Source: a virus
DNA: 64,000 nt
IMG/VR virus record: IMGVR_UViG_3300021197_001179
Coordinates: 1-64,000 of that record
Strand: one strand, 5' to 3'
The notes under the pieces are model-generated. The model was not told where the DNA came from and did no database searches. It saw only the letters and a list, made by a program, of their open reading frames with translations. Every line of letters starts with the position of its first letter. Position 1 is the stretch's first letter. The position numbers were made by a program, and so were the translations under genes. Shown here one piece after another: positions 1 through 64,000 of the stretch.

Positions 1-316
1 ATAGGGTGTCGTACTTGTTTACTTCGGTCAACCAAGCCTCAATAATACTAACGGTGTCAATGTCAAAGATTGTGTCGTATTGTATCACGTTGTTGATGAT
101 TGTGTCTCGTATCTCTACACGCTCAACGAATCTAACGGGCTTCTCTTTCCACCGGTCAACGTATTCAGTAACGTACACAGGCTTCTCAACCTCAATGGTT
201 TGCGTTACAGTCTTTGCTGATCCGTCTCCACAACCTTTCCAGGCTAATAACAATCCTGCTATAAAACAAACAAGGTATGGGAAGAGGCTCTTCAGTATTG
301 GGATTAAGTAATTCAT
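1..316 (-). CDS. Spanin-like single-pass membrane protein (partial, C-terminus off the left edge)
   Basis: The bottom strand is open from an ATG at 316 to the window edge (105 residues seen, no stop). Residues about 4-27 form one hydrophobic segment (PYLVCFIAGLLLAW) followed by Gly-Cys-Gly, then a hydrophilic domain rich in Val, Glu, Arg and Asp with a repeated style such as VEIRDTIINNVIQYDTIFDIDT. This is the plan of an inner-membrane spanin (Rz-like) or of the short signal-anchored proteins common in Bacteroidota phages. If a spanin, it would bridge to the outer membrane at lysis; no holin or endolysin is visible to support that. A TATATTTA box lies 4 nt before the ATG. Function is an inference. 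Confidence 0.6.
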   Translation of the reverse strand, partial: MNYLIPILKSLFPYLVCFIAGLLLAWKGCGDGSAKTVTQTIEVEKPVYVTEYVDRWKEKPVRFVERVEIRDTIINNVIQYDTIFDIDTVSIIEAWLTEVNKYDTL

Positions 317-348
317 AGTGTAAATATAAGATTCGTATCTTTGATTGT
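317..348. promoter_or_regulatory. Divergent promoter pair with start-proximal -7 boxes
   Basis: Rightward box TATCTTTG at 336-343 lies 5 nt before the ATG at 349. Leftward box TATATTTA (321-328 on the top strand as TAAATATA) lies 4 nt before the ATG at 316. Both resemble the Bacteroidota -7 element TAnnTTTG; the left one has a single mismatch. At this spacing transcription should begin at or next to the start codons. Confidence 0.6.
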
Positions 349-633
349 ATGAGAGCATCTACATTTATCTGCACGAATATGGACGAGATTGAAAGAGTAA
401 GAGTAGAAAATGACAATCTAAGTCTTCCGGTTCCTCAACCAATACCAACACCAGAATACAGAGAAGAAATCGCGTGGTTTCATCCGGATGATGTTCAGAG
501 AGCGTACACAAAACGTATAAACGGATACTCTGCTGCTATTCTAACAATGGCTGGTGGTGACATCATAGCAATTAAGATGTCAAGTGAAATGGAAGCTATG
601 CTAGATTCTATGTTTGGTTTCCCTACTGAGTAA
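349..633 (+). CDS. Hypothetical protein, 94 aa
   Basis: Unrecognised. A short N-terminal part is followed by a Pro-rich stretch (LPVPQPIPTPEYREE) and a compact C-terminal part ending in FGFPTE. The ATG at 349 sits 5 nt after a TATCTTTG promoter box, which would give a leaderless message; the ATG at 379 (MDEIER) is the alternative and would leave a leader of about 30 nt. It is the only rightward gene left of 15.7 kb and its 3' end overlaps the convergent gene ending at 601 by 33 bp. Confidence 0.6.
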   Translation: MRASTFICTNMDEIERVRVENDNLSLPVPQPIPTPEYREEIAWFHPDDVQRAYTKRINGYSAAILTMAGGDIIAIKMSSEMEAMLDSMFGFPTE

Positions 634-999
634 GTCTTTAGCCCTCATATCTTTTCCAATCATATCACTTGGTGATACTCCAAAGAACTTGGAGAAGTAG
701 CACATCTCAATTAGTGTTGGGTGGAAATTGTATTTACCCTCACGACCAAACTCAGACATTCTGTCTTTCCTAAATTTAAAACCATTTTCTCCAACCCTCT
801 TGTATACTTCATTTTTGTTTAGGTTATGCTTCTCACATAAGAAATAGAAGTTCTCCATAAACAACTTTGACAACACTTCTGCTTGATCGTAAACTTGATT
901 TGCCCAAGGCGTAGATTCTGCCTGAATCTTATCCCGAATTTCATCGGTGATGTTTGGTTTGAATTTGTATCTCTTGTTATTCACACTATCATCAAACAA
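601..999 (-). CDS. Helix-turn-helix regulator-like protein
   Basis: The central and C-terminal parts (NLNKNEVYKRVG, then a segment ending FSKFFGVSPSDMIGKD) have the helix pattern of Cro/CI-type DNA-binding domains, in which the final helices read 'ia.ff.vs..dLl'. It may regulate phage transcription. There is no in-frame ATG near the 5' end: the reading frame opens with TTG at 999 or GTG at 984, directly after the terminator behind ssb, so the exact start is uncertain. The domain is inferred from pattern only. Confidence 0.55.
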   Translation of the reverse strand: MFDDSVNNKRYKFKPNITDEIRDKIQAESTPWANQVYDQAEVLSKLFMENFYFLCEKHNLNKNEVYKRVGENGFKFRKDRMSEFGREGKYNFHPTLIEMCYFSKFFGVSPSDMIGKDMRAKDLLSRETKHRI

Positions 1000-1024
1000 A
1001 AAGCCCCATCCAAGGACAGGGCTT
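994..1024 (-). terminator. Rho-independent terminator downstream of ssb
   Basis: On the bottom strand the arms AAGCCC (1024-1019) and GGGCTT (1006-1001) enclose a 12-nt loop and are followed by TTTGTTT. It lies between the ssb stop at 1045 and the next leftward gene at 999. Confidence 0.7.
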
Positions 1025-1044
1025 AATATAACTATTTGTTTTCT

Positions 1045-1443
1045 TTAGAATGGAAGATCATCCTCCGCCTCCACTACAACAGATTTAGCAGCAGGTTTGG
1101 CTGATGTGTTGTTGCCATTCCCTCCAAGCATTGTCATGTTGAACGCTTTCACTTCTGTAGTGTAGCGGTCATTACCCTGCTTGTCTTCCCACTTGCGTGT
1201 GGTAATACTTCCTTCAATGTAAAGTTTATCACCTTTCTTTACCCACTTCTCAACGATGTCCACAAGCTTACCGTACACCACGATGTTGTGCCATTCGGTC
1301 TTCTCTTGGCGTTCACCGTTTTTGTCGGTGTACTTTTCGCTAGTTGCAAGAACCATGTTTGAAACCTTCCCATTTTTCAACTCCTTAACCTCTGGGTCTT
1401 TACCCACGTTACCGATTAAGATTACCTTATTAACTGAACTCAT
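1045..1443 (-). CDS. ssb: Single-stranded DNA-binding protein
   Basis: This is an OB-fold SSB that coats single-stranded DNA during replication and recombination. Visible signs are the N-terminal VNKVILIGNVGKDPEVK, the TEWHNIVVYGK strand, GDKLYIEGSITTRKW, a Gly/Asn/Ser/Ala linker, and the acidic partner-binding tip ending EDDLPF. At 132 aa it has the length typical of phage and short bacterial SSBs. It follows the ERF-type gene after 8 nt and ends in a terminator, so it closes the recombination operon. Confidence 0.95.
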   Translation of the reverse strand: MSSVNKVILIGNVGKDPEVKELKNGKVSNMVLATSEKYTDKNGERQEKTEWHNIVVYGKLVDIVEKWVKKGDKLYIEGSITTRKWEDKQGNDRYTTEVKAFNMTMLGGNGNNTSAKPAAKSVVVEAEDDLPF

Positions 1444-1451
1444 ATTGCTTA

Positions 1452-2051
1452 TTATTTGGTTAGATATGTTCTTATTGCGTTTTCAGTTGCCTTGTCGATA
1501 TCGTACATCTCAAGGGCTTTTTCAATTGTTCCGGCTTTCTTTGGGTCCTCAATCCAATCAAGAACCTTGTTGAACTCAGGTGTGCCGGCAACCACCTTCT
1601 TTCCTTTTTTTGATGCCGCTTTCTCAACGGCTGTCTTCTTCCTTGGGGCAGACTTTTTCTTTGGTGTTTCAACCGCATCAAGGTCAGCTTCTGATTCGTC
1701 AAGTAGTAGCAGAGCAGACAATGCGTACTTCCTAGAGTAACTCGCAGAGCTTCCAAAACTCTGAGCAATGTCCATTCCTTTCCTTGATGGGTCAATCCCT
1801 GCTTGAGCCGTAGAACTAACTGCTTCACCTGGTGCAGTAATGTCTTCAATCATAACAGTAGACTCAATGTATGGTATACCGGATACCTCCTTAATTGTGT
1901 CTGTCATGTACATAATAAGACCGTGTTTTGTTAATAGCGGCTTTACCGCCTCAAGAATATCTTCGCAAGAACGATACTTGTATTTTCCGAAGCTATTGTA
2001 TTGATTCTTAGGTGCTTTCAGTTCTGCCTGAAGCTTTACTAGTTTTTTCAT
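1452..2051 (-). CDS. erf: ERF-family single-strand annealing protein
   Basis: The N-terminal 110 residues match the ERF superfamily pattern: LVKLQAELKAPKNQYNSFGKYKYRSCEDI, then a segment on the paired test state ('HGLIMYMTD'), then AQSFGSSASYSRKYALSALLLLDESEAD. Such proteins anneal complementary single strands in phage recombination. After residue 130 comes a Lys/Ala-rich linker (KKKSAPRKKTAVEKAASKK) and a small C-terminal helical domain. It sits between the YqaJ-type exonuclease and ssb, the usual exonuclease-annealase-SSB trio. Confidence 0.9.
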   Translation of the reverse strand: MKKLVKLQAELKAPKNQYNSFGKYKYRSCEDILEAVKPLLTKHGLIMYMTDTIKEVSGIPYIESTVMIEDITAPGEAVSSTAQAGIDPSRKGMDIAQSFGSSASYSRKYALSALLLLDESEADLDAVETPKKKSAPRKKTAVEKAASKKGKKVVAGTPEFNKVLDWIEDPKKAGTIEKALEMYDIDKATENAIRTYLTK

Positions 2052-2083
2052 GTCCTCCTTATTGGGGTATAAAAATACTATTA

Positions 2084-3205
2084 TTATAGCAAGTATCCTA
2101 CTTCTCTGTCGATTTTTTCTAGCTGAACACCAAGCACAAAATCATCGGGTTTACTTATTCTTACATCCAATGTTTTGGTCTTATTTCCACCTCTTTTGTA
2201 GTACCTAGCATAGCCTTCACCAGAGAACTCAATCTTCTCAACTGACTCCTGTACGAACTTATGTTTGACCTTGTTCTCAACCTCACGCTTCTCCTTGTCA
2301 AGTATTTTAATCATAGCCTTAACTGTCTGAAGATGTTTGACCTGACCAAGTAGTTCGTCATCTCCCAACATCCTTTCATCCTCCATCTCGTGTCGTTCTG
2401 ACAAGTAGGTTGAATAGTTGTCGTTGTGATCAGCCTCCGGTTCGTACATCATAACCTCCTGTAGGTAGTCATTGTACATTTCTTCATCATCTAAATGAAG
2501 AGCTTCGTGAGCTTTTTTATGTGCTTCTCTACCCTTCAAGACTCTTGCCCAAAAGTCAGCAGTCTTCTCAATGATCATATCGATAATCGCTTCGTCTCTT
2601 TCAATTGGGAAAACCTTGAGATTTCTGCCATCAATGAGTACCGCAATCTCAGCATAGTCAGAACCCATTATAAGCATCTGCTGGTGTACTTGTGAGATGT
2701 AGTAGTCAGGAATACCCCCATCATAAGCCTTTGAAACAAAACTGCTCATGGTCTTTATCTCAAGTGGAGCATCATGTTCAAGTATCTCACCGGAGAATGT
2801 TCCATCGGCATTCAGTCTTGACGATCCTGCCTTAATAACCCTATCGTAGTTACAGAACAGCCAAGGGAAGTCAGGATTGCAAACACATCCTTTGAGATTG
2901 AACATCTTTCTCTGAATGATGCCTGATTCATAGTTGGTCATGTAGCCATTCTCCCTACCATCGTAATACTGCCACAGATTGGCAACGTATTCCTCTGTAT
3001 GAATCCCATGAAAGGCTGCTTCAGACATAATGTCAATGCGTTCCTCTGTACCAACCTTGATATGATAAAGCTCCATCTTGGTCGGTCTGTATGGATTCAA
3101 TCCACAGACAATGCCTGAGTCTGATGCTCCAAGTCCTTTCTTTCGGTATTCAAACCACTCAGGTGTTCTGTCTACCAATTCCGTTATCCATTCTTTCTTA
3201 ATCAT
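2084..3205 (-). CDS. YqaJ-family recombination exonuclease
   Basis: A 373-aa protein of the YqaJ/lambda-exonuclease fold (PD-(D/E)XK), which resects double-stranded DNA ends for the annealase. The N-terminus has the family signature (TPEWFEYRKKGLGASDSGIVCGLNPY). Further in are FHGIHTEEYVA (the E of the active site), a core with NPDFPW and LEIKTM (the ExK of the nuclease), and YYISQVHQQMLIMG, the conserved Q-H-Q helix. The C-terminal third is charged and helical. Its ATG overlaps the stop of the upstream small gene (ATGA), so the two are translationally coupled. Confidence 0.9.
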   Translation of the reverse strand: MIKKEWITELVDRTPEWFEYRKKGLGASDSGIVCGLNPYRPTKMELYHIKVGTEERIDIMSEAAFHGIHTEEYVANLWQYYDGRENGYMTNYESGIIQRKMFNLKGCVCNPDFPWLFCNYDRVIKAGSSRLNADGTFSGEILEHDAPLEIKTMSSFVSKAYDGGIPDYYISQVHQQMLIMGSDYAEIAVLIDGRNLKVFPIERDEAIIDMIIEKTADFWARVLKGREAHKKAHEALHLDDEEMYNDYLQEVMMYEPEADHNDNYSTYLSERHEMEDERMLGDDELLGQVKHLQTVKAMIKILDKEKREVENKVKHKFVQESVEKIEFSGEGYARYYKRGGNKTKTLDVRISKPDDFVLGVQLEKIDREVGYLL

Positions 3206-3372
3206 CCCTCTTTCTTTATATAATTTTTCATAGCATCTAAAGCACTATTCCCTTCTCCATACTTCACTCTATCAGGAAATGAAAAAAAGTCTGCTACAGA
3301 TCCATTGTCAAATGCATACCACTTCTTAGTGTATGGATTGTAGGTTGTGAGTATTCCGTAGTATTTTTCCAT
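3202..3372 (-). CDS. Small protein, paralogue of the 65-aa protein at 18259
   Basis: A 56-aa protein starting MEKYYGILTTYNPY and ending NYIKKEG. It aligns end to end with the protein at 18259-18456: YYGIL-TTYNPY versus YYGIL-ATYNPY, WYAF in both, then G-NSALDAMKNYIKK versus KSALSAMNDYISKK. Both its start and its stop overlap neighbours by ATGA junctions, placing it firmly in the operon between the SET gene and the exonuclease. Function unknown. Confidence 0.8.
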   Translation of the reverse strand: MEKYYGILTTYNPYTKKWYAFDNGSVADFFSFPDRVKYGEGNSALDAMKNYIKKEG

Positions 3373-3704
3373 CACACTTTGTATGTTGTGTATCTGACAG
3401 TAAGTTCTTCTCCAGGCTTTATGTTTCGTAGAGAGTACATATAGCTTCTTACTGGGAATCCTTTCTCCATCACACTTGCCCCCTCCTCTTCTCTCATAAT
3501 GATACAGTTAGGATTGTCTGAGTGATTGACAAACCCTCCAAGAGGTGTTCGTACTAGGTTGTCCTCAAACCGGATGTCAAATACGTGGGTAGCCCCCAAA
3601 CATATGTCTTCATAAATTTCTTCGGTTGCAAATAATCCAAGTCCTTCAATCTCTGAATCTTTGATTGTCAGAAAGCAAGGTAATGGTCTGTAAGTTTTTG
3701 TCAT
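3372..3704 (-). CDS. SET-domain protein (putative protein lysine methyltransferase)
   Basis: A compact 110-aa protein that is almost nothing but a SET domain, the S-adenosylmethionine-dependent protein lysine methyltransferase fold. Visible motifs in order: EIEGLGLFATEEI (the GxG entry motif), GGFVNHSDNPNC (the NHSxxPN cofactor-binding motif), and IKPGEELTVRYT (the GEELTxxY catalytic motif with Tyr). There are no pre-SET cysteine clusters. ATG at 3704 is preferred over one at 3773, which would sit inside the primase-helicase gene. The target could be a phage or host protein. Fold confident, substrate unknown. Confidence 0.85.
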   Translation of the reverse strand: MTKTYRPLPCFLTIKDSEIEGLGLFATEEIYEDICLGATHVFDIRFEDNLVRTPLGGFVNHSDNPNCIIMREEEGASVMEKGFPVRSYMYSLRNIKPGEELTVRYTTYKV

Positions 3705-3714
3705 TGTTTTGATT

Positions 3715-5595
3715 TTAGTAAGGTAATTTATCGTCAAATATATCAGATTCTTTGTATGGGGTTCTAGCGTCAATCATTGACTGATTGTTTGCAGAACTAT
3801 CGTAGAAAGTTTGCCTCTCTTCCAACGGATTGTTTCCGTTATCATAAAACCTTCCCTTTCTAGTGTCAAATGTAAGCAATGCCTCTCCAGTTGTGCCATT
3901 CAACTCTTTCTTTTTAATCTTCTGTGAGATAAACTGAGATGTACTGTCAGCAGGATTAGAGTTGTAATATGGTCGATGAAACATGATGATGTTGTCGGCT
4001 TTGTTATTCCACATCGCTCCTCCCGCAAAGTCGTACACCCTTGGGCATTTGTAGTCCCCGGTTCTTTCGTCCTTCTGTATGGAACTGTTAGGGTGAGCCA
4101 CAATCACCATGTAGACATTATTCTCTAAGGCAAACTTCTTTTGTACCCTAAAGAAGTCCTCTAGAAACTGATCATCACGCATCCGAGTACTTCTGTCTCG
4201 GTATATTGCATTGAAAGGGTCGATCATGCAACCATCAATGTTGTGTCTGATCATAGCCTCAATAAACTTACGGTTGATGTAGTCCTGACTTGGCATCGCC
4301 TTCTCAGGATATATAAAGTAAAACTTGTCGTTAATCTTTTCAGCGGCATCTCTATACTCTTGCTCAGACATTTGGTTCTGATGGTGCTTATATGGAGACT
4401 TACCCACCAATGCATGAATCAATTGGTTGTAGAAAAACTTTGGTGGATATTGTTCTGGACTAAATACTGCCCACCGATACCCATCTTTCAATGCTTTCAT
4501 TAGCATTAACTGTAGCATCATGGTAGACTTGCCAAAGTTTCCGATACCTCCAACAATTGTAATCTCGCCACGCATCCACCTGAACCTTTCGTCTATGCTG
4601 TCAAAGTGTGTGGTTTCTCCCTTCTGATTGCCCGAATGGAAATCCTTCAGCATTTCATCAAAGATGTCGTTCAAGTAAATGACATCTTCCAACGGCTCAT
4701 CTAAATGTTCTAATTCAGCCTCAATGTTCTCCCTGGTGACTGAGTTGATTAGTTTCTCATCCTCCGTAAACTCAGCCGTACCAAAATCCTTCATGTAGTT
4801 CCGGTACACACTATTCAGAATCACATCTAATTCCTTGACCGTGAATGAACCTCCGCAGAAGTCAGCAATCATAGGTTCTCGTATTTCTTCTTGTTCTAAA
4901 CCAAATCTCAGACAACCACATGTAAGCTTGAACACAAAATTGTTTCTGTTTCCTTCGTAGAAACCTTCTCCCTTGTTCATCATCCAAGTCTTTAGCTTCT
5001 CGTAGATGGTGTTGTTGGTAGAGACTGTAATCTCCTTTCGTTCATACACCTTCTCCACAATCTGATCATACACCTCCCATTTAGTTTTGATGTGTATGTC
5101 CGGATCATAAGACTCAAAACAAATCCTACTCAGGTTTCTCCCTGACGGATCCAGGTTCGGAAAGTTCTCTAACAGACTATCAAAGTGTTCAAGATGGCGT
5201 TCCGGATGCTTAACCTCCACTAATGCTTTTACACCATTGTTGCTAGGAGAAGTCCAACAAGCAATTATATACTTGTTCTTAGATAGAGATTCTTTTACCT
5301 CAGAGGGCTTACAATCATCAAAGTCCAAACATATCAACCCCGTATAGCTAATGATGTTTGAATCATTACGAGACTTAAACACACCTGAGAACAATGGCGA
5401 TGGAAGTTTCTTCTTGTATGAATCTCGTTCAGCACCATAAGGCAACCTACGAACCTGCTCAACAAGTTTTCTTGATGTACCATCCTTGATTCTTCTTAGG
5501 GCATTACCAACAGTTGTGACATGTTTTGAATCAATGTCAAACAGATCCTGGTAAATACTTATCTCCCTATCCCACAACTTTATTCTACTATCCAT
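3715..5595 (-). CDS. Primase-helicase (VirE/BT4734-like N-terminus plus DnaB/RecA-like ATPase)
   Basis: A 626-aa two-part replication protein. Residues about 20-150 resemble the VirE N-terminal/BT4734-type domain (RRLPYGAERDSYKKKLP, then GLICLDFDDCK and the CWTSPSNNGVKALVEV segment), a primase-type fold. Residues about 210-275 look like a primase C-terminal helical domain. From about 325 comes a RecA-like hexameric helicase core: Walker A GGIGNFGKST, Walker B-like GCMIDPFNA, and a VAHPNSS segment. It would prime and unwind DNA at the fork. Its start overlaps the stop of the winged-helix gene upstream by 16 bp. Confidence 0.85.
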   Translation of the reverse strand: MDSRIKLWDREISIYQDLFDIDSKHVTTVGNALRRIKDGTSRKLVEQVRRLPYGAERDSYKKKLPSPLFSGVFKSRNDSNIISYTGLICLDFDDCKPSEVKESLSKNKYIIACWTSPSNNGVKALVEVKHPERHLEHFDSLLENFPNLDPSGRNLSRICFESYDPDIHIKTKWEVYDQIVEKVYERKEITVSTNNTIYEKLKTWMMNKGEGFYEGNRNNFVFKLTCGCLRFGLEQEEIREPMIADFCGGSFTVKELDVILNSVYRNYMKDFGTAEFTEDEKLINSVTRENIEAELEHLDEPLEDVIYLNDIFDEMLKDFHSGNQKGETTHFDSIDERFRWMRGEITIVGGIGNFGKSTMMLQLMLMKALKDGYRWAVFSPEQYPPKFFYNQLIHALVGKSPYKHHQNQMSEQEYRDAAEKINDKFYFIYPEKAMPSQDYINRKFIEAMIRHNIDGCMIDPFNAIYRDRSTRMRDDQFLEDFFRVQKKFALENNVYMVIVAHPNSSIQKDERTGDYKCPRVYDFAGGAMWNNKADNIIMFHRPYYNSNPADSTSQFISQKIKKKELNGTTGEALLTFDTRKGRFYDNGNNPLEERQTFYDSSANNQSMIDARTPYKESDIFDDKLPY

Positions 5596-6362
5596 CCTTT
5601 TCCTTTCCTTGTGTATCCTTGTTCAGCCATGTAGGTGTTAACCATTTCATCTGTAGGGTTTGAATACCTAACTGATGCACGTTTCCTTGCTTCAGACAAA
5701 TCTATTGAATTTAGACTTGTCACACTATCATAATCTTCCCACACCTTTTGGTTCAAGTAAGTTATAGGATGTTTCCGAAACTTAACATCAGGAGTATCAC
5801 TCAAGTACATGGGCAATGTGTCAATTATTTTTTGCTTAGAATCTACGTCTAGCTTTTCCCACTTTAACAAAGACTTGGCTTTAGATTTTCTAACTCCATA
5901 CATCTCATAAAATCTGTCAAAAGATAACTCTATTGGTTCTTTGGTTATTGGTTCTTTGGTTAATGGTTTATCTATACTGTCCTTGCTTTGCCCTGTGCTT
6001 TGCCCTTGCTTTGACCCGTGCTTTATCATTGCTTTGTCCAATGCTTTACCCCTTGCTATGTCCTTTTTTGGCACGGCACATAGACTAATTATGTTTGCAG
6101 AGTACTGATTCTTAGACCTTTCCACCATTACTATGAAGCCCCATTCAACAAGGTCGTTTAATGCTCGTCCATATGTTTGATACTTCTTGACACCAATTGC
6201 TTCCATCGTCATCTGAGATGGGAATCCAAATTTCTCCTTACCTCCCAATCTGTTACAATGTTCACAGGCAAAGAAAAATATGGCTGAATGTATGGGCTTA
6301 ATTAATTCAGGGTTCTCAAAACAGAAGTTGAACCACTTTCTTGATAAATCGTATCCTTTCAT
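5580..6362 (-). CDS. Winged-helix replication protein (DnaD/initiator-like)
   Basis: The N-terminal 100 residues read as a winged helix-turn-helix: an HSAIFFFACEHCNRLG helix, KFGFPSQMTMEAIGVKK as the turn, and YGRALNDLVEWGFIVMVER as recognition helix and wing. A central Lys/Thr/Glu-rich linker (about residues 110-145) leads to a DnaD-like C-terminal helical part with KHPITYLNQKVW. Proteins of this plan act as helicase loaders or origin-binding proteins, and its place directly before the primase-helicase fits. It overlaps both neighbours by a few bases. Exact role inferred. Confidence 0.65.
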   Translation of the reverse strand: MKGYDLSRKWFNFCFENPELIKPIHSAIFFFACEHCNRLGGKEKFGFPSQMTMEAIGVKKYQTYGRALNDLVEWGFIVMVERSKNQYSANIISLCAVPKKDIARGKALDKAMIKHGSKQGQSTGQSKDSIDKPLTKEPITKEPIELSFDRFYEMYGVRKSKAKSLLKWEKLDVDSKQKIIDTLPMYLSDTPDVKFRKHPITYLNQKVWEDYDSVTSLNSIDLSEARKRASVRYSNPTDEMVNTYMAEQGYTRKGKGWIVE

Positions 6363-6985
6363 TTTTGCAAACTTAACATTACTTCATTACATAATTCACT
6401 AGGTATCATGCTTCTCTCATAGCTTCCGCTTCTTCCCTGAGTCCCAGTTTTACTTCCCCTGGGCGCACGTTGGTGATTGCAATCAGGATTGCCATTGCGA
6501 CATTGCGGTCTAGGTATCCAATCCAAACTATTAGTCCAAACATCTGTAGGCTTTGCACGATCATCGCCATACTGACAATACCATATTGTATGTCTAGTAA
6601 ACTCTTGCATCCACGGCATCTTCCTTAACATTCCCCTAGGGTTCTCAATAAAGAAAACCATAAGGGGATTGATATCTAGCCATTGCTTAATAAGATGTAT
6701 GAAGTGTTGATTTACCCGGTCACACTTTTTAGCGTAATCACTTTTCGGAATAATGCTATTGTGACGATGTGTGCTACACGCTGCAATACTGTATGTTTTA
6801 CAGTCGGGACTTGCCCAGACTGCATCTGGAACAAAAGGTACATCGTCCAGAGTCATTTCCTCAACGTCTATTTGTAGGTCTATACCATCGTATCCATCCC
6901 AATCAACGCTGTAGACTTCGTACCCTAGTTTTTCTGCGGATTTGCCTATTGACCTGGATCCCGCAAACAATTCTAAGACCTTCAT
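6359..6985 (-). CDS. DNA cytosine methyltransferase-like protein
   Basis: A 208-aa protein with the Rossmann start of C5-cytosine methyltransferases (VLELFAGSRSIGKSAEKLG, motif I) and an acidic second strand (VYSVDWDGYDGIDLQ). The motif IV position reads WASPDCKTYS: the cysteine is kept, but the usual Pro-Cys pair is replaced by Ser-Pro-Asp-Cys. The C-terminus carries RSMIPSELCNEV, like the final family helix. It is short and lacks an obvious target-recognition region, as in many phage-encoded members. It may modify phage DNA against host restriction. Both ends overlap neighbouring genes by 4 bp. Confidence 0.75.
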   Translation of the reverse strand: MKVLELFAGSRSIGKSAEKLGYEVYSVDWDGYDGIDLQIDVEEMTLDDVPFVPDAVWASPDCKTYSIAACSTHRHNSIIPKSDYAKKCDRVNQHFIHLIKQWLDINPLMVFFIENPRGMLRKMPWMQEFTRHTIWYCQYGDDRAKPTDVWTNSLDWIPRPQCRNGNPDCNHQRAPRGSKTGTQGRSGSYERSMIPSELCNEVMLSLQK

Positions 6986-7509
6986 ACTGTAGCCTCCTTT
7001 TTGTACTCAGTAGGCTTGTAAAATGTAAGTTTCTTATCAGTGGCATCCCAAGCAACCCTGTAGCCTAGATTATTGAGAATCATAAAAATTCTCTCTCTGT
7101 ACATTTGATCTGTCTGTATTAATTGATCAACTAATTTACGTGCGTGGATAACAGTTGCGTGATCTTTGCCAAACAATTCTGCAATAGAACTTAATGTCAT
7201 TGTTGGTCTAATTTCCTTCAATGCCCACATAATGATTTGCCTTGGCTCCAGTATGTGTCTTTTCCTAGTCTGTTCTTTTATCATAGCAAAGCTAACTCCG
7301 TACTCATTCTCTACAGCTCTTACTATACTTTCAACGGATGATCTTATTCCTGTCAACTTATGCCCAAGTAAAGCCATTTCTCTCATTATGACTGCCTCTT
7401 GCAATTCATCAATTACTACATCCGGTATTGAAGCCAATACTTCTTTGTAAGTTGATGCGAAGCTCTCGCGACTTAGGTCTAATTGAATATTCCTTTTTAC
7501 TCCTTCCAT
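6982..7509 (-). CDS. DnaA domain IV-like DNA-binding protein
   Basis: A 175-aa protein whose residues about 85-150 match domain IV of DnaA, the part that binds DnaA boxes: RQIIMWALKEIRPTMTLSSIAELFG followed by KDHATVIHARK, the DnaA signature. There is no AAA+ ATPase domain, so it cannot oligomerise and open DNA the way full DnaA does. It may bind origin sites on the phage genome and recruit host DnaA or the phage helicase, or occupy host DnaA boxes as a decoy. Its position before the MTase and winged-helix genes puts it in the replication operon. Confidence 0.8.
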   Translation of the reverse strand: MEGVKRNIQLDLSRESFASTYKEVLASIPDVVIDELQEAVIMREMALLGHKLTGIRSSVESIVRAVENEYGVSFAMIKEQTRKRHILEPRQIIMWALKEIRPTMTLSSIAELFGKDHATVIHARKLVDQLIQTDQMYRERIFMILNNLGYRVAWDATDKKLTFYKPTEYKKEATV

Positions 7510-7676
7510 TATATTACTTTGTTAAGATTAATCCCCAAATGAAGAGCCATGGAGACAATGGCTAATTTTACTTGTGCATGATTCTCTAGGTCTGCCAACC
7601 TTGCGTAATTAATTGCAGACCTCAAGTGTTCCGGAGTTCTGCAACTATTGACAACTGCTAGTGTTTTATCAATCAT
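7509..7676 (-). CDS. Hypothetical protein, 55 aa
   Basis: A small helical protein starting MIDKTLAVVNSCRTPEHLR. The ATG at 7676 overlaps the stop of the preceding gene (ATGA), which is why I prefer it to one at 7700; its stop touches the start of the DnaA-IV-like gene. The helix pair around residues 18-45 has no motif that I recognise. Confidence 0.7.
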   Translation of the reverse strand: MIDKTLAVVNSCRTPEHLRSAINYARLADLENHAQVKLAIVSMALHLGINLNKVI

Positions 7677-7930
7677 CAGTCCTCCATATGTTCTTGACAT
7701 TGCCTTTCGACCTCCGTCATCAGGTCAAGATCCTCAATCAACTGAGACACCTCCATTGGCTCACCGTCACCTAGATACTTTACAGATGTTACGTGTACCT
7801 CGTCAGGTGATCCTGGGTATCCTGATCCGTCCCCATAATTGTATACAGGGTCTTCTCCTTTGATAAATTCAAATTCAACTATTAATTCTGCTGCGCCTAC
7901 TTCCATAGGCAATACGTGTAAATCACTCAT
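7676..7930 (-). CDS. Hypothetical acidic protein, 84 aa
   Basis: Begins MSDLHVLPMEVG and contains a Gly/Pro-rich loop (YNYGDGSGYPGSPDEVHV) flanked by beta-type segments, then a C-terminal acidic helix. Small proteins with this Tyr-Gly-Asp-Gly-Ser-Gly loop occur in many phages, but the function is not known to me. Its leader is A-rich and has no ribosome-binding site. Confidence 0.7.
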   Translation of the reverse strand: MSDLHVLPMEVGAAELIVEFEFIKGEDPVYNYGDGSGYPGSPDEVHVTSVKYLGDGEPMEVSQLIEDLDLMTEVERQCQEHMED

Positions 7931-7948
7931 CTTATTTCTTTTGTTTTG

Positions 7949-8044
7949 TTAGTTATAGTATCCGTAAATTGCGCTTAATATGTGTAAAAATATGTATGAC
8001 AAAAATATCACTAAAGGTGTATTGTCTTCAATCCAATCTTTCAT
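7949..8044 (-). CDS. Membrane microprotein, 31 aa
   Basis: A short frame whose ATG overlaps the TGA of the recombinase gene (ATGA at 8044-8041). It encodes MKDWIEDN and then one hydrophobic stretch (TPLVIFLSYIFLHILSAIYG), a single transmembrane helix. The tight coupling and the clean hydrophobic segment argue that it is real despite its size. A TATTTTTG promoter-like box inside it (8007-8000, bottom strand) could serve the next leftward gene. Function unknown. Confidence 0.55.
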   Translation of the reverse strand: MKDWIEDNTPLVIFLSYIFLHILSAIYGYYN

Positions 8045-8748
8045 GTCTCCTCAATTAGTCGTTTAACAGATTGAGGATAATATCTTCCGCCCTGTGATGT
8101 AAGGTATCCTTCGTGATTAAGTCTAGCGGCAATGTCCTTATAAATCATCCCTTGCCTACGTAATTCCTTGGCATATGGACGAGCGACATTCTTGTTCCTG
8201 TTAGACATAGATTTCAATCTCAAAGATTTAGAACTGGCTTCCCTAGCTTTAATTAAAGATAATTCAGGATCCGGATTACCTAATCTTTTAATGGTATCTC
8301 CAGCTTTGGTAACGTAGAAACCATTTTCTTCTATCTTATTCTTGATTGACTGTAGACCAGCTTTTGTACGAGAACTTATAGCCTCTGCTTCATTCTCTGC
8401 CATGGCTGCCATGATGTGTATGGTAAACTTATTGGCATCAGGCATATCGCAACAACGAAAGTCTACACCTGATTGACTCAAACTGGAAATAAAATAAACC
8501 GACCTCGCTAATCGGTCAATCTTTGCAATTAAAAGCGTGGCTCCAGTAGCCCTACACTTATCGATTGCATTCTGTAGTACGGGTCTACTCTTTTTACCCG
8601 TTCCTGATTCTACTTCAGTATACTGACTGATAATCCGATCATCAGGGGTAATGTAATTGTTGACCATTCGTTTCTGAGCATCAAGTCCTAGACCCGACCT
8701 CCCTTGCTTCATGGTTGAAACTCTGTAGTATGCGACATATTCTCCCAT
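8041..8748 (-). CDS. Serine recombinase (resolvase/invertase family)
   Basis: A 235-aa serine recombinase. The catalytic domain is clear: YVAYYRVSTMKQGRSGLGLDAQ with the nucleophilic Ser in RVST, then LLIAKIDRLARSV with the active-site Arg cluster, and EAEAISSRTKAGL at the start of the E helix. The C-terminus ends in a helix-turn-helix (GMIYKDIAARLNHEGYLTSQGGRYY). It is too short to carry the large-serine-integrase zinc ribbon and coiled coil, so it fits a resolvase or invertase better than an integrase. ATG at 8748 is chosen because it lies just past the upstream stop. Possible jobs: multimer resolution or DNA inversion. Confidence 0.9.
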   Translation of the reverse strand: MGEYVAYYRVSTMKQGRSGLGLDAQKRMVNNYITPDDRIISQYTEVESGTGKKSRPVLQNAIDKCRATGATLLIAKIDRLARSVYFISSLSQSGVDFRCCDMPDANKFTIHIMAAMAENEAEAISSRTKAGLQSIKNKIEENGFYVTKAGDTIKRLGNPDPELSLIKAREASSKSLRLKSMSNRNKNVARPYAKELRRQGMIYKDIAARLNHEGYLTSQGGRYYPQSVKRLIEET

Positions 8749-8750
8749 GA

Positions 8751-8927
8751 CTATCGATTTAAGTTCCATCCATCTAATCCAGGGTAACCATCTTGCCAGT
8801 AGATCCTGGTAAGTTTAATCCCCTTTGTTATCAGTCCACATCTCCAAGATTTGTAGTCCTCCAGACTAGAGAACTTATTGATGCCAAACTTATCCTTGCC
8901 TTTTTCACGCACATAGTACGTTGCCAT
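8751..8927 (-). CDS. Hypothetical protein, 58 aa
   Basis: Starts MATYYVREKGKDKFGINKF and ends GYPGLDGWNLNR; small and aromatic-rich with no motif I recognise. An ATG 15 bases upstream is possible, but MATYY follows an A/T-rich leader. It runs directly into the recombinase gene with a gap of 2 nt. Confidence 0.65.
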   Translation of the reverse strand: MATYYVREKGKDKFGINKFSSLEDYKSWRCGLITKGIKLTRIYWQDGYPGLDGWNLNR

Positions 8928-8951
8928 TCTTTCTCCTTCCATGTCGCAAAA

Positions 8952-9248
8952 TTAACAAGTCATTAGATAACCCATGCGATCAGTATCTCTGGACCCCTGA
9001 GTTGTTTGCCTCCTAAGAGTGGATGCGTCAATCTTGTCTCCCATTCCAAACTTCTGCTTGACCTTCCTGACTGCATCCTTCTTAGATTTCGCCCAGATGG
9101 TGTTGTACCCACCACCTTTCCAGTTGAAGAACCAATTGTATTCGCCATCTAGGTTCTTCATGTATGGCTCAATAACTACGTGGTAGTCCTTGCTCAATCT
9201 TTTGATCAGGCGATTGATGTAGACCTGTTGCTCTTGTTCTGTTCTCAT
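8952..9248 (-). CDS. Hypothetical protein, 98 aa
   Basis: A basic protein with a central aromatic segment (DGEYNWFFNWKGGGYNTIWAK) followed by a Lys-rich helix (SKKDAVRKVKQKFG). The WxKSKKDAVRKV pattern suggests a small alpha/beta fold, but I cannot assign a family. It lies in the same leftward run as its neighbours. Confidence 0.7.
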   Translation of the reverse strand: MRTEQEQQVYINRLIKRLSKDYHVVIEPYMKNLDGEYNWFFNWKGGGYNTIWAKSKKDAVRKVKQKFGMGDKIDASTLRRQTTQGSRDTDRMGYLMTC

Positions 9249-9249
9249 G

Positions 9250-9450
9250 TCAAAATAATTTTACAGTTACGATTGCGTTTTTCTTTAGACCGGATAACTC
9301 TCCTGCCTTATTCTCCATTGCCTTGTTCAACGCTAGGCTCAAAGCTCCTCCCAATTGCTCGGTATCGCCTTCGAATAATTCCAAGTGCTTCTCCAATGCT
9401 CTAGATATTTCACTTATCTGTGCTAGTTTTTCTATTTCTTTTTCTTTCAT
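9250..9450 (-). CDS. Hypothetical helical protein, 66 aa
   Basis: Predicted two-helix protein, MKEKEIEKLAQISEISRALEKHLELF then a Gly-rich turn (GDTEQLGGAL) and a second helix. The first heptads look able to form a coiled coil. The ATG overlaps the TGA of the preceding gene (TGATG), so a GTG at 9453 is not needed. Function unknown. Confidence 0.7.
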   Translation of the reverse strand: MKEKEIEKLAQISEISRALEKHLELFEGDTEQLGGALSLALNKAMENKAGELSGLKKNAIVTVKLF

Positions 9451-9977
9451 CACGTTAATGTTATAAGGTCGTACAATTCTCCATTGCAGTTCATGTCTTC
9501 GTATAAGTTATGGTCTTCAATACCTAAGTCATCAAATAGAACTGCTAGTTCGTTATGATCCCAATTTCCCAAAGGTTTTGTCCTCCAGTTGTCGCAGAAG
9601 TCATCGTAGAAACTAGCAAAACCGTCTCTAGATTTGAATCTATCTTCAACTATTTTCTGAGCAAACTCCTCTTCTAGAAACTGCTCGTGAACATGATGCA
9701 ATTGTACAATTGGAATCTCAACAAAAATTCTGTCAGTACCATAGTTGTAATACTTCGGTCTTCCAAGAGCCTTAAACTTCATCTCTAGTTCAAATCCATG
9801 TTGATCTTCAACTTGCTTGGCAAAACGCTCAACGTGCATCTTTGCAAAGCCTTCGTAATCTATTTCTGCATGGTGTTCATCATGCGGATCCAGTTGTTCT
9901 ACTGCATCGTGCAGTAAGTCCATTGGGTAACTCTCGTAAAACCCACTAAAAGGTATTCTTACTTCTCTAGTTTTCAT
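9450..9977 (-). CDS. Hypothetical protein, 175 aa
   Basis: A fairly acidic protein rich in His, Asp and Phe, with segments such as RIPFSGFYESYPMDLLHDAVEQL near the N-terminus and FYDDFCDNWRTKPLGNWDHNE later. No catalytic motif is evident. Its start overlaps the upstream stop by 4 bp. Unrecognised; probably an early phage gene. Confidence 0.75.
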   Translation of the reverse strand: MKTREVRIPFSGFYESYPMDLLHDAVEQLDPHDEHHAEIDYEGFAKMHVERFAKQVEDQHGFELEMKFKALGRPKYYNYGTDRIFVEIPIVQLHHVHEQFLEEEFAQKIVEDRFKSRDGFASFYDDFCDNWRTKPLGNWDHNELAVLFDDLGIEDHNLYEDMNCNGELYDLITLT

Positions 9978-10267
9978 GCTTCCTGATTAAAAAATTCATT
10001 AACACTATCCTCATTACTCCAAAACCTCTTACAGTTAAGGTACGTACCCTTTGAGCCTGGAATCAACTCATCTCGGCTAGGTATGCGATTGCCATAGTAA
10101 TCGTTTCTAGCTTTCTTAGGTAACATACATACACCAATCTCTAAGAGATTCGCTGCGTGTCTTCCAACACTACCTTCCAGATTCCAACAGTCACCAGAGT
10201 TAATCATTGCTTGAGTGCCATCGACATTGTAGTCTCTCTGCATCTGTTTTATTTGTGCGTAGTTCAT
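9974..10267 (-). CDS. Hypothetical protein, 97 aa
   Basis: Starts MNYAQIKQMQRDYNVDGTQAM and contains GDCWNLEGSVGRHAANLLEIG and KGTYLNCKRFWSNEDSVNEFF. Small phage proteins with the 'GS.GR.A..LLE.G.C.LP' pattern are widespread in phages, with no known function. Overlaps both neighbours by 4 bp (ATGA junctions). Confidence 0.75.
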   Translation of the reverse strand: MNYAQIKQMQRDYNVDGTQAMINSGDCWNLEGSVGRHAANLLEIGVCMLPKKARNDYYGNRIPSRDELIPGSKGTYLNCKRFWSNEDSVNEFFNQEA

Positions 10268-10467
10268 GCTTCCTGTAGGTCAGTCGGATTCTCACTTCCA
10301 CACACTAAGCAAGTGGTCTGTGAAATAACAGGCGTGTCAGCTTCACATGGATCACAATATTTATAGTCTAAGCCTAGCTTATTAGCGTAATCATAGACTT
10401 TACTTGCTCCATCCTTGGTGTAAATCTGATAAGCCTTCTCATAAATCAATCTGTCTGAATCTTTCAT
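10264..10467 (-). CDS. Small zinc-ribbon-like protein, 67 aa
   Basis: The C-terminal half carries two paired-cysteine knuckles, CDPC and CLVCG, 17 residues apart, the arrangement of a zinc ribbon. The N-terminal half is a helix (RLIYEKAYQIYTKDGASKVYDYANKLG). It could bind nucleic acid or a protein partner. Function unknown. Confidence 0.7.
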   Translation of the reverse strand: MKDSDRLIYEKAYQIYTKDGASKVYDYANKLGLDYKYCDPCEADTPVISQTTCLVCGSENPTDLQEA

Positions 10468-10529
10468 GCTTTCTTGTTTTTAAATATTAAGTTGAATACT
10501 GGAATTAATACTATTGCTTTTTTTTGGTA

Positions 10530-10841
10530 TTAAGAAAGAATGAATGAAGTAATCTTGTAAGATGTGCCTCCCATCTTGAACTCTTGGAGCGTATCGAAGT
10601 TGATCATTCTATAATCACCTTTATGCACATCGTACACCGAAATCAATCCACGCTCAATCGGATTGTACTTTGCGCCCTTGCCGGTTAGACCTTTCCTGAC
10701 ACCTTTACGGCATACCATTTTACGCTCAGAACCATCTTTCTTTGTGAACTTCACGCTGAAGATTCTACCTGAGTTATAACTGATGATTTTGCCCATTGCT
10801 ACGGCTGGACTTACCTCTACTGAATTTACCACGTTGTTCAT
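10530..10841 (-). CDS. Hypothetical protein, 103 aa, beta-rich
   Basis: Starts MNNVVNSVEVSPAVAMGKI and is followed by alternating strands (YNSGRIFSVKFTKKDGSERKM; DVHKGDYRMINFDTLQEF). Phage proteins of this plan, with R-x-F-S-V-x-F-x-K-x-D-G-x-x-R followed by a 'vyD...g.yR.I....l..l' stretch, are common and uncharacterised. ATG at 10841 is chosen because it follows an A-rich leader like its neighbours; one at 10913 would start inside the terminator. Confidence 0.7.
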   Translation of the reverse strand: MNNVVNSVEVSPAVAMGKIISYNSGRIFSVKFTKKDGSERKMVCRKGVRKGLTGKGAKYNPIERGLISVYDVHKGDYRMINFDTLQEFKMGGTSYKITSFILS

Positions 10842-10913
10842 GTTTTGTTTTTTGTGGTGTGTGCCTACTATGGATTGAGGGTATTCGGCATCTCCCTTCA
10901 CTATCATTAGCAA

Positions 10914-10951
10914 ATAAAAAAAGGCAGTCCGTAAGGTATTTACGAACCGCC
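10914..10951 (-). terminator. Strong rho-independent terminator
   Basis: On the bottom strand a 12-bp stem (GGCGGTTCGTAA with TTACGGACTGCC, two wobble pairs) closes a 5-nt loop and runs straight into a T tract (TTTTTTTATTT). It separates the gene ending at 10958 from the gene starting at 10841. Confidence 0.9.
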
Positions 10952-10957
10952 TAATTA

Positions 10958-11350
10958 TTATCCAAATACTATCTCATTCATGGTTGCCAACTGGAAGAAA
11001 ACGTCTCCAGTAATGGCATCATCAGACTCACCAATCAAATCATTGAAGTGATCTGTATAATCCCTAGCCATGACCTCTAATGCGCTCTTTACAGACTCCT
11101 GAGTAATTGTTCCAAGCCGAGTCTCATCCGAATCCTCAGCATCATAAATGGGTACGTGTGCGCCTTTCTTAATCGCAGTCCAGATTGCAGTAGAATAACA
11201 TGGATCTTCATCTCGTGAGACAATGTTCCTGACGGAAGACATTGAATCATCATTAAGCCAGTACCAGTAGTTAGAACCACCTTCTAACGCACTAACGAAT
11301 AGAGTTTCTATTCTATCATCTTCTATTTCAAATGTTGCTTGGATCTTCAT
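10958..11350 (-). CDS. Hypothetical protein, 130 aa
   Basis: Starts MKIQATFEIEDDRIETLFVSALEGG and contains YWYWLND. Phage proteins with an early 'va.ALegGs.YW' pattern are common; they are uncharacterised. Acidic overall, likely alpha/beta. The start overlaps the stop of the upstream gene (ATGA). Confidence 0.75.
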   Translation of the reverse strand: MKIQATFEIEDDRIETLFVSALEGGSNYWYWLNDDSMSSVRNIVSRDEDPCYSTAIWTAIKKGAHVPIYDAEDSDETRLGTITQESVKSALEVMARDYTDHFNDLIGESDDAITGDVFFQLATMNEIVFG

Positions 11351-11832
11351 GCTTTCTGATTATTAGAGTTAGTAATGAAGTACCCATCGCCTAAGTTCCC
11401 TATCGCGGCATTATACCCTTCGATAAATGCATCTCGTTCATCAGATGTATCAAACTCGTGAATTGATGCTGATTCGCAATCAGGCACAATCTTAACTGCA
11501 TCTTCATACGTAGTACAATTCTCAAATCTATCCTCATCTTCAGAAGATGGTGCAATTAGAATATTGTACTGGGGCTTATGCATACCCACAAGTAGATCAG
11601 GCTCATGCTTTACGACAAACTCAAGGATGGCAATCTGAGCCATCTGTAGCATGGTAATACCATGTTGGTTGGAAACCAATTCCAAATTATTAATGCAATC
11701 CCATATAACCACTCTATTCGCATCTATCGACACGTTGTACTTGGCATAATCATTTTCGTCACACACACAATGTATGACATTAATCGCCTGATGTACGGCA
11801 TTCCAATCGGTATTCAAAAATGACTTTTTCAT
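11347..11832 (-). CDS. Hypothetical protein, 161 aa
   Basis: Starts MKKSFLNTDWNAVHQAINVIH; the ATG at 11832 follows an A/T-rich leader shared with other element-controlled genes, whereas an ATG at 11877 would lie within the hairpin. Contains NYCISLYD-free but Asp/Asn-rich segments, an SSEDEDRFENCTTYEDAV stretch and a FDTSDERDAFIEGYNAA helix of a type seen in other small early phage proteins. Function unknown. Confidence 0.7.
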   Translation of the reverse strand: MKKSFLNTDWNAVHQAINVIHCVCDENDYAKYNVSIDANRVVIWDCINNLELVSNQHGITMLQMAQIAILEFVVKHEPDLLVGMHKPQYNILIAPSSEDEDRFENCTTYEDAVKIVPDCESASIHEFDTSDERDAFIEGYNAAIGNLGDGYFITNSNNQKA

Positions 11833-11863
11833 GTTAAATGTTTTAATGAATGAATGTTTTGCA

Positions 11864-11909
11864 CCCCGAAACCCCATGTCGATTAAATCACGACATGGGG
11901 CATTCAGAG
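11864..11909 (-). promoter_or_regulatory. Intergenic RNA hairpin element, copy C
   Basis: Bottom strand: inner stem CCCCATGTCG / CGACATGGGG (11900-11872) with a 9-nt loop, an outer stem CTCTGA / TCGGGG with two wobble pairs, then GGTGCAAAACATT leading to the ATG at 11832. It is the most diverged of three related elements (see 13271 and 13972). Confidence 0.65.
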
Positions 11910-11922
11910 ATATGTTCAGCGG

Positions 11923-12399
11923 CTAAATTAAGAAGTTATCAACCAGTTTTGCAAGTAGTATCATAATAATTACCATTACAATCCACTTGGCATACTTCCA
12001 TTCCATTGCCTGATCCAAGTCTTCCGCTTGGCATGGCACATGGTATACTGTATCCTGAGATCTGATCATTAACACCCTTTCCTGATCACGATGCAACCAC
12101 ACATGACTACCGCCTCTTCCGCAACTCCAGTTATCGGAAACAATTTCATTTTCCCGTTCGAAATCTTCCATGCATTCTATCGCATCAGCTATATCGCCAT
12201 GTACAAACCGCAGTATCAAATCAGATTTCAACTCCTCGTTAATTGACTGACATTCTGATATATCACTTGCCATGTCAAAATGATTCTCGGCATTAGCATT
12301 CCATTGTTCTACCAGTTCGCGAACTCTATTTACCAAAGGATGATTTAGATCGTCAATAGATGGTACTGGCATATCGTAATTGATTTCTAGCTTTCTCAT
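11923..12399 (-). CDS. Hypothetical protein with C-terminal membrane anchor, 158 aa
   Basis: An acidic soluble part (MRKLEINYDMPVPSIDD at the N-terminus) ends in one transmembrane helix (WIVMVIIMILLAKLVDNFLI), making it a tail-anchored protein. It could tether an early phage function to the inner membrane. The gene ends at 11923 just before hairpin copy C. No family recognised. Confidence 0.75.
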   Translation of the reverse strand: MRKLEINYDMPVPSIDDLNHPLVNRVRELVEQWNANAENHFDMASDISECQSINEELKSDLILRFVHGDIADAIECMEDFERENEIVSDNWSCGRGGSHVWLHRDQERVLMIRSQDTVYHVPCQAEDLDQAMEWKYAKWIVMVIIMILLAKLVDNFLI

Positions 12400-12401
12400 G
12401 G

Positions 12402-12926
12402 TTAGTAGCTTAAATGGTTATCGTCTGTAGGTGTGCCTGATTTAATGCATTCCTTTGCGAACCTGATAACAGTCTCATCATAATCTCGATTAGCTTGTTC
12501 CCAGTATTCAGAATTGTGTACGTGATTGCGAACCACATATGCACAAGCAATGTCATAGATCTGATCGAATGTTTGAAACAACGTTCCTGATATCAAATCT
12601 TCACGTTGTATAACAGAAACTGCTAGTGCAATTTCCTTACAATAGACCTCCTTAAATCGCTCCAAGGCTTCAATGTACAGTCCAGTATCTAACGTCTTCA
12701 GATGTACTTTAGCAGTTAGCTTATTACCATACTCATTAATCATGTGGTTGTAATCTTCCTCCTCGTCAAAAAATTCGCCATCCACATATTTACTAAGCAT
12801 ATCGCTTTCCAGTACATCGTCACGTTGGTGATATTTGTAGAGGTAGGTACATACAATGTCCCAATAGTTTTCGGATAGGCTATTTTCAAGGCTATCAACT
12901 ACGTAGTTTTTCAAGTCAATTTTCAT
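12402..12926 (-). CDS. Hypothetical protein, 174 aa
   Basis: Starts MKIDLKNYVVDSLENSLSENYW; acidic and helical with many Tyr, Asp and Glu residues, and a C-terminal helix with IRFAKECIKSG. No motif recognised. Separated from the next leftward gene by 2 nt. Confidence 0.75.
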   Translation of the reverse strand: MKIDLKNYVVDSLENSLSENYWDIVCTYLYKYHQRDDVLESDMLSKYVDGEFFDEEEDYNHMINEYGNKLTAKVHLKTLDTGLYIEALERFKEVYCKEIALAVSVIQREDLISGTLFQTFDQIYDIACAYVVRNHVHNSEYWEQANRDYDETVIRFAKECIKSGTPTDDNHLSY

Positions 12927-12964
12927 GTTATTGTTATTATGGTTAGTTACTAATTTATGTTCGT

Positions 12965-13249
12965 TTAATAGCCTGAGAGCATTCGTTTCTCATCAGATGC
13001 ATGCTCTCTATCAATTCTATCTAAATGCATTGCACGATCAATGTCAATGGCATCAGAATCAGTTAATTCTAGTACCTGATATTCGCCTAGGTCATCATCA
13101 TCAGGGTACATGTCTATTAAATAATCTGTTGCCATTTCAGAACTGGCAAATACACCGTAGTTCTTAAAGTCTAGCATTAAATTTCCAGCCCAGTCTTTAA
13201 TCACAAAAAACTGAACACTATCAACATTGGTATTTTTCATGTTACTCAT
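12965..13249 (-). CDS. Hypothetical protein, 94 aa
   Basis: Starts MSNMKNTNVDSVQFFVIKDWAGN (an alternative start is the second Met at 13240). Contains YGVFASSEMATDYLIDMYPDDDDLG and a C-terminal acidic helix. Preceded by hairpin copy B and an A-rich leader. Unrecognised. Confidence 0.7.
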   Translation of the reverse strand: MSNMKNTNVDSVQFFVIKDWAGNLMLDFKNYGVFASSEMATDYLIDMYPDDDDLGEYQVLELTDSDAIDIDRAMHLDRIDREHASDEKRMLSGY

Positions 13250-13270
13250 TTTGGTTATGAATTGTTTGTC

Positions 13271-13316
13271 ACCTAAAAAGCCGATGCAGAATTAACTACA
13301 TCGGCTAAGATTAGGT
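13271..13316 (-). promoter_or_regulatory. Intergenic RNA hairpin element, copy B
   Basis: Bottom strand: outer arms ACCTAA (13316-13311) and TTAGGT (13276-13271), inner stem AGCCGATG / CATCGGCT (13306-13279), 12-nt loop, short U tract TTTTT. Preceded by TGATCCAATCACAT, which includes the stop codon of the gene ending at 13328, and nearly identical to copy A outside the stems. Confidence 0.75.
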
Positions 13317-13327
13317 ATGTGATTGGA

Positions 13328-13939
13328 TCAGTGAATTACCAGTCCAACTTTGTTGGTTTCATTGAACCACTTTGTTGCCATCAGGTCGCTGGACATGGCA
13401 TCAGCATAGCCAGCCTGATGTAACTCTTCATAGGATTGGAATATACGTGCATGTCGATGTCTCTCTGGATCTATCATGTGATCTACGGTAGATCCTTCCG
13501 AGAAGATGATATCGTAGTTCTCAGGCAAATCTTTCACAATAAACAATGGAATAGATTTGGTATAACTGTAGAAACGAACGTTAGGTAGCTTCTCAGCAAT
13601 CTTCATCCACTTGTTAATGTATTCAGGGCTGTAGTAATCGCCTGAGTCATGGACCCTAAGGTATTCTACCTTGTTCTTTTTGATAGCTTCTACCATGTCA
13701 TCTACAAAGCTATCTAACTTGGTTTGCTGGTATCGCCAAGCAAATGCTGGTTTCACATTGCTCCATGCATATGCACCTTTCTGAGCGTAGCAGAACTTAG
13801 CACAAGCTCCAGCAAATGGACATGTTCGTTTGCCAGTATCAGGGTCTTCAAATGCTGGTATACCAAAGTTCATGACTTTAGCACCAACAACTTTACTGGT
13901 CTTTTTTAACTTGGAATTTTGGGTTAATAATTTAGGCAT
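13328..13939 (-). CDS. GP88-family protein
   Basis: A 203-aa protein that matches the phage 'gene product 88' family: KKTSKVVGAKVMNFGIPAF, then TCPFAGACAKFCYAQKGAY with three closely spaced cysteines, then FLRVHDSGD-like (YLRVHDSGDYYS), FYSYTKS and IFSEGST segments. The cysteine cluster and the barrel-like run of short strands suggest a metal- or Fe-S-binding fold, but the biochemical activity of the family is unknown to me. The ATG at 13939 (MPKLL) is favoured because a start at 13996 would lie inside hairpin copy A. Confidence 0.8.
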   Translation of the reverse strand: MPKLLTQNSKLKKTSKVVGAKVMNFGIPAFEDPDTGKRTCPFAGACAKFCYAQKGAYAWSNVKPAFAWRYQQTKLDSFVDDMVEAIKKNKVEYLRVHDSGDYYSPEYINKWMKIAEKLPNVRFYSYTKSIPLFIVKDLPENYDIIFSEGSTVDHMIDPERHRHARIFQSYEELHQAGYADAMSSDLMATKWFNETNKVGLVIH

Positions 13940-13971
13940 GATTAATAGGTTAAATGTTAGTAATGTTTTGC

Positions 13972-14017
13972 ACCTGAAAACCCCATGCAAAATCAATTAC
14001 ATGGGGCAAGATCAGGT
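13972..14017 (-). promoter_or_regulatory. Intergenic RNA hairpin element, copy A
   Basis: Bottom strand: outer arms ACCTGA (14017-14012) and TCAGGT (13977-13972), inner stem CCCCATG / CATGGGG (14006-13981), 12-nt loop, TTTT tract, then GCAAAACATT before the GP88 gene. Preceded by the same TGATCCAATCACAT as copy B. Base pairs in both stems differ from copy B by paired changes. Confidence 0.75.
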
Positions 14018-14028
14018 ATGTGATTGGA

Positions 14029-14253
14029 TCACTTATCGCATTCAGATTTGTATGCTTGATATCCAAGGTAAATCATCGGAATGATTACGGCTATAGCCGC
14101 TACAATTGCAGTCTTCAGATTAGCTATGGAACTGGCACTAAGATCAGGAGACAATGATCCTGCCGTATAAAGATCCACTAGGATACACGTATACATAAAT
14201 AGGATAGCTGGAAGGACTCTAAGGTAGATTGCTTTGATAATTACTTTTTGCAT
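14029..14253 (-). CDS. Two-helix membrane protein, 74 aa
   Basis: A small hydrophobic protein with one segment near the N-terminus (IKAIYLRVLPAILFMYTCILV) and one near the C-terminus (IVAAIAVIIPMIYLGYQAY), joined by a Ser/Ala-rich linker. It would sit in the inner membrane with both ends on one side. Holin-like in size, but its place among early genes argues against a lysis role. The gene is preceded by a terminator. Confidence 0.7.
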   Translation of the reverse strand: MQKVIIKAIYLRVLPAILFMYTCILVDLYTAGSLSPDLSASSIANLKTAIVAAIAVIIPMIYLGYQAYKSECDK

Positions 14254-14273
14254 GGTTACTTGTTTTTGGGTAT

Positions 14274-14304
14274 AAAAAAACCAGCTGGGATCACTTCCAG
14301 CTGG
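14274..14304 (-). terminator. Rho-independent terminator
   Basis: Bottom strand: 8-bp stem CCAGCTGG / CCAGCTGG (14304-14281) with an 8-nt loop followed by seven T residues (14280-14274). It follows the gene ending at 14314. Confidence 0.9.
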
Positions 14305-14313
14305 CGATTAGAA

Positions 14314-14529
14314 TTAGAGATTGTTGTCGGTGATATCGTGGTTTTCTAGGATTTCAATTACTTCTTGAACTGCTTTTTGATTGATGTTGAATAACGTAGT
14401 ATCTTGATCAGTTTTGATATCGCGAATACCACGTTCGATGATCTGCTGGAGAATGATAGATCCCCAGCCTAGATGATTTTCCTTTGCGATCTTGTTAGAT
14501 GCTTTCTTAATGGATTGTACTGCACTCAT
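14314..14529 (-). CDS. Hypothetical protein, 71 aa
   Basis: Starts MSAVQSIKKASNKIAKENHLG, basic N-terminal helix, then a central helix with QQIIERGI and a Glu-rich C-terminal helix (KAVQEVIEILENHD). No family recognised. Its leader shares ACTAATC with the leader of the next gene upstream. Confidence 0.7.
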   Translation of the reverse strand: MSAVQSIKKASNKIAKENHLGWGSIILQQIIERGIRDIKTDQDTTLFNINQKAVQEVIEILENHDITDNNL

Positions 14530-14558
14530 GTTTTCTATTGTTTTTGGATTAGTTTAAT

Positions 14559-14774
14559 TTAAGTTAGAAACGTAATCATTTTTGTATCAATAAAGGAAGG
14601 TATTAAATAGGCATGCCATTCGCCTGAATCTAATTTATATTCGGCTACTTCCTCAGCTATAATTGATGGCAGTGTAACATATGCACAGTCCTTATATATC
14701 TCGTGTTGTTCATCATTTCCCGATACATATACATCGTTGTAATAAACCTTTACTAATTTGCTTGTGTTTTCCAT
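14559..14774 (-). CDS. Hypothetical protein, 71 aa
   Basis: Starts MENTSKLVKVYYNDVYVSGND and ends IDTKMITFLT; alternating hydrophobic residues suggest a small beta-rich fold. No family recognised. Part of the early leftward run. Confidence 0.65.
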   Translation of the reverse strand: MENTSKLVKVYYNDVYVSGNDEQHEIYKDCAYVTLPSIIAEEVAEYKLDSGEWHAYLIPSFIDTKMITFLT

Positions 14775-14786
14775 TTTGTGTTTCGA

Positions 14787-15023
14787 TTAGTATAATTCAG
14801 ATGTTTCAATTCTTTTCACTTCGTATGCTGGTAACTCATCGCACCAGCATTGGTACTTATCAAATGCATCTTGGCATTTGCGATCGATCCTTTCGTACTG
14901 CTTGGAATCGTAGCCAAATTCACCATCGATTTCATTTCGCTGGTTATCTAACTGGTTGTACTTAACCAATGCGCGAATTGCCGCATTGAATGCTCTCTTG
15001 TTGATACTGTTTTTTGCTTCCAT
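14787..15023 (-). CDS. Hypothetical protein, 78 aa
   Basis: Starts MEAKNSINKRAFNAAIRALVKYN; helical, Gln/Asp/Tyr-rich, ending AYEVKRIETSELY. The leader (AAACAAACATTTAAACATCC before the ATG) resembles that of the GP88 gene. No family recognised. Confidence 0.7.
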   Translation of the reverse strand: MEAKNSINKRAFNAAIRALVKYNQLDNQRNEIDGEFGYDSKQYERIDRKCQDAFDKYQCWCDELPAYEVKRIETSELY

Positions 15024-15102
15024 GATTGGATGTTTAAATGTTTGTTTGATCGCAATGTAATAAACATTTCTGATGTGTTAACGATCCTGATGTATAATGA
15101 TC

Positions 15103-15255
15103 TCAGTATAGGTGAAACACAAGAGAATAGTAAGAGACCCGGAAAGAGTTTTTCCAGTATAATGCCAGGCGAATGCTCGGATCCTGGGAAGCATTTGCAG
15201 TTGATAGAATTGCGCGTAATGAATACAACGAGTTGTGAGTTGGTAACAGAAACAT
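15103..15255 (-). CDS. Possible small protein, 50 aa
   Basis: A frame from ATG at 15255 to TGA at 15103, 11 nt after the previous gene. It encodes a basic protein with SLRAILSTANASQDPSIRLA followed by YWKNSFRVSYYSLVF, an amphipathic composition that looks like protein rather than noise. If it is not real, 15024-15266 is a 243-bp leader or control region. Function unknown. Confidence 0.45.
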   Translation of the reverse strand: MFLLPTHNSLYSLRAILSTANASQDPSIRLALYWKNSFRVSYYSLVFHLY

Positions 15256-15266
15256 GTGTATGGGAA

Positions 15267-15443
15267 TTAAGAGTTGTTTGTGATCTCAACTTCTCCGATC
15301 ACCTTGCATCCGAACTGCATCATCTTTCTGCACCAGTTGTGCATGTGACGATTATCGTTGAACGTTTTCTCAAAGGACTGGTATTGTCCTCTGGAGTTTT
15401 TCATATCGATGATGTAGGTTACTTTCTTCTGATCTTTTTTCAT
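15267..15443 (-). CDS. Hypothetical protein, 58 aa
   Basis: First gene of the leftward block. Starts MKKDQKKVTYIIDMKNSRGQ and continues with SFEKTFNDNRHMHNW and KMMQFGCKVIGEVEI; hydrophilic and balanced in composition, with an A-rich leader (AAAACAAACGAC before the ATG) like other early genes. A larger frame on the opposite strand is hydrophobic throughout this stretch and looks like its shadow. Function unknown. Confidence 0.65.
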   Translation of the reverse strand: MKKDQKKVTYIIDMKNSRGQYQSFEKTFNDNRHMHNWCRKMMQFGCKVIGEVEITNNS

Positions 15444-15780
15444 GTCGTTTGTTTTGATGATACAACGTTACTGGACGCGATCGTAACCTATTTACGTGGT
15501 GAATAACAGATGTGATCTGTTCCATTCAGATGTGTTAACCACCAGCATGATGTCACCAGCAGTAGCCTCCAGCAGTAGGTCACCAATAGCGGATTGCTGG
15601 AACTGGAATTGGTCTCAGAATTTGACCCCCCACCCAGCTGGAGACGGGGGTAGGTTTTGGAGCCGGATCGATGCGCCCATGATATATATACTCCACCCTC
15701 ATGTACCCATTTTATACCCCTCCCAAAAAAAACACACCTCTCACACTAACCGGATCGTTATGATTTATTAACTTGCGCCT
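15444..15780. promoter_or_regulatory. Divergent intergenic control region, origin candidate
   Basis: A 337-bp region without a convincing gene, where the leftward and rightward blocks part. It holds a palindrome with arms AACAGAT / ATCTGTT (15505-15521), CAGATGTG repeated 20 bp apart (15507, 15527), CCAGCAGTAG repeated at 15556 and 15569, GTCACCA repeated at 15552 and 15579, an ATATATATA run at 15682-15690, and four C runs on the top strand (15696-15724) that make the bottom strand G-rich. A degenerate TAACTTGC box lies 4 nt before the ATG at 15781. The layout suits an early control region, a replication origin, or both. Confidence 0.5.
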
Positions 15781-16080
15781 ATGGAAGTAGTATTATTATC
15801 AGCATTGAGCATTATTGGCTTACAACAAGTTGTAGAGGTCTTAGTTTGGGATTTTACAGGCAAGTCTATTGACACGATTATTTATTCTTGGAACACTAAG
15901 AACATAAAATGGCAAAAGGTTTTAAAGCCGGTCATTCTTTGTCCTTTATGTATGAGTAGCGTATGGGGTACTATCTTTTACTTCACCTTTAGTTTCTTTT
16001 ATGGTGGTGGAGTCTTGGGATGGATACCTAGCATTTTCGCTATAGCAGGGGCGGTAACAGTTTTAAATAGATTACGATAA
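15781..16080 (+). CDS. Small membrane protein with CPLC motif, 99 aa
   Basis: Starts MEVVLLSALSIIGLQQVVEVL, hydrophobic from the first residues, then a polar stretch and two further hydrophobic segments around KPVILCPLCMSSVWGTIFY and GWIPSIFAIAGAV. The CPxCMSSVWG motif in a membrane context recurs in phage and bacterial small membrane proteins; the CxxC pair could bind metal or form a disulfide. Function unknown. First gene of the rightward block; the stop and next start overlap (TAATG). Confidence 0.7.
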   Translation: MEVVLLSALSIIGLQQVVEVLVWDFTGKSIDTIIYSWNTKNIKWQKVLKPVILCPLCMSSVWGTIFYFTFSFFYGGGVLGWIPSIFAIAGAVTVLNRLR

Positions 16081-16349
16081 TGGAGAAGAACCGGAGGAAG
16101 GTATTTAAGTTTTTGCAGGAGTTTGGCATGGATGCTTTGGTTGCAGATGGATTTGATGATGCTATTGTTGGTGTTGTTTTACAGGATGAGCATCCTAAAG
16201 TTGTTTACGATTCTTACAAGTGCATTGACATGCTTATTGAGGAGGGGATGAGTGAAGAGGAAGCGACTGAGTATTTTGATTACAATGTATCTGGGTCTTA
16301 CGTTGGTAAGCAGACCCCTATATTTATTTACCCGATATCAGGAATATAA
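16080..16349 (+). CDS. Conserved phage protein of unknown function, 89 aa
   Basis: Contains GFDDAIVGVVLQD, VVYDSYKCIDMLIEEGMSEEEATEYFDYN and the ending GSYVGKQTPIF. Proteins with this 'DDAivGv......v.YD...ci..L...GMt.eEA.Eyf.yNv.GayvG..TP.F' pattern are widespread in phages, but I know no function. The fold looks like a small alpha/beta domain with paired acidic residues. Confidence 0.8.
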   Translation: MEKNRRKVFKFLQEFGMDALVADGFDDAIVGVVLQDEHPKVVYDSYKCIDMLIEEGMSEEEATEYFDYNVSGSYVGKQTPIFIYPISGI

Positions 16350-16350
16350 G

Positions 16351-16614
16351 ATGGACGAGGAACAAGAATTAGCATTTAAGTCGATTGTATTTGCACAAGC
16401 ATTTGTTGACTGTATAGATGAGCTTGAGGGCAGTAGTTTTTACAAGCACAGGGTTAAGCAGTTTGGAAAGTCTTTTGTAAGTGAGGCAGACAAGTTATTG
16501 TCTTCTGCTTATGCCGGACCGGACTTTAATATGGGTTTGGTTTCTTTGCTTGAGGAGTGTCACGATGCTATAGAAGAAGTTTTGGAAAGCAAGGTTAAAA
16601 AAGACTCAGAATGA
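16351..16614 (+). CDS. Hypothetical protein, 87 aa
   Basis: Acidic, helical protein starting MDEEQELAFKSIVFAQAFVD and containing GSSFYKHRVKQFGKSFVSEAD. The ATG at 16351 lies 1 nt after the upstream stop; an ATG at 16252 would overlap the previous gene by almost 100 bp. The sequence resembles helical phage proteins of unknown role. Overlaps the next start by 4 bp. Confidence 0.75.
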   Translation: MDEEQELAFKSIVFAQAFVDCIDELEGSSFYKHRVKQFGKSFVSEADKLLSSAYAGPDFNMGLVSLLEECHDAIEEVLESKVKKDSE

Positions 16615-16913
16615 AAGCTGTAATACGATCCTGGGCTGATAGGCTTGGAGTTGATGATTGGGATATAAGTACTGAGCGTATAGATCCTGAACAAGTAGAT
16701 TACGATGGTGAGAAGTACTTTGTGGGTATAGAGAGGGATTTTGATAACAGGAAGGCTGTCATTTACCACGACATTCCATTGGATGAGGAGAGCATAGTCC
16801 ACGAGCTTTTGCACATAGCTTTTCCGCAGGGTGATGATGAGGATTACTATGAGTACGAGAAGTTTATTACCAGGACAACGAAGGACACTATATTTTTACA
16901 CCACCTAAACTAA
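16611..16913 (+). CDS. Zinc metalloprotease-like protein (HELLH)
   Basis: A 100-aa protein with a HExxH zinc motif in SIVHELLHIAFPQG at about residues 63-76, preceded by strands (KAVIYHDIPLDEES) as in minimal zincin/SprT-like folds; the third ligand could lie in DEDYYEYEKFI. It may be a small peptidase, or a structural relic of one. Embedded in a tight rightward operon of small genes. Confidence 0.7.
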   Translation: MKAVIRSWADRLGVDDWDISTERIDPEQVDYDGEKYFVGIERDFDNRKAVIYHDIPLDEESIVHELLHIAFPQGDDEDYYEYEKFITRTTKDTIFLHHLN

Positions 16914-16914
16914 A

Positions 16915-17094
16915 ATGGAGATAGGAAGCTTAGAAGTTACGAGATATAATTACGAGACAATAGATGGCGAACCCAAGATTGTCATATCGATGGTAAAGGT
17001 TATTGACAACAAGGGTAAATACGTGAAGTTTGCGAAATTAAAAAACGTAGAACCTTATTTATCAAAGTACCCTATAACATTCAAAGAGAAATGA
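16915..17094 (+). CDS. Hypothetical protein, 59 aa
   Basis: Starts MEIGSLEVTRYNYETIDGEP, beta-rich, ends YPITFKEK. It fills the gap between the HELLH gene and the gene at 17091 and overlaps the latter by ATGA. The pattern of alternating charged and hydrophobic residues supports coding. Function unknown. Confidence 0.65.
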   Translation: MEIGSLEVTRYNYETIDGEPKIVISMVKVIDNKGKYVKFAKLKNVEPYLSKYPITFKEK

Positions 17095-17300
17095 ACCCAC
17101 AGCGGCACGTAGAGAGTGTACTTAAACGATGTTTTGAAGTCTATCCATCGAAAGGAAGGAAGCACAGGAAGTTTTTTAAGAATCTTGTAAGCCAGGGCAG
17201 TATGCCTGAGAAGATGGCTGGTATGATTACCAAGATAATTGAAGACCCTAACTGTGTGTACATAGTGAAGGCTGACGGAACCTTGAAGATTCTTGACTAA
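17091..17300 (+). CDS. Hypothetical basic protein, 69 aa
   Basis: Starts MNPQRHVESVLKRCFEVYPSK and ends KADGTLKILD; the N-terminal half is strongly basic (KGRKHRKFFKNLVSQG), possibly nucleic-acid binding. No family recognised. Confidence 0.7.
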   Translation: MNPQRHVESVLKRCFEVYPSKGRKHRKFFKNLVSQGSMPEKMAGMITKIIEDPNCVYIVKADGTLKILD

Positions 17301-17310
17301 ACCAAAACAA

Positions 17311-17403
17311 ATGATTGATCAAACCTTAACGGCAATAGCTTTTACTCTTTTGATATTATGCGTATTTTTAATTATAGATGCTAAATGCAATGACCGAGAC
17401 TGA
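17311..17403 (+). CDS. Membrane microprotein, 30 aa
   Basis: ATG at 17311 opens a 30-residue frame with one transmembrane helix (TLTAIAFTLLILCVFLII) and a short charged tail (DAKCNDRD). It overlaps the start of the next gene by 26 bp. Short, so uncertain, but the hydrophobic run followed by a charged tail is typical of small phage membrane proteins. Confidence 0.5.
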   Translation: MIDQTLTAIAFTLLILCVFLIIDAKCNDRD

Positions 17404-17593
17404 GGAAAGTTACTACAACGCCTACCAGCTATTGATAGGTGCTACAGACTACGATAAGCTTGCAGAGCAGAAGGTGTTTTATTTGCCTGAGAACCACGAG
17501 AATCCTGTTGTAACGCTCAAGTACTATGAAATCACAGAGGACTACGAGAAGTGTCAAGAAATATTAGATTCATTGAACGAGAAATACAAATGA
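17378..17593 (+). CDS. Hypothetical protein, 71 aa
   Basis: Acidic protein, MTETEESYYNAYQLLIGATDYD (Met at 17390) preceded by four residues from an upstream ATG at 17378. Its helices around YEKCQEILDSLNEKY suggest a small helical fold. Overlaps the next start by ATGA. Confidence 0.65.
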   Translation: MLNAMTETEESYYNAYQLLIGATDYDKLAEQKVFYLPENHENPVVTLKYYEITEDYEKCQEILDSLNEKYK

Positions 17594-17709
17594 GCAAGAG
17601 CAAGCCTATAAAGAATTACCGAGAATCAAGGATTTTTGTTAGGGTATTAAAAAAACCAATCCTAGGAGGAGAGTACACCGGTAAGAGAGCAAAGGACGTA
17701 GAACCATGA
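17590..17709 (+). CDS. Basic microprotein, 39 aa
   Basis: Starts MSKSKPIKNYRESRIFVRV and ends KDVEP. Both ends overlap neighbouring genes by ATGA junctions, which is strong support for translation despite the small size. Highly basic; function unknown. Confidence 0.6.
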   Translation: MSKSKPIKNYRESRIFVRVLKKPILGGEYTGKRAKDVEP

Positions 17710-18248
17710 TAGGCGTAGCGATTGATCCGAGCTTGAGTAATACGTGTCTTACTGCGTTTGAATTTGGTGGTGATTTAGGTGTAGACCTTACCGTCATTGA
17801 TTCGGTAACAATATCGACACAGAAGAACCAGAACAAGAAGGTTAGAGCCTCTTCAGACCTCATTGAGAGATGTGTGGACCTTTACAAGGGTTCTAAACAG
17901 TTCATAGAGCGTTACAATCCGCAGATTATATTCGCAGAGACACCGAGTGGTAGTCAATCTGCAAGTGGAATGAAGAACTACGGTGTTAGTTGCTTTCTGT
18001 TAGCATCATTATCTCAAAGATGCATAGAGGTAACTCCACAGGAGGTGAAGATGGCAAGCGTAGGGAGAAAGAATGCCAGCAAGAAAGATATGATTGCTTG
18101 GGCTTACGAGCAGCATCCGGAGGCTCCTTGGGTTATTAGAAATGACTTTCCACTTATGAAGCAGGAACACCTGGCTGATTCGATAGGAGTAATACACGCA
18201 GGACTACGGACAAAGGAATTTGATTGGATACAACAATGTATTGGCTAA
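17706..18248 (+). CDS. RuvC-like Holliday junction resolvase
   Basis: A 180-aa RNase H-fold nuclease of the RuvC type. The first catalytic Asp is in GVAIDPSLSNTC, the Glu in IIFAETPSGS, and the last Asp in EHLADSIGVIHAG; the KMASVGRKNASKKDMIAWA segment matches the helix before the final strand in phage RuvC-like proteins. It would cut four-way junctions or branched replication intermediates ahead of packaging. It ends the small-gene operon and overlaps the previous gene by 4 bp. Confidence 0.85.
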   Translation: MIGVAIDPSLSNTCLTAFEFGGDLGVDLTVIDSVTISTQKNQNKKVRASSDLIERCVDLYKGSKQFIERYNPQIIFAETPSGSQSASGMKNYGVSCFLLASLSQRCIEVTPQEVKMASVGRKNASKKDMIAWAYEQHPEAPWVIRNDFPLMKQEHLADSIGVIHAGLRTKEFDWIQQCIG

Positions 18249-18258
18249 ATAAAACGAT

Positions 18259-18456
18259 ATGAAAAAACAGAGAATGCACTACTATGGCATATTAGCCACG
18301 TACAACCCATATGACGATACATGGTACGCCTTTTACAGGGACGATATGGCTGAGTACTTTACCGACAGGGATAATGTAGACACAGGAAAAGGAAAGAGTG
18401 CGCTATCGGCTATGAACGACTATATATCTAAGAAGATTACTTCCGCTTTCTCTTAA
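18259..18456 (+). CDS. Small protein, paralogue of the protein at 3202
   Basis: A 65-aa protein (MKKQRMHYYGILATYNPYDD) that aligns along its length with the 56-aa protein at 3202-3372: YYGIL, TYNPY, WYAF and the C-terminal SALxAMxxYIxKK are shared. The two copies lie in oppositely oriented operons about 15 kb apart, so this is an old internal duplication. Its 3' end overlaps the convergent basic gene by 4 bp. Confidence 0.75.
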   Translation: MKKQRMHYYGILATYNPYDDTWYAFYRDDMAEYFTDRDNVDTGKGKSALSAMNDYISKKITSAFS

Positions 18457-18869
18457 AGGGTTCCGCTAAAAGAACTTCCATTCTTTTTATATATGGATTT
18501 TCCTGACTTAGTTTTGAATCTTTTAATTTTAGATCCCTTATTTTTCCTATAAGCCTTCATAGCGTCTTTCTTATCTTTCCCCTTTTTCCAAGAGCCTGCC
18601 GCAAATTTTTCTGCACGTTTTTGTTTTTTAAACTCGTACACCTCTCCTGCCTCTAAGGCTTGTTTATATGACTGACTTTTTTTCTTTCCCTTTTTATCAA
18701 AAGTAATAGTCGGGGCGGCATGGTATTTATCACCAGCCGTCCACCAACCCATCCTATGAGTCTCTACATTGCCTGAAGGGAGCTTATTACCTACCCCCTT
18801 TCGGATACTACGAGCGTGTTTTTTTCTTCCCTTTTTTATGGGGTTAGGAGTTTTATTAGATTTTTTCAT
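18453..18869 (-). CDS. Highly basic protein, 138 aa
   Basis: About a third Lys/Arg (KKGRKKHARSIRKGVGNKLP; KYHAAPTITFDKKGKKKSQSY). The middle contains GNVETHRMGWWTAGDKYHAAPTI, a pattern seen in phage proteins packaged with DNA. Likely binds nucleic acid; perhaps a virion-associated protein. Its start overlaps the upstream gene by 4 bp. Confidence 0.65.
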   Translation of the reverse strand: MKKSNKTPNPIKKGRKKHARSIRKGVGNKLPSGNVETHRMGWWTAGDKYHAAPTITFDKKGKKKSQSYKQALEAGEVYEFKKQKRAEKFAAGSWKKGKDKKDAMKAYRKNKGSKIKRFKTKSGKSIYKKNGSSFSGTL

Positions 18870-19141
18870 TTTTTCTTTTTTCTCTTAGGTTGCTTTTTCT
18901 TGCATCCTTTGCCCCTGGCTCTTTTATCCCCCGGCATATCTTTTTTAGAGCCTCTGTTTACGGAACGCTTCTTTTTTACCACACCCTTCTCTGTGTGTGA
19001 CATATCGTACTTATCACCTTTCTTGACTGTGCCTTTTTTTAGAGCTTTACGTCTTGCTTTGTTACGAGCAGCACGTTTCTTTTTCTGTTCTTTAGAGGAT
19101 TGAAACTTTTTGTACTCTTTTTTATAGTTTCTTGCAGCCAT
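18866..19141 (-). CDS. Basic protein of the widespread RNYKKEY phage family
   Basis: A 91-aa protein starting MAARNYKKEYKKFQSSKEQ, matching a common phage and giant-virus family that begins (M)aRNYkkEY..yq.....k.rRa.RNkARr...k.G.vkkGDgkdv.Hkdgn. Family members often carry an HNH-like His at 'vdHkdg'; here that region reads YDMSHTEKG and continues as a Lys-rich tail, so any nuclease centre is degraded. A leaderless-type promoter box precedes the ATG at 19141. ATG at 19141 is preferred to an upstream start because of the box. Confidence 0.7.
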   Translation of the reverse strand: MAARNYKKEYKKFQSSKEQKKKRAARNKARRKALKKGTVKKGDKYDMSHTEKGVVKKKRSVNRGSKKDMPGDKRARGKGCKKKQPKRKKKK

Positions 19142-19170
19142 ATAACAAAGATAACGCTTATCTTTGATAC
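19142..19170. promoter_or_regulatory. Symmetric divergent promoter
   Basis: Arms CAAAGATAA (19146-19154) and TTATCTTTG (19158-19166) flank a 3-bp centre as a perfect inverted repeat. Each arm contains a TATCTTTG -7 box pointing outward, and each box lies exactly 4 nt before an ATG (19141 leftward, 19171 rightward). Confidence 0.7.
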
Positions 19171-19563
19171 ATGGACAATGGCATAAGCGAAGCAACACAG
19201 AGGATCATGAATGATTTAGCTGTGTCGGATGAAAAGGGATACAAGGAATACGGAACCACTATAGACAGAATTGACTACGATCATGCATCGTGGCTAAAAG
19301 AAGCTTACGATGAGTGTCTTGATATGTCTAAATATCTTCGTAGAGCATTGGACACACATGAAGATTCTATTCCTGTACGTCAAGTATCTGACTTCCTACT
19401 TGAAATCAACGCATCTATCCAAGCAAGCATGGGTATTGGCAGTGACGCAGAAGAAAAAGCCAGGAACAAAAGAATATGCGATCAGATAATCTCTAAGTGT
19501 GAAGAGATAGACCCTAAAAGGTTTAAGAGACTAGCCCAGACTCAAGCACCTTCAGTAGCATAA
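19171..19563 (+). CDS. MazG-like helical protein, 130 aa
   Basis: Contains YGTTIDRIDYDHASWLKEAYDECLDMSKYLRRAL; small phage proteins of this plan (a 'yG.t..r.d....eWl.ea.eE.lDm..YL.r' signature) are related to the all-helical NTP pyrophosphohydrolase (MazG/dUTPase-like) family, whose EExxD acidic cluster binds Mg-NTP. Here the cluster is E-C-L-D and one Glu is missing, so activity is uncertain. Followed by a Ser/Ala-rich C-terminal part. Overlaps the convergent gene by 41 bp. Confidence 0.5.
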   Translation: MDNGISEATQRIMNDLAVSDEKGYKEYGTTIDRIDYDHASWLKEAYDECLDMSKYLRRALDTHEDSIPVRQVSDFLLEINASIQASMGIGSDAEEKARNKRICDQIISKCEEIDPKRFKRLAQTQAPSVA

Positions 19564-19747
19564 GCAGCCTTTCGTAGTAAGGCAGGTAAGTCTTGTTGCC
19601 AGAGTTTGCTTCTAAGACAGATACGTGACTTTCAATCATCATTGACACGTTAGATACTTTAGCCTCCGGTGATATTTGTACTTCATTGTCATAGTTCCTG
19701 AACGGAGCTAGACGTTTTTTAAGCTCACTCAGCGGAATCCTTTCCAT
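19523..19747 (-). CDS. Hypothetical protein, 74 aa
   Basis: Starts MERIPLSELKKRLAPFRNYDNE; helical, with a C-terminal YLPYYERLLMLLKVLESG helix. No family recognised. Its start overlaps the next gene by 23 bp. Confidence 0.65.
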   Translation of the reverse strand: MERIPLSELKKRLAPFRNYDNEVQISPEAKVSNVSMMIESHVSVLEANSGNKTYLPYYERLLMLLKVLESGLVS

Positions 19748-19961
19748 TCTCTCTTTGCTCTAGCATAAAATCAGCGTAACGATATCTCATTACTGCAATT
19801 AACTTTAATCCAAGGTCTACGGACTTTACTGTGTCGTTGAAATCAACCTCAATCCCCAGCTTCTCACAAACCAATCTCATGCTCTCTGGGTCTTTCGGCA
19901 TCGGTATGGCTTGAACCTCTAGGCTCATTGCAATCTCATCCCTTAAAGTCTTTTCATCCAT
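19725..19961 (-). CDS. Hypothetical protein, 78 aa
   Basis: Starts MDEKTLRDEIAMSLEVQAIPM; acidic, helical, ends MLEQRENGKDSAE. Overlaps the upstream acetyltransferase by 8 bp. No family recognised. Confidence 0.65.
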   Translation of the reverse strand: MDEKTLRDEIAMSLEVQAIPMPKDPESMRLVCEKLGIEVDFNDTVKSVDLGLKLIAVMRYRYADFMLEQRENGKDSAE

Positions 19962-20421
19962 AGTAAAACATTGTTAATTTATCCTTGTATCCTTCTTTTT
20001 CTTTTAGTCCTTTTGGGATTCTACCAACCTCTTTGAAGTTCAATCCCTTTAACAGCTTGATAATCAATAAGTTAGACTCAGAAACATTGGCAAATAGGTT
20101 GAAGTAAGAGAACTCGGTTACAAATATATCCATCAAATTAGTTCCTAACCCAATATTCCGAACATCAGGATGCACGCACATTGCAAGTTCCATATTATGA
20201 TAAGTTGATTTTGTTATGCCCATTGATCCTAAAACCACACCAACTATCTTTTTATCTAGCTCCACAACTTTTATGTGAGTGTATTTACTAATCGTTGCTT
20301 GAGAAATCCTTCCGCAAGCTTCCTCCGGTGTAATCATCATACCTTCAGAATCTTTTGCACAAAGCTTCACAAGAGCTTCTATCTCGTATCCTTCTGTTAT
20401 ATTTGCGTCTCTAATCAGCAT
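19954..20421 (-). CDS. GNAT-family N-acetyltransferase
   Basis: A 155-aa GNAT protein, which moves an acetyl group from acetyl-CoA to an amine. Motif A, the CoA-binding loop, is MCVHPDVRNIGLGTNLMD; strand 4 is VVGVVLGSMG, and the C-terminal NVSESNLLIIKLLKGLNFKEVGRIP matches the family end. Substrate unknown; it may modify a host or phage protein. A TAATTTCG box lies 4 nt before the ATG. Confidence 0.85.
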   Translation of the reverse strand: MLIRDANITEGYEIEALVKLCAKDSEGMMITPEEACGRISQATISKYTHIKVVELDKKIVGVVLGSMGITKSTYHNMELAMCVHPDVRNIGLGTNLMDIFVTEFSYFNLFANVSESNLLIIKLLKGLNFKEVGRIPKGLKEKEGYKDKLTMFYYG

Positions 20422-20425
20422 AAGC

Positions 20426-20433
20426 CGAAATTA
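20426..20433 (-). promoter_or_regulatory. Start-proximal promoter box of the acetyltransferase
   Basis: Bottom strand TAATTTCG, one mismatch to TAnnTTTG, 4 nt before the ATG at 20421. Confidence 0.45.
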
Positions 20434-20469
20434 GAAAAAGATTCTTATATTACAAGTAAAGGTTTAAAA

Positions 20470-20718
20470 ATGTCAAAAAGGAAAGAAGGAGCAGTCAGGA
20501 ACGATGAGATTCAAGAGCTTAATACCAAAGCAAGAAAATTGGCTGATAAGTATTCGCCAGATTTAAGTAAACTACAAAAAGTACGGATTGATAACAGCAC
20601 TTATATTTACATTGATCATGGTAAAGATCCGGTACTGGCTAAAAAAAGATTCATCGACAAAATGAATGATAGACCTATGAATATTAGGTACAAAAACTAT
20701 GATACCGACAAAGAATAA
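20470..20718 (+). CDS. Hypothetical basic protein, 82 aa
   Basis: Starts MSKRKEGAVRNDEIQELNTKA, Lys-rich, contains VRIDNSTYIYIDHGKDPVLAK. ATG at 20470 follows an A/T-rich leader; an upstream ATG at 20275 would run antisense through the acetyltransferase gene. Function unknown. Confidence 0.65.
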   Translation: MSKRKEGAVRNDEIQELNTKARKLADKYSPDLSKLQKVRIDNSTYIYIDHGKDPVLAKKRFIDKMNDRPMNIRYKNYDTDKE

Positions 20719-20722
20719 TCAT

Positions 20723-20827
20723 TATATTTGTTGTACTCATTTTCGTAGCCTTGACGCTTCAGTCGGCTGGTTAAATGTTTTCATGTTTTGTTTTGGCAGG
20801 GGTCTTTAGTCGGACCCCTGTTTTTTT
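20723..20827 (+). promoter_or_regulatory. Promoter plus terminator leader (attenuator or small RNA) before the NinG-like gene
   Basis: TATATTTG promoter box at 20723-20730, then about 66 nt of leader, then an 8-bp stem CAGGGGTC / GACCCCTG (20797-20820) with seven T residues (20821-20827), followed 3 nt later by the ATG of the NinG-like gene. Transcription would either stop here, giving a small RNA of about 90 nt, or read through into the gene. Confidence 0.65.
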
Positions 20828-20830
20828 GAT

Positions 20831-21241
20831 ATGATACCAAGAAAGAAAAAAGTCTGCAAAGAGTGCGGTAAGACCGACTACATCTTCAGTAAAGGAAGGT
20901 GCAAGCCTTGTGCTGCAAAGGGTTACAAGAAGATTGGTCCGTCAAAAAATGTGAAAGCCAAGATAGACCTAGACACCAACTTCTACAAGGAGATATGGTC
21001 TGAAAGGTTTCATTACTGCGAGAACTGTCACAAAGACCTGGGAGATAAATGGGAGCGATATATGTTTTCCCACATATTGAGCAAGGGGGCGCACCCTGCG
21101 TTTAGACACGACAAGGACAACATCAACATTCTGTGTCTAGAGTGTCATCAAAAATGGGAATTTGGCGATAAGAAGAGCATGAATATATATCCGGAAAACG
21201 AAGAGATAATTCAGATGCTCAGAGAGAAAATCCTTAATTGA
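20831..21241 (+). CDS. NinG-like HNH nuclease / recombination protein
   Basis: A 136-aa protein. The N-terminus has a zinc ribbon (CKECGKTDYIF...CKPCAAKG); the C-terminal half has a second pair (CENC...CLEC) around the HNH-like stretch MFSHILSKGAHPAFRHDKDNINILC, close to the lambda NinG pattern in which a 'H.lsrGahp.lRfd.dNi..qC..CN' block is the active site. It would process recombination intermediates. Immediately preceded by a terminator (20797-20827), so its expression is probably attenuated. Confidence 0.8.
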   Translation: MIPRKKKVCKECGKTDYIFSKGRCKPCAAKGYKKIGPSKNVKAKIDLDTNFYKEIWSERFHYCENCHKDLGDKWERYMFSHILSKGAHPAFRHDKDNINILCLECHQKWEFGDKKSMNIYPENEEIIQMLREKILN

Positions 21242-21282
21242 TTTAAAATCAGTATCTTAGCAGTGTTTTAAAACGAAACGCT

Positions 21283-21483
21283 ATGAATGAAAAATGGAAT
21301 TTAGTTTCCGTTATTAGACCTGAAACACACAAGGATGTGTTATTCAGTGATGGTAAAAAGTTCTTCGATGGCTTTTTGGGTTGTGACAGAACAGTGTACA
21401 GAAATACTGCTGAAATTCCGGTAGCGGAGCCTAAAGCACTGTACTGGTCTGAAAAGCCTAAGTTGTCAAAGAATAACAAATAG
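21283..21483 (+). CDS. Hypothetical protein, 66 aa
   Basis: Starts MNEKWNLVSVIRPETHKDVLF and ends KNNK. Small, beta-rich, with SDGKKFFDGFLGC. No family recognised. Convergent with the gene ending at 21466 (18-bp overlap). Confidence 0.6.
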   Translation: MNEKWNLVSVIRPETHKDVLFSDGKKFFDGFLGCDRTVYRNTAEIPVAEPKALYWSEKPKLSKNNK

Positions 21484-21684
21484 GTCTTTACTCCAACACT
21501 TCGGAGTGTAGCCAGGATCAAACTCTCCAAGGACAAACCCTTTAGAGAGCCAGAACTCCTTTCCCTCTTCGTCAAGGTCTTCACACATAAATATCTCTAT
21601 ATCTTCTCTGTGTTCGTGAGTCTTTAATTTAAAGACAGTGCCTGGAGCCATCCACAAGAAACTTTTTTGTAATATTGCATTCAT
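21466..21684 (-). CDS. Hypothetical protein, 72 aa
   Basis: Starts MNAILQKSFLWMAPGTVFKLK and has an acidic middle (DIEIFMCEDLDEEGKEF). A TATATTTG box at 21697-21690 lies 5 nt before the ATG at 21684, so the message should be leaderless; the ATG at 21651 (MAPGTVF) is possible but would leave a leader. Its start codon overlaps that of the divergent gene at 21683. Confidence 0.55.
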   Translation of the reverse strand: MNAILQKSFLWMAPGTVFKLKTHEHREDIEIFMCEDLDEEGKEFWLSKGFVLGEFDPGYTPKCWSKDLFVIL

Positions 21685-21697
21685 GGATACAAATATA
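21670..21697. promoter_or_regulatory. Overlapping divergent promoters with interlocked start codons
   Basis: Rightward TAATATTG (21670-21677) and leftward TATATTTG (bottom strand 21697-21690) each sit 5 nt from an ATG, and the two ATGs share the palindrome CATG (21682-21685). Each promoter box therefore lies in the coding sequence of the opposite gene. Confidence 0.5.
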
Positions 21698-22018
21698 GCG
21701 GAAGCTTTCCTTGATGCAATGGATTTTAACTTTGTTAAGTCAGTAATCCGTTCAAATAAGGCTTTAAAAGCACTATGGGGAGGAACAACGCCTTCAAGAT
21801 CAGACCTTTCTAGGGTAATTACCAATATGGTTAAGCGTGTTGATGAGTATCCGGAAGCAGAGGACTGCGTGAATGGAATTGTGGTAAGAAAGTACTCAGA
21901 TATTATTCGCCTGGACTTCCTTTATCTTTCTTACACTTTTCATCTAGATAAATCTTCAGAAGATACTCAGGAAGAGACTCCGCAAGCTTCTGACTCTTAT
22001 CAAGAACCTTCTTCATAG
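21683..22018 (+). CDS. Conserved phage protein, 111 aa
   Basis: Starts MDTNIAEAFLDAMDFNFVKSV. The arrangement 'DF..V......ALkaLW.....PS..dL......v..rv.e........GGi.vrk....I.L.F' recurs in many small phage proteins of unknown function; here it is IVVRKYSDIIRLDFLYLSYTF. The C-terminus is acidic and Ser/Glu-rich. It overlaps the leftward gene ending at 21903 by 116 bp antisense. Confidence 0.6.
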   Translation: MDTNIAEAFLDAMDFNFVKSVIRSNKALKALWGGTTPSRSDLSRVITNMVKRVDEYPEAEDCVNGIVVRKYSDIIRLDFLYLSYTFHLDKSSEDTQEETPQASDSYQEPSS

Positions 22019-22079
22019 AGTCTTTTAGTCCGTAACGGATTACGATCTTCTTTTTCTTAGGGTCTATATTTATTTTCAT
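21903..22079 (-). CDS. Basic protein, 58 aa
   Basis: Starts MKINIDPKKKKIVIRYGLKDS, ends KGSPGE; Lys-rich and helical. Its ATG overlaps the stop of the membrane protein upstream (ATGA), which supports translation. It is antisense to the 3' 116 bp of the gene at 21683. Confidence 0.5.
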   Translation of the reverse strand: MKINIDPKKKKIVIRYGLKDSMKKVLDKSQKLAESLPEYLLKIYLDEKCKKDKGSPGE

Positions 22080-22201
22080 AGTGAGTTGTATATTTCTAGT
22101 GTACCTATTACCAATACTGATAATCCAATTAGTATTATAAAGACTATCAGTAAAAGGTAAAGTATAAATCTTATTTCTTCTACTATTTCGTTAAACTTCA
22201 T
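22076..22201 (-). CDS. Membrane microprotein, 41 aa
   Basis: Starts MKFNEIVEEIRF followed by a single transmembrane helix (ILYLLLIVFIILIGLSVLVIG) and a short tail. Its start overlaps the metallophosphoesterase stop by 4 bp and its stop overlaps the next start, so the three genes are coupled. Function unknown. Confidence 0.6.
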   Translation of the reverse strand: MKFNEIVEEIRFILYLLLIVFIILIGLSVLVIGTLEIYNSL

Positions 22202-23286
22202 AGGTTGTGTGTTATACGGGCTACCTGCCCATGTTTCTTACTGTGTACAAAGGCTTCTATAGCTTTCTTAGCACCAATGTATCCATTCCTATGATGCCAT
22301 GAATCAGCGGCACTAGGTGTTCTTAAATACTCAACCGTGACACCAGTAAAATCTTTACCCGATAGAAACTTGTGAGTCTGTTTGTGGTGGATGTGATGCA
22401 GGTATATATATCTCATTTCACACCTAACCCAGAGTTTTGGAGTCTCTTGCGCCATTATCAATGGCAGGTTGTCAAGCTTCGCTCCATCTCCGTGGTTGGT
22501 TCCGATTAGATTAACTCCGTATGGAGTGTATTTTCTGTGAGCCAAACCAACATCAAAGGTTACGTTATTACTTAGCCTGAAATAAGCCTCTAGCGTTTGC
22601 GCCAACATCCAGCCACTCATGTAGTCGTGGTTTGATGGATTGAATATGACATGTACGTTTGCTACCGGAAGCAGTCTCTCAATAGCCCTGACATACATAT
22701 CTTTGGCTGCTGTGAATGCTTGTCCCCAAGTTCCAGATGTGTCTTGAGGAGTTCCCTTAGTGGTTGTTCTGTGAGGAGTATCTGTATGAAGAACATCATT
22801 GCCGATTACAAAGAATATCTTGTCAATTTCAAACCCAGAAGCTTTAGCGAGTATCCCATCAATACCCTCATCTACTTGGCTGACTGCCGTCTGTATATCG
22901 TAGTGCCGACCTGTTTCGTCCAGGGAAGCCAGCTTGCCTACATGTATATCAGACGGGTCTAGCACCAAGCAATGAGGATCTGATAGCGGTTTTCTTTTAA
23001 TCGGGGTAAATGTAGGAGAATATTCTCTAAGCTCTTCAAGTATTGGGTCAAATGTTTCTTCTACTACTTTAGAAGTTAATCCTCCACTTTTAGTTACTAC
23101 TGAAAACCTAAGTTCTCCGGATGCGGATTGCCAATGTTTAACGCTTACAACGTCATCTTTTTCAATTCCACGTTCTGCTAGATGAAGGTCAAGTGCGGTA
23201 TTACCATTAACACTGACATTGTTTCCCCTGTACTCATTAATTATATCTTGTTCGTCTGGAGAGAGTCTAAATCTTTTGTTTCCCAT
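22198..23286 (-). CDS. Calcineurin-like metallophosphoesterase with N-terminal DNA-binding-like domain
   Basis: A 362-aa protein. After an N-terminal helix-turn-helix-like part (about residues 10-50), residues 110 onward carry the calcineurin-like phosphoesterase motifs in order: LDPSDIHVGK (DxH), VIGNDVLHTD (GND), NPSNHDYM (NH[E/D]), GTNHGDGAK and HIHHKQTH (H-x-H at the end). These bind two metals and hydrolyse phosphodiester or phosphate bonds; phage members include nucleases and 2',3'-cyclic phosphodiesterases. Substrate not evident. It lies next to the nuclease gene at 23296. Confidence 0.8.
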   Translation of the reverse strand: MGNKRFRLSPDEQDIINEYRGNNVSVNGNTALDLHLAERGIEKDDVVSVKHWQSASGELRFSVVTKSGGLTSKVVEETFDPILEELREYSPTFTPIKRKPLSDPHCLVLDPSDIHVGKLASLDETGRHYDIQTAVSQVDEGIDGILAKASGFEIDKIFFVIGNDVLHTDTPHRTTTKGTPQDTSGTWGQAFTAAKDMYVRAIERLLPVANVHVIFNPSNHDYMSGWMLAQTLEAYFRLSNNVTFDVGLAHRKYTPYGVNLIGTNHGDGAKLDNLPLIMAQETPKLWVRCEMRYIYLHHIHHKQTHKFLSGKDFTGVTVEYLRTPSAADSWHHRNGYIGAKKAIEAFVHSKKHGQVARITHNL

Positions 23287-23295
23287 ATTACGAAT

Positions 23296-23796
23296 TTACG
23301 GAATATCCCTTTCGTATATAGCTACTTTGTTTAAAGTAGCCTTTAAGGGTTTGCTTAATTTGCTTTGATTAATAGTTCTGAAATACATATATGGTTTACT
23401 TGATAGAACTACTAAAGCCAATATATCATCTTCAGACTTGTTTTTTATAATAGGATCATTAGGCTGGAACAACCAGCTATTTGGAAAACCTGATGTAACC
23501 AAGCAAGATTTAACATGAATATTCTTGGTGTGAACCTTGATGTCTGCATCAAAGCTTTTTGACCTAGAATCGTATATCATAAAGTCAGGAGCAGAAGGAT
23601 TTTTCTTCTTAGACACCAAGTAATCATGCACTAAAACCTCCGCTATTTTGCCGTAGTAAATGTCTTGAGTTACTTTCTCTAAGTTGCTTTGATTTCTCCT
23701 TGAGTACTCATTCGTGTTTGATACCGCACACTCTTCTGCAAACACCTTACAGATTCTCTGTTCGTACTTGGACGGCTTCCTTAATTCTATCTTCAT
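23296..23796 (-). CDS. PD-(D/E)XK-like nuclease
   Basis: A 166-aa protein starting MKIELRKPSKYEQRICKVFAE. The middle has the restriction-nuclease arrangement: GKIAEVLVHDYL (early Glu), then PDFMIYDSRSKSFDADIKV (Asp), then NIHVKSCLVTSG (VxK), and a hydrophobic strand LALVVLSS. It would cut DNA, perhaps unmodified host DNA or recombination intermediates. ATG at 23796 is preferred over an in-frame ATG at 23823 because the hairpin and U tract lie before it. The nuclease role is inferred from motif order. Confidence 0.65.
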   Translation of the reverse strand: MKIELRKPSKYEQRICKVFAEECAVSNTNEYSRRNQSNLEKVTQDIYYGKIAEVLVHDYLVSKKKNPSAPDFMIYDSRSKSFDADIKVHTKNIHVKSCLVTSGFPNSWLFQPNDPIIKNKSEDDILALVVLSSKPYMYFRTINQSKLSKPLKATLNKVAIYERDIP

Positions 23797-23802
23797 GTTG
23801 TT

Positions 23803-23873
23803 AAAAAAAAGAAGGGGCAACACCCGAAAGTGTCACCCCAAGGAAGGAGAAAGGAAAGGAATACACAAATGTA
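23803..23873 (-). promoter_or_regulatory. Promoter plus terminator leader before the nuclease gene
   Basis: Bottom strand: TACATTTG box (23873-23866), a pyrimidine-rich leader, then a 10-bp stem GGGGTGACAC / GTGTTGCCCC (23839-23814) with a 6-nt loop and TTCTTTTTTTT (to 23803), ending 6 nt before the ATG at 23796. The same arrangement precedes the NinG-like gene at 20831. Confidence 0.65.
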
Positions 23874-23956
23874 ACAATAAATACCCTTCAAAAAACCTAC
23901 CTTGGTTTGTTTGCTCGGCAAGATAGCATAAAAATATAAACATCAAAATAAATAAG

Positions 23957-23964
23957 TATTTTTG
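23957..23964 (+). promoter_or_regulatory. Promoter box for the terminase-portal operon
   Basis: TATTTTTG, a match to TAnnTTTG, 20 nt before the terminase ATG at 23985. Confidence 0.55.
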
Positions 23965-23984
23965 TAATTCACGCAACTATTTGT

Positions 23985-25904
23985 ATGAAGCCGAAGAAAG
24001 GACCGGAAATAATAATAAACGGTAAGCCTAAGAAGCCCAAATTTATATGGGAAGGCAAACCCAAGATGAGCAAAGCTGAAGAAGCTAAGTGGTGGCTGAA
24101 AGAGCAGGAAAGGTGGGTAGAAGGCTATAAAGGTCTTAAAGGACTTCACTACTTCTATCTCACACAAATTAAGATTAAGACTCCTAGAGGTCAACTAATT
24201 AATCCTTGGTGGAGAGATGTTGACGAATGGGTTATAGATGAATACTACGAAGCTACAAAGCTTGGACAGGATTTATGCATCTACAAACGTAGGGGGATAG
24301 GACTGTCTGTATTGTTTGCTCCTGGTGTTGGTTTATGGAAAGCTATGACTTCGCCAGGATCAACATCACTTCTCACATCAAACAACAGAAGTAAGACTGA
24401 AAAGTTATTTAACGAAAAGGTTGCGGTTGCTTATGACAATCTAGATGATTGGATAAAACCTGAGAAGAAGTCTCAAAGGATGACCGGTTATATGACCATT
24501 GACATCAAAGACCACACAGGGCAGACTACAAAGAATATGTCTAACATCCTCGCAAGGCAAACGAGTGACAACAGAAAAGATGCGGCTAACTTTGAATCAG
24601 AACGTGCTACTCACGCATTTATTGATGAGCTATTCCTACACGATTACGCTTCGGAAGTAAGACAATCTATTCAGGCTTGTTTGATGGATGACTTTGAAAA
24701 AATTGCTCCTGTTGTATTTGGTGGTTCTGCTGGTATTGTTTCTGAGTCTGGTATCAAGGAAGCGGAAATGATGTGGAAAGAGGCTGAGTCATTGAATGTC
24801 CGTACAGTCTTTATTCCCGGTACTATGGGGATTAGTCGTGCGCCTGAATTTGACGATAAAGGTCAGATGACAGGAAGATTCTACAACTTCTGTCCGAATG
24901 GTTGGTCTGACAAAGATGGAGCAGCAGAGTGGATTGAAAAAAGAAGAGAGCATCTTGACAAGTCAGATGACAAACGTGACTACATTGGTTTCGTTAAGTC
25001 TTACCCTGTTGAGATAGATGACATCTTTGAGATGAACAATGTCGGTATAATCCCAGAAGACATTCTTCCAAAGATAAACGCACAGAAGAAAAAGATAGTT
25101 GCAGAGCCAAGACCGGTAAATACTTATGACCTTGTAGAGAAGGGGGATAGAGTTGTTGCGGTTGCAAACAACAAGGGTATGTTTACGATACTTGAGCATC
25201 CTGTTTCAGGAGAAGAGTATAGAGCTGGAACTGACCCCATACCAATGGTGGATACGTCAGACATGGATACCAAGAAAGCTTTGAAAACAGGTAAGCGTTC
25301 TGTCCATTCAACGATAGTCAAACGTCCAAGTACGCAAGAATACGTTGCGTTCTATCAAAGAAGAACAAACGACCCAATTACAATATACCAAGAAACTATG
25401 CTATTGCAGCGTTACTACAACAACTGCAAGAATATGGTGGAACGGAATGAAGGTAGGGTTCTTATGGATCAGTATAGGTCATTTGGAACTTGGTCTTTCT
25501 TAGCAAACCAACCTATAATTACCGGAGCTAAATCATTTGATAGAAAAGCAGCTAAAGGTTTTCACAAAGACAAATGGAATCGTGATACTATTTACAATAT
25601 GTTCTTTGAGTATCTTAGAAACCATTGCAGTAAGATTTGGTTCTTAGATGTAATAAATCAACTGCCTGATTTTCACGTAAGCAACACTGACCTTTTAGAT
25701 GCTTTGGTATCTTGCGAGTTGTTTGATAGAGATGAATACAAGAAATCAGAAAAAAATAAATCGGTAAAATTCAAGGAGGTGAGTTATGTTACAACTGACG
25801 AAAGGGGGAGGCGTGTGACAAAGTGGCAAAAAATACCGATATTTGAAGTTGGAGAAGAACATCCTATTAAAAGGGATGTAGCAACATGGAACACAAGGGG
25901 TTAA
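23985..25904 (+). CDS. terL: Terminase large subunit
   Basis: A 639-aa packaging motor that cuts concatemeric DNA and pumps it into the prohead. The N-terminal half is the ATPase: the adenine/Walker A region reads CIYKRRGIGLS and Walker B reads HAFIDELFL (FIDEL). The C-terminal half has the RNase H-like nuclease: the first Asp in YRAGTDPIPMVDTSD and the last in DLLDALVSCELF. The flexible Walker A and the layout resemble large terminases of crAss-like and other Bacteroidota podoviruses. No small-subunit gene is evident upstream. Starts the virion operon. Confidence 0.9.
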   Translation: MKPKKGPEIIINGKPKKPKFIWEGKPKMSKAEEAKWWLKEQERWVEGYKGLKGLHYFYLTQIKIKTPRGQLINPWWRDVDEWVIDEYYEATKLGQDLCIYKRRGIGLSVLFAPGVGLWKAMTSPGSTSLLTSNNRSKTEKLFNEKVAVAYDNLDDWIKPEKKSQRMTGYMTIDIKDHTGQTTKNMSNILARQTSDNRKDAANFESERATHAFIDELFLHDYASEVRQSIQACLMDDFEKIAPVVFGGSAGIVSESGIKEAEMMWKEAESLNVRTVFIPGTMGISRAPEFDDKGQMTGRFYNFCPNGWSDKDGAAEWIEKRREHLDKSDDKRDYIGFVKSYPVEIDDIFEMNNVGIIPEDILPKINAQKKKIVAEPRPVNTYDLVEKGDRVVAVANNKGMFTILEHPVSGEEYRAGTDPIPMVDTSDMDTKKALKTGKRSVHSTIVKRPSTQEYVAFYQRRTNDPITIYQETMLLQRYYNNCKNMVERNEGRVLMDQYRSFGTWSFLANQPIITGAKSFDRKAAKGFHKDKWNRDTIYNMFFEYLRNHCSKIWFLDVINQLPDFHVSNTDLLDALVSCELFDRDEYKKSEKNKSVKFKEVSYVTTDERGRRVTKWQKIPIFEVGEEHPIKRDVATWNTRG

Positions 25905-26095
25905 AGGATAGGAAAGTAAAGTGGGTAGGAAGAGATGGGAATACTAAGACGGGCAACTTTTTGGCTGTCGGATACAAGGGTGATATAAATAACGGTTTGA
26001 CCACATACGCAATTATAATAAGAGACTTAGACGGCAGGGCTTGTGAGCTTCCGTTCCCATCAATAAAATTTATGACAGATGATACTGGACAATAG
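25886..26095 (+). CDS. Small protein between terminase and portal, 69 aa
   Basis: Starts MEHKGLKDRKVKWVGRDGNTK; small and beta-rich, with a GRACELPFPSIKF end. It overlaps the terminase stop by 19 bp and the portal start by 17 bp, which argues for translational coupling. Perhaps an accessory of the packaging module; function unknown. Confidence 0.65.
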   Translation: MEHKGLKDRKVKWVGRDGNTKTGNFLAVGYKGDINNGLTTYAIIIRDLDGRACELPFPSIKFMTDDTGQ

Positions 26096-28367
26096 TCACA
26101 GCCTAGAAATAGTTTACGATAGACCTGATAGCTATTTCGACAAGAAAGAAATAGAAAAGAAGTACGGAAGTTTAGAAAACTGGTACGCACAGAATGTTCG
26201 CTTCATATCAGCTCACTACAATATTGCATCTAATACAGATGAGACTGCAAGAGAGGGGAGAGAGGGTGTTAAGCGTTGGGCTGAGATGACTCCGGTTGAT
26301 CAGATTATAAACAACTACCGATACTTTATGGGTACGCAAGAGAACTTCAACTTTGCGTATTTAACTGAAGACGATAAAGGCGGTGAGCTTCCAGCTCCAT
26401 ACGTAAAAGGCGAGCAGATATTTGAGCTGATGGAGTATATGCGTGGTGGAATCAGAAAAGTTATTAATTCCTCTAAGATTTCAGTAGAAAGCCTAGACCC
26501 ATCTAAAATCTCTAAGAAGATGGAGAAGGTTCAAATGATTAAATTGAAAAAAGACCTTGCTGAGTTCTTTAACAAAATGCAGTCAGAATATGGCATGGGG
26601 TTTTTTCCAGAAGGCATTGGCAACGATGTTGATATGGATGAAGCTATTGAAAAGGTTATGAAGTCTCCAATAGATGACATGGAGGAGTATGGTCTTGATT
26701 TAATTAACGATATAGTAAACAGAAACAGATTAAAGGACAAAATGATGAGAGCCTTTACTGACTGTGCTATTGGAAGGTACTGTGGTGTTTATGTAGATGA
26801 GATGCATGGCAGACCTTACACAGAGGTAATTCCACCATACAATCTTATACTTGACTTTGGAAACGACTCAGACTATAATGAACAAGCAGAATTTGTAGGA
26901 TGGGTTTCTTTTATGACACCAGAAGAGATTAGCTATCGGTACGACCTTACAGATGAAGAAAGAAGCTTAGTTAAAGATATGTCAATTACAGATCCTGGTA
27001 TTGGATTTGAATTACTCAATCACTACAATGGAGGTAGCGGTTCAGATGTAGGTTTTAATTGGTGGGGAGGTCCTAACGGAAACAATTACAGACAAGTTGC
27101 AGTGGTAACTGGTTTTTGGATTACAGAAGTTCCGGAAGACAAAAAGGTAAAGAAAGACAAAAAGGGAGGGAAGAAAGCTGCACCTATTCATGGTAATGAT
27201 TCTGAACGTTACACTTATCTTAGAATAGACAGGGCTACTATTATTGGTAATGCCATCATAACAGATTACGGTCAAGACTACAATGTGGTTTATGACTCTA
27301 TGGACCCTAGCCGACCAATGCTCCCTGTACGTACATTCATTCCTAACATGATGATGGGGATGAATCGTTCTGTTGTTGACAGGATGAAGAAGCTACAGGA
27401 TGACATTGATGCTTATGAATACAAGATACGTCAGAACATAGGTAAAGACCTTGGTAAGGTTTACTTGATAAACGGACATAAACTTGGAGAGGGGGATACA
27501 GTAAGAGAACTTGTAGCCAACTTGAAGAAGTATGGTATGCACGTTACAGATGGTTCGGACGGAGAAGACCCTAACGTGCTTGATGGGCAAAGAATGGTTG
27601 AGACTGTTGACATGACGCTTGATCAAAACGTAATCCGTTACACGCAGTTGATTCAAGAGAAGGAACGTATGATGAAAGAAATCATTAACGCTTCTAAGGT
27701 GTCTATGGGTCAATTGACAAGCTATGTTGGTTACGGATCACAACAACAATCTATTAGTCAGAATCAACTAGGGATGGCAACATTCTATGATGGCTTTATG
27801 ACTTACTACACATACCTACTTCAGTATATAATCAACAAGGCTAAGATTATGTTGATGGATATGGATGGTGAAGAGGCTGCTGATGTTATGTTGTCTGAAG
27901 ACGCTATAAAGTTCTTTAAGAACACTAGAGAATTTCAATTAGAAGACCTTATGGTTAAGGTTGACATTGAAGATGTAATTGATGATCAAGCCAGAACAAG
28001 ACTACTTACTGTTGCTCAAGCTATGGCTCAAAATGTACAACAAACTGGTTTTGATTGGGATGACTACATTGAGCTTGAAACTGCACGTACTTATACTGAG
28101 TTGAAAGATAAGATGTCTATGAAGATTAAGAAGCGTAAGTTTAAGCAACAACAACAGCAACAAATGGCTATGTTGCAGCAACAAGCTGAAGCCGAGAAGC
28201 AAAGACAGTTCGCAATGCAACAGCAGGAGATGGCAGAAGGCGGCAGAAACGCTAGAGAAGAAGCTAAACTTAGACAAAAATCAATGCAGCCCGTTGCTGA
28301 TCAAGAGGCTCAAATAGTTGCAGATAAGCAGCGTCAAGAAGAAGGACTTGAAGGTCCGGCTGTATAG
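26079..28367 (+). CDS. Portal protein
   Basis: A 762-aa protein directly after the terminase, of portal size and composition. Segments such as PVDQIINNYRYFMGTQENF, ISVESLDPSKIS, YTEVIPPYNLILDFG and YTYLRIDRATIIGNAII fit the wing, stem and crown of podovirus and crAss-like portals, which form the dodecameric ring at the capsid vertex through which DNA enters and leaves. The C-terminus is a long Gln-rich helix (KFKQQQQQQMAMLQQQAEAE) that could line the barrel. Identification is from position and composition, not from an unmistakable motif. Confidence 0.8.
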   Translation: MILDNSHSLEIVYDRPDSYFDKKEIEKKYGSLENWYAQNVRFISAHYNIASNTDETAREGREGVKRWAEMTPVDQIINNYRYFMGTQENFNFAYLTEDDKGGELPAPYVKGEQIFELMEYMRGGIRKVINSSKISVESLDPSKISKKMEKVQMIKLKKDLAEFFNKMQSEYGMGFFPEGIGNDVDMDEAIEKVMKSPIDDMEEYGLDLINDIVNRNRLKDKMMRAFTDCAIGRYCGVYVDEMHGRPYTEVIPPYNLILDFGNDSDYNEQAEFVGWVSFMTPEEISYRYDLTDEERSLVKDMSITDPGIGFELLNHYNGGSGSDVGFNWWGGPNGNNYRQVAVVTGFWITEVPEDKKVKKDKKGGKKAAPIHGNDSERYTYLRIDRATIIGNAIITDYGQDYNVVYDSMDPSRPMLPVRTFIPNMMMGMNRSVVDRMKKLQDDIDAYEYKIRQNIGKDLGKVYLINGHKLGEGDTVRELVANLKKYGMHVTDGSDGEDPNVLDGQRMVETVDMTLDQNVIRYTQLIQEKERMMKEIINASKVSMGQLTSYVGYGSQQQSISQNQLGMATFYDGFMTYYTYLLQYIINKAKIMLMDMDGEEAADVMLSEDAIKFFKNTREFQLEDLMVKVDIEDVIDDQARTRLLTVAQAMAQNVQQTGFDWDDYIELETARTYTELKDKMSMKIKKRKFKQQQQQQMAMLQQQAEAEKQRQFAMQQQEMAEGGRNAREEAKLRQKSMQPVADQEAQIVADKQRQEEGLEGPAV

Positions 28368-28391
28368 TGTTGTAAATCAATAAATTATAAT

Positions 28392-28399
28392 TAACTTTG
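28392..28399 (+). promoter_or_regulatory. Promoter of the scaffold-capsid operon
   Basis: TAACTTTG 4 nt before the ATG at 28404, with GTTG (28369-28372) 19 nt upstream as a possible -33 element. Confidence 0.65.
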
Positions 28400-28403
28400 T
28401 AAA

Positions 28404-29624
28404 ATGGAAGAAATTAAAGGAGACATTGTTATGGAAGATAGCAATGAAAACACGGAAGAACAAGTTGAGGAACAAGTTGAGGAACAAGGTTCTTTGAATT
28501 ATGATGTTGAAGTATCTCTTGAGGAAACTGAAGAGCAAGAGATTCTTGACAAGCTAATGGCTGACAATCCTGGCAAAGAGGAGTCTGACCTTACTGAGGA
28601 CATTGAAAAACTCAAAGAGGAGACGCTTACCGCTAAGAGAGAACAGGCTGTTGAAGACCTCAAAAAAATTGATGAGGTTAAGGCTCGTGAAGGAAATTCT
28701 GAGTTGTCTGATGAGGATGCTTGGGAGATTGCTCTAAAAGAAGAAGAGGAGTCTACTGCTAAAACGCAAGAGGATAATATCCTAAAAGACCCTTTCTCCG
28801 TAGAGAAAAAGACTGAAAGCACACCTCCTACACAGAGTAACGAACAGCAGTTGCAGGAAATGCAACAGAAAGTATCTCAAGCAGAAGCTGTATTACAAGA
28901 CCCATTGATTGATGGGTATCTAAAGTTCAAGCAATCTGGGAATGGTAGCTTCAGAGAATATTTAAAGTCTTTTGAGCTGGACAAGGATTACGATGCTATG
29001 CCCGACAAGAAATTGTACGAGATGTCAATTAAAAGGCTAGATCTTACAGAAGAAGAACTTGAATACGAAATGGATAGGTTTGAAGACCTTTCTCCAGTTC
29101 AAAGAAAGTTGGAGGCTCGTAAGATGAGGGCAGAGTTAAAAGCAGAGCAAGAAGATAGAATAAAGAATGTTGCATTTGACAATTCTCAGCAATCAGCAGA
29201 GAAACAAAAGCAAATGCAAGAGATGCAGAAACAGAATCACGAAAAATTCGTGGGACTTACAAAGTCTATGGCTGGAAAAGGTTATTACGGTTTAAATCTT
29301 ACCGAAGAAATGACCAAGCAAATCCATGACCATGTAGTCTCCGGCAAAATAGGCTTCATCAATACAGATGGTACTGTGAATGTCAACAAGATGTTTGACT
29401 TTGCTGCTTGGGAATTATTTAAGAAGGATGTCCTTCAGAATAAAGTTCATCAAGGCAAGGTCAAAGGTCAAACGGCAGAGTTTGTCAAACGTGCTGCTCC
29501 GAAGAGAACGGGTTTAAAAACCACAAGAGTAGGAGGCAAATCAAATGACTACAACGCATACTTGAAAGCTAGAGGTGATGCCGCAGGAAGAAGAGGGGTG
29601 AGTAATGGGAATATTACTCTTTGA
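28404..29624 (+). CDS. Scaffold-like protein
   Basis: A 406-aa very acidic, coiled-coil-rich protein. The N-terminal 60 residues repeat Glu-Glu-Gln-Val-Glu; long Glu/Lys/Gln helices fill the middle (EQQLQEMQQKVSQAEAVL), and the last 60 residues are basic (FVKRAAPKRTGLKTTRVGG), the arrangement of capsid scaffolds whose basic C-terminus binds the capsid protein. Located between portal and major capsid candidate, the usual scaffold position. It would be removed or cleaved during maturation. Confidence 0.75.
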   Translation: MEEIKGDIVMEDSNENTEEQVEEQVEEQGSLNYDVEVSLEETEEQEILDKLMADNPGKEESDLTEDIEKLKEETLTAKREQAVEDLKKIDEVKAREGNSELSDEDAWEIALKEEEESTAKTQEDNILKDPFSVEKKTESTPPTQSNEQQLQEMQQKVSQAEAVLQDPLIDGYLKFKQSGNGSFREYLKSFELDKDYDAMPDKKLYEMSIKRLDLTEEELEYEMDRFEDLSPVQRKLEARKMRAELKAEQEDRIKNVAFDNSQQSAEKQKQMQEMQKQNHEKFVGLTKSMAGKGYYGLNLTEEMTKQIHDHVVSGKIGFINTDGTVNVNKMFDFAAWELFKKDVLQNKVHQGKVKGQTAEFVKRAAPKRTGLKTTRVGGKSNDYNAYLKARGDAAGRRGVSNGNITL

Positions 29625-29649
29625 TAATTTTTAATTAAACACATTTAAA

Positions 29650-31017
29650 ATGGCACAAACTAGTCCATTAAACGTAGCAGATAACTTGACCATACGGTCA
29701 TTGTCTGACCGTAACGATTTCCGAAATGTGTATGATCTTTCAGGAGGTTATAACAAATTCGGAATGATTGTCAACGTGCTTAACATGCCTTTCGGTGGTG
29801 GTAAGCAGTTTGACACAGATAGATATGAGAAGTCAGTAATGGGTCGTGGACACGTTATTGCTCAAATATCTGCACAGGCTGCTCCAGTTGGAACTACTAT
29901 GGTTCTTTCTCTTGCTCCTCAAGGAACTCCTCCAGCACCAGTTGACTCTTTCAGAGTTGGTGACGTTGTAGTTGCTGCTGATCACAGTGTATCCGGAAAG
30001 GTTATAGCTACTGTTCCTGGGTCAATCACAATTGAGGCTACTGAGTCTACCATTGCTAACATGCAAACTGCATTTGCTGTTAATGCTTATGTTAAGGTTC
30101 TTGGCGATAGCTCTCCAAACTTCTACTCTGACGGAAAATCTCCTCTATATGAGTTCCCAGAGTTGATTTACAACCGTTCTGCTGTCAAGCGTGATACTTA
30201 CTTAGCTTCTCGTAGAGAGAACATCAAGTCTCGTATCTACTACAAAGATAAGTTTTGGGGTGATGCACAACTAGACCTTATGGTTCAGCGATTCCTTCGT
30301 CAGATGGAAAAGCAAATGTTGTTCTCTAACCTTGCTAACTTTACATCTCAAGTAGGCGGAGAAACTGACTTGAACGGTGGTGTAAGATGGTCTATCATCA
30401 ACAGAGGTGGTGAGTACCTTCCACTTGCTTCTGCTTTGACTCAAGCTCAGTTCGACAACTTCCTTGCTAACGTGTGGTCTCGTAAGGCATCTCGTACTAC
30501 TCCATTGACATTGTTCATGGGTCGTGGTATGATGCAGCACATTCAGCGTACTTTTACTGATGGTTACATCACTAACGCTGGTTCTTACAACACATTCGGT
30601 GGCACTGAAGTTAAGGGTATTGACGTTCGTACTTACTCTATCGCTGGTGTTGACGTTGGTTTTGTAGAGCTTCCAGTATTGAATGATACTGAGTTCTTCC
30701 CAGAATTGACTACGGTTGCTGGATTGTCTAATCCTTACCGTCAGCAGCATACACTATTCGCTCTTGATCTTGATCCAATTGAGGTTAAAGGTGGTGGTCT
30801 TGCTCCTGCTATTGAGAAAATCTTCCGAGGTCCTTCTGAGTTCTACGCTGGTTACATTAAGGGCATGGCTGATGCTGGAGTCCCAACTGCTGAGAACTTT
30901 AAAGATTACTCAGTTGATATCGTAAGTTCAGTTGATGCTCACAGATGTGATGTAATGGCTGACAACGGAATCGACATGATCGGTAAGTTCTCTGGAATGA
31001 TTGAATTGATAGCTTAA
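29650..31017 (+). CDS. Major capsid protein candidate
   Basis: A 455-aa protein directly after the scaffold. It has the layout of HK97-fold capsid proteins: an N-terminal arm (SPLNVADNLTIRSLSDRNDF), then a beta insertion (VGDVVVAADHSVSGKVIATV) and a long spine-helix region (DLMVQRFLRQMEKQMLFSN), and a C-terminal half rich in short strands and Gly (GGVRWSIINRGGEYL; VDVGFVELPVLNDTEF). Size, codon richness and position match. No protease recognition site is obvious. Assignment rests on order and size. Confidence 0.8.
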   Translation: MAQTSPLNVADNLTIRSLSDRNDFRNVYDLSGGYNKFGMIVNVLNMPFGGGKQFDTDRYEKSVMGRGHVIAQISAQAAPVGTTMVLSLAPQGTPPAPVDSFRVGDVVVAADHSVSGKVIATVPGSITIEATESTIANMQTAFAVNAYVKVLGDSSPNFYSDGKSPLYEFPELIYNRSAVKRDTYLASRRENIKSRIYYKDKFWGDAQLDLMVQRFLRQMEKQMLFSNLANFTSQVGGETDLNGGVRWSIINRGGEYLPLASALTQAQFDNFLANVWSRKASRTTPLTLFMGRGMMQHIQRTFTDGYITNAGSYNTFGGTEVKGIDVRTYSIAGVDVGFVELPVLNDTEFFPELTTVAGLSNPYRQQHTLFALDLDPIEVKGGGLAPAIEKIFRGPSEFYAGYIKGMADAGVPTAENFKDYSVDIVSSVDAHRCDVMADNGIDMIGKFSGMIELIA

Positions 31018-31044
31018 TTTATAATCTTTTAATACTTAGAAAAA

Positions 31045-31800
31045 ATGAATAAAGATATCGAAATCGTTTTAAATACAACAGACGTTGTTGCTGCTGCATT
31101 TGACGTAGCTGATGGTATTGTTACAGTAGACTCCTTTTCATTCCCTTGGAAGAAAATACAAAGGATGCGAGAAGCTACTGCTGTCAACGCTGCAACTGGT
31201 TTAATTACCGTAACTCCTGCTACACCTACTCTTGGACTTGAGTACAGATTTACTCTTGTTCAGTATGTAGCTGATGCTCGTAGAGAAGTAGCTGTTAGTT
31301 ATACTGCTGACGCTGCTGACGTAGCGGCTGGTGTTAATAGCATTGTAACCAAATTAAAAACACTGATTACTGCTTACGTTAGTGGCGGAAGTCTTGATGT
31401 TACTTTTGGTGGAAGTGCTTCAACTGTTCAGATTTACTCAACATTAACTAATCCTTTGATTAACATTGGTGGGCTTCTTAATGCTACTGCTACTCCTGCT
31501 TTAGCTGGAACTGCTGGCGTTAACATGGGAGCAATCCTTGCATCTGAAGGTGTTGTAGATTCTTTTGACGCAACAGCTCCTACATCAGGTCTATTGTACA
31601 CTTCCTTTACGTTTGAACTAATGTTGCCAAAAGGTTACGGAGGTATTAATCATCAAACGGATGATCAAGCTGTAAATTTAGTTCTATACTTAGACGAAGG
31701 TGGAACAGCGTTTACTGCTTTAAGAGATGAAATTAGAGAGGTTGCTGCTGGTAAAGATCCAGACGGAACAGCAGCAGAAGAAATCCTTGGACAGGACTAA
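31045..31800 (+). CDS. Head fibre or capsid-decoration-like protein
   Basis: A 251-aa Ala/Thr/Val-rich protein of alternating strands (AAFDVADGIVTVDSFSFPW; EVAVSYTADAADVAAGVN; GGSASTVQIYSTLTNP), typical of proteins decorating the head or forming short head fibres. It follows the capsid gene and ends with a strong terminator (31829-31859), so it closes the capsid operon. No specific family recognised. Confidence 0.6.
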   Translation: MNKDIEIVLNTTDVVAAAFDVADGIVTVDSFSFPWKKIQRMREATAVNAATGLITVTPATPTLGLEYRFTLVQYVADARREVAVSYTADAADVAAGVNSIVTKLKTLITAYVSGGSLDVTFGGSASTVQIYSTLTNPLINIGGLLNATATPALAGTAGVNMGAILASEGVVDSFDATAPTSGLLYTSFTFELMLPKGYGGINHQTDDQAVNLVLYLDEGGTAFTALRDEIREVAAGKDPDGTAAEEILGQD

Positions 31801-31828
31801 TCGCTAAGACTAATCAGTTAATTTTAAG

Positions 31829-31859
31829 AAGAGGTGGCATTTTGTCACCTCTTTTTTTT
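31829..31859 (+). terminator. Rho-independent terminator after the capsid operon
   Basis: Stem AAGAGGTG (31829-31836) / CACCTCTT (31846-31853), 9-nt loop, then T tract to 31859. Confidence 0.9.
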
Positions 31860-31866
31860 ATATTTG
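31859..31866 (+). promoter_or_regulatory. Promoter box after the capsid terminator
   Basis: TATATTTG, a match to TAnnTTTG, directly behind the terminator and 19 nt before the ATG at 31886. Confidence 0.55.
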
Positions 31867-31885
31867 ATTCCTAACAAAAAGGAAA

Positions 31886-32812
31886 ATGAAAGAAATAGCA
31901 ATCATAAGACCTAAAGAACTTAGTAACGTAAAACAAGCGATTACCCTTAGTTCTACTTATAATTTAAGGGGTAAGGAATACTCTCTCAGCCAACACGGAG
32001 AGGTTAGAGCTGGAAACATAGAGTCTAACAGAGGTGATTTAAGATTTGACGGAGTTACCACTCAAAAATCTATTCAGGCAAACTCATATTCTGAAATAGA
32101 AGATGAAATTGAATTTTGGTTAAGCCATCCTCTTGTTGAGAATGTTAATGGCGATAAAAAAAATACAGCCAAGTTCTCTATTGAAATACTAGAGGAAACT
32201 AAGTCTAAGAAGCGTTCTAAGACCGTTAACATCAATAAGGTTATCTCTACGGTTTATGGCATGTCTGAGGCGCAGAGAAAGGATGTAATGTACTTTTTTA
32301 AGCAAGACCCACGAGAGATGTCTGATGATGACATTAAGTTGGTTTTAGTAGACATTAGTGAAGGCATCCTTATTAGAGAGCCTAATAGCACCAGGTTTAT
32401 CGAAACCTTTGGCTCCTTGAGTAAATCAAGTGTAGCAGAAAGGGTTGAGATGATGGTTTATGTCAACAAGGGCATAGCTACTAGCTTTGTTACTGAAGAT
32501 GCAGACAAGTTCTACATCGGTGATGTTCTTATCGGTAAGGATGAGGATGACATCGCATTGTTCTTCAAGGACAATCCACAGATGTATGATAATCTTGTCC
32601 GGTCATTGGCTGAAGGAGGAGATGAGACCGCATACAATGAAGCTCACGAAGAAGAGGCAACAGATGAGGAAACTCCATTTGCAGTAAGAATAAAGTGGGA
32701 AAAGTTGTACAAGAAGTACAAAATGAAAGGAAAGTTTCCTGCTGACTTAGAGAAGGCTATTGATCGCATCAATGCTTACGAAAAAAAGAATGGATTGACT
32801 ATAAGTGAGTAA
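31886..32812 (+). CDS. Hypothetical virion-module protein, 308 aa
   Basis: Starts MKEIAIIRPKELSNVKQAITL. The N-terminal half is beta-rich; the centre has SEAQRKDVMYFFKQDPREMS with charged helices, and the C-terminus is basic and helical (WEKLYKKYKMKGKFPADLE). Acidic in the middle (EEATDEETPFAV). It lies in its own transcription unit between two terminators. It may be an assembly or minor head protein; no family recognised. Confidence 0.6.
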   Translation: MKEIAIIRPKELSNVKQAITLSSTYNLRGKEYSLSQHGEVRAGNIESNRGDLRFDGVTTQKSIQANSYSEIEDEIEFWLSHPLVENVNGDKKNTAKFSIEILEETKSKKRSKTVNINKVISTVYGMSEAQRKDVMYFFKQDPREMSDDDIKLVLVDISEGILIREPNSTRFIETFGSLSKSSVAERVEMMVYVNKGIATSFVTEDADKFYIGDVLIGKDEDDIALFFKDNPQMYDNLVRSLAEGGDETAYNEAHEEEATDEETPFAVRIKWEKLYKKYKMKGKFPADLEKAIDRINAYEKKNGLTISE

Positions 32813-32832
32813 TCAACCTTCTATCTTACTAT

Positions 32833-32867
32833 AAAGCCCTGACCTAACGGTTGGGGCTTTCTTTTTA
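32833..32867 (+). terminator. Rho-independent terminator
   Basis: Stem AAAGCCC (32833-32839) / GGGCTTT (32854-32860), 14-nt loop, then CTTTTTA. Confidence 0.8.
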
Positions 32868-32885
32868 TGTGTCCATAACAATGCG

Positions 32886-32893
32886 TATCTTTG
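32886..32893 (+). promoter_or_regulatory. Start-proximal promoter box
   Basis: TATCTTTG 4 nt before the ATG at 32898. Confidence 0.6.
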
Positions 32894-32897
32894 CTAT

Positions 32898-33995
32898 ATG
32901 ACTACAGGATTAGATCTTTCAAAACTATTCGATGATAAGATCGATAATAGTTACTCAGACTACGTAAGTGTTGAAAAGAAGCAGAGAGCCTTTGACAACG
33001 CATTCCTGCGTATCATAGAGAACAAGTATCGTGGAATGGACACTCAGAAAGAGTTTGATGAGTTGTCTGAGTTAATCGTTATTGACAAAGAGTTCGACAT
33101 CAACAACAATAGGTTTAGAACGGTAGACGTTCCTGTTTCTTCTGTTATTACAGGTGCTACAACTACATTCGACTTTGGTGCTGAACATAATCTAATTGTT
33201 GGAGATACATTTGTTGTATCAGATACTGTTGGTGGTACAGACGTAAACGAAACATTTGTAGTTGCAACTGCACCTACACCAACTAGGGTTACTTCCACCA
33301 CGATTTTTACATCAGGAACAGTAACTGCTAACACAGGTTCTGTTTCATACAGCAAGATGCTGTCAGACTATCTACACCTCCTGGCAATGAAGTGTCGCAT
33401 GTACACCAATGCTGCTGGAGATGATGTCTATAGGATGTATAATGGTACTCCAGGGATAATAGAGTTCTTTACTCCGGTAACCTTGAGAGATGGCGAGAGA
33501 ATACTAATCACCGAATTAGGTGTGAATATGGATTTACCTCTTGTAAATACCGAGGCATATGTTAAAAGAGTCTCTGAGTTTAAATACAAATTGTATTCTG
33601 ATGAGCATCTAACAACTGGAGTTCAGGTGCAGGGCATCTACTCTAGCGGAACTGTTGTCAAGGAGATTGAATATGAGTACGGAAAGTACTACCAAAGTGA
33701 CAGAAGAATCTCTGAGTTAGGACTTCCAACAATTGAGAAGCCTAAGTATAATCAAAGTGAGAACTTTTTTAAGGTGTTCCCCGAAGAGCATAATTGCGAC
33801 AAGGTTACAGTTGACTACGTTAGGAAGCCTTCTGTGACTGTTCTAGTGGGAGATGACACACAAGATCTTGAGTTGTATTACAGTGAGACATTGCTTTATC
33901 GTTTGACTGACGAGGCTGTTAAGATGTTCTACCAAGAAACAAGAGACCCTAATCAGTATATGGTTGCTGACAAAGAAATGATTGACAACCCATAA
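32898..33995 (+). CDS. Ring or head-tail connector-like protein, 365 aa
   Basis: Starts MTTGLDLSKLFDDKIDNSY, mixed alpha/beta. Residues about 80-150 contain a beta insert (FDFGAEHNLIVGDTFVVSD) similar in style to inserts in the capsid and 1886-aa tail proteins. It is the first of the genes between head and large tail protein, where crAss-like phages encode ring (adaptor) proteins. Assignment is positional. Confidence 0.55.
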   Translation: MTTGLDLSKLFDDKIDNSYSDYVSVEKKQRAFDNAFLRIIENKYRGMDTQKEFDELSELIVIDKEFDINNNRFRTVDVPVSSVITGATTTFDFGAEHNLIVGDTFVVSDTVGGTDVNETFVVATAPTPTRVTSTTIFTSGTVTANTGSVSYSKMLSDYLHLLAMKCRMYTNAAGDDVYRMYNGTPGIIEFFTPVTLRDGERILITELGVNMDLPLVNTEAYVKRVSEFKYKLYSDEHLTTGVQVQGIYSSGTVVKEIEYEYGKYYQSDRRISELGLPTIEKPKYNQSENFFKVFPEEHNCDKVTVDYVRKPSVTVLVGDDTQDLELYYSETLLYRLTDEAVKMFYQETRDPNQYMVADKEMIDNP

Positions 33996-34087
33996 TGGTT
34001 AGTACTACAATGGTGATGTTTGAATGGGAAATAGATATTACCGATGACTACATTGATGAAATAATATACGAATACCTTGAAGACTAA
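33995..34087 (+). CDS. Possible microprotein, 30 aa
   Basis: ATG at 33995 overlaps the upstream TAA (TAATG) and opens a 30-residue acidic frame (MVSTTMVMFEWEIDITDDYI) ending LED at 34087. It overlaps the next gene's TTG start by 11 bp. Small and unrecognised; kept because the gap is otherwise empty. Confidence 0.45.
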   Translation: MVSTTMVMFEWEIDITDDYIDEIIYEYLED

Positions 34088-34736
34088 AGAATGCATAGAA
34101 TTGATACAACTCGCTGATGAGGGAGGTGTATTCACCGATGAGTCTCGTTACGACATAGGGACTATGATTGCAGTTTTAAATGCTGCTAGAGGTTTTGCTA
34201 TTACAGAATTGCACAAGCAGAACAATCGTATTCATCCTAGTTTCTTGCAGAGGGTCTATCCGGAGTACAAAAAAGAGTTGCAGCAGGATGATTGCTATAC
34301 CCTGTTTGAGGTTCCTAAGACGGTTGGCATAAATAACCAAATCGATGGGCTTATGTATGTTGGAACGATTGACGGGAAGAACTCTTTCTGGAAGATACGT
34401 ACACGTATGCAAGCTAACTCAAGAAGAAATCACAGGATTCATAGCATTGCAATGGATAAACACGTACACTTCTTGTATGACAACACAAGAGGATATTTGG
34501 AGGTGTATGACGATAAAGTAAAGTACATATTGGTAGAGGGGATATTTGGAGACCCTACGTCAATACCGGGCTTCAACTTGGAGGAGGATGATTACCCCAT
34601 CACAATGGACGCTATGAAGCGCATTGAGGATATGGTAAGAACAGGAACAATAAGAGATGTACTTAGGGTTCCTATTAATAAAATATCCAACTCTGCTGAA
34701 GATTCAAATGTTCAGCGTGACATCAAGACGAAATGA
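34077..34736 (+). CDS. Head-tail connector/ring-like protein, 219 aa (TTG start)
   Basis: Contains RGFAITELHKQNNRIHPSFLQRVYPEY and KDFNVQRDIKTK-like basic end; mixed alpha/beta with a strand-rich middle (GTIDGKNSFWKIRTRMQA). The frame opens with TTG at 34077; no in-frame ATG exists near the 5' end, so the start is unusual for this genome. Probably one of the ring/adaptor proteins. Confidence 0.55.
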   Translation: MKTKECIELIQLADEGGVFTDESRYDIGTMIAVLNAARGFAITELHKQNNRIHPSFLQRVYPEYKKELQQDDCYTLFEVPKTVGINNQIDGLMYVGTIDGKNSFWKIRTRMQANSRRNHRIHSIAMDKHVHFLYDNTRGYLEVYDDKVKYILVEGIFGDPTSIPGFNLEEDDYPITMDAMKRIEDMVRTGTIRDVLRVPINKISNSAEDSNVQRDIKTK

Positions 34737-35419
34737 TTGAAGTAGGTAAATATAGCATTGTAAGCCTACAGGATGCTGTAGAGTCTGCAAAGGAGATGCT
34801 ACGCATTCAGGATACAACAGAATTTGACGGGTTCCTATTGCGTAAGGCTGACGAAGCAATGAGGCACGTAGGTGACCTTACAACGTATGTAAAGAGGGTT
34901 TGCACCCTTTCTGTAGTTGATGGTAGAGCAAAGCTCCCTATGGGCTTTATTCGGCTTCTAGGGGTAAGGATGTCTGATTCAAACGGAAACTGTTTTGACC
35001 AGCCTTACCTGGATCTTGCATTTATAACTGATTGCGGTTGTGACACTACAGCTACCAATGGTAATTCATACCATGAGGTATTTGAAGTTCAGGACGGCTA
35101 TATTGTATTTCATAACCCCAATGACCTTTCTGCTTCAGAGATTAAATTAGCTTATCTTTCTAGAAGTGTAGATGACGATGGACTGATGCTAATGTCTGAA
35201 AGACATGAAAGAGGTGTTGAAGCCTACTTGTGTTATCACTTTACACTTTCTTTCTTTGAAAGATTTCCGGTAAATATTCGGCAAGAGTATCAGAGAATAT
35301 GGAAGAACCAAAAGCAACATTTAAAAGGAATGGCTCAGAGAGAGCGTTTTGAGGAGAACAAGCGAGAAATCGCTGCTGTCTTAAACGCTTGGATAACATC
35401 TGACAGAAACGATAGATAA
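34733..35419 (+). CDS. Ring/tail adaptor-like protein, 228 aa
   Basis: Starts MIEVGKYSIVSLQDAVESAKEM; alpha-helical first third (LLRKADEAMRHVGDLTTYVK) followed by strands around KLPMGFIRLLGVRMSD and a helical end (RERFEENKREIAAVLNA). Overlaps both neighbours by a few bases. The plan and place resemble ring proteins of crAss-like podovirus tails. Confidence 0.55.
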   Translation: MIEVGKYSIVSLQDAVESAKEMLRIQDTTEFDGFLLRKADEAMRHVGDLTTYVKRVCTLSVVDGRAKLPMGFIRLLGVRMSDSNGNCFDQPYLDLAFITDCGCDTTATNGNSYHEVFEVQDGYIVFHNPNDLSASEIKLAYLSRSVDDDGLMLMSERHERGVEAYLCYHFTLSFFERFPVNIRQEYQRIWKNQKQHLKGMAQRERFEENKREIAAVLNAWITSDRNDR

Positions 35420-38400
35420 TGGCGGATCAACCAGTAAGATTCAATCCTGTCGGTAATATGGACAAGGATGCAGACCCTCGCTATGTGCGCCAGGGTAACT
35501 ACATAGATGCCAAAAACATACAAAAACTAACAGAGAAGGGGGAGACAGGAGGGTCTGTGATTCCTACAAAAGGCAACAAGTATGCTTTTGATTTAGGTAG
35601 TGTGACCGCCCAAAGTAAGAAGTATAGGATTGAGAAAGCCGAAATTGAGAACACATACACACCTTCAAGTTTTACTACGACTAGTAAAGGAGGGGTTTAC
35701 ACTTCAATTACTTTTTCATTTAGCAATCCCCCTGCCGTATTGATTGGGGAACAAATAACAATCTCAGGAGCTTCTCCTTCAGCCTTAAATGGAACATTTT
35801 ATGTAGAAGGTATAAGTAATACCGGATTTACAATAGGTACTGTAATCCCCGGTTCTTTAAATCAAGTCTGGAGTTTAGGAATACCGACAAGTACCACAAT
35901 TAGTTTTCCTTCAACATCTATAATAACATTAGGGTCTTTTCAGATTCAGTTCTGGAGTATGAATGAAGACCAGTTGATTTCTACTATAGGTAATGATGGA
36001 ACTGTATCTAGCATTGAAACGGGGATACAAAATAGCAATATTGGACCTTACGTCAACACAACTTCCACATCGGACTATGTTGAGGTAGAATTAACTGCAT
36101 ATGATTACTATGATTATCATATAAAATCTACGGGTGATAACTATCTGAAGGTATACGCTATTCAGGAAGCTATTCCTAAAAACGTAGCTGGACCCCTTAA
36201 AGCAAACGGTTCACACGACCTTTTAGGAGACCTTTTTATAACGTCCTCAACGCTTGACTTAGAGCCTCAGAAGCTTAACTTAACAGTTATAAATGTTGGG
36301 CTTACCGGTCCCATAACTAGCGTTGTTTTTAATACTAATCATAACTTCCAAGTTGGAGATTGGATTGGCATAAGAGAATCTAATGCGAGTTGGTTAAATG
36401 GAGTCTTTTTGGTTAACTCTGTTCCATCTTCAACAGAAATTGGTATTGTCACAGCAATTGCTTGGGCTGGAGTGCCGAGTTATGATCCGTTTGATGTAGG
36501 CGATGAGCAGGTGTATCTCAATCCAAAGTCAATTGGAGAGATAGGTGTTGCCACATACAATCAAGATTCTGATGTATGGACATACACAAGGCTGCTTCGT
36601 TCTATGCAACTTAATTTTGTATTAGAACATGCAAATGATATAACCGGAAGAGATGACATAAGAAGAAAGACTCTTTACTATACTGATGATTTCAACAACA
36701 GAAGGGCTTTCTATTACTATGGAGATTACGAAACAGATGGAGCCTTAAACTTCGTCAATAGCGAAAACTTTTACTTCTATGATATAGTCTCAGAGCAATC
36801 TGAAGTTTCTGCCGCACAAATAGGTGCTGATGTGGAACTGTATCAGCAGATGGCTGGTGGGTCTATTAAATCAGGAAACAAGAGGTACTTCTGTTATTTG
36901 GTTGATTTTTTTGGCAACCAATCAGCTTACTCGTATTTAAGTAATATTGTAAGTGCTTACTCAGCGACTCCAAGTGGAACCGCTTATGGTGACGATGTTG
37001 ATGTAAATACAGGTAAGCTAAATAGGATTCTTATATCAGACATAGATAGAAGATTCTTCCAGTATATAGCTTTAGGTTACGTAGATTATGTAGAAGATGT
37101 AGTTACTGCTTTTGTTCTTTCAGAGCAAGACATTACTGCAAACTCTATGGTAATTAACCATAATGGCTCAGAAACTGCATTTGCAGTAGACCTTGCTGAT
37201 ATTCCTATTAGTCTACAGAAGACCCCTAAGAAGGCTTTGAATGTGGACATCATAGACAACAGGCTAGTCTTTTCAAATCTGCAAGAAGAACCAAAAAGAG
37301 ACATAAGAGATTGGGCTAAGACATTTAAGCATAGGATAAAAAACAAGTTCATTACTGAATCTACTAAATTTCAGATAGGAGAGTACCAAGACGTACACAC
37401 CATACATGATGATTTAGGTTACATGATTAACGAAACCTACAGATTCGGTGTGCAAGTTAGATGGACTGACAATGGTCAGTGGTCAGAAGCTGCATGGGTT
37501 GATGATATTAAAGTTGATTTTGACACTGATAATACGGTAAACCCATTTAATGACAATCGTAGAGATCAAACGGGGAGTGATTTGTTGACCAATTATGACT
37601 TGACAGAAAGCCTATATGATTTCAATAATCCACTTCCATTACCTATAAATCCAGACACTGGAGAAGAAGCAGTTGGGATTGGAGTCCCCCCTAGATATCC
37701 TAACACAGCTAAAGTAAAGGTGGCTTACGTAGAGTTCTTTGGCTTTGACTTTACCTACGAAATAAATGGAGAGCCCCTATCAAACTTAATAGATAAGATA
37801 AAGATTGTTCGTGTAGAATGTATTCCTGAAGTATTAGCTACGGGAGCCTCTGTCCTATCTGTTGGTATGGGTTCTACCGTAGAAGACGCTGATTTTGGGA
37901 GTTTTGTTGGTGAAACTTTGGTTAACAATCAGTTTGATATGGAGTACACCCAAGATAACATGGTTGACTCAACCAATTATTTGAGCTTGCCTTCTTCAAT
38001 TGATCCTGAATTGTCCAATGTTGAATTTAGCAACATAACAGGTCAAACTATTTCGATTACAAACCCCACCTTTCCTTTAGCTTATGGATTCAACAACGGG
38101 AATATATACAAAAACGTACTTCCATCGTTATGTTTGACTGAGCATCAAGCTGACCCTCCTTTTAATTGGAAGACCTTTAAAGGAACTTTTCACGAGTATC
38201 CTTTTGCATATGGTAGTCCTGTTCAAGGCGGTATTAGACCGATATTCTTTTTTGATTACGGTCCTACCATGATATCAAACAAGAGTAGAAAAGACTATCA
38301 GTTTTATATCGATAGCAACAGCTACTATAATCAGTTTGGTTTTACTTTGGGTGGAGAAATAAACCCTCCATTATTCCCAGCTCTTAGTCTTCCAAACACT

Positions 38401-41079
38401 CCGCACGTTACACCTAATTTCAGAAGGTGTTGGTATTCTGGAGAAATTTTAGGTCCAAACCCAACCTATCCTGCTAATTATTATAATAAAATTGAAAACC
38501 TTGGATATCCAGATTTTGAATTTAGGGGTAGTGTAGAATTTCACAACATAACTCCTCTTTACTATTATGGAGAGGATGCAAATCCAACGTCCCTTCCTAG
38601 TAGCGGTCAAAATATGAACGGAGGGTTTACTGGGGGTGATCACGGAAAGCCATTTGGGACTCTTGTAAGATTGGCAAACGAACAGCTTACTAGAATAATG
38701 GCAGAGCCTACGGCTCTAAAGTATCGTAATGCTGTTTATAGATATTACCCATTTTGGGTAAACAGAAGGATTCTTTCTATATACGCTCCAGACTTATTGC
38801 TAGGGCAGTCAAATGTTGCACCTGCTGCAAAACTTCATGTATTTGGGGAGTACAGGGTTTCAAAATTTCACCAAGGTGATTTTGTAAATGGACTATTTGT
38901 AAATGATGCCGTTGTTCCTTCTGGTTACACAGAGTATGGTGCTGAAAATTTTGGAACTACCTATGATGAATATGAAGTACAAAGCACCCATGAAATAGGA
39001 GATGGGGGTTCGGACTCTATATATCCTGATGCTAAGTTCCGAAAAGGATATAGCGCACATGCTAGAAATTGGGAGGGTTCAGGGGCTGGAGACTTAGACA
39101 GCCAACCATATGCTAGATATGAAAATCTTTGGCAAAACAAAGGCGGTTTAGTAATTAGGGTTGATGGAGATTCTGATTTAGATTTAAGAGACCAACTTAC
39201 TGGTGTTAAATCTCCAAATAAGAATACTGATTACGGAGTTTACTACATACACTTATTTCAAGAAAACAGAGGTAAGTATGGTGCTACCGGAGATTCTATT
39301 TACATTGATACTGGAAAATCTTTTAGAGTTGATCAGCTTTCTTTTGACGTAAATGGTTTAGTAGAAAAAGACCAACTAAAAATATTTGGAGGAGATACCT
39401 TCACTCAGTCATTTTATTTAGGTGCTAGAAGAGTTAATGGCAACTTAGCAGAAGGCGGTTGGAATACAGATGATTTTTCTGGAACAGAGGGTCCAGGATG
39501 GGGTGGTGGAATGAAGTTCTATTCTCAAAATAGGATTAACGCTCAGATGAGAACTGACGATGCTGACGCTTTCTTATATCCTTCAGACGTAACTAATCAA
39601 GGAACTTGGCTTCAAGACTATGAAGCGGGATTTGGATTTAACTTTAGATACAATCCATCATATACTCCAGAAAACGGAATCCTTTCTTACAATTCTATAA
39701 ACGATAGACTTCTTAAACAACAGACAGACCTACCGTCTAGAATAGATTACAGTCAGAAGTATGAACAGCAAACGCTTGATGACAAGAATCAATCTTTCCT
39801 TCCGTTAAACTTCAAGGACATAGACCAAACATTCGGTGAGATTATTTCACACAAGAATGTCAATGGAGAGTTATTTACATTACAGCCTAGAAAGTTCCAA
39901 GCTCAGTACTTCCACGCAACAGGTCAACTACAGACAGATGTCGCGGAGGGGTTGAACATAGTTATCGGTGACGGTGCTGTTTTATCAAGAGACGGGCAGA
40001 CTCTTTCTGCCTACGGAACACAGCATAAGTGGTCTGTAATAAAGGGCAGAAGTCCAGGCGGTAAAGATGTTCTATACTGGTTTAATCAAGAGTCCAAGTT
40101 AATTATGAGGTTTGGTGCTGATGGAACTGTGGTGCTTTCGGATGTAAAGGGTCTTAGATCATTTTTAGAAAATGATGCAAGATGGACGGAAGGCAAAGAC
40201 ACACCTTATGTGGGAGATGGAGTAAGAGTTGTATGGGATGACGAGTACAAGGAGGCTATTTGGACTTGGAGGGGTGTAAGGAAAGTTGGAGGATGGGTTT
40301 CAAACGAAGCCGAAAGAGTTCCTATTGGAACACCACCACAACCTATAATTCAAGTAGAGTATATTGTAGGTCAAGTAGTCAGTAATCCTAACGCACCATC
40401 GGATACATTTGATAATATACCAAGACTATACAGGTGTACCGTAACTCATAGCAACACTAATAATTACGAGCCTGGTGTAGGAGTATCTTGGGAACAAGTA
40501 TGGGAACAGATTCCATACGAAGATGAAGAGTATTATACTTGGTTCACACTTGCATTTAATGAGATGACAAACGGATTCTCTTCGTTCTACTCTCACCATC
40601 CTAAGATTTACTTCCCTTGGAAGAATAAGTTCTTATCTGCACATCCTACTCAGGAGCAAAAGATATACGAGCATAGGAAGGGGGAATACACTACATGGTA
40701 CACCACTCAAGTGGAAGGTGAAAGACCTGTTGAGTTGTCTGAGGACGCTTACATTGAGGGTGTAGTAAACTATCTACCAGAGTCAAGCAAGAAGTTTGTA
40801 GCCACACAAGTTATAAGTGACAATGAGCCTGATAGAATGGACTTTAAAACACTTAATCAAGAGAGTTTCTTGAACATTGGTGAGTTTGATGACCACGATG
40901 ACCATTGGAGGTCTCCGATAAAGAATGACTCAACTGTAAGTGGCAACCCTTCCGGAGACACAAAATCATTAATGGGAGACTTTATAAAAGTTAAGTTTTT
41001 CTTTACAAAAAAGACCTACAATAGGCTATACAACTTTGTTGTGAAGCTAAGAGAAAGATTAAGAATCTATAGAAGTTAA
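35419..41079 (+). CDS. Large tail (muzzle-like) protein, 1886 aa
   Basis: The N-terminus MADQPVRFNPVGNMDKDADPRYVRQGNYIDAKNI resembles the opening of muzzle-type/tail-tube-stabilising proteins of crAss-like phages ('G.m.kD..pr.....Y.dA.Ni'). The body is beta-rich, with repeated small domains (residues about 70-160 and 290-350) of the style SALNGTFYVEGISNTGFTIG and ASWLNGVFLVNSVPSSTEIG. It probably forms the nozzle of a short tail. Translation starts 1 nt before the previous stop (TAATG). Confidence 0.7.
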   Translation: MADQPVRFNPVGNMDKDADPRYVRQGNYIDAKNIQKLTEKGETGGSVIPTKGNKYAFDLGSVTAQSKKYRIEKAEIENTYTPSSFTTTSKGGVYTSITFSFSNPPAVLIGEQITISGASPSALNGTFYVEGISNTGFTIGTVIPGSLNQVWSLGIPTSTTISFPSTSIITLGSFQIQFWSMNEDQLISTIGNDGTVSSIETGIQNSNIGPYVNTTSTSDYVEVELTAYDYYDYHIKSTGDNYLKVYAIQEAIPKNVAGPLKANGSHDLLGDLFITSSTLDLEPQKLNLTVINVGLTGPITSVVFNTNHNFQVGDWIGIRESNASWLNGVFLVNSVPSSTEIGIVTAIAWAGVPSYDPFDVGDEQVYLNPKSIGEIGVATYNQDSDVWTYTRLLRSMQLNFVLEHANDITGRDDIRRKTLYYTDDFNNRRAFYYYGDYETDGALNFVNSENFYFYDIVSEQSEVSAAQIGADVELYQQMAGGSIKSGNKRYFCYLVDFFGNQSAYSYLSNIVSAYSATPSGTAYGDDVDVNTGKLNRILISDIDRRFFQYIALGYVDYVEDVVTAFVLSEQDITANSMVINHNGSETAFAVDLADIPISLQKTPKKALNVDIIDNRLVFSNLQEEPKRDIRDWAKTFKHRIKNKFITESTKFQIGEYQDVHTIHDDLGYMINETYRFGVQVRWTDNGQWSEAAWVDDIKVDFDTDNTVNPFNDNRRDQTGSDLLTNYDLTESLYDFNNPLPLPINPDTGEEAVGIGVPPRYPNTAKVKVAYVEFFGFDFTYEINGEPLSNLIDKIKIVRVECIPEVLATGASVLSVGMGSTVEDADFGSFVGETLVNNQFDMEYTQDNMVDSTNYLSLPSSIDPELSNVEFSNITGQTISITNPTFPLAYGFNNGNIYKNVLPSLCLTEHQADPPFNWKTFKGTFHEYPFAYGSPVQGGIRPIFFFDYGPTMISNKSRKDYQFYIDSNSYYNQFGFTLGGEINPPLFPALSLPNTPHVTPNFRRCWYSGEILGPNPTYPANYYNKIENLGYPDFEFRGSVEFHNITPLYYYGEDANPTSLPSSGQNMNGGFTGGDHGKPFGTLVRLANEQLTRIMAEPTALKYRNAVYRYYPFWVNRRILSIYAPDLLLGQSNVAPAAKLHVFGEYRVSKFHQGDFVNGLFVNDAVVPSGYTEYGAENFGTTYDEYEVQSTHEIGDGGSDSIYPDAKFRKGYSAHARNWEGSGAGDLDSQPYARYENLWQNKGGLVIRVDGDSDLDLRDQLTGVKSPNKNTDYGVYYIHLFQENRGKYGATGDSIYIDTGKSFRVDQLSFDVNGLVEKDQLKIFGGDTFTQSFYLGARRVNGNLAEGGWNTDDFSGTEGPGWGGGMKFYSQNRINAQMRTDDADAFLYPSDVTNQGTWLQDYEAGFGFNFRYNPSYTPENGILSYNSINDRLLKQQTDLPSRIDYSQKYEQQTLDDKNQSFLPLNFKDIDQTFGEIISHKNVNGELFTLQPRKFQAQYFHATGQLQTDVAEGLNIVIGDGAVLSRDGQTLSAYGTQHKWSVIKGRSPGGKDVLYWFNQESKLIMRFGADGTVVLSDVKGLRSFLENDARWTEGKDTPYVGDGVRVVWDDEYKEAIWTWRGVRKVGGWVSNEAERVPIGTPPQPIIQVEYIVGQVVSNPNAPSDTFDNIPRLYRCTVTHSNTNNYEPGVGVSWEQVWEQIPYEDEEYYTWFTLAFNEMTNGFSSFYSHHPKIYFPWKNKFLSAHPTQEQKIYEHRKGEYTTWYTTQVEGERPVELSEDAYIEGVVNYLPESSKKFVATQVISDNEPDRMDFKTLNQESFLNIGEFDDHDDHWRSPIKNDSTVSGNPSGDTKSLMGDFIKVKFFFTKKTYNRLYNFVVKLRERLRIYRS

Positions 41080-41080
41080 G

Positions 41081-41088
41081 TATATTTG
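41081..41088 (+). promoter_or_regulatory. Promoter box before the internal-virion genes
   Basis: TATATTTG, 13 nt before the ATG at 41102, so cargo genes can be expressed separately from the tail gene. Confidence 0.55.
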
Positions 41089-41101
41089 TAAATAGAGTAA
41101 A

Positions 41102-42049
41102 ATGGCGGAAACATCAGGTAGTTCATCAGGTAGTTCATCAGGCGGTGATTCAGGAGGCGGAGGAAACTTTGCAGGTTGGATTGGTACAATAGTACAAGGG
41201 GTAACAGGAGGCATCCAAATGGGTGTCGCAATGGATTCGTTATCTAGACTACCCGGTTACAAACAATACTCAACAGGCGCAGACTTAGAGACAGCCACTT
41301 TGATGGCACGTAGGGCTGCACAGCAGGGAATGTCTCCTGCTGAAAGGGCTGTAGCAGAACAACAAATCGGAACTGCTCAAAGCAGAACACAACGTGCGAT
41401 GGAACAGAGAGGCTTGGGTAACCTAGCCGCTGCTGTGTCTCAGATAAGAACTACTGAGGCAATGAATCAGCTTGCTGCACAGAACGCACAGATTAAACGT
41501 CAAAGCCTTGGGCAGTATTCTCAACTTGCAGGTCAAATTCAAGCCATAGAAAGTCAGAACATTCAGTCGTTTAATCAAATGTTAATGTCTCAACAAACAG
41601 CTCTAGGTCAAGCTGCACAAGCAGGTTTTAAAAACCTTGCAGGTACTGGGGCTTCAATTGCAGAGGCTACTGAAGGACAAGGTGTTATGGATAAGCAGAC
41701 TTATTCAGATGATCAAATTCTTCAAATAGAGCAAATGAAGCAGAACAGACCAATGGAGAGAACTCCTGATTCAACTATAATGAAGATGTCAGATTCTGAT
41801 TTACAGGATCAAATGCAAAACCAATTTTTTACGGGAGAAGCAGCAGCTAGGACATCACCGGAATATCAAGCTGGATTAATGCCTCAAATGGATTTCAATG
41901 CTAATAATTACTTTGGCGATATGGGATATACCGAACCAACATTTGTTGGTGGGGGGCAAAATGCTCCATTTTTTGATACTACTTCTACGGGGGCAATGGC
42001 TCCGGGTGGTGTTGACGCAGGAACATATACACACGTATTTGAAGAATAA
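41102..42049 (+). CDS. Internal virion-like protein, 315 aa
   Basis: A Ser/Gly-rich N-terminus (SGSSSGSSSGGDSGGGG) leads into a long Ala/Gln/Met-rich helical core (PAERAVAEQQIGTAQSRTQ; AQAGFKNLAGTGASIAEA), ending in a looser Gly/Phe/Tyr-rich tail. Such Ala/Gln coiled coils are typical of phage internal or ejection proteins that form a channel or scaffold for DNA entry. Function inferred from composition and position. Confidence 0.6.
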   Translation: MAETSGSSSGSSSGGDSGGGGNFAGWIGTIVQGVTGGIQMGVAMDSLSRLPGYKQYSTGADLETATLMARRAAQQGMSPAERAVAEQQIGTAQSRTQRAMEQRGLGNLAAAVSQIRTTEAMNQLAAQNAQIKRQSLGQYSQLAGQIQAIESQNIQSFNQMLMSQQTALGQAAQAGFKNLAGTGASIAEATEGQGVMDKQTYSDDQILQIEQMKQNRPMERTPDSTIMKMSDSDLQDQMQNQFFTGEAAARTSPEYQAGLMPQMDFNANNYFGDMGYTEPTFVGGGQNAPFFDTTSTGAMAPGGVDAGTYTHVFEE

Positions 42050-42051
42050 TC

Positions 42052-43554
42052 ATGGCAAAAGGACCCTTTGGTAACCCACTAAGTACTGGTATTGCATTGA
42101 ACTTTGAGGTCGATATGACCCCATATCGTGATATGCATGCTAGGAAGATGAAGAAGCTTGACGATCAGAAGAAAGAAGAAAAAAAGAAAGAACAGGAGTT
42201 TAAAAACATACTCAAGAATCTAGCATATGATGATTCTAAGATTCACGAAAGAATGCGTGGAAAAGCTAAAACAGCATATGCCGGGGCGATAAACGACATG
42301 ATGGGTATGAGGGGAACGGGAGATTACGGGGCTATGATGCAAACGGCTGCTTCCCTTGAAAGTGAGCTTAATTACTATCGTGATGTAACAAGAGATTTTG
42401 ATGCATACGACAAACAAGACAGAACTAAAAATTATGTTGACCAGGGATACATAGATGCTTTTAATAATGTTGCTGGTATTTCTGATGCTGAATTAGCAGA
42501 CAGATATCAGAACATAGTTAATGTTGATGATAAACGAGGTGGTTTGTTTTCTTCTAAAGTTAGAAGGTTAAATGATGTTGATTTTGTAAACAAAGCAATA
42601 CAAGGTCTTCCTGATAGATTTAGAAGAGATGCTGATGGCAATGTTGTTAAAGGTGAATACAATCCTCAAACAGGGAAGTACTTCTTTGACATGGAGAAAA
42701 TCGCTGACAAAGAAGGATTTAAAAACGCATTAGCTGAGAGGTATGTGATGGAAACTGGTCAAGAAGGAATTGGACATTTGTCTCAAATCTTCGGTCTTTC
42801 GGCAGATGATTTTGAGGGCACGAATAAACCTCAAGTGTATGCAAGGCAAAGAATTGACCAACTACTTCCTTCGGAAAAGCTAGAGGCTACAGAAAAGATT
42901 ATTAGTCAACCAACCGAATCAAGTGCAGGTAAGGGTACTAGATTTGAAGATAAGTTTAAAGTAGACTTTATTGATTACCAAAGAGATTTCGAACAAGCGT
43001 CAGGTATTACTGATGAAAGAATTTTTGGAATGCAATTAAACACCATAGTAGACCCTAAATCAAGGGCTAAAGGGGGGGTTGCTAAGAGAGTTACTCTTAG
43101 TGATGGTTTTAGGTCTATAGGAGGTGCAGCTTTTAAGCCAACTCCGAAAAAAGGATTTTCAAGAAAGAAAATGGAAGCGATTGTTGATGGAATTTATGCT
43201 AAAGGAAAAGACAACACTATTTATCTGGGGTACACTTATCCGGACAAACGTGGAGATATAGAGGAAGTAGTTTTTCATATTGAGCCTATCATAAAACCAA
43301 CTTTTGAGGACCAAGGAGTTATTCAATTTGTAAGGGCTTCAGGAATGTCTAAGGGTCAATTTAAGGCATACTACAACCAAGTTGCAGAGTCGGCAGGTAT
43401 GCCTTTATGGAAAGACGGGAGTGATAGTGGTAAGCCGGCAAGAAGAACAGAGATAAATGAATCTGAAATAGCAGAAATAGCACGACAGAAAGGCTATCCT
43501 GAAGCAGAATACAGACAACTTCTACTAGATAACGGAATTAAAATAATACCATAA
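42052..43554 (+). CDS. Internal virion-like protein, 500 aa
   Basis: Starts MAKGPFGNPLSTGIALNFEVD. Charged, mostly alpha-helical, with a Lys/Glu coil near the N-terminus (KLDDQKKEEKKKEQEF). No enzymatic motif is visible. It stands between the 315-aa and the 4415-aa proteins with gaps of 1-2 nt; likely cargo of the virion or an assembly partner. Confidence 0.6.
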   Translation: MAKGPFGNPLSTGIALNFEVDMTPYRDMHARKMKKLDDQKKEEKKKEQEFKNILKNLAYDDSKIHERMRGKAKTAYAGAINDMMGMRGTGDYGAMMQTAASLESELNYYRDVTRDFDAYDKQDRTKNYVDQGYIDAFNNVAGISDAELADRYQNIVNVDDKRGGLFSSKVRRLNDVDFVNKAIQGLPDRFRRDADGNVVKGEYNPQTGKYFFDMEKIADKEGFKNALAERYVMETGQEGIGHLSQIFGLSADDFEGTNKPQVYARQRIDQLLPSEKLEATEKIISQPTESSAGKGTRFEDKFKVDFIDYQRDFEQASGITDERIFGMQLNTIVDPKSRAKGGVAKRVTLSDGFRSIGGAAFKPTPKKGFSRKKMEAIVDGIYAKGKDNTIYLGYTYPDKRGDIEEVVFHIEPIIKPTFEDQGVIQFVRASGMSKGQFKAYYNQVAESAGMPLWKDGSDSGKPARRTEINESEIAEIARQKGYPEAEYRQLLLDNGIKIIP

Positions 43555-43555
43555 T

Positions 43556-46500
43556 ATGGGTTTTGAAGGCACAGTAAGTTACGATGAGTTTGGCATTCCA
43601 ATTAAATCAAAAGCTGAAGAAGTAGCTGTTGATGAGTTTGGCATTCCAATAAAAAAAAAAGAAGAGACCGAAGTTTCCAAATCCCCTTCACAAGATGGAG
43701 AATCAGAATTTACAGAGCCTGAGACAGGAGTAGATGAGTATGGAAACGAAGTAAGTTTACGCCCTGGTTCTGAAGAACAAAAACCCTTCTATGCTCTTGA
43801 TGAAGAAAAGTACAGGGCAGAAAAAGATTCTGAAGAAGAAGAGGTTGAGCCTACCGGACCTACCGGAGCTACCGGAGCTGATGGTGCTTATCAAGATGAG
43901 GGCGCATATGGTGTTGCCGTCACCCCAACTGGTGCTGCTGTAGATTTAGACCAGCCTTATTATAGGGAACAAGATAAGATTAGACGAGAAGTAGCAAGTA
44001 ATCAATCCGTTTTTGGTATTGATAAGCCAGACGAAGATCTTCGTAATTACACTGCTATACCTTTACCTGTAGACGTTGAAAGTAATGAAGATGTAAAAGG
44101 CTATTTGAGTTCTCAGGTTGGTGATGTTCAAAACCTAGTAAATAGGGCATTATTAAACCCACAAGAATATGGGTATCCTGAAAGACTATCGTCTGCAAGC
44201 GAAGAAGACATTCAGACTCTTGTAAATGAGATGTGGAAATTTTCATCTCCTAAATTTGAGTCTTCCTCTGTTTCAGGACAGACACCATATGGGGTTTCCG
44301 TAGAGACCGAAACACAACCACTTCCTTTAGATTCTCAAGGAGATAACTTTATAAACCTTGACGAGTCTTACTTCAGGAATGTAGCAAGAAAGGCTATTGA
44401 TGATTACACTAGTTTATTTGAAGCTAATAGGAATAATGAAATTTTAGAGGAGTCTGTTAGATATTACTATGATAACGGCTATGCTCCAGAGGCAATAATG
44501 GGATCCTTATACAGAGATCTTTCATTGCAGGATGTCGAAAAAATGCCCCAAGAAGAAAGGGATTTGTATGATAACGTTGTAGAGCTAAAGAATATATCAG
44601 AACAACTAAACTCTTCTTCAAAACAATCTACAAAGAACGCAGGGCTTCAAACAAGGTACAATGACCTATTGTTAAAAAACAAAAGTCTAAGAAACACAAT
44701 AGGAAAAGATAGAAAGCCTCTTTACAACATGCTTACAGGTAAACCTGTTGATAAGCTTGATGGCAATTCAATGAACCTGTCATTTGCAATAGAAGATGCA
44801 AAGGAGAAGCTTACGTATGAAGATAATATAGAAGACTTATACATTAAAGCTTCTTTGGCTTCTAATGAGAATATAAGTTATGGTCTAAAAACCAAGAAAG
44901 ACATTAAGATACCATTGTCTGATATAGACTCTAGGGCTGCAATAAATTACTTGGAATCAAAAGGATACAAGAGAAAAAGTGCTGGTTACAGAGTTGTCGG
45001 ATTTGATCAGGTTTCTCTTTCTGACGTAGCTAACTTTAGCGTAAGAGGATCAATTAATGAAGAATTATCTGAAGAGGCAGAAAGGTGGCTAGACAGGAAT
45101 ACTGATTTAATGGTTGACAGGATAGCCGCAAGAGATATGTCGTTGCTCAATTTAGACCCAGGTAAGTACAGAAAAGAACAAATTACACTGCCTATTTTGG
45201 GTGATATATACCCAACAAGGATGGCAGAAGTTATTGGAGAGGAAGTTCTTCCTAAAGGGATGACTGAAGAGATAGGGCTGTCTGATGTAAAACTTGTGGA
45301 TAGCGCAATAAGACAACTCAAAAATAGCGGAATTAGTCTTACGGAAAAACAAGAAGAAAACGCAGAGAGAACTTTCGGATTAGAAGTTCAAGAAGGAGTG
45401 TCGGCTTTCGCCCCAATGTTGGTTGAACTGGCGGTGTTGAATAAAGCCGCTGGAGCGTTAAAGGTGGCTAGTGGATTAGACAAAGTACTTAAAGCGTATA
45501 AAGCAGGGAACAAATTTCAAAGGGGTACAGCAATATTAGCAGATGCCATTATTGAAGAGGGGACTATGCAGGTTGCCGGATTACAGCCCGGTGCTGGAGC
45601 TTCTTTTAGCATTATGGGTAATCGCCTTAGAAAGTATGGATTAGATAAGTTTCCTCTTAAATTTAAGGGGGAATTTGCTAGGATAAACAAGCTTGCAGAT
45701 AGCGTGTGGAGCAATTCAATGACGGGTGCTGTTACCATGGAGTTTGCCTCTAATGTAGAAGCTGCTATAGAGGACATTATGGGTGGAGAAACTATGCAGA
45801 ACCACTTTGAGCAGAATTATTCAGATTTATCTGAAGTTGGTAAAAGAGGCTTAGTAAATGCCTTTGTATTTAACATAATTGGAGGTAGAGGTTTAGTCGG
45901 AAAAGGTAAATCCGGATTCAGAATAAGAAGAATGGAGGAGGCTCGTGATGAGCTTCAACGTAAGGGACATAATTCAGAAGCTAAAGAATTAACAAATTAC
46001 ATAAACCAATACTACGCAGGTAAGCCGGGCAAATCTCAGAATCTTTCATACAACGATATGAAATTATTCGTTGATAATATGCCTGAAAACGAATCTCAAA
46101 CATTTACAGTTTCATCTCTTGAAGAGGTTCCTGAAGAATTTAGAGATAGAGTAAAAAGAGAACTAGAAGTTGAGAGGGAAGTTGATAGAACTTTCTTAGG
46201 TATTCCTTTGGGCAAAAAAACAACTAAAGAGGGAATTGCATATTCTTACGAAGTTACAGGCAAAGAAATGCGTGAGTACTTGAGTAAGACACAAGGAGAA
46301 AAAACTGATTCTGAGTTTAAAGACGATTTCAACAAATCCGAAAGAGAAGTAATGCGTAGGGAGTCTGTAGAAAAAGAGCCTACCGCTGAACCAAAACCGG
46401 AACCACCAAAAGAACAAAAAGATGATACGAAAACTACCGAACAAAAAACAAATCTCAGAGAAATAACAAGCGAGGAAAGAAAAGAAAGCGTGTTGCCTGA

Positions 46501-49500
46501 ACATGACAACTTAGGTATGTCAGATAAAAAATTCAAGCTGAAAAATGAATCATCCTTTGGGGATAAAGGATCTGTTGGAGTGTATGTAGATCCAGCTAAT
46601 GGGTCAGAGGATGTGTTTATGGTTATCCCTGACAGAACTGATGACTCAAATTATATTGGGTATAAAAGAGTTTACGAAAACGGAAAGCCAACAAATAAGT
46701 TTTCTATAAAAGCAGAAATGTCAAACTCTAAAAAGGGTGACACAAAAAAATCTTTTCAAGCCGTATCAGAAGCACTCCCCGAAGGTCATGTTTTAATTGA
46801 AACAGAAAATATATCTTCAGATGGGTTGATTCTTTGGTCTAATCAAATAAAAAACAACTACTCACCTACTGGCAACGTGTTTGAGGTAGGCGTTAATTTA
46901 GAGGGTAAGAAAGTAGTATTGGGAGGTACACGAAGTACGGGAAGTTTCTCAAAGGGCAATTTTACGGAAGAAGAGTCGGTAAAGGCTGAAAAAGAACTTA
47001 ATAAACTTATTGAAAATATAGAGGGGGCAAAGGTTGTTAGAAAAAAAATATCACCACCTGGAACGCCTAATCTATACCACTTTAGATTAACGCTTCCTGA
47101 ACTAAAAATAGATGATACGAAAACTACCGAACAAAAACTTGTGGAGGCTGGTGAGCAAGTCAGGGAAGAACCTGGGCGAGTTCAAGAGCCGGAAAGCGGC
47201 AGAGAAGAGGGAGAGACAAGTGATGTACTTCAAAAACAAGAAGAAGTAGATATTGAAGGAGTAGAAGGAAAAAAGGTAACCATTTCCGAAGACCATCCTA
47301 TAGACGAGTTAAATCTCGATCCTGATAGGTTTCAGTACAAGGTAGAAGGCTTAGAGGAAACAGGAGCTACAGGCTCACTAAAAGGGGTAAGACAATTTAA
47401 CAAAGAACTAGCAGGAGTTGTTTTAGCTTGGAAAGACCCAGCAGATGGCAAGACTTATGTTGTTAACGGGCATAATAGGGTTAATCTAGCAAAACAAACT
47501 GGTACAGATGTTATTGATATACGATATATAGAAGCTGATAACGCTCAAGAAGCTAGAGCTTTAGGAGCTTTAACAAACATAGCTGAAGGCAAAGGAACAG
47601 CTTTAGATGCTGCTAAATATTTTAGAGACACTGAAACCACAAAACAAGAATTAGAAGATTTAGGGCTACGCATAACAGATAAAATTGCTAACGATGGAAT
47701 ATCTTTATCTAATCTTAGTGATAGACTTTTTGATTTAGTGGCTCAAGGAAAGGTAACAAAAGAAAGGGGAGTAATCATTGGTGGTAAGATAACAAGCAAA
47801 GACGTTCAGGAGCAGGTGTATAAGATGATTACACCAAAAATGACCAATAAGCATTTATCTGAGATAGCAGACATGGCTGAAACTGCTCCAAAAGAAACAG
47901 CCACAGAGCAGACTCTTTTTGGAGAAACGGAAACTGAGAAAGCAGCTATAATTGAAAAAGCAAAGTTACTGTCTGATATACGTTCTAAATTAGTTCGTGA
48001 TAAAAACATTTTTGGTAACGCAGCTAAAAATGCGGAGAGATTAGAAGAAGCTGGAAATAAAATAGCTATAGAAGAAAGTGCCGACATTAGTAAAGAAGCA
48101 GCAACAGTTCTTGGTGTGTTTGATGCTATTAAAAACACAACACCGGAAATAACACAAATAATTAATAACACGGTCAAGGAATTAAAAGATGAGAAATCAA
48201 GAAAAAAGAGAAAAGAGCTTACAGAGTCAGCTTACTCAAGAATCAAGGAAGCCATACCAGCCGCTATCAAAGGAGTCGAAAGAAGTAGTGTCCAAAGAGG
48301 TGAAGAAGTACCTAAAGATACTGGAGTCGCTAGGGCTGAGAAAGCCGAACCAAAAAAAGTAACTAAGGAAAAGCCAACTGAATCAGAGATTGAACTAGCT
48401 CAAGACCTTCTTAGTGAAATAGAAGCTGAGAAAAAAACCAAAGATACCACACCAAAAACTGAACCTGCACCAAAAGAGGCTGCTCCTGATGCTAAAACTC
48501 AACCCAACGAGCTTTATAAAAAAGTTACGGCTGTTGAGGGTGACCTTAAAGAAACAGAGTATCAGATACAAGGAAATTCTGATGTTATAAAGAAACGTGG
48601 AGGAATTAAAAACAAAAAAGGGGAAGAAACATTTGACAACGGACCAAATACCTTTGAATCAAGATTTAAAGATAAGTTTCGTGTTAAAGATCCTGCTTTT
48701 GGAGATGCAAGAAATTTAGCAAGAGCAAAGGGCGCAGGGACTACGGGTAAGGTTGTTTCGGACATTAAAACAATTGACGGTAAGAGGTTCCTAAGGCTTG
48801 CGTTTAATGGAGGAGACACAAGAGGAGGAGCAGCCGCAGGGGTAACCATAAAAATACCTGAAGGTGTTGATGTAAAAGTATTTAGCGGCATACATAAGAA
48901 AGCGTTTCAAGAGGCAATAGATAAAAATATTGCAGACCCAAAAAACAATGAATACGACAAGGCATATTCTACGTATGACTTTATTATGAAAGAGAAGCAG
49001 ATAATGGCTGACATGAACAAAGCCAAATCTGCTCAAATTTCTAAAATAAAAAAATCCAATGAACCTGTTCCCGTTAAGGAGAAGCCAGTAACTACCCCTA
49101 AAGCAGAGCCTTCCGCACCTAAGATAACTTCAAATGTATCTCTTGGTGTAAGGGGGACTTTGTTTGAACCAGATAGACCTCTTATTGATAAAGGTGATAA
49201 ACCAGCTAGACAAATTGATCATATAGATGAATTTGGCGAAGAATATAGAGAATACTACCCAGCATTTGCCTGGGGACCAGAGTATGGTCCATATAACAAA
49301 ACCAAAAATGGAGATATATCTTCACACGTATGGTCAAATATTGCAGGTAAACCAACCTTAATTCTTGGTGTTGTGGGTCCAGAAATGAGAGAGGTTGGAA
49401 GACCGTCTTCTGTAGGAACGGTTTTTACTTTTGAAACCGTAGCTGATGCTAGAAAAGCTCAACCTAAAATAGAGCAAGACTTTAGAAAATTACTTAAAAG

Positions 49501-52500
49501 ATTTGAAGATAAGCTTAAAGAAGGTCCTAAAGGTTTCGCCCTGCAAGAAGATGTTGCTCCTGTTATACATAAATGGGCTACGCAATACACAAAACGAAAT
49601 AACGAACCTGCTCCTAAAGGAGATGTGCCTCAATTTAGAAAGGCAAAGCCCAAAAAGCTAAAGTGGACTAAGACCGTGGAGAAGTCTATGGCTAGTTCTC
49701 CAATTTCAAAGAGAGATGAAACTCTTAGAAAAGCAGTTGTTGATTTAGTTGAGGGTAAGTTGACAATGAATGAATTTAGGGAAATTCAGGACAGAGTTTC
49801 TCCAACAGGACCAATCGAAACATTCTTCGGTGCTATAACAGAAGCCAGAGCAAAAAGAGCTTTGAGAAAGACGCAAGCTGAGAAGTACGGAGACTTCTCT
49901 CAGCTAAAAGAAGGTGATTTTGTAGAGGGAAGACTTGATATTCCAGCATACTTAGCTAAAAATGCATGGATAGATTCCATACACGAATACAGCAAGGCAA
50001 CAGGTAGAGCAGGTAAGCCAATATCATACTTACCTGCAATGTACTTTTCGGGAGGGAAAGATGGAAAGGTTGTGTTTTCTACAGACCCAAGAGATGCCAT
50101 CAACATAGCTTCTGGTGCTATTCCAAAGTCAACCATAGCCAGAGTTCAGGGCAACTATAAAAAAGTCCCTGGGGAATGGAATACAATGGATGAAATGGGT
50201 AAAGCTGCTGAGAAGTTTTTTGAGCAGGAAATATTCAATAATCCAGAATGGAGGCAAATGGGTATGAATCCATTTAGAAGGTCTGATTTTTGGGATAGAG
50301 AAAACGGAAGAAGTGTTGAAAGTGCCGATGAAGTTTTTATGATCGGAGGTCTTGTGTATGGAAAGAACATTGAGTACTCTACCAAATCAAAACTGTTAGA
50401 AGATCAAGGAATTGCACTTGAAGGTGCTTTTGGGGTTTCTCAGATAAAATACATTTCTGTTCCAAATCAAATAACAAAAGAGGGATTGTTCAAACAGTCT
50501 GAGTTGGACGATATTGAATCAAAGACTCCGGAGTTATATCAGGAAATAATAGACCGTAAAACTGTAAACAGAGATGGAAAAATAAAGTACACTCTAAACA
50601 TGGTCAATCCTGATGGCAGTAAAGGTGGTCTAAAAATATTAGAAGAAAACCATCCTGACATATACAAAAGGGTTAAGCCTCTGTTTACCACATTTGTTGG
50701 AAAAGGAACTTCTCCTCTACTTGATTCTGAAGGGAACGTAGTAAAGTTTAGTAAACTGCCTATTGATAAGGAGGGTGTTGAAGCAAGAAAGACTGATGAG
50801 ACTGTCTCTAATGTGATTGACAACATGAATAGTGTTGAACTCGTCAACGAAGGTGTTGAAGTAGGTAAGCCGAAAACCACTGACAAAAAGATAGACGTTA
50901 AGGCTCTCAACAAAAGGGTTGCGAAGCCATACGAGATTGTAAAATGGGAAGACTTTGAAGGGCTTCCTTTTGTGTTTACTATAACCGATGCCCTTACAAC
51001 TGGAAATACAAAAAACCCCAACACAGGAAACACCATAAAAAACCTTTACGGTGGAATCGGATTTACAAACAGCAAGGGCAATTTAGGAGAAAACGCATGG
51101 GCAAGCGTAACTCCAACAGTTAGCGGTAAGTACATTGCAAACGCCTTAGAAGTATACGAAAACAACAAGGAACAACTTGATAGGTGGTGGGCTGATAATC
51201 CTGAGTACAACGGTCTTGTTCCTATGGCGGTTGTTAAGATGGGTCCAGACGGAATAGTTTCCAACGAGGCATTGTTCCGGGTAGCTAATGATAATATAAA
51301 GACTCACATCCCACCAGCCAATAGAAAGGCTGCGTTAACAGCCCTTGTGGGTACTGTAAATGCAAGAATAGCTCAATTAGAAGAGGCTGTCAATAAAGGC
51401 AGAACATTAAAATCTTTAGCAAACGAAAAAGCAGGTGAAAAAGTAGAAGGAGGCAAAGCCACTAAGAAAAACATAGAGAGCTACGAAAAGCAAATAGGTC
51501 AAAACAAAGCCATACTGGATGTTGTAAAGAAAAATAAGATAACCAAAATTGACGGACTTCTTGACACCCTTATGGAACTTCCTTTAGGGACAAGGGCTAT
51601 CGTTTCTAAAAATGTATTCTATGGTGACTTTAAGGCTGAGAAGCCTGGTAAACCAGGAAAGGATGTGGCAATAGCTTTATTGGAGGGGCTTGATGTTGAT
51701 GCAAGAAAGTACATTAACATTAAGAGTCTAGCTGAAATAATAGAGGAAAAATCATTTAGTGACATACCTGACTCACACATTGTATCTATTGTAGGAGTTG
51801 ACGTTCTAAACCCAAAAATAAACGTCACGACAAAAGGTAAACAGATTCTGCGAGAGGATATAAAAAGGTTCAATAAAGAGGGTAAAAAGGCTGAAGCAAA
51901 AAGGCTTCAAGAAATACTTGACAATGCAGGTAAAGCCATACATCCTAACTACCCATTTGCAGTACCCGGCAGATCCATCGGTATTCTTGAGTCTCCAGTT
52001 CACATGGGAGATGCTTTTGCTGAAGCATATGCAAGTGCATTAGCTATAGTCACCAAGAACGAAGCAGAACAAAAAGCAATAAAAGAAGCTTCTGCTTTAA
52101 AACAAGGAATACCGGTTCAAATGGGACTTCCAAACAAAGCTTTTAGAGGTGCTATTGCAAGAACCAAATCAACTGAAGTTGACAAACTAATCAGTTTTGC
52201 AAACAGGGCTTTCCCTTCTGCAAATGTATTTACATCTCCAGAAGCTTGGGAAAGGATTATGAATCGTCCTAATGTCCGAAAAAGGGTTGTTGACGGAGAG
52301 ACTGTGTATGGACTTACAATCCAGGGGGATATTTATCTCAACCCCAAGTTCAAGGAGTTCAACACACCTATTCACGAGTACGGTCACCTTTGGGGGGACA
52401 TGATTGAGGCTGACAACCCTGCTTTATTTAATAAAGGTAAGGAGCTTGTAAAGCAAACAGAAGCTTACAAGAGAAACCTGAAAGAGTCAGAGGAAGTTTA

Positions 52501-55500
52501 CGGTAAAGGAACCAGAGAAGCCGAGATGGATGCTGTTAAAGAAACAATGGCAGAACTTATAGGTGATAAGGGTGAGAAAATAGCCAACGAAAGTGTAAAA
52601 CAAGGTTGGAAAGAATGGTTACTTGGTCTTTGGAAATACTTGCAGTCTAAGTTTCCAAACCTTAAATCATTGACATTAAAGGACATAGAGAACCTTACAC
52701 TTGACCAATTCCTTGGAGGTGCTTTGAGAGACATTATGTCTGGTAAAGAAATAACTTTTAAGAAGTCTAAGAATAAGTCTCCTATGAAGAGGAGTGCAAA
52801 GGGTGCTAACGAAAATATTTTTGCAGAAAATATTGAAGCAGCTTTAGCAAAAGGCGCATCTCTTGAAGCAATAAAGGAAGCGTACAAACGAAAAATAAGA
52901 CAGGAAAATGTTGGCAATCCTGCTGAAATATCAAGGCTTACAGTTGAGCTTGAAAAGGCTATTGCTCAGTTCAGCAAAAAGCCATTGGTTGGAAAGAACA
53001 CACCGACAGACCTACAAGATAAGCTTGGTATTGAGTTTAAAGATGGCAACAAGTTAGAGGTTAACAGAAAAACTCTTTCTTCTTGGGTAAACAACACATT
53101 TAAGAAAGGTTATTCAGCCGGAGCCAAAGACGAGAGAACCAAAAAGGCTGAAATCAATCGTGTTAAAAAGAGCATTGAAAATCAGATTGCATCGCTATTG
53201 AATACAATGGTCAAAGCTCAAGGAAAGGGATTAATATCAACTCAAAAAAGTCTTGCTATAGTCAATAAGTTCAGGAAGACAAACCTGTTGAATCCAGATT
53301 CAGTCGAAAGATTTGTATCATACTTTGATAATGCGCTTACAAAAGCTGGCTATGTAAAGAAAATAGCTGAAGCAAACGATTTAAGAAAAAAGATTCGATC
53401 AAAGCAAAAAGACGAAAAGGTAGATGTTGCCTTAACAGACGTTGCAAAGAAGTTTACAAAAATAGACCCAAACAAGCTGTCTGACATAGATGAATACATC
53501 GAAATAGCTAAGAGTGTATTAAATGGTGTAAGTAAATCAAAAGCGGGAAAAGACGGTATTAACTGGAGGTCTGCTTTTGACATAGACAAAGTAAATAACT
53601 ACTTGGAATCAAAGTTAAAAGACCAAGAGGAAGAAGCTTTGTCAAGGATGGAAGAGAAGTTTATGAAAACGTTTGGCATTGACCCTGAAGGTAAGTTCAC
53701 CAGACAACAGATGATGGAGGCTCTGAAACAAATAAAGGACGAGTCTCTTGATAGAGCCAAGGAAACCAAAATAAGAACGGAAGCAGTTAATGTCTTTAAC
53801 ACATACAAGGCAATAATTGAAAGAATGCTTTCAGATAAAGAAGACCCGTTTTCTTTTCCAAAGACAGGTATTCCAAGTGTTGACCGAAACACAGAGAAGC
53901 TAATTACAAGGTTCGTAAACATGGACCCGAAAAGGCTTGAGATTACTGATTTGATTCAAGCCGTAGATGCCCTGAATAATTTCTTGGTTAATCAAACAAC
54001 CGGAGGTCTTGAGAAGATTGTAAGTAGATACGAAGGAGCTACGGGAGTGGAAAGCCTGGTTTTAAAGAAAAAGATAAAAGCAATTCCGATTAGACTTGGA
54101 AGCAAGTTTATAGGTAGAGCAGTAACTGAGAAGATATCTACAATCCCGGTGATGCTTGAGCAAATGTTTGTTGGTTCAAGAAAAGCTTTAGTTGTTGCAG
54201 AAACCTCCGGTTATAGCGATATCTCTGAGGGCAATGCTGCTGCTCTTAAAAACACAGAGAAGGTAAGAGACTTATACATAGACAAGTTCAAAAACAAAAA
54301 ACCTAATGGAGAAAAATTCTCTAGCGCAGCCAATATAACGGAAAGAGGAATGCTTGCCTTTATGATGAGGTCTACATTAGACAACAATCCTGATAAAATA
54401 CAGGACACGTTTGATCGAAGAAAAAACCTTATGAAGGAAAACATAGAGGTTTTAAAAGAAGCTATGGGACCAGAGGGCAGTAGAAACAAGACAAATGAAA
54501 AGCTGTATGATCTTTACAAAGAAGCATACGACAAAATCCTTGAGGGTTCCGACAATATTTCCGAGGTACAATCAAAAACAGACCCAATTAACAAACAAGC
54601 CGTTGATTTTTGGGTTGTAGAGTTCAATAAGATACTCCCTAATTTACAAGCAGTTTCTACAAACATCTACAACAGTGAGCTTGTATTAGAGAAATATTAC
54701 AATCCTGATATTTACAGGACATTAGAACGTACAGGTGGGCAACAATTAGAGTATGATGAATCAAAAGGGTCTTTCAATGATTTAACATCGGGCATTTACG
54801 AAAAGAAGAGTCCAATGATGATTCGGGTTAAAAAGCCAACTAGATTGCCTAAAGAAAGGTACATAAGCCTTGAATTTGATTTGAATAATATTCACGCTTA
54901 TGAAGCTGCTTTGGTTGACATCAACACTGCCACCGGTATCCAGGTATATTCTGGGTTTGTAAACAACAAAGCGTTCTTTAATAAGCTTATCGAAGACCCA
55001 AGGGATAGGACTTTGTTCCGGACACGTATGGAACAATACATGCGAGACATAAGAAACAAGAACTACATTAACGACCCTTACGGCAGAAAAGTGGTGGAAT
55101 GGACTGACTTTATATCTAGGGTTGGTACTACACAAGCTCTGGGGGGATTAACTCAGGCTCCTAAACAGTTTATTCCTGTAATGGTAAACACTGCCATAAA
55201 TGCTGGTACTTTAGATTTGAATGTCTCAACATTGTTTAACCCTGATGTCATTGAGGCTATCGCAAATTCAGGGATGCCAATCGCTAATAGAGGAATAAGG
55301 TCTCAGACCCAAATAGAGGGGATGAGAAAACAGCTAAGAAATCTAGCTGCTTTCGAAGGAAACAAAGCAGAAAAAGCTGTAAAAAATATACAGGATTTCT
55401 GGCTTGAGACGTTCCTGAAAAAGCCTGATGTGTTGGCGGCACAATCATCTTTTATCACTTACTATAAAAAAGAGCTTAAAAGGCTTGGTTACGATATAAG

Positions 55501-56803
55501 TGACATTCAATGGAAAGACCATAAATGGAATAAGAAAGCTGCTAGATATGCTCAACAAATGGTTGATCGCCAGCAAAATGTATCGGACCCGGAAATGATG
55601 GGGACATTCCTTACTTCTAAGGAAACAACCAATATTTTTCTCAGAAAGGTCTTTATACCATTTCAGTCTTTTGTTTTGAATCAGAAGTCTAGAATGTATG
55701 CTGATTTAACCGTGTTGAATAAGGGAGGTTCTAATGAAGATAAAGAAGCAGCAGCACGTTCTCTTGCAGGTTTACTAGCTGAATTAAGTATCTTTTACAT
55801 GCTTGGCATTTGGTTTACGGAATTGTACGAAAAGGCTGGTAAATATATTGCTGGATCTTATGGGTTTGGAGAGAAAGAAGATGAGGATGAAATAGTCAGA
55901 AAGATGAACGAGGAGTATGACAACAGGGCTTGGTGGATGAAAACAGCAAGAAAGGTTTCTACCTCTTTAACCACAGATATAATCTCTCCTTTCCCCCTTG
56001 TAGATGACCCTATAAAAATGGGAGTCAATGAGCTTATTGAATTGACAAAACCAGAGACATCTACTCCTTATGAAGAGTACAAAAAAGATTTGGAAAAACT
56101 CTCAGACCCAATTGGAAAGGAGAAGGCTGAATTAGCTCTTGGTTATTTAAAAGTTCAGATAGAATCCACGAGGGACATTTACCCGGAATCTTACAGATTG
56201 CAAATGCCTGTTTATGAAAAGCTTTTAAAAGAGTATGAAAATAACGACACAAAAAAATACTCAACAACTAGAAAAGAAGCTGAAAAGGCAATGAGAGACT
56301 TCCAACAAGGGGAAATACCTTTCTATTTGTATGAGCGTAGGACTGATGAACTTTTAAACTCACTTGGTGTGCTTGGAATAGGTGCTAAATCATTCACCAA
56401 AACTTTTGAGACATTCGACATGATTGACGGTGAGTTTGAAAAAGAGTACATGGGGACTAAAAACAAGATGAAGATTCAAGACCCGGACGGAAATCTACCT
56501 AAACTTATGATGGAAACTGGGGCAATTCAAATTGCAACTGCATTTTTTGGAGGAAAAGAAATCGCATCAGTTGCCGACAATGTGATTAAAGAAGTTAAAA
56601 AGGGCGCAAAAACTGAGGGTCAAATCAAAACCGAAAGAATAGAGGAGATAAAGAAATACATTCTTGAAGAGAGTGGTCGCGAAGATGATGTTCAAGATAT
56701 ATACAAGGAAATGTTACAGCTTTCTAAAGAAATATATTCAAAACCATTGATTGAACTCACAGACAAAGAGTTTAAAAGAATAGACGCAATGGTAGACTAC
56801 TAA
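43556..56803 (+). CDS. Giant polyvalent virion protein (4415 aa)
   Basis: One uninterrupted 13.2-kb frame. Residues about 10-34 repeat DEFGIPIK twice; about 99-112 hold a short collagen-like run (PTGPTGATGADGA). Residues about 1240-1360 resemble a ParB/sulfiredoxin-type domain (TYVVNGHNRVNLAKQTG). KDDTKTTEQK at about 956 and IDDTKTTEQK at about 1186 bracket an unassigned domain. Residues 2940-2944 are HEYGH (NTPIHEYGHLWGDMIE) with MAELIGDKG downstream as a possible third ligand, a zincin protease pattern. Residues about 3080-3700 are Lys/Glu coils; the last 450 residues include one hydrophobic helix (LAELSIFYMLGIWF). Such multi-domain proteins are packed in virions and ejected with DNA. Confidence 0.8.
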   Translation: MGFEGTVSYDEFGIPIKSKAEEVAVDEFGIPIKKKEETEVSKSPSQDGESEFTEPETGVDEYGNEVSLRPGSEEQKPFYALDEEKYRAEKDSEEEEVEPTGPTGATGADGAYQDEGAYGVAVTPTGAAVDLDQPYYREQDKIRREVASNQSVFGIDKPDEDLRNYTAIPLPVDVESNEDVKGYLSSQVGDVQNLVNRALLNPQEYGYPERLSSASEEDIQTLVNEMWKFSSPKFESSSVSGQTPYGVSVETETQPLPLDSQGDNFINLDESYFRNVARKAIDDYTSLFEANRNNEILEESVRYYYDNGYAPEAIMGSLYRDLSLQDVEKMPQEERDLYDNVVELKNISEQLNSSSKQSTKNAGLQTRYNDLLLKNKSLRNTIGKDRKPLYNMLTGKPVDKLDGNSMNLSFAIEDAKEKLTYEDNIEDLYIKASLASNENISYGLKTKKDIKIPLSDIDSRAAINYLESKGYKRKSAGYRVVGFDQVSLSDVANFSVRGSINEELSEEAERWLDRNTDLMVDRIAARDMSLLNLDPGKYRKEQITLPILGDIYPTRMAEVIGEEVLPKGMTEEIGLSDVKLVDSAIRQLKNSGISLTEKQEENAERTFGLEVQEGVSAFAPMLVELAVLNKAAGALKVASGLDKVLKAYKAGNKFQRGTAILADAIIEEGTMQVAGLQPGAGASFSIMGNRLRKYGLDKFPLKFKGEFARINKLADSVWSNSMTGAVTMEFASNVEAAIEDIMGGETMQNHFEQNYSDLSEVGKRGLVNAFVFNIIGGRGLVGKGKSGFRIRRMEEARDELQRKGHNSEAKELTNYINQYYAGKPGKSQNLSYNDMKLFVDNMPENESQTFTVSSLEEVPEEFRDRVKRELEVEREVDRTFLGIPLGKKTTKEGIAYSYEVTGKEMREYLSKTQGEKTDSEFKDDFNKSEREVMRRESVEKEPTAEPKPEPPKEQKDDTKTTEQKTNLREITSEERKESVLPEHDNLGMSDKKFKLKNESSFGDKGSVGVYVDPANGSEDVFMVIPDRTDDSNYIGYKRVYENGKPTNKFSIKAEMSNSKKGDTKKSFQAVSEALPEGHVLIETENISSDGLILWSNQIKNNYSPTGNVFEVGVNLEGKKVVLGGTRSTGSFSKGNFTEEESVKAEKELNKLIENIEGAKVVRKKISPPGTPNLYHFRLTLPELKIDDTKTTEQKLVEAGEQVREEPGRVQEPESGREEGETSDVLQKQEEVDIEGVEGKKVTISEDHPIDELNLDPDRFQYKVEGLEETGATGSLKGVRQFNKELAGVVLAWKDPADGKTYVVNGHNRVNLAKQTGTDVIDIRYIEADNAQEARALGALTNIAEGKGTALDAAKYFRDTETTKQELEDLGLRITDKIANDGISLSNLSDRLFDLVAQGKVTKERGVIIGGKITSKDVQEQVYKMITPKMTNKHLSEIADMAETAPKETATEQTLFGETETEKAAIIEKAKLLSDIRSKLVRDKNIFGNAAKNAERLEEAGNKIAIEESADISKEAATVLGVFDAIKNTTPEITQIINNTVKELKDEKSRKKRKELTESAYSRIKEAIPAAIKGVERSSVQRGEEVPKDTGVARAEKAEPKKVTKEKPTESEIELAQDLLSEIEAEKKTKDTTPKTEPAPKEAAPDAKTQPNELYKKVTAVEGDLKETEYQIQGNSDVIKKRGGIKNKKGEETFDNGPNTFESRFKDKFRVKDPAFGDARNLARAKGAGTTGKVVSDIKTIDGKRFLRLAFNGGDTRGGAAAGVTIKIPEGVDVKVFSGIHKKAFQEAIDKNIADPKNNEYDKAYSTYDFIMKEKQIMADMNKAKSAQISKIKKSNEPVPVKEKPVTTPKAEPSAPKITSNVSLGVRGTLFEPDRPLIDKGDKPARQIDHIDEFGEEYREYYPAFAWGPEYGPYNKTKNGDISSHVWSNIAGKPTLILGVVGPEMREVGRPSSVGTVFTFETVADARKAQPKIEQDFRKLLKRFEDKLKEGPKGFALQEDVAPVIHKWATQYTKRNNEPAPKGDVPQFRKAKPKKLKWTKTVEKSMASSPISKRDETLRKAVVDLVEGKLTMNEFREIQDRVSPTGPIETFFGAITEARAKRALRKTQAEKYGDFSQLKEGDFVEGRLDIPAYLAKNAWIDSIHEYSKATGRAGKPISYLPAMYFSGGKDGKVVFSTDPRDAINIASGAIPKSTIARVQGNYKKVPGEWNTMDEMGKAAEKFFEQEIFNNPEWRQMGMNPFRRSDFWDRENGRSVESADEVFMIGGLVYGKNIEYSTKSKLLEDQGIALEGAFGVSQIKYISVPNQITKEGLFKQSELDDIESKTPELYQEIIDRKTVNRDGKIKYTLNMVNPDGSKGGLKILEENHPDIYKRVKPLFTTFVGKGTSPLLDSEGNVVKFSKLPIDKEGVEARKTDETVSNVIDNMNSVELVNEGVEVGKPKTTDKKIDVKALNKRVAKPYEIVKWEDFEGLPFVFTITDALTTGNTKNPNTGNTIKNLYGGIGFTNSKGNLGENAWASVTPTVSGKYIANALEVYENNKEQLDRWWADNPEYNGLVPMAVVKMGPDGIVSNEALFRVANDNIKTHIPPANRKAALTALVGTVNARIAQLEEAVNKGRTLKSLANEKAGEKVEGGKATKKNIESYEKQIGQNKAILDVVKKNKITKIDGLLDTLMELPLGTRAIVSKNVFYGDFKAEKPGKPGKDVAIALLEGLDVDARKYINIKSLAEIIEEKSFSDIPDSHIVSIVGVDVLNPKINVTTKGKQILREDIKRFNKEGKKAEAKRLQEILDNAGKAIHPNYPFAVPGRSIGILESPVHMGDAFAEAYASALAIVTKNEAEQKAIKEASALKQGIPVQMGLPNKAFRGAIARTKSTEVDKLISFANRAFPSANVFTSPEAWERIMNRPNVRKRVVDGETVYGLTIQGDIYLNPKFKEFNTPIHEYGHLWGDMIEADNPALFNKGKELVKQTEAYKRNLKESEEVYGKGTREAEMDAVKETMAELIGDKGEKIANESVKQGWKEWLLGLWKYLQSKFPNLKSLTLKDIENLTLDQFLGGALRDIMSGKEITFKKSKNKSPMKRSAKGANENIFAENIEAALAKGASLEAIKEAYKRKIRQENVGNPAEISRLTVELEKAIAQFSKKPLVGKNTPTDLQDKLGIEFKDGNKLEVNRKTLSSWVNNTFKKGYSAGAKDERTKKAEINRVKKSIENQIASLLNTMVKAQGKGLISTQKSLAIVNKFRKTNLLNPDSVERFVSYFDNALTKAGYVKKIAEANDLRKKIRSKQKDEKVDVALTDVAKKFTKIDPNKLSDIDEYIEIAKSVLNGVSKSKAGKDGINWRSAFDIDKVNNYLESKLKDQEEEALSRMEEKFMKTFGIDPEGKFTRQQMMEALKQIKDESLDRAKETKIRTEAVNVFNTYKAIIERMLSDKEDPFSFPKTGIPSVDRNTEKLITRFVNMDPKRLEITDLIQAVDALNNFLVNQTTGGLEKIVSRYEGATGVESLVLKKKIKAIPIRLGSKFIGRAVTEKISTIPVMLEQMFVGSRKALVVAETSGYSDISEGNAAALKNTEKVRDLYIDKFKNKKPNGEKFSSAANITERGMLAFMMRSTLDNNPDKIQDTFDRRKNLMKENIEVLKEAMGPEGSRNKTNEKLYDLYKEAYDKILEGSDNISEVQSKTDPINKQAVDFWVVEFNKILPNLQAVSTNIYNSELVLEKYYNPDIYRTLERTGGQQLEYDESKGSFNDLTSGIYEKKSPMMIRVKKPTRLPKERYISLEFDLNNIHAYEAALVDINTATGIQVYSGFVNNKAFFNKLIEDPRDRTLFRTRMEQYMRDIRNKNYINDPYGRKVVEWTDFISRVGTTQALGGLTQAPKQFIPVMVNTAINAGTLDLNVSTLFNPDVIEAIANSGMPIANRGIRSQTQIEGMRKQLRNLAAFEGNKAEKAVKNIQDFWLETFLKKPDVLAAQSSFITYYKKELKRLGYDISDIQWKDHKWNKKAARYAQQMVDRQQNVSDPEMMGTFLTSKETTNIFLRKVFIPFQSFVLNQKSRMYADLTVLNKGGSNEDKEAAARSLAGLLAELSIFYMLGIWFTELYEKAGKYIAGSYGFGEKEDEDEIVRKMNEEYDNRAWWMKTARKVSTSLTTDIISPFPLVDDPIKMGVNELIELTKPETSTPYEEYKKDLEKLSDPIGKEKAELALGYLKVQIESTRDIYPESYRLQMPVYEKLLKEYENNDTKKYSTTRKEAEKAMRDFQQGEIPFYLYERRTDELLNSLGVLGIGAKSFTKTFETFDMIDGEFEKEYMGTKNKMKIQDPDGNLPKLMMETGAIQIATAFFGGKEIASVADNVIKEVKKGAKTEGQIKTERIEEIKKYILEESGREDDVQDIYKEMLQLSKEIYSKPLIELTDKEFKRIDAMVDY

Positions 56804-56832
56804 GCACGTTGTTACATCTCCTCAAAATTCCG

Positions 56833-56840
56833 TACCTTTG
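56833..56840 (+). promoter_or_regulatory. Start-proximal promoter box
   Basis: TACCTTTG 4 nt before the ATG at 56845, with GTTG (56808-56811) 21 nt upstream as a possible -33 element. Confidence 0.65.
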
Positions 56841-56844
56841 AGAT

Positions 56845-57216
56845 ATGCCGAAAGATGCATGCTATAAGAAGGTAAAAGCCAAGTATAAGGTTTTCCCTAG
56901 TGCAAGGGCATCTCAAGCTATAGCCAAGTGCCGAAAGAAAAAAGGCAAGGTTACAAAAAGTAAGAAGGGCGCAAGCCTGAAGAGATGGGATAAGGAAAAG
57001 TGGGTTGATACTCGTACCGGAAAGGCATGTGGTGCTGGAGGTAAAAATGAGTATTGCAGACCCACAAAGCGTGTTTCTAAAAAGACTCCGAAAACTAAGT
57101 CGGAAATGTCCAAGTCAGAACTCGCTAGGAAGAAGAGGGAGAAGAAGAAAGTGGGAATGGGTAAGAGAGTAAAACCTGTTAGAAGAAAAACGACTCGTGG
57201 CGGCAAAAAAAGGTAG
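56845..57216 (+). CDS. Basic DUF5872-like protein, 123 aa
   Basis: The middle (SLKRWDKEKWVDTRTGKACGAG, then EYCRPTKRVSKKTPKT) matches a small Cys-containing domain that I associate with DUF5872, 'kRW.kEkWvd...gk.CG......YCRPtkrvs.kTPkt', known from phages and large DNA viruses. Both ends are Lys/Arg-rich. Probably binds DNA in the virion or in the infected cell; no function is established that I know of. Overlaps the next gene by 20 bp. Confidence 0.7.
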   Translation: MPKDACYKKVKAKYKVFPSARASQAIAKCRKKKGKVTKSKKGASLKRWDKEKWVDTRTGKACGAGGKNEYCRPTKRVSKKTPKTKSEMSKSELARKKREKKKVGMGKRVKPVRRKTTRGGKKR

Positions 57217-57511
57217 TTGTAACGTAAGTAGGGCGAAATCCACTATGAAGCGTTTAGGAATCAAGGGTTTTAACAAGCCTAAGAGAACTCCTTCACACGC
57301 CAAGAAGAGTCACATCGTAATGGCTAAAGATGGTTGTAAGACCAAACTTATCCGTTTCGGTGAGCAGGGAGCATCAACTGCTGGCAAGCCAAAGAAAGGT
57401 GAGTCAGACAAGATGAAGAAGAAGAGGGCGAGTTTTAAAGCTCGTCACAGAGCGAATATTAAAAAAGGTAAAATGTCTGCCGCCTATTGGGCAAACAAAG
57501 TAAAATGGTAA
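57197..57511 (+). CDS. Conserved basic phage protein, 104 aa
   Basis: Very basic, with KSHIVMAKDGCKTKLIRFGEQG and the C-terminus KARHRANIKKGKMSAAYWAN. The combination 'K.h.v..k.G.K.kLIRFG.QG' and 'f.aRH..NI.kGkmSaAYWa..vKW' is a widespread phage protein often found near structural genes, function unknown. Likely virion-associated or DNA binding. Confidence 0.75.
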   Translation: MAAKKGSCNVSRAKSTMKRLGIKGFNKPKRTPSHAKKSHIVMAKDGCKTKLIRFGEQGASTAGKPKKGESDKMKKKRASFKARHRANIKKGKMSAAYWANKVKW

Positions 57512-57514
57512 GAT

Positions 57515-57706
57515 ATGGCTTACGGTAAAATGTACGGAAAGAAAAGCAAGCCCTCAATGAAGAAGGGTGGTGCTAAAAAGTCTAAGGCGTTTAAGCCACA
57601 CATGATGTACAGCAAGGCTGGGAAAGGTGTTAAGGCTAACACAAAAGCACAACACTTGGCACTTAAAGCTAAAGGCTACACTCACACAAAGCCTAAAAAG
57701 AAGTAA
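57515..57706 (+). CDS. Basic protein, 63 aa
   Basis: Lys-rich (KMYGKKSKPSMKKGGAKKSK) with an Ala/Lys/His-rich second half (TKAQHLALKAKGYTHTKPKKK). Third of three small basic proteins in a row; same likely role as its neighbours. ATG lies 3 nt after the previous stop. Confidence 0.65.
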   Translation: MAYGKMYGKKSKPSMKKGGAKKSKAFKPHMMYSKAGKGVKANTKAQHLALKAKGYTHTKPKKK

Positions 57707-57709
57707 GAC

Positions 57710-58558
57710 ATGGCAATTACTGCGATATCACACAGTGTATGTTTAGATTGTAGCGAAAACTCTTTCACTATCACCGGTACTAAAACAGGTGCTATAGGGG
57801 GGACTCCTGGCTCTACATTGTATGTTACAGATCCTAGCGGAAATCTTACCGAGTATGACGCAATGGACCTATATAACAATGGGACTCAAACCATTGCGGC
57901 TGGAACAACAAACATAACGGCTTCTAACTCTGTAAGTTCTGTAACCCTTGATTGGGGGACGGTAGCTATCAATACGACATACTCGTTTATATTCAGAACA
58001 ATGATTAATGGGTATGTTCAAGATTACGTAATCAGCTATCTTTCTGATTCTACTGCCACCAACGCTGAAGTTGGAAATAATTTAGCTGATTTGCTAAATA
58101 CAATTTCCCCCATTGTAAACATTCAAACCACAGCTTATAGTGGTTCTGGAAGTGCTATTACAATTACCGCAAACTCAGGAGTTTTCTTTGGAGTTGCTGA
58201 CCTTAATAATCTTACATCTACATCTTCTACCCCAAACACTTCTACGACTACTGCAACATTTGCAGATGGAATCTATATCGTAAAGTGGGTTGTGACAGAT
58301 AGTGGGGCTGCTAATCCATCTCCATCAATTACCAACTCTATCTTCCTATGTAACGTAGAGAAGTGTGTAAGAGAGAAAGCGTCCAAGGTAGACGTAGGTT
58401 GTGGGTGTTGCGGAAGCAGAGAGTCTGAGGAGGCTATGGATGCCATTCTATACTTGGAGGGAATCAAGTCTGCTGTTGCTTGTGGAAAACTAGAAAAAGC
58501 AAAGACCATACTAAGTGGTCTTGAAAATATTTGTAATAATGATTGTAAACACTGTTAA
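57710..58558 (+). CDS. Tail-associated beta protein with Cys-rich C-terminus, 282 aa
   Basis: N-terminal two thirds alternate strands rich in Thr/Ser/Asn (TGAIGGTPGSTLYVTDPSG; YVQDYVISYLSDSTATN). The last 70 residues are cysteine-rich (CNVEKCVREKASKVDVGCGCC; ENICNNDCKHC), an unusual fold for a tail protein that could be disulfide- or metal-stabilised. It opens the receptor-binding gene series. Confidence 0.6.
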   Translation: MAITAISHSVCLDCSENSFTITGTKTGAIGGTPGSTLYVTDPSGNLTEYDAMDLYNNGTQTIAAGTTNITASNSVSSVTLDWGTVAINTTYSFIFRTMINGYVQDYVISYLSDSTATNAEVGNNLADLLNTISPIVNIQTTAYSGSGSAITITANSGVFFGVADLNNLTSTSSTPNTSTTTATFADGIYIVKWVVTDSGAANPSPSITNSIFLCNVEKCVREKASKVDVGCGCCGSRESEEAMDAILYLEGIKSAVACGKLEKAKTILSGLENICNNDCKHC

Positions 58559-58560
58559 TT

Positions 58561-59250
58561 ATGGGATGTAATTCATGTTCAGACATAACTCTTCCGGGCG
58601 TTGCTGGATCACAAGGTGCAAGTGGAGAACAAGGGTCTCAAGGACCGATAGGTAACACCGGACCTGCTGGATCTTCTGTTTCTGTAATAGAAATAGACAC
58701 ATCAATAGTTGCTAGTAGAGAAAGTAATTACCCTACTAGCCCAAATAAGAGGGTGTCAATTCCGGCAGATACTTGGAAAGTTGTTGATGACATGGTTGAA
58801 TTAGAATTGATGTTTCAAACAAGCGGAAAGTACACTCCTGGATCAGAACCATTTATGAAGGTTGAGTTAGGTGGTTTTCCCGTTAAAATCTATTGCGGAA
58901 ACGTAAACAACGAGATTGCATTTAGATCAGACATGGCTATTAGGGGTGGTCAGAATCAGATTGTTAAAATGAAGATTCAACTTCCTATGACTGATGCTGG
59001 CAGTGTTATGCCAATCCTTGAGACATCTGTATATGCCGGAACGTCAGCAGGTACAGAAAAATTTAGTTTGGCTTATGACACATCTTCACCCATAAGTTCA
59101 TCGTATGGTCGTTGTGATGCCACTACGGGTCTTACTTTAAATAGTTCAATTGACTTGGACGTTTATATGAAAGACACTTACTCTGGAGATAACCCACAGT
59201 CATTTAATATGATTTACTACAAGCTCCTCTCTTATAAGAAGATAACATGA
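58561..59250 (+). CDS. Collagen-like tail protein, 229 aa
   Basis: Residues about 13-40 are collagen-type Gly-X-Y repeats (GVAGSQGASGEQGSQGPIG), a short triple-helix spacer. The rest is strand-rich and ends LYYKLLSYKKIT-like. Likely a trimeric fibre segment. Starts 2 nt after the previous stop and overlaps the next start by 4 bp. Confidence 0.7.
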   Translation: MGCNSCSDITLPGVAGSQGASGEQGSQGPIGNTGPAGSSVSVIEIDTSIVASRESNYPTSPNKRVSIPADTWKVVDDMVELELMFQTSGKYTPGSEPFMKVELGGFPVKIYCGNVNNEIAFRSDMAIRGGQNQIVKMKIQLPMTDAGSVMPILETSVYAGTSAGTEKFSLAYDTSSPISSSYGRCDATTGLTLNSSIDLDVYMKDTYSGDNPQSFNMIYYKLLSYKKIT

Positions 59251-60476
59251 TTGAATCAAAAAATGTAATAGACCTGACCACAATAGCGTCAGGTACGATA
59301 AACATCCCTGTTGAGAACACTGTACCGCCAAGTTGCGTGTATGGTGATACTTCTAATTACTACAGGGTAACTGCGACTTCTGAGGTAACACTTACGGGTA
59401 ACTTAACTTTTGCGGCATTAGGAACTCCTACTGCCAATACATTTGTTAAATTTTACTTTGAAAAGGCTATTATAGTAGGGTCTAACTCAGTTAACATTTT
59501 CGGAACGGACATAAATGCAATTGCAGGAGTAAGTTTGGCTGGTGAGTTGTTCGGAACTGGAGTTAATGATCCATTAACTGTAGACTGTTTGTATAATTCA
59601 ACTACGGCATCGTGGTCTGTGTCAGTTAACGTAAATTTTGTAGCCCCAAGCACTCCGGTAATAACGTCTAAAATAAAAGACGCTGCTGTTACCACAGCCA
59701 AGATTGCCGATCTTAATGTAACAACCGGTAAGCTTGCTGCATCAGCAGTAACCCTAGCTAAAGTTCAAAACGTAGCTGCTAACTCTGTGTTGGTTAGAGA
59801 CGCTAACTCTTCAGGGGTACTTACAGAAAAGGCTTTGGCTACCACACAGATTCTTATCGGTGACGGCACAGGCTTTACTGCTGCTGCACTTAGTGGGGAT
59901 GTTACAATGACCAATGCAGGTGTTGTAACACTTGCGACTAACTCAGTTGTTACTGCTGACATTACAGATGCTAATGTTACCACAGCTAAACTTGCTGACG
60001 GTGCGGCTACTCTAGCAAAACTAGGAAGCACAGGAAAGCTTGCAAGTGCTTACGCTGATGTAGGTACTCCTGCATCAACAGTAGAAACGACATTGTTCAC
60101 AACGACTCTTGCAGCATCTCAATTAGCTGCTGACGGAGAGTCTGTAAGGATGACCGCATATGGTGAAACTGCTGCGAATGCAAACACCAAAACTCTGAAG
60201 GTTTATTTAGCGTCAAGTGTTATCGCTCAAAACAGTACCACAACAGCACCTAATGGAAAAAACTGGAAAATTGTTGCTGACGTAACTAGGTCGGGAGCAA
60301 CTTCTGCCGTAGAGCATGTTTCAATTGAATTTGATGGGGTAGCTGCTGAAATTGACGTAAGTAAAGTAGGAGCAACTTGGTCTAATGCTAATGATTTATT
60401 TGTTACTGGAACCAACGGAACAAGTGCTGCAAACGATATTATATTAAAACAAGTAATTGTAGAGTACATTAAATAA
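59247..60476 (+). CDS. Tail fibre protein with TAKLADxAVTxAKL-type repeats, 409 aa
   Basis: The central part is a run of fibre repeats around AAVTTAKIADLNVTTGKLAAS, VTLAKVQNVAANSVLVRDAN and NVTTAKLADGAATLAKLGST, a repeat typical of phage and bacterial beta-helical or trimeric fibres. The C-terminus is a globular beta domain. Probable receptor-binding fibre, anchored by its N-terminal domain. Confidence 0.75.
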   Translation: MIESKNVIDLTTIASGTINIPVENTVPPSCVYGDTSNYYRVTATSEVTLTGNLTFAALGTPTANTFVKFYFEKAIIVGSNSVNIFGTDINAIAGVSLAGELFGTGVNDPLTVDCLYNSTTASWSVSVNVNFVAPSTPVITSKIKDAAVTTAKIADLNVTTGKLAASAVTLAKVQNVAANSVLVRDANSSGVLTEKALATTQILIGDGTGFTAAALSGDVTMTNAGVVTLATNSVVTADITDANVTTAKLADGAATLAKLGSTGKLASAYADVGTPASTVETTLFTTTLAASQLAADGESVRMTAYGETAANANTKTLKVYLASSVIAQNSTTTAPNGKNWKIVADVTRSGATSAVEHVSIEFDGVAAEIDVSKVGATWSNANDLFVTGTNGTSAANDIILKQVIVEYIK

Positions 60477-61114
60477 TGTCTTTTCAGGTAATAAATAACG
60501 CTAATGATTTGCTCATCTATGATGTGACAAATGACAACGTAAACTATTACGCTAAATCAGGTCTTACGGTTAATGTGCTTGGAGGTGCTGTTACATTGAC
60601 TTCCACAAACCCTGATGGTACAAGTCAGATTGTAATGTCTACAAGATACACAGACGTTACTGTTCCATCTTCAACAAGCGCATATGACTTAGCCACAAAA
60701 ATATATGGCTATATTAATTCTTCTGGAGGTGCTATAAACTCAAAGCAAGTGATACTTACCTCCTCACAGATTCTTGCCTTAAATTCCACTCCAATTACTT
60801 TGGTTGATGGAATTGCTGGCGTAGAAATACAAGTGATTAGCGCAGCTATACACCTAAAGTTCAACTCCTCATCTTACTCCTCTCACACCACGCTTGCCAT
60901 TGGAAGCACATCAAATCCAGACGGTCAAGCGTCTTTAAATTGTTTGGGGGCTAGTTCAGATGTGAGGGGAACGATGGCATTGCTTACGGACGGAACAACT
61001 TCCAACATGCATACTGGAGAAAATATCGTAGCAACTGTTGTTTCTGGAAACCCAAGCGGAGGAAACAGCGATGTTGTAGTTGATGTAACTTATAGGACTG
61101 TTAACATTCCATAA
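60476..61114 (+). CDS. Hypothetical tail-module protein, 212 aa
   Basis: Beta-rich with Ser/Thr/Val-dominant strands (YYAKSGLTVNVLGGAVTLTS; SSSYSSHTTLAIGSTSN). Overlaps both neighbours by 1 nt, so co-translated with the fibre genes. No family recognised. Confidence 0.55.
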   Translation: MSFQVINNANDLLIYDVTNDNVNYYAKSGLTVNVLGGAVTLTSTNPDGTSQIVMSTRYTDVTVPSSTSAYDLATKIYGYINSSGGAINSKQVILTSSQILALNSTPITLVDGIAGVEIQVISAAIHLKFNSSSYSSHTTLAIGSTSNPDGQASLNCLGASSDVRGTMALLTDGTTSNMHTGENIVATVVSGNPSGGNSDVVVDVTYRTVNIP

Positions 61115-61869
61115 TGAACTTCACTAGACAGAACATAAAAAACAGGACAGTACTCGCAAGGTGCTGCTATTCCGACATGATAATTGATATGATGGAAGCT
61201 TCAGCTAGTGGCGATACTGAGCTTTACAATTGCATAAAGAAGAAGGCTTGGATGCTACGCTACGCTATATCTCAGATGTGCGAGTATGAGTCTGACAATA
61301 TTTTTGGGGCTAACATAGGGAGCGACCCTACGGCACAAGCTTATGTTGCCGTTAATACAACGACATTCCCAACTTCGGTAGCTGGAGCAACGACATTAAC
61401 GTCATTAAAATTTAGTGGCGGCAAAGGTGTTTCAGGTGCGGTTGATATAGCTACACCAGGTCTATCACTTAGTACCGGTGTAGATAAGTATTACAATGTT
61501 GTTTCAAAACTATCTAAGAATATAAACTCTTACAGTAGAGCTAATAAATACACTGATGGTATTTATGATGTAAAGTCTAAAATAGATATTGCAGGAGTTA
61601 AAGCTGCTGCACCAGAACTCATAACAACTGTAACTTATGACAGAAGTAATTTTGGTGCTGCTGTGGCGGCTTCTATTATTTATTCTGATAGCGCAGGAAC
61701 GGTTGTAACAACAACTTTAGATAGCGATACTGAAGCTCCAGCACCAACATCATCTTCTTTCACAAATAACATAGCAAGAAAATTCCTCAACCAAATGGAT
61801 GAGTATTGTGGATGTCCATGTGGAGATAATTCAAACTTAACTAACGACACCCTTCCAAAATATATATAA
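61114..61869 (+). CDS. Hypothetical tail-module protein, 251 aa
   Basis: Begins with a helical N-terminus (MNFTRQNIKNRTVLARCCYSD) and a central Ala/Thr/Ser-rich stretch. Near the C-terminus are closely spaced cysteines (YCGCPCGDNSN) like those in the gene at 57710. No family recognised. Confidence 0.55.
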   Translation: MNFTRQNIKNRTVLARCCYSDMIIDMMEASASGDTELYNCIKKKAWMLRYAISQMCEYESDNIFGANIGSDPTAQAYVAVNTTTFPTSVAGATTLTSLKFSGGKGVSGAVDIATPGLSLSTGVDKYYNVVSKLSKNINSYSRANKYTDGIYDVKSKIDIAGVKAAAPELITTVTYDRSNFGAAVAASIIYSDSAGTVVTTTLDSDTEAPAPTSSSFTNNIARKFLNQMDEYCGCPCGDNSNLTNDTLPKYI

Positions 61870-62231
61870 TGGCAACCTTAACATCAACACTACAATTGGT
61901 AAGTTCTGACGTAAGTTCAGATGCGTTATCAATTAACCAAACAAAAGCTCTTACAGTAACAAATCCTTCTGTAGACATAGCAAGACAATCTGTAGCCACT
62001 ACAGGTCAGTTTAACATACTTACCACTGCGAACAGTAGCATCACATATGTTTATTTAAAAAACGCTGACGCAACTAACATCATCACAATAAAAGATGACG
62101 CTGGTAATTCTCACATGGACCTTGGTCCTGGCGAGATGGCTTTCTTTCCGGTAAAAGGTGGAGTAGGATTAGAGGCAACAGCTAACTCAGCTCCTTGTGT
62201 TCTTGAATACGGATTTTGGACTAAATCATAA
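61869..62231 (+). CDS. Hypothetical tail-module protein, 120 aa
   Basis: Short beta protein (TLTSTLQLVSSDVSSDALSI) with a jelly-roll-like alternation and DLGPGEMAFFPVKGGVG. Could be a small fibre-tip or decoration protein. ATG overlaps the previous stop by 1 nt. Confidence 0.6.
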   Translation: MATLTSTLQLVSSDVSSDALSINQTKALTVTNPSVDIARQSVATTGQFNILTTANSSITYVYLKNADATNIITIKDDAGNSHMDLGPGEMAFFPVKGGVGLEATANSAPCVLEYGFWTKS

Positions 62232-62241
62232 ATAAAAAATT

Positions 62242-62541
62242 ATGTCAAAATTATCACCAGGCGAAGTAGAAAGCCTATCACAATTAAGAAAAGTATCTGG
62301 CACGGGTGGCTTTAAATTACTTACGGGTACAGGCGCACACACTTCTTTGACGGGATATGCTATTGTAGCTAATACCGATACTGTGTTTACTGTGTTTAAA
62401 ATAGATGGAGTAGATAGCGTGGCTAAACAAGGTCTTGCAAGTCAAACCATTAAAGCAGGAGCATACTTACCAGTTCCTGAAGGACAGGCAATCACAGACA
62501 TCCAATTGGCTTCTGGAGACTGCATAATCTACAATCTGTAA
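62242..62541 (+). CDS. Hypothetical tail-module protein, 99 aa
   Basis: A small protein starting MSKLSPGEVESLSQLRKVSG that becomes strand-rich (GYAIVANTDTVFTVFKIDG; YLPVPEGQAITDIQL). Similar in style to its 120-aa neighbour. Role unknown. Confidence 0.6.
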   Translation: MSKLSPGEVESLSQLRKVSGTGGFKLLTGTGAHTSLTGYAIVANTDTVFTVFKIDGVDSVAKQGLASQTIKAGAYLPVPEGQAITDIQLASGDCIIYNL

Positions 62542-62544
62542 GAT

Positions 62545-63777
62545 ATGGCTATAGGTGTAGGATTAACAGGACCACGCAGTAGTGGAGGAGGTGGAGGTAC
62601 ATGTACTTCACGAGCATGGGTACGTAACCCAGATTGGCTGGACCTTCCAGCATTATCAGATGGAGATAATATTATCTATGTTTTAAACAAGGTTAAAGAT
62701 GGAGTACCGAACTTCTTTACGTTCTACTCAACTATAGCTTCAAGTGGTCAATACACGGTTGACCTCTATAATGATGGAACGGCTGTTACTACTCATAACC
62801 ATAATACGCAAGCAGACTTTGACCTTGATTACGCAAAAGGAACAACAGAGGTAACTGAACCAAACGGTGATACTTACAAGCAGATTATTACAAAGATTAC
62901 TGGTAATTTTCTAAACCCGTATTTTTACAAGAAACACGGGAGTGTAAGTAATACTACAAATTCTCCTATTTTATCTGTAAAGATGGCAAGTCAGACTGTT
63001 ACAAGTCTTCAATATCTATTTAGGGGTGCATCAAATCAAGTCTTGCATAAAAATCTCGAAGAGTTTGAATATGTTGGAACTTGTAATGCAACGTCTTTTC
63101 TTTACGCTTTTCAAAGCGCACCAAGACTAGGTAAAATAAAGGGGACTTTTAGTAGTCTAACGACTCTGCAACAAGCGTTTAATGGAGGCGGTGACGCTGA
63201 TTTTAGCGAAATGGAATTAGGTAGTGTGTCCTCAATGGCGTGTACACAAGCGTTTATAACTGGAAGAATAAGAGAAATGTTTAAAGTGGATTTCTTTAAA
63301 GGAGCATCTAGTACCAATGCTACTTTTCAAAGTTCAAGGATTGAGTACTTCGGAAAAGCTTCTGCTCCAATGGAATTTAACGGGCTGTCTGGTGCAACTG
63401 GACTCTATCGTCTGTTCTACGGGTGTAGCAACCTTAAAGCTGCGTATTTTAGATATTGCGCCCCCGAAAAGACTCAGCAAATGTTTTATCAAAATAATGT
63501 TCTTGAAACAGTATCAGGTATTGATGGATCAAATATTACTAACGCAACAGCAATGTTTGACCAAGCTTATAGCTTAAGTACTTTAGAACTTACTAATATG
63601 GGAATTTCATTTAGCCTTAATGATTGTAATTTCAATAGAGCTGGACTTGTAAATGTTTTTAATGATCTTCCATCCGCAACTGCCACAATTACTGTAACCG
63701 ATAACCCTGGAACAGGAGACTTGACTGCTGAAGATTTAGCAATAGCCACTGATAAAGGGTGGACCGTAACAACTTAG
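62545..63777 (+). CDS. BspA-like leucine-rich-repeat tail protein, 410 aa
   Basis: A Gly-rich start (MAIGVGLTGPRSSGGGGG) leads to a series of irregular BspA-type repeats, such as LEEFEYVGTCNATSFLYAFQ, LYRLFYGCSNLKAAYFRY and SNITNATAMFDQAYSLSTLE, ending with GTGDLTAEDLAIATDKGWTV, the closing repeat common in Bacteroidota surface and phage proteins. It is likely a receptor-binding or adhesion component at the tail tip. Codon use matches the phage. Confidence 0.75.
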   Translation: MAIGVGLTGPRSSGGGGGTCTSRAWVRNPDWLDLPALSDGDNIIYVLNKVKDGVPNFFTFYSTIASSGQYTVDLYNDGTAVTTHNHNTQADFDLDYAKGTTEVTEPNGDTYKQIITKITGNFLNPYFYKKHGSVSNTTNSPILSVKMASQTVTSLQYLFRGASNQVLHKNLEEFEYVGTCNATSFLYAFQSAPRLGKIKGTFSSLTTLQQAFNGGGDADFSEMELGSVSSMACTQAFITGRIREMFKVDFFKGASSTNATFQSSRIEYFGKASAPMEFNGLSGATGLYRLFYGCSNLKAAYFRYCAPEKTQQMFYQNNVLETVSGIDGSNITNATAMFDQAYSLSTLELTNMGISFSLNDCNFNRAGLVNVFNDLPSATATITVTDNPGTGDLTAEDLAIATDKGWTVTT

Positions 63778-63787
63778 GAAATAAGAT

Positions 63788-64000
63788 ATGCCAAAAGCTA
63801 TACCAACAACTCCAGCATTTTACAAGCAAACAACTGAACCTTCAGAATATTGGGCTGTAGGATTGCATAAAGTAACTAATGCTAATTATGAGTTACTGAT
63901 TGAAGACCACGAAGAGTATACCTATCCTGTAGATGGGTGGGAGTATCATGCAACTCCTCCCCCTGCTTTTGTAACATGGCATGAAGAAAACTTCCCACCC
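63788..64000 (+). CDS. Tail-module protein (partial, C-terminus off the right edge)
   Basis: ATG at 63788, 10 nt after the previous stop, and open to the window end (71 residues). Starts MPKAIPTTPAFYKQTTEPSEY, contains EDHEEYTYPVDGWEYH and ends in Pro-rich residues. Probably part of the fibre or chaperone region; unrecognised. Confidence 0.55.
   Translation, partial: MPKAIPTTPAFYKQTTEPSEYWAVGLHKVTNANYELLIEDHEEYTYPVDGWEYHATPPPAFVTWHEENFPP

Follow-up and report, generated by a model that had tools for sequence, protein, structure and literature searches.

The DNA analysed here (the window; 64,000 nucleotides) makes up most of a 64,371-bp virus record. Between its left end and about 15.5 kb, almost every gene lies on the bottom strand. 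The phage encodes a long primase/helicase with a BT4734-like N-terminal domain, which, together with A-rich leaders that have no Shine-Dalgarno motifs, suggests a Bacteroidota host; the count of Bacteroidota promoter motifs in the window was not above chance. We looked for an annotated cultured relative of this phage and found none. Between 9 and 15 kb lies an accessory region of mostly orphan genes, at which the contigs of the closest relatives stop or diverge. One of the genes in this region, at 13328-13939 on the bottom strand, belongs to the gp88 family (PF17338; E = 2.6e-39).

Three copies of an intergenic hairpin

A single element of about 70 nt recurs at three gene junctions of this region, always on the bottom strand: 11852-11918 (copy 1, 11.9 kb), 13260-13330 (copy 2, 13.3 kb) and 13961-14031 (copy 3, 14.0 kb). 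Copies 2 and 3 flank the gp88 gene in direct orientation. A first-pass annotation had placed bottom-strand hairpins at 11864-11909, 13271-13316 and 13972-14017, and all three are present. Each copy lies after a stop codon and before a start, on the transcribed strand, and consists of the stop, 10-13 nt, an outer stem, an internal loop, an 11-bp inner stem, three to five U residues and the outer 3' arm; this arm ends in GGTG and is followed by a CAAAAC tail, an A-rich leader and an ATG 20-31 nt from the tail. The common order of parts described in that annotation is the same in the three copies, except that the U tract forms part of the internal loop and precedes the outer 3' arm.

Copy 3 (98.2 bits) begins with the TGA stop of the open reading frame at 14029-14253, followed by a 10-nt spacer, a two-part hairpin at 13971-14018 and the conserved tail GGTGCAAAAC at 13965-13974. 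The outer stem of its hairpin pairs UACCUGA with UCAGGUG, and an internal loop (UCUU/UU) separates this from the inner 11-bp stem at 13980-14007. Copy 2 (95.6 bits) begins with the TGA stop of gp88 and continues with a spacer, a hairpin at 13270-13317 (outer UACCUAA/UUAGGUG, internal loop UCUU/UU, inner 11-bp stem 13279-13306) and the tail GGTGACAAAC. In copy 1 (67.6 bits) the hairpin spans 11864-11909, with an outer stem of CUCUGAA/UUCGGGG, one bulged U and an inner 11-bp stem at 11871-11901 that encloses a 9-nt loop; its tail, again GGTGCAAAAC, is at 11856-11865, and the next ATG is at 11830-11832. Copies 2 and 3 share 82% identity across 68 nt; in a correction to the first-pass annotation, the 13.3-kb tail is GGTGACAAAC. 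In copies 2 and 3 the TGA of the upstream gene is the first codon of the repeated block, and the outer stem is of the ACCUGA/ACCUAA type. In copy 1 a separate TAG stop of the upstream gene (11923-11925) lies 13 nt before the stem, and the outer stem is of another type, weaker and rich in G-U pairs.

With their flanks included, the three copies are 64-82% alike, while the genes on either side differ from copy to copy. As these neighbors are unrelated, it is the element itself that was duplicated, and not the genes. A terminator scan also found two canonical terminators with T7 tails on the bottom strand that lie outside the hairpin family, one with a 9-bp stem at 14280-14305, one gene upstream of copy 3, and one with a 13-bp stem at 10922-10952. 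The presence of these two in the same operon indicates that the repeated hairpins are not simply the usual terminator of this phage. We also considered a promoter cassette and rejected it, as there is no Bacteroidota-type or sigma-70-type site at the window hairpins. Elsewhere in the window (32833-32894), a terminator-promoter junction of the late operon consists of a canonical terminator and, within about 30 nt behind it, the Bacteroidota-type -7 element TATCTTTGC; the late region also contains a single 4415-aa open reading frame at 43556-56803.

Folding and paired changes

The three copies fold with energies of -27.8, -25.8 and -27.7 kcal/mol (copies 1 to 3) and z-scores of -4.2, -7.6 and -4.3, and none of 200 dinucleotide shuffles of any copy folded as well. 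A covariance model, R1, was built from the three copies and recovers each of them with E <=7e-13, as is to be expected of the sequences that made the model. For the three window copies, coincidence is ruled out. The paired stem changes reported between the 13.3- and 14.0-kb copies were borne out, in that every stem difference between them preserves pairing, four by changes on both sides: one A-U/G-C replacement in the outer stem, two G-C/C-G swaps in the inner stem and one inner G-C/A-U replacement.

We extended this comparison to alignments of four and six copies, both of which were fitted to the structure and are biased in its favor. Of the cells in the alignment of four copies, 93% are paired, and double-sided changes occur at 9 of 18 pairs, versus 4.1 in shuffles. 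With six copies, 93% of cells pair against a mean of 75% in shuffles, and double changes occur at 11 of 18 pairs and in 18 cells (5.7 and 6.9 in shuffles). When the partner was shifted by one to three columns, pairing fell to <=49% and double-changed pairs to <=3. The outer stem was assessed separately by comparing own with swapped arms in eleven candidate copies, which gave p=0.027 overall and p=0.21 once the window copies were removed, and several candidate relatives have only a weak outer stem or none. The inner stem is thus well supported, and the outer stem is well supported only in the window and its nearest relatives.

Copies in relatives and chance controls

Selection on RNA structure, as first proposed from the window alone, is further supported by a covariance-model scan of relatives, a check suggested at the same time, which found copies with additional compensatory changes in two other phages. 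Among 0.5 Mb of close relatives, R1 identified a fourth copy at L019:262-328(-) (E=0.0056), in a phage whose terminase is 88% identical to that of the window phage. This copy follows the stop of an unrelated 159-aa gene and has stems of different sequence and the same tail, GGTGCAAA. The next 260 nt or so contain no gene start, an argument against a pure translation leader. A scan of 0.97 Mb of gp88 and primase relatives yielded a probable fifth copy at L097:1460-1525(-) (E=0.092), in a distant phage with a primase only 39% identical to that of the window phage. L276 and L279 carry a 48-bp, 92% identical counterpart of the L097 element, with different flanking genes and a paired change from A-U to G-C in the inner stem. 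The robust family consists of the three window copies, L019 and L097 with L279/L276, and probably also L280, which was found by motif search and has R1 support at E of about 0.04. The inner 3' arm, the UUU and the 6-nt spacing to GGTG are constant across copies, and in the robust copies the element lies 10-16 nt after the stop and is always oriented with transcription. An exact search of viral contigs for the flank TGATCCAATCACATACCT found nothing, and Rfam returned no family match at the gathering threshold and only irrelevant weak matches at E<=10.

Scanning viral contigs for GGNTTTNNRGGTGCAAAAC gave about 33 distinct matches, among them five further intergenic phage hairpins (L269/L256, L261, L279/L276, L280 and L097). 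Nearly the same pattern was used on cellular genomes, where the tail motif had 76 matches, 1-3 of them with a hairpin; the combination is rare in 257 Gb of cellular sequence. The difference (about 5 of about 33 versus 1-3 of 76) is only suggestive of an enrichment of hairpin-bearing matches in viruses. The cellular matches do not point to a host-genome feature, as nearly all are chance-like and many would encode Gly-Phe-x-Gly-Ala-Lys if in frame; of the cellular candidates, L356 (Lysinibacillus) is an ordinary terminator-like hairpin and L307 is doubtful. In the phages, a coding explanation of the conserved tail was also rejected: in L097 and L204 stops interrupt the frame, and in others it is offset, which indicates that the element is non-coding. 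Under a further model, R2, motif-selected chance matches from cells scored 14-25 bits and the Lysinibacillus hairpin 44 bits. Four phage candidates (L204, L261, L138 and L269) scored 16-20 bits, and we did not accept them as members, since their layout is right but their scores equal those of the chance controls.

Other structured elements were found in the relatives. In the distant gp88-carrying phages (L003 and L010-L013), gene junctions carry hairpins of another family, which are long and A-T-rich and have the ends TTAGAG...CTCTTAA. Each genome has several of them, as a rule with about 12-25 nt between the preceding stop and the hairpin and about 20 nt between the hairpin and the next start. 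They show strong covariation with many compensatory changes, and their inner stem has a one-base asymmetry close to its foot. They lie at 3183-3237 and 4459-4513 in L003 (identical copies that bracket the gp88-containing segment), 724-773 in L010, 7983-8038, 8633-8683, 9925-9975 and 10951-11001 in L011, 2585-2641, 3467-3518, 4944-4998 and 9928-9982 in L012, and 5122-5178 and 5785-5843 in L013. Hairpins that border accessory genes have therefore arisen with unlike sequences from one phage to another, and this parallel family supports the general reading of the window element while lowering the novelty of the single case.

We also observed several structures of other kinds. Two tRNA-like pieces, at L012 10612-10738 and L366 9240-9280, have an acceptor-type stem and a T-arm (GAGGGGTTCGATTCCCCTC) with no normal tRNA body; the L366 piece, an acceptor stem and T-arm only, resembles a minihelix, and ARAGORN found nothing in either. 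Directly after gp88 in L005 (10595-10720) is a compact, multi-branched RNA candidate (TTTGAGGG...CCCTCAA) with a copy of AGTAATGCACTAA on each side; this target-site-like duplication takes in the stop of the gene. The bottom strand of L017 has a gene-free stretch of about 350 nt (~1330-1900) with many local hairpins, which looks like a large structured RNA and has no Rfam match. In the early region of close relatives, a motif of the form TTGTCA-N8-TGACATTTTA, with the inverted repeat TGTCA/TGACA and often a subsequent CAGGAAC, is repeated upstream of genes (L035 near 9270, 8185, 6800 and 5320 on the bottom strand; L039 555-590); it is a candidate promoter or operator and was not seen at the window hairpin junctions. 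Distant primase relatives have a conserved terminator directly before a Bacteroidota-type promoter-like stretch (GGTGATGGTGATTATATTTGC), which is likely a terminator-promoter cassette (L081 9008, L088 14420, L091 14429, L096 14422, L105 14402, L109 14139, L113 14401 and L114 14429).

A putative expression signal at accessory-gene borders

Small repeated intergenic stem-loop cassettes are known from other phages. The two nearest kinds link gene starts in non-structural regions to repeats that are stem-loops or inverted repeats. In T4-type phages, promoter-early stem-loops (PeSLs) occur in accessory, fast-shuffling regions, where, according to PMC4503421 (which cites Arbiol et al. 2010 and Comeau et al. 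2014), they adjoin unrelated genes and offer homology at module borders. The window stem-loops are likewise intergenic and follow an upstream gene, but the element has only three copies, a sequence of its own and the conserved GGTGCAAAAC tail. No PeSL-type early promoter (TTG-N18-23-TAnnTTTG) was present near the three hairpins and no sigma-70-like site within them, although the phage may use another promoter type. As for module shuffling of the PeSL type, the window copies bracket gp88 and adjoin unrelated genes, and no recombinant genome pair was seen. The ESAS/SAS elements of cluster K mycobacteriophages also combine an inverted repeat with a conserved short sequence upstream of selected non-structural gene starts (PMC3203893); SAS, a motif of 13 bp, lies 3-9 bp upstream of the start, and ESAS has a SigA-like promoter and a conserved repeat sequence (PMC11373665). 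The window element resembles them in being a repeated inverted repeat with a conserved short sequence before starts, but its tail is 20-31 nt from the start and of other sequence, its stem sequence varies freely, and scans for Bacteroidota-type and sigma-70-type promoters saw none at the window hairpins. Given the lack of a recognizable promoter and its own tail and spacing, we do not file the window element under PeSL or SAS/ESAS; it is best called a repeated intergenic regulatory hairpin of a general kind known in phages, with its own tail sequence and spacing.

The hairpin probably serves as a small, movable signal that stops or tunes gene expression. Specifically, we tentatively favor, with less than even confidence, an intergenic cassette at the borders of accessory genes that would work like a terminator or attenuator. 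Among the roles first offered for the hairpins (weak terminator, processing site or protein-binding leader), the evidence leans to the terminator or attenuator, because the inner hairpin, U run and 6-nt GGTG spacing recur even in copies with a weak outer stem. As in an intrinsic (Rho-independent) terminator, a stable G-C-rich hairpin with U residues stands right after the stop codon, and the constant inner hairpin, the UUU and the fixed distance to RGGTGCAAAAC would fit a signal read by RNA polymerase or at the RNA 3' end, putatively one for weak termination, attenuation or pausing that also protects the upstream message. Several features set it apart from a pure terminator. The U run is short (3-5), and only copy 2 passes the terminator scan, with 3-4 T in the other two. 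The outer stem has its 3' arm past the U run, over which it closes; it is unneeded for termination yet is kept in all three window copies. The conserved downstream tail is equally unneeded. As the outer stem could close only after passage of the polymerase, it may add a post-transcriptional role such as stability or putative RNase III processing.

A site for RNase III-type processing as the main function seems unlikely. In such a site a putative cut in the internal loop would leave a protected 3' end upstream and a short, defined 5' leader downstream. Sites of this type, as at T7 early gene junctions, are irregular intergenic hairpins with an asymmetric internal loop between two stems, a description that fits the window copies (about 18 bp in total, with a 7-bp outer stem, an asymmetric 4/2 internal loop and an 11-bp inner stem, where an RNase III site would have some two helical turns of irregular helix), and the double changes that maintain outer-stem pairing are in keeping with it. 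However, the total helix is shorter than in T7, the outer stem is weak or missing in several candidates and does not pass the swap test outside the window, and the conserved 3' tail would be left unexplained. Less likely still is a recognition site for a protein (an antiterminator, translational regulator or pausing factor) that would read the hairpin and a single-stranded RGGUGCAAAAC tail. Tail sequence and spacing are indeed fixed while stem sequences change, but no protein family was common to the element-bearing contigs examined, which are partial, so the reader would be a host factor or be encoded outside the contig parts examined.

We find it improbable that the element is a DNA-level repeat or a mobile or recombination module, with a hairpin maintained by palindrome-correcting replication. 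Paired changes can arise through template switching even if the RNA is not under selection, direct copies bracket gp88, and the same element stands beside unrelated genes in several phages; against this, the orientation is always that of transcription, the U run and tail are always on the 3' side, the robust copies start 10-16 nt after a stop, and covariation is seen in the outer as well as the inner stem, across an asymmetric loop. That ordinary terminators sharing a few bases look alike by chance is very improbable. The overlap of the motif-selected phage matches (16-22 bits with L279 included) with cellular chance matches and the higher score of the Lysinibacillus hairpin would be in line with this, but the similarity of the window copies extends into their flanks and refutes chance for them, the discovery of L019 and L097 involved no prior selection by motif, and the 48-bp match between L097 and L279 extends far past the selected motif.

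Under the terminator- or attenuator-like reading, the transcript would fold right after the stop codon into a G-C-rich hairpin with a short U run and the RGGUGCAAAAC tail. This hairpin may act as a weak intrinsic terminator or attenuator and protect the 3' end, so that read-through would fall and small accessory genes within one long leftward operon would be expressed separately, while the A-rich leader behind it would be left open for translation of the next gene. Because its neighbors are unrelated genes and a copy stands on either side of gp88, the cassette may also supply short homology for swapping accessory genes. We give low probability to a bolder version, in which the hairpin, UUU, 6-nt spacing and RGGUGCAAAAC form a previously undescribed, horizontally spreading phage RNA cassette, read by a host factor or RNA polymerase as a pause or attenuation signal, with which unrelated phages would set accessory-gene expression and mark exchange borders.

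The internal regulation of the accessory, mostly orphan regions of environmental phages is almost unknown. A compact border element that keeps its fold while its sequence drifts and that moves among unrelated genes would mark both expression units and exchange points in these regions. The covariance model provides a handle for counting the element in metagenomic phages, and the element is testable with simple reporters.
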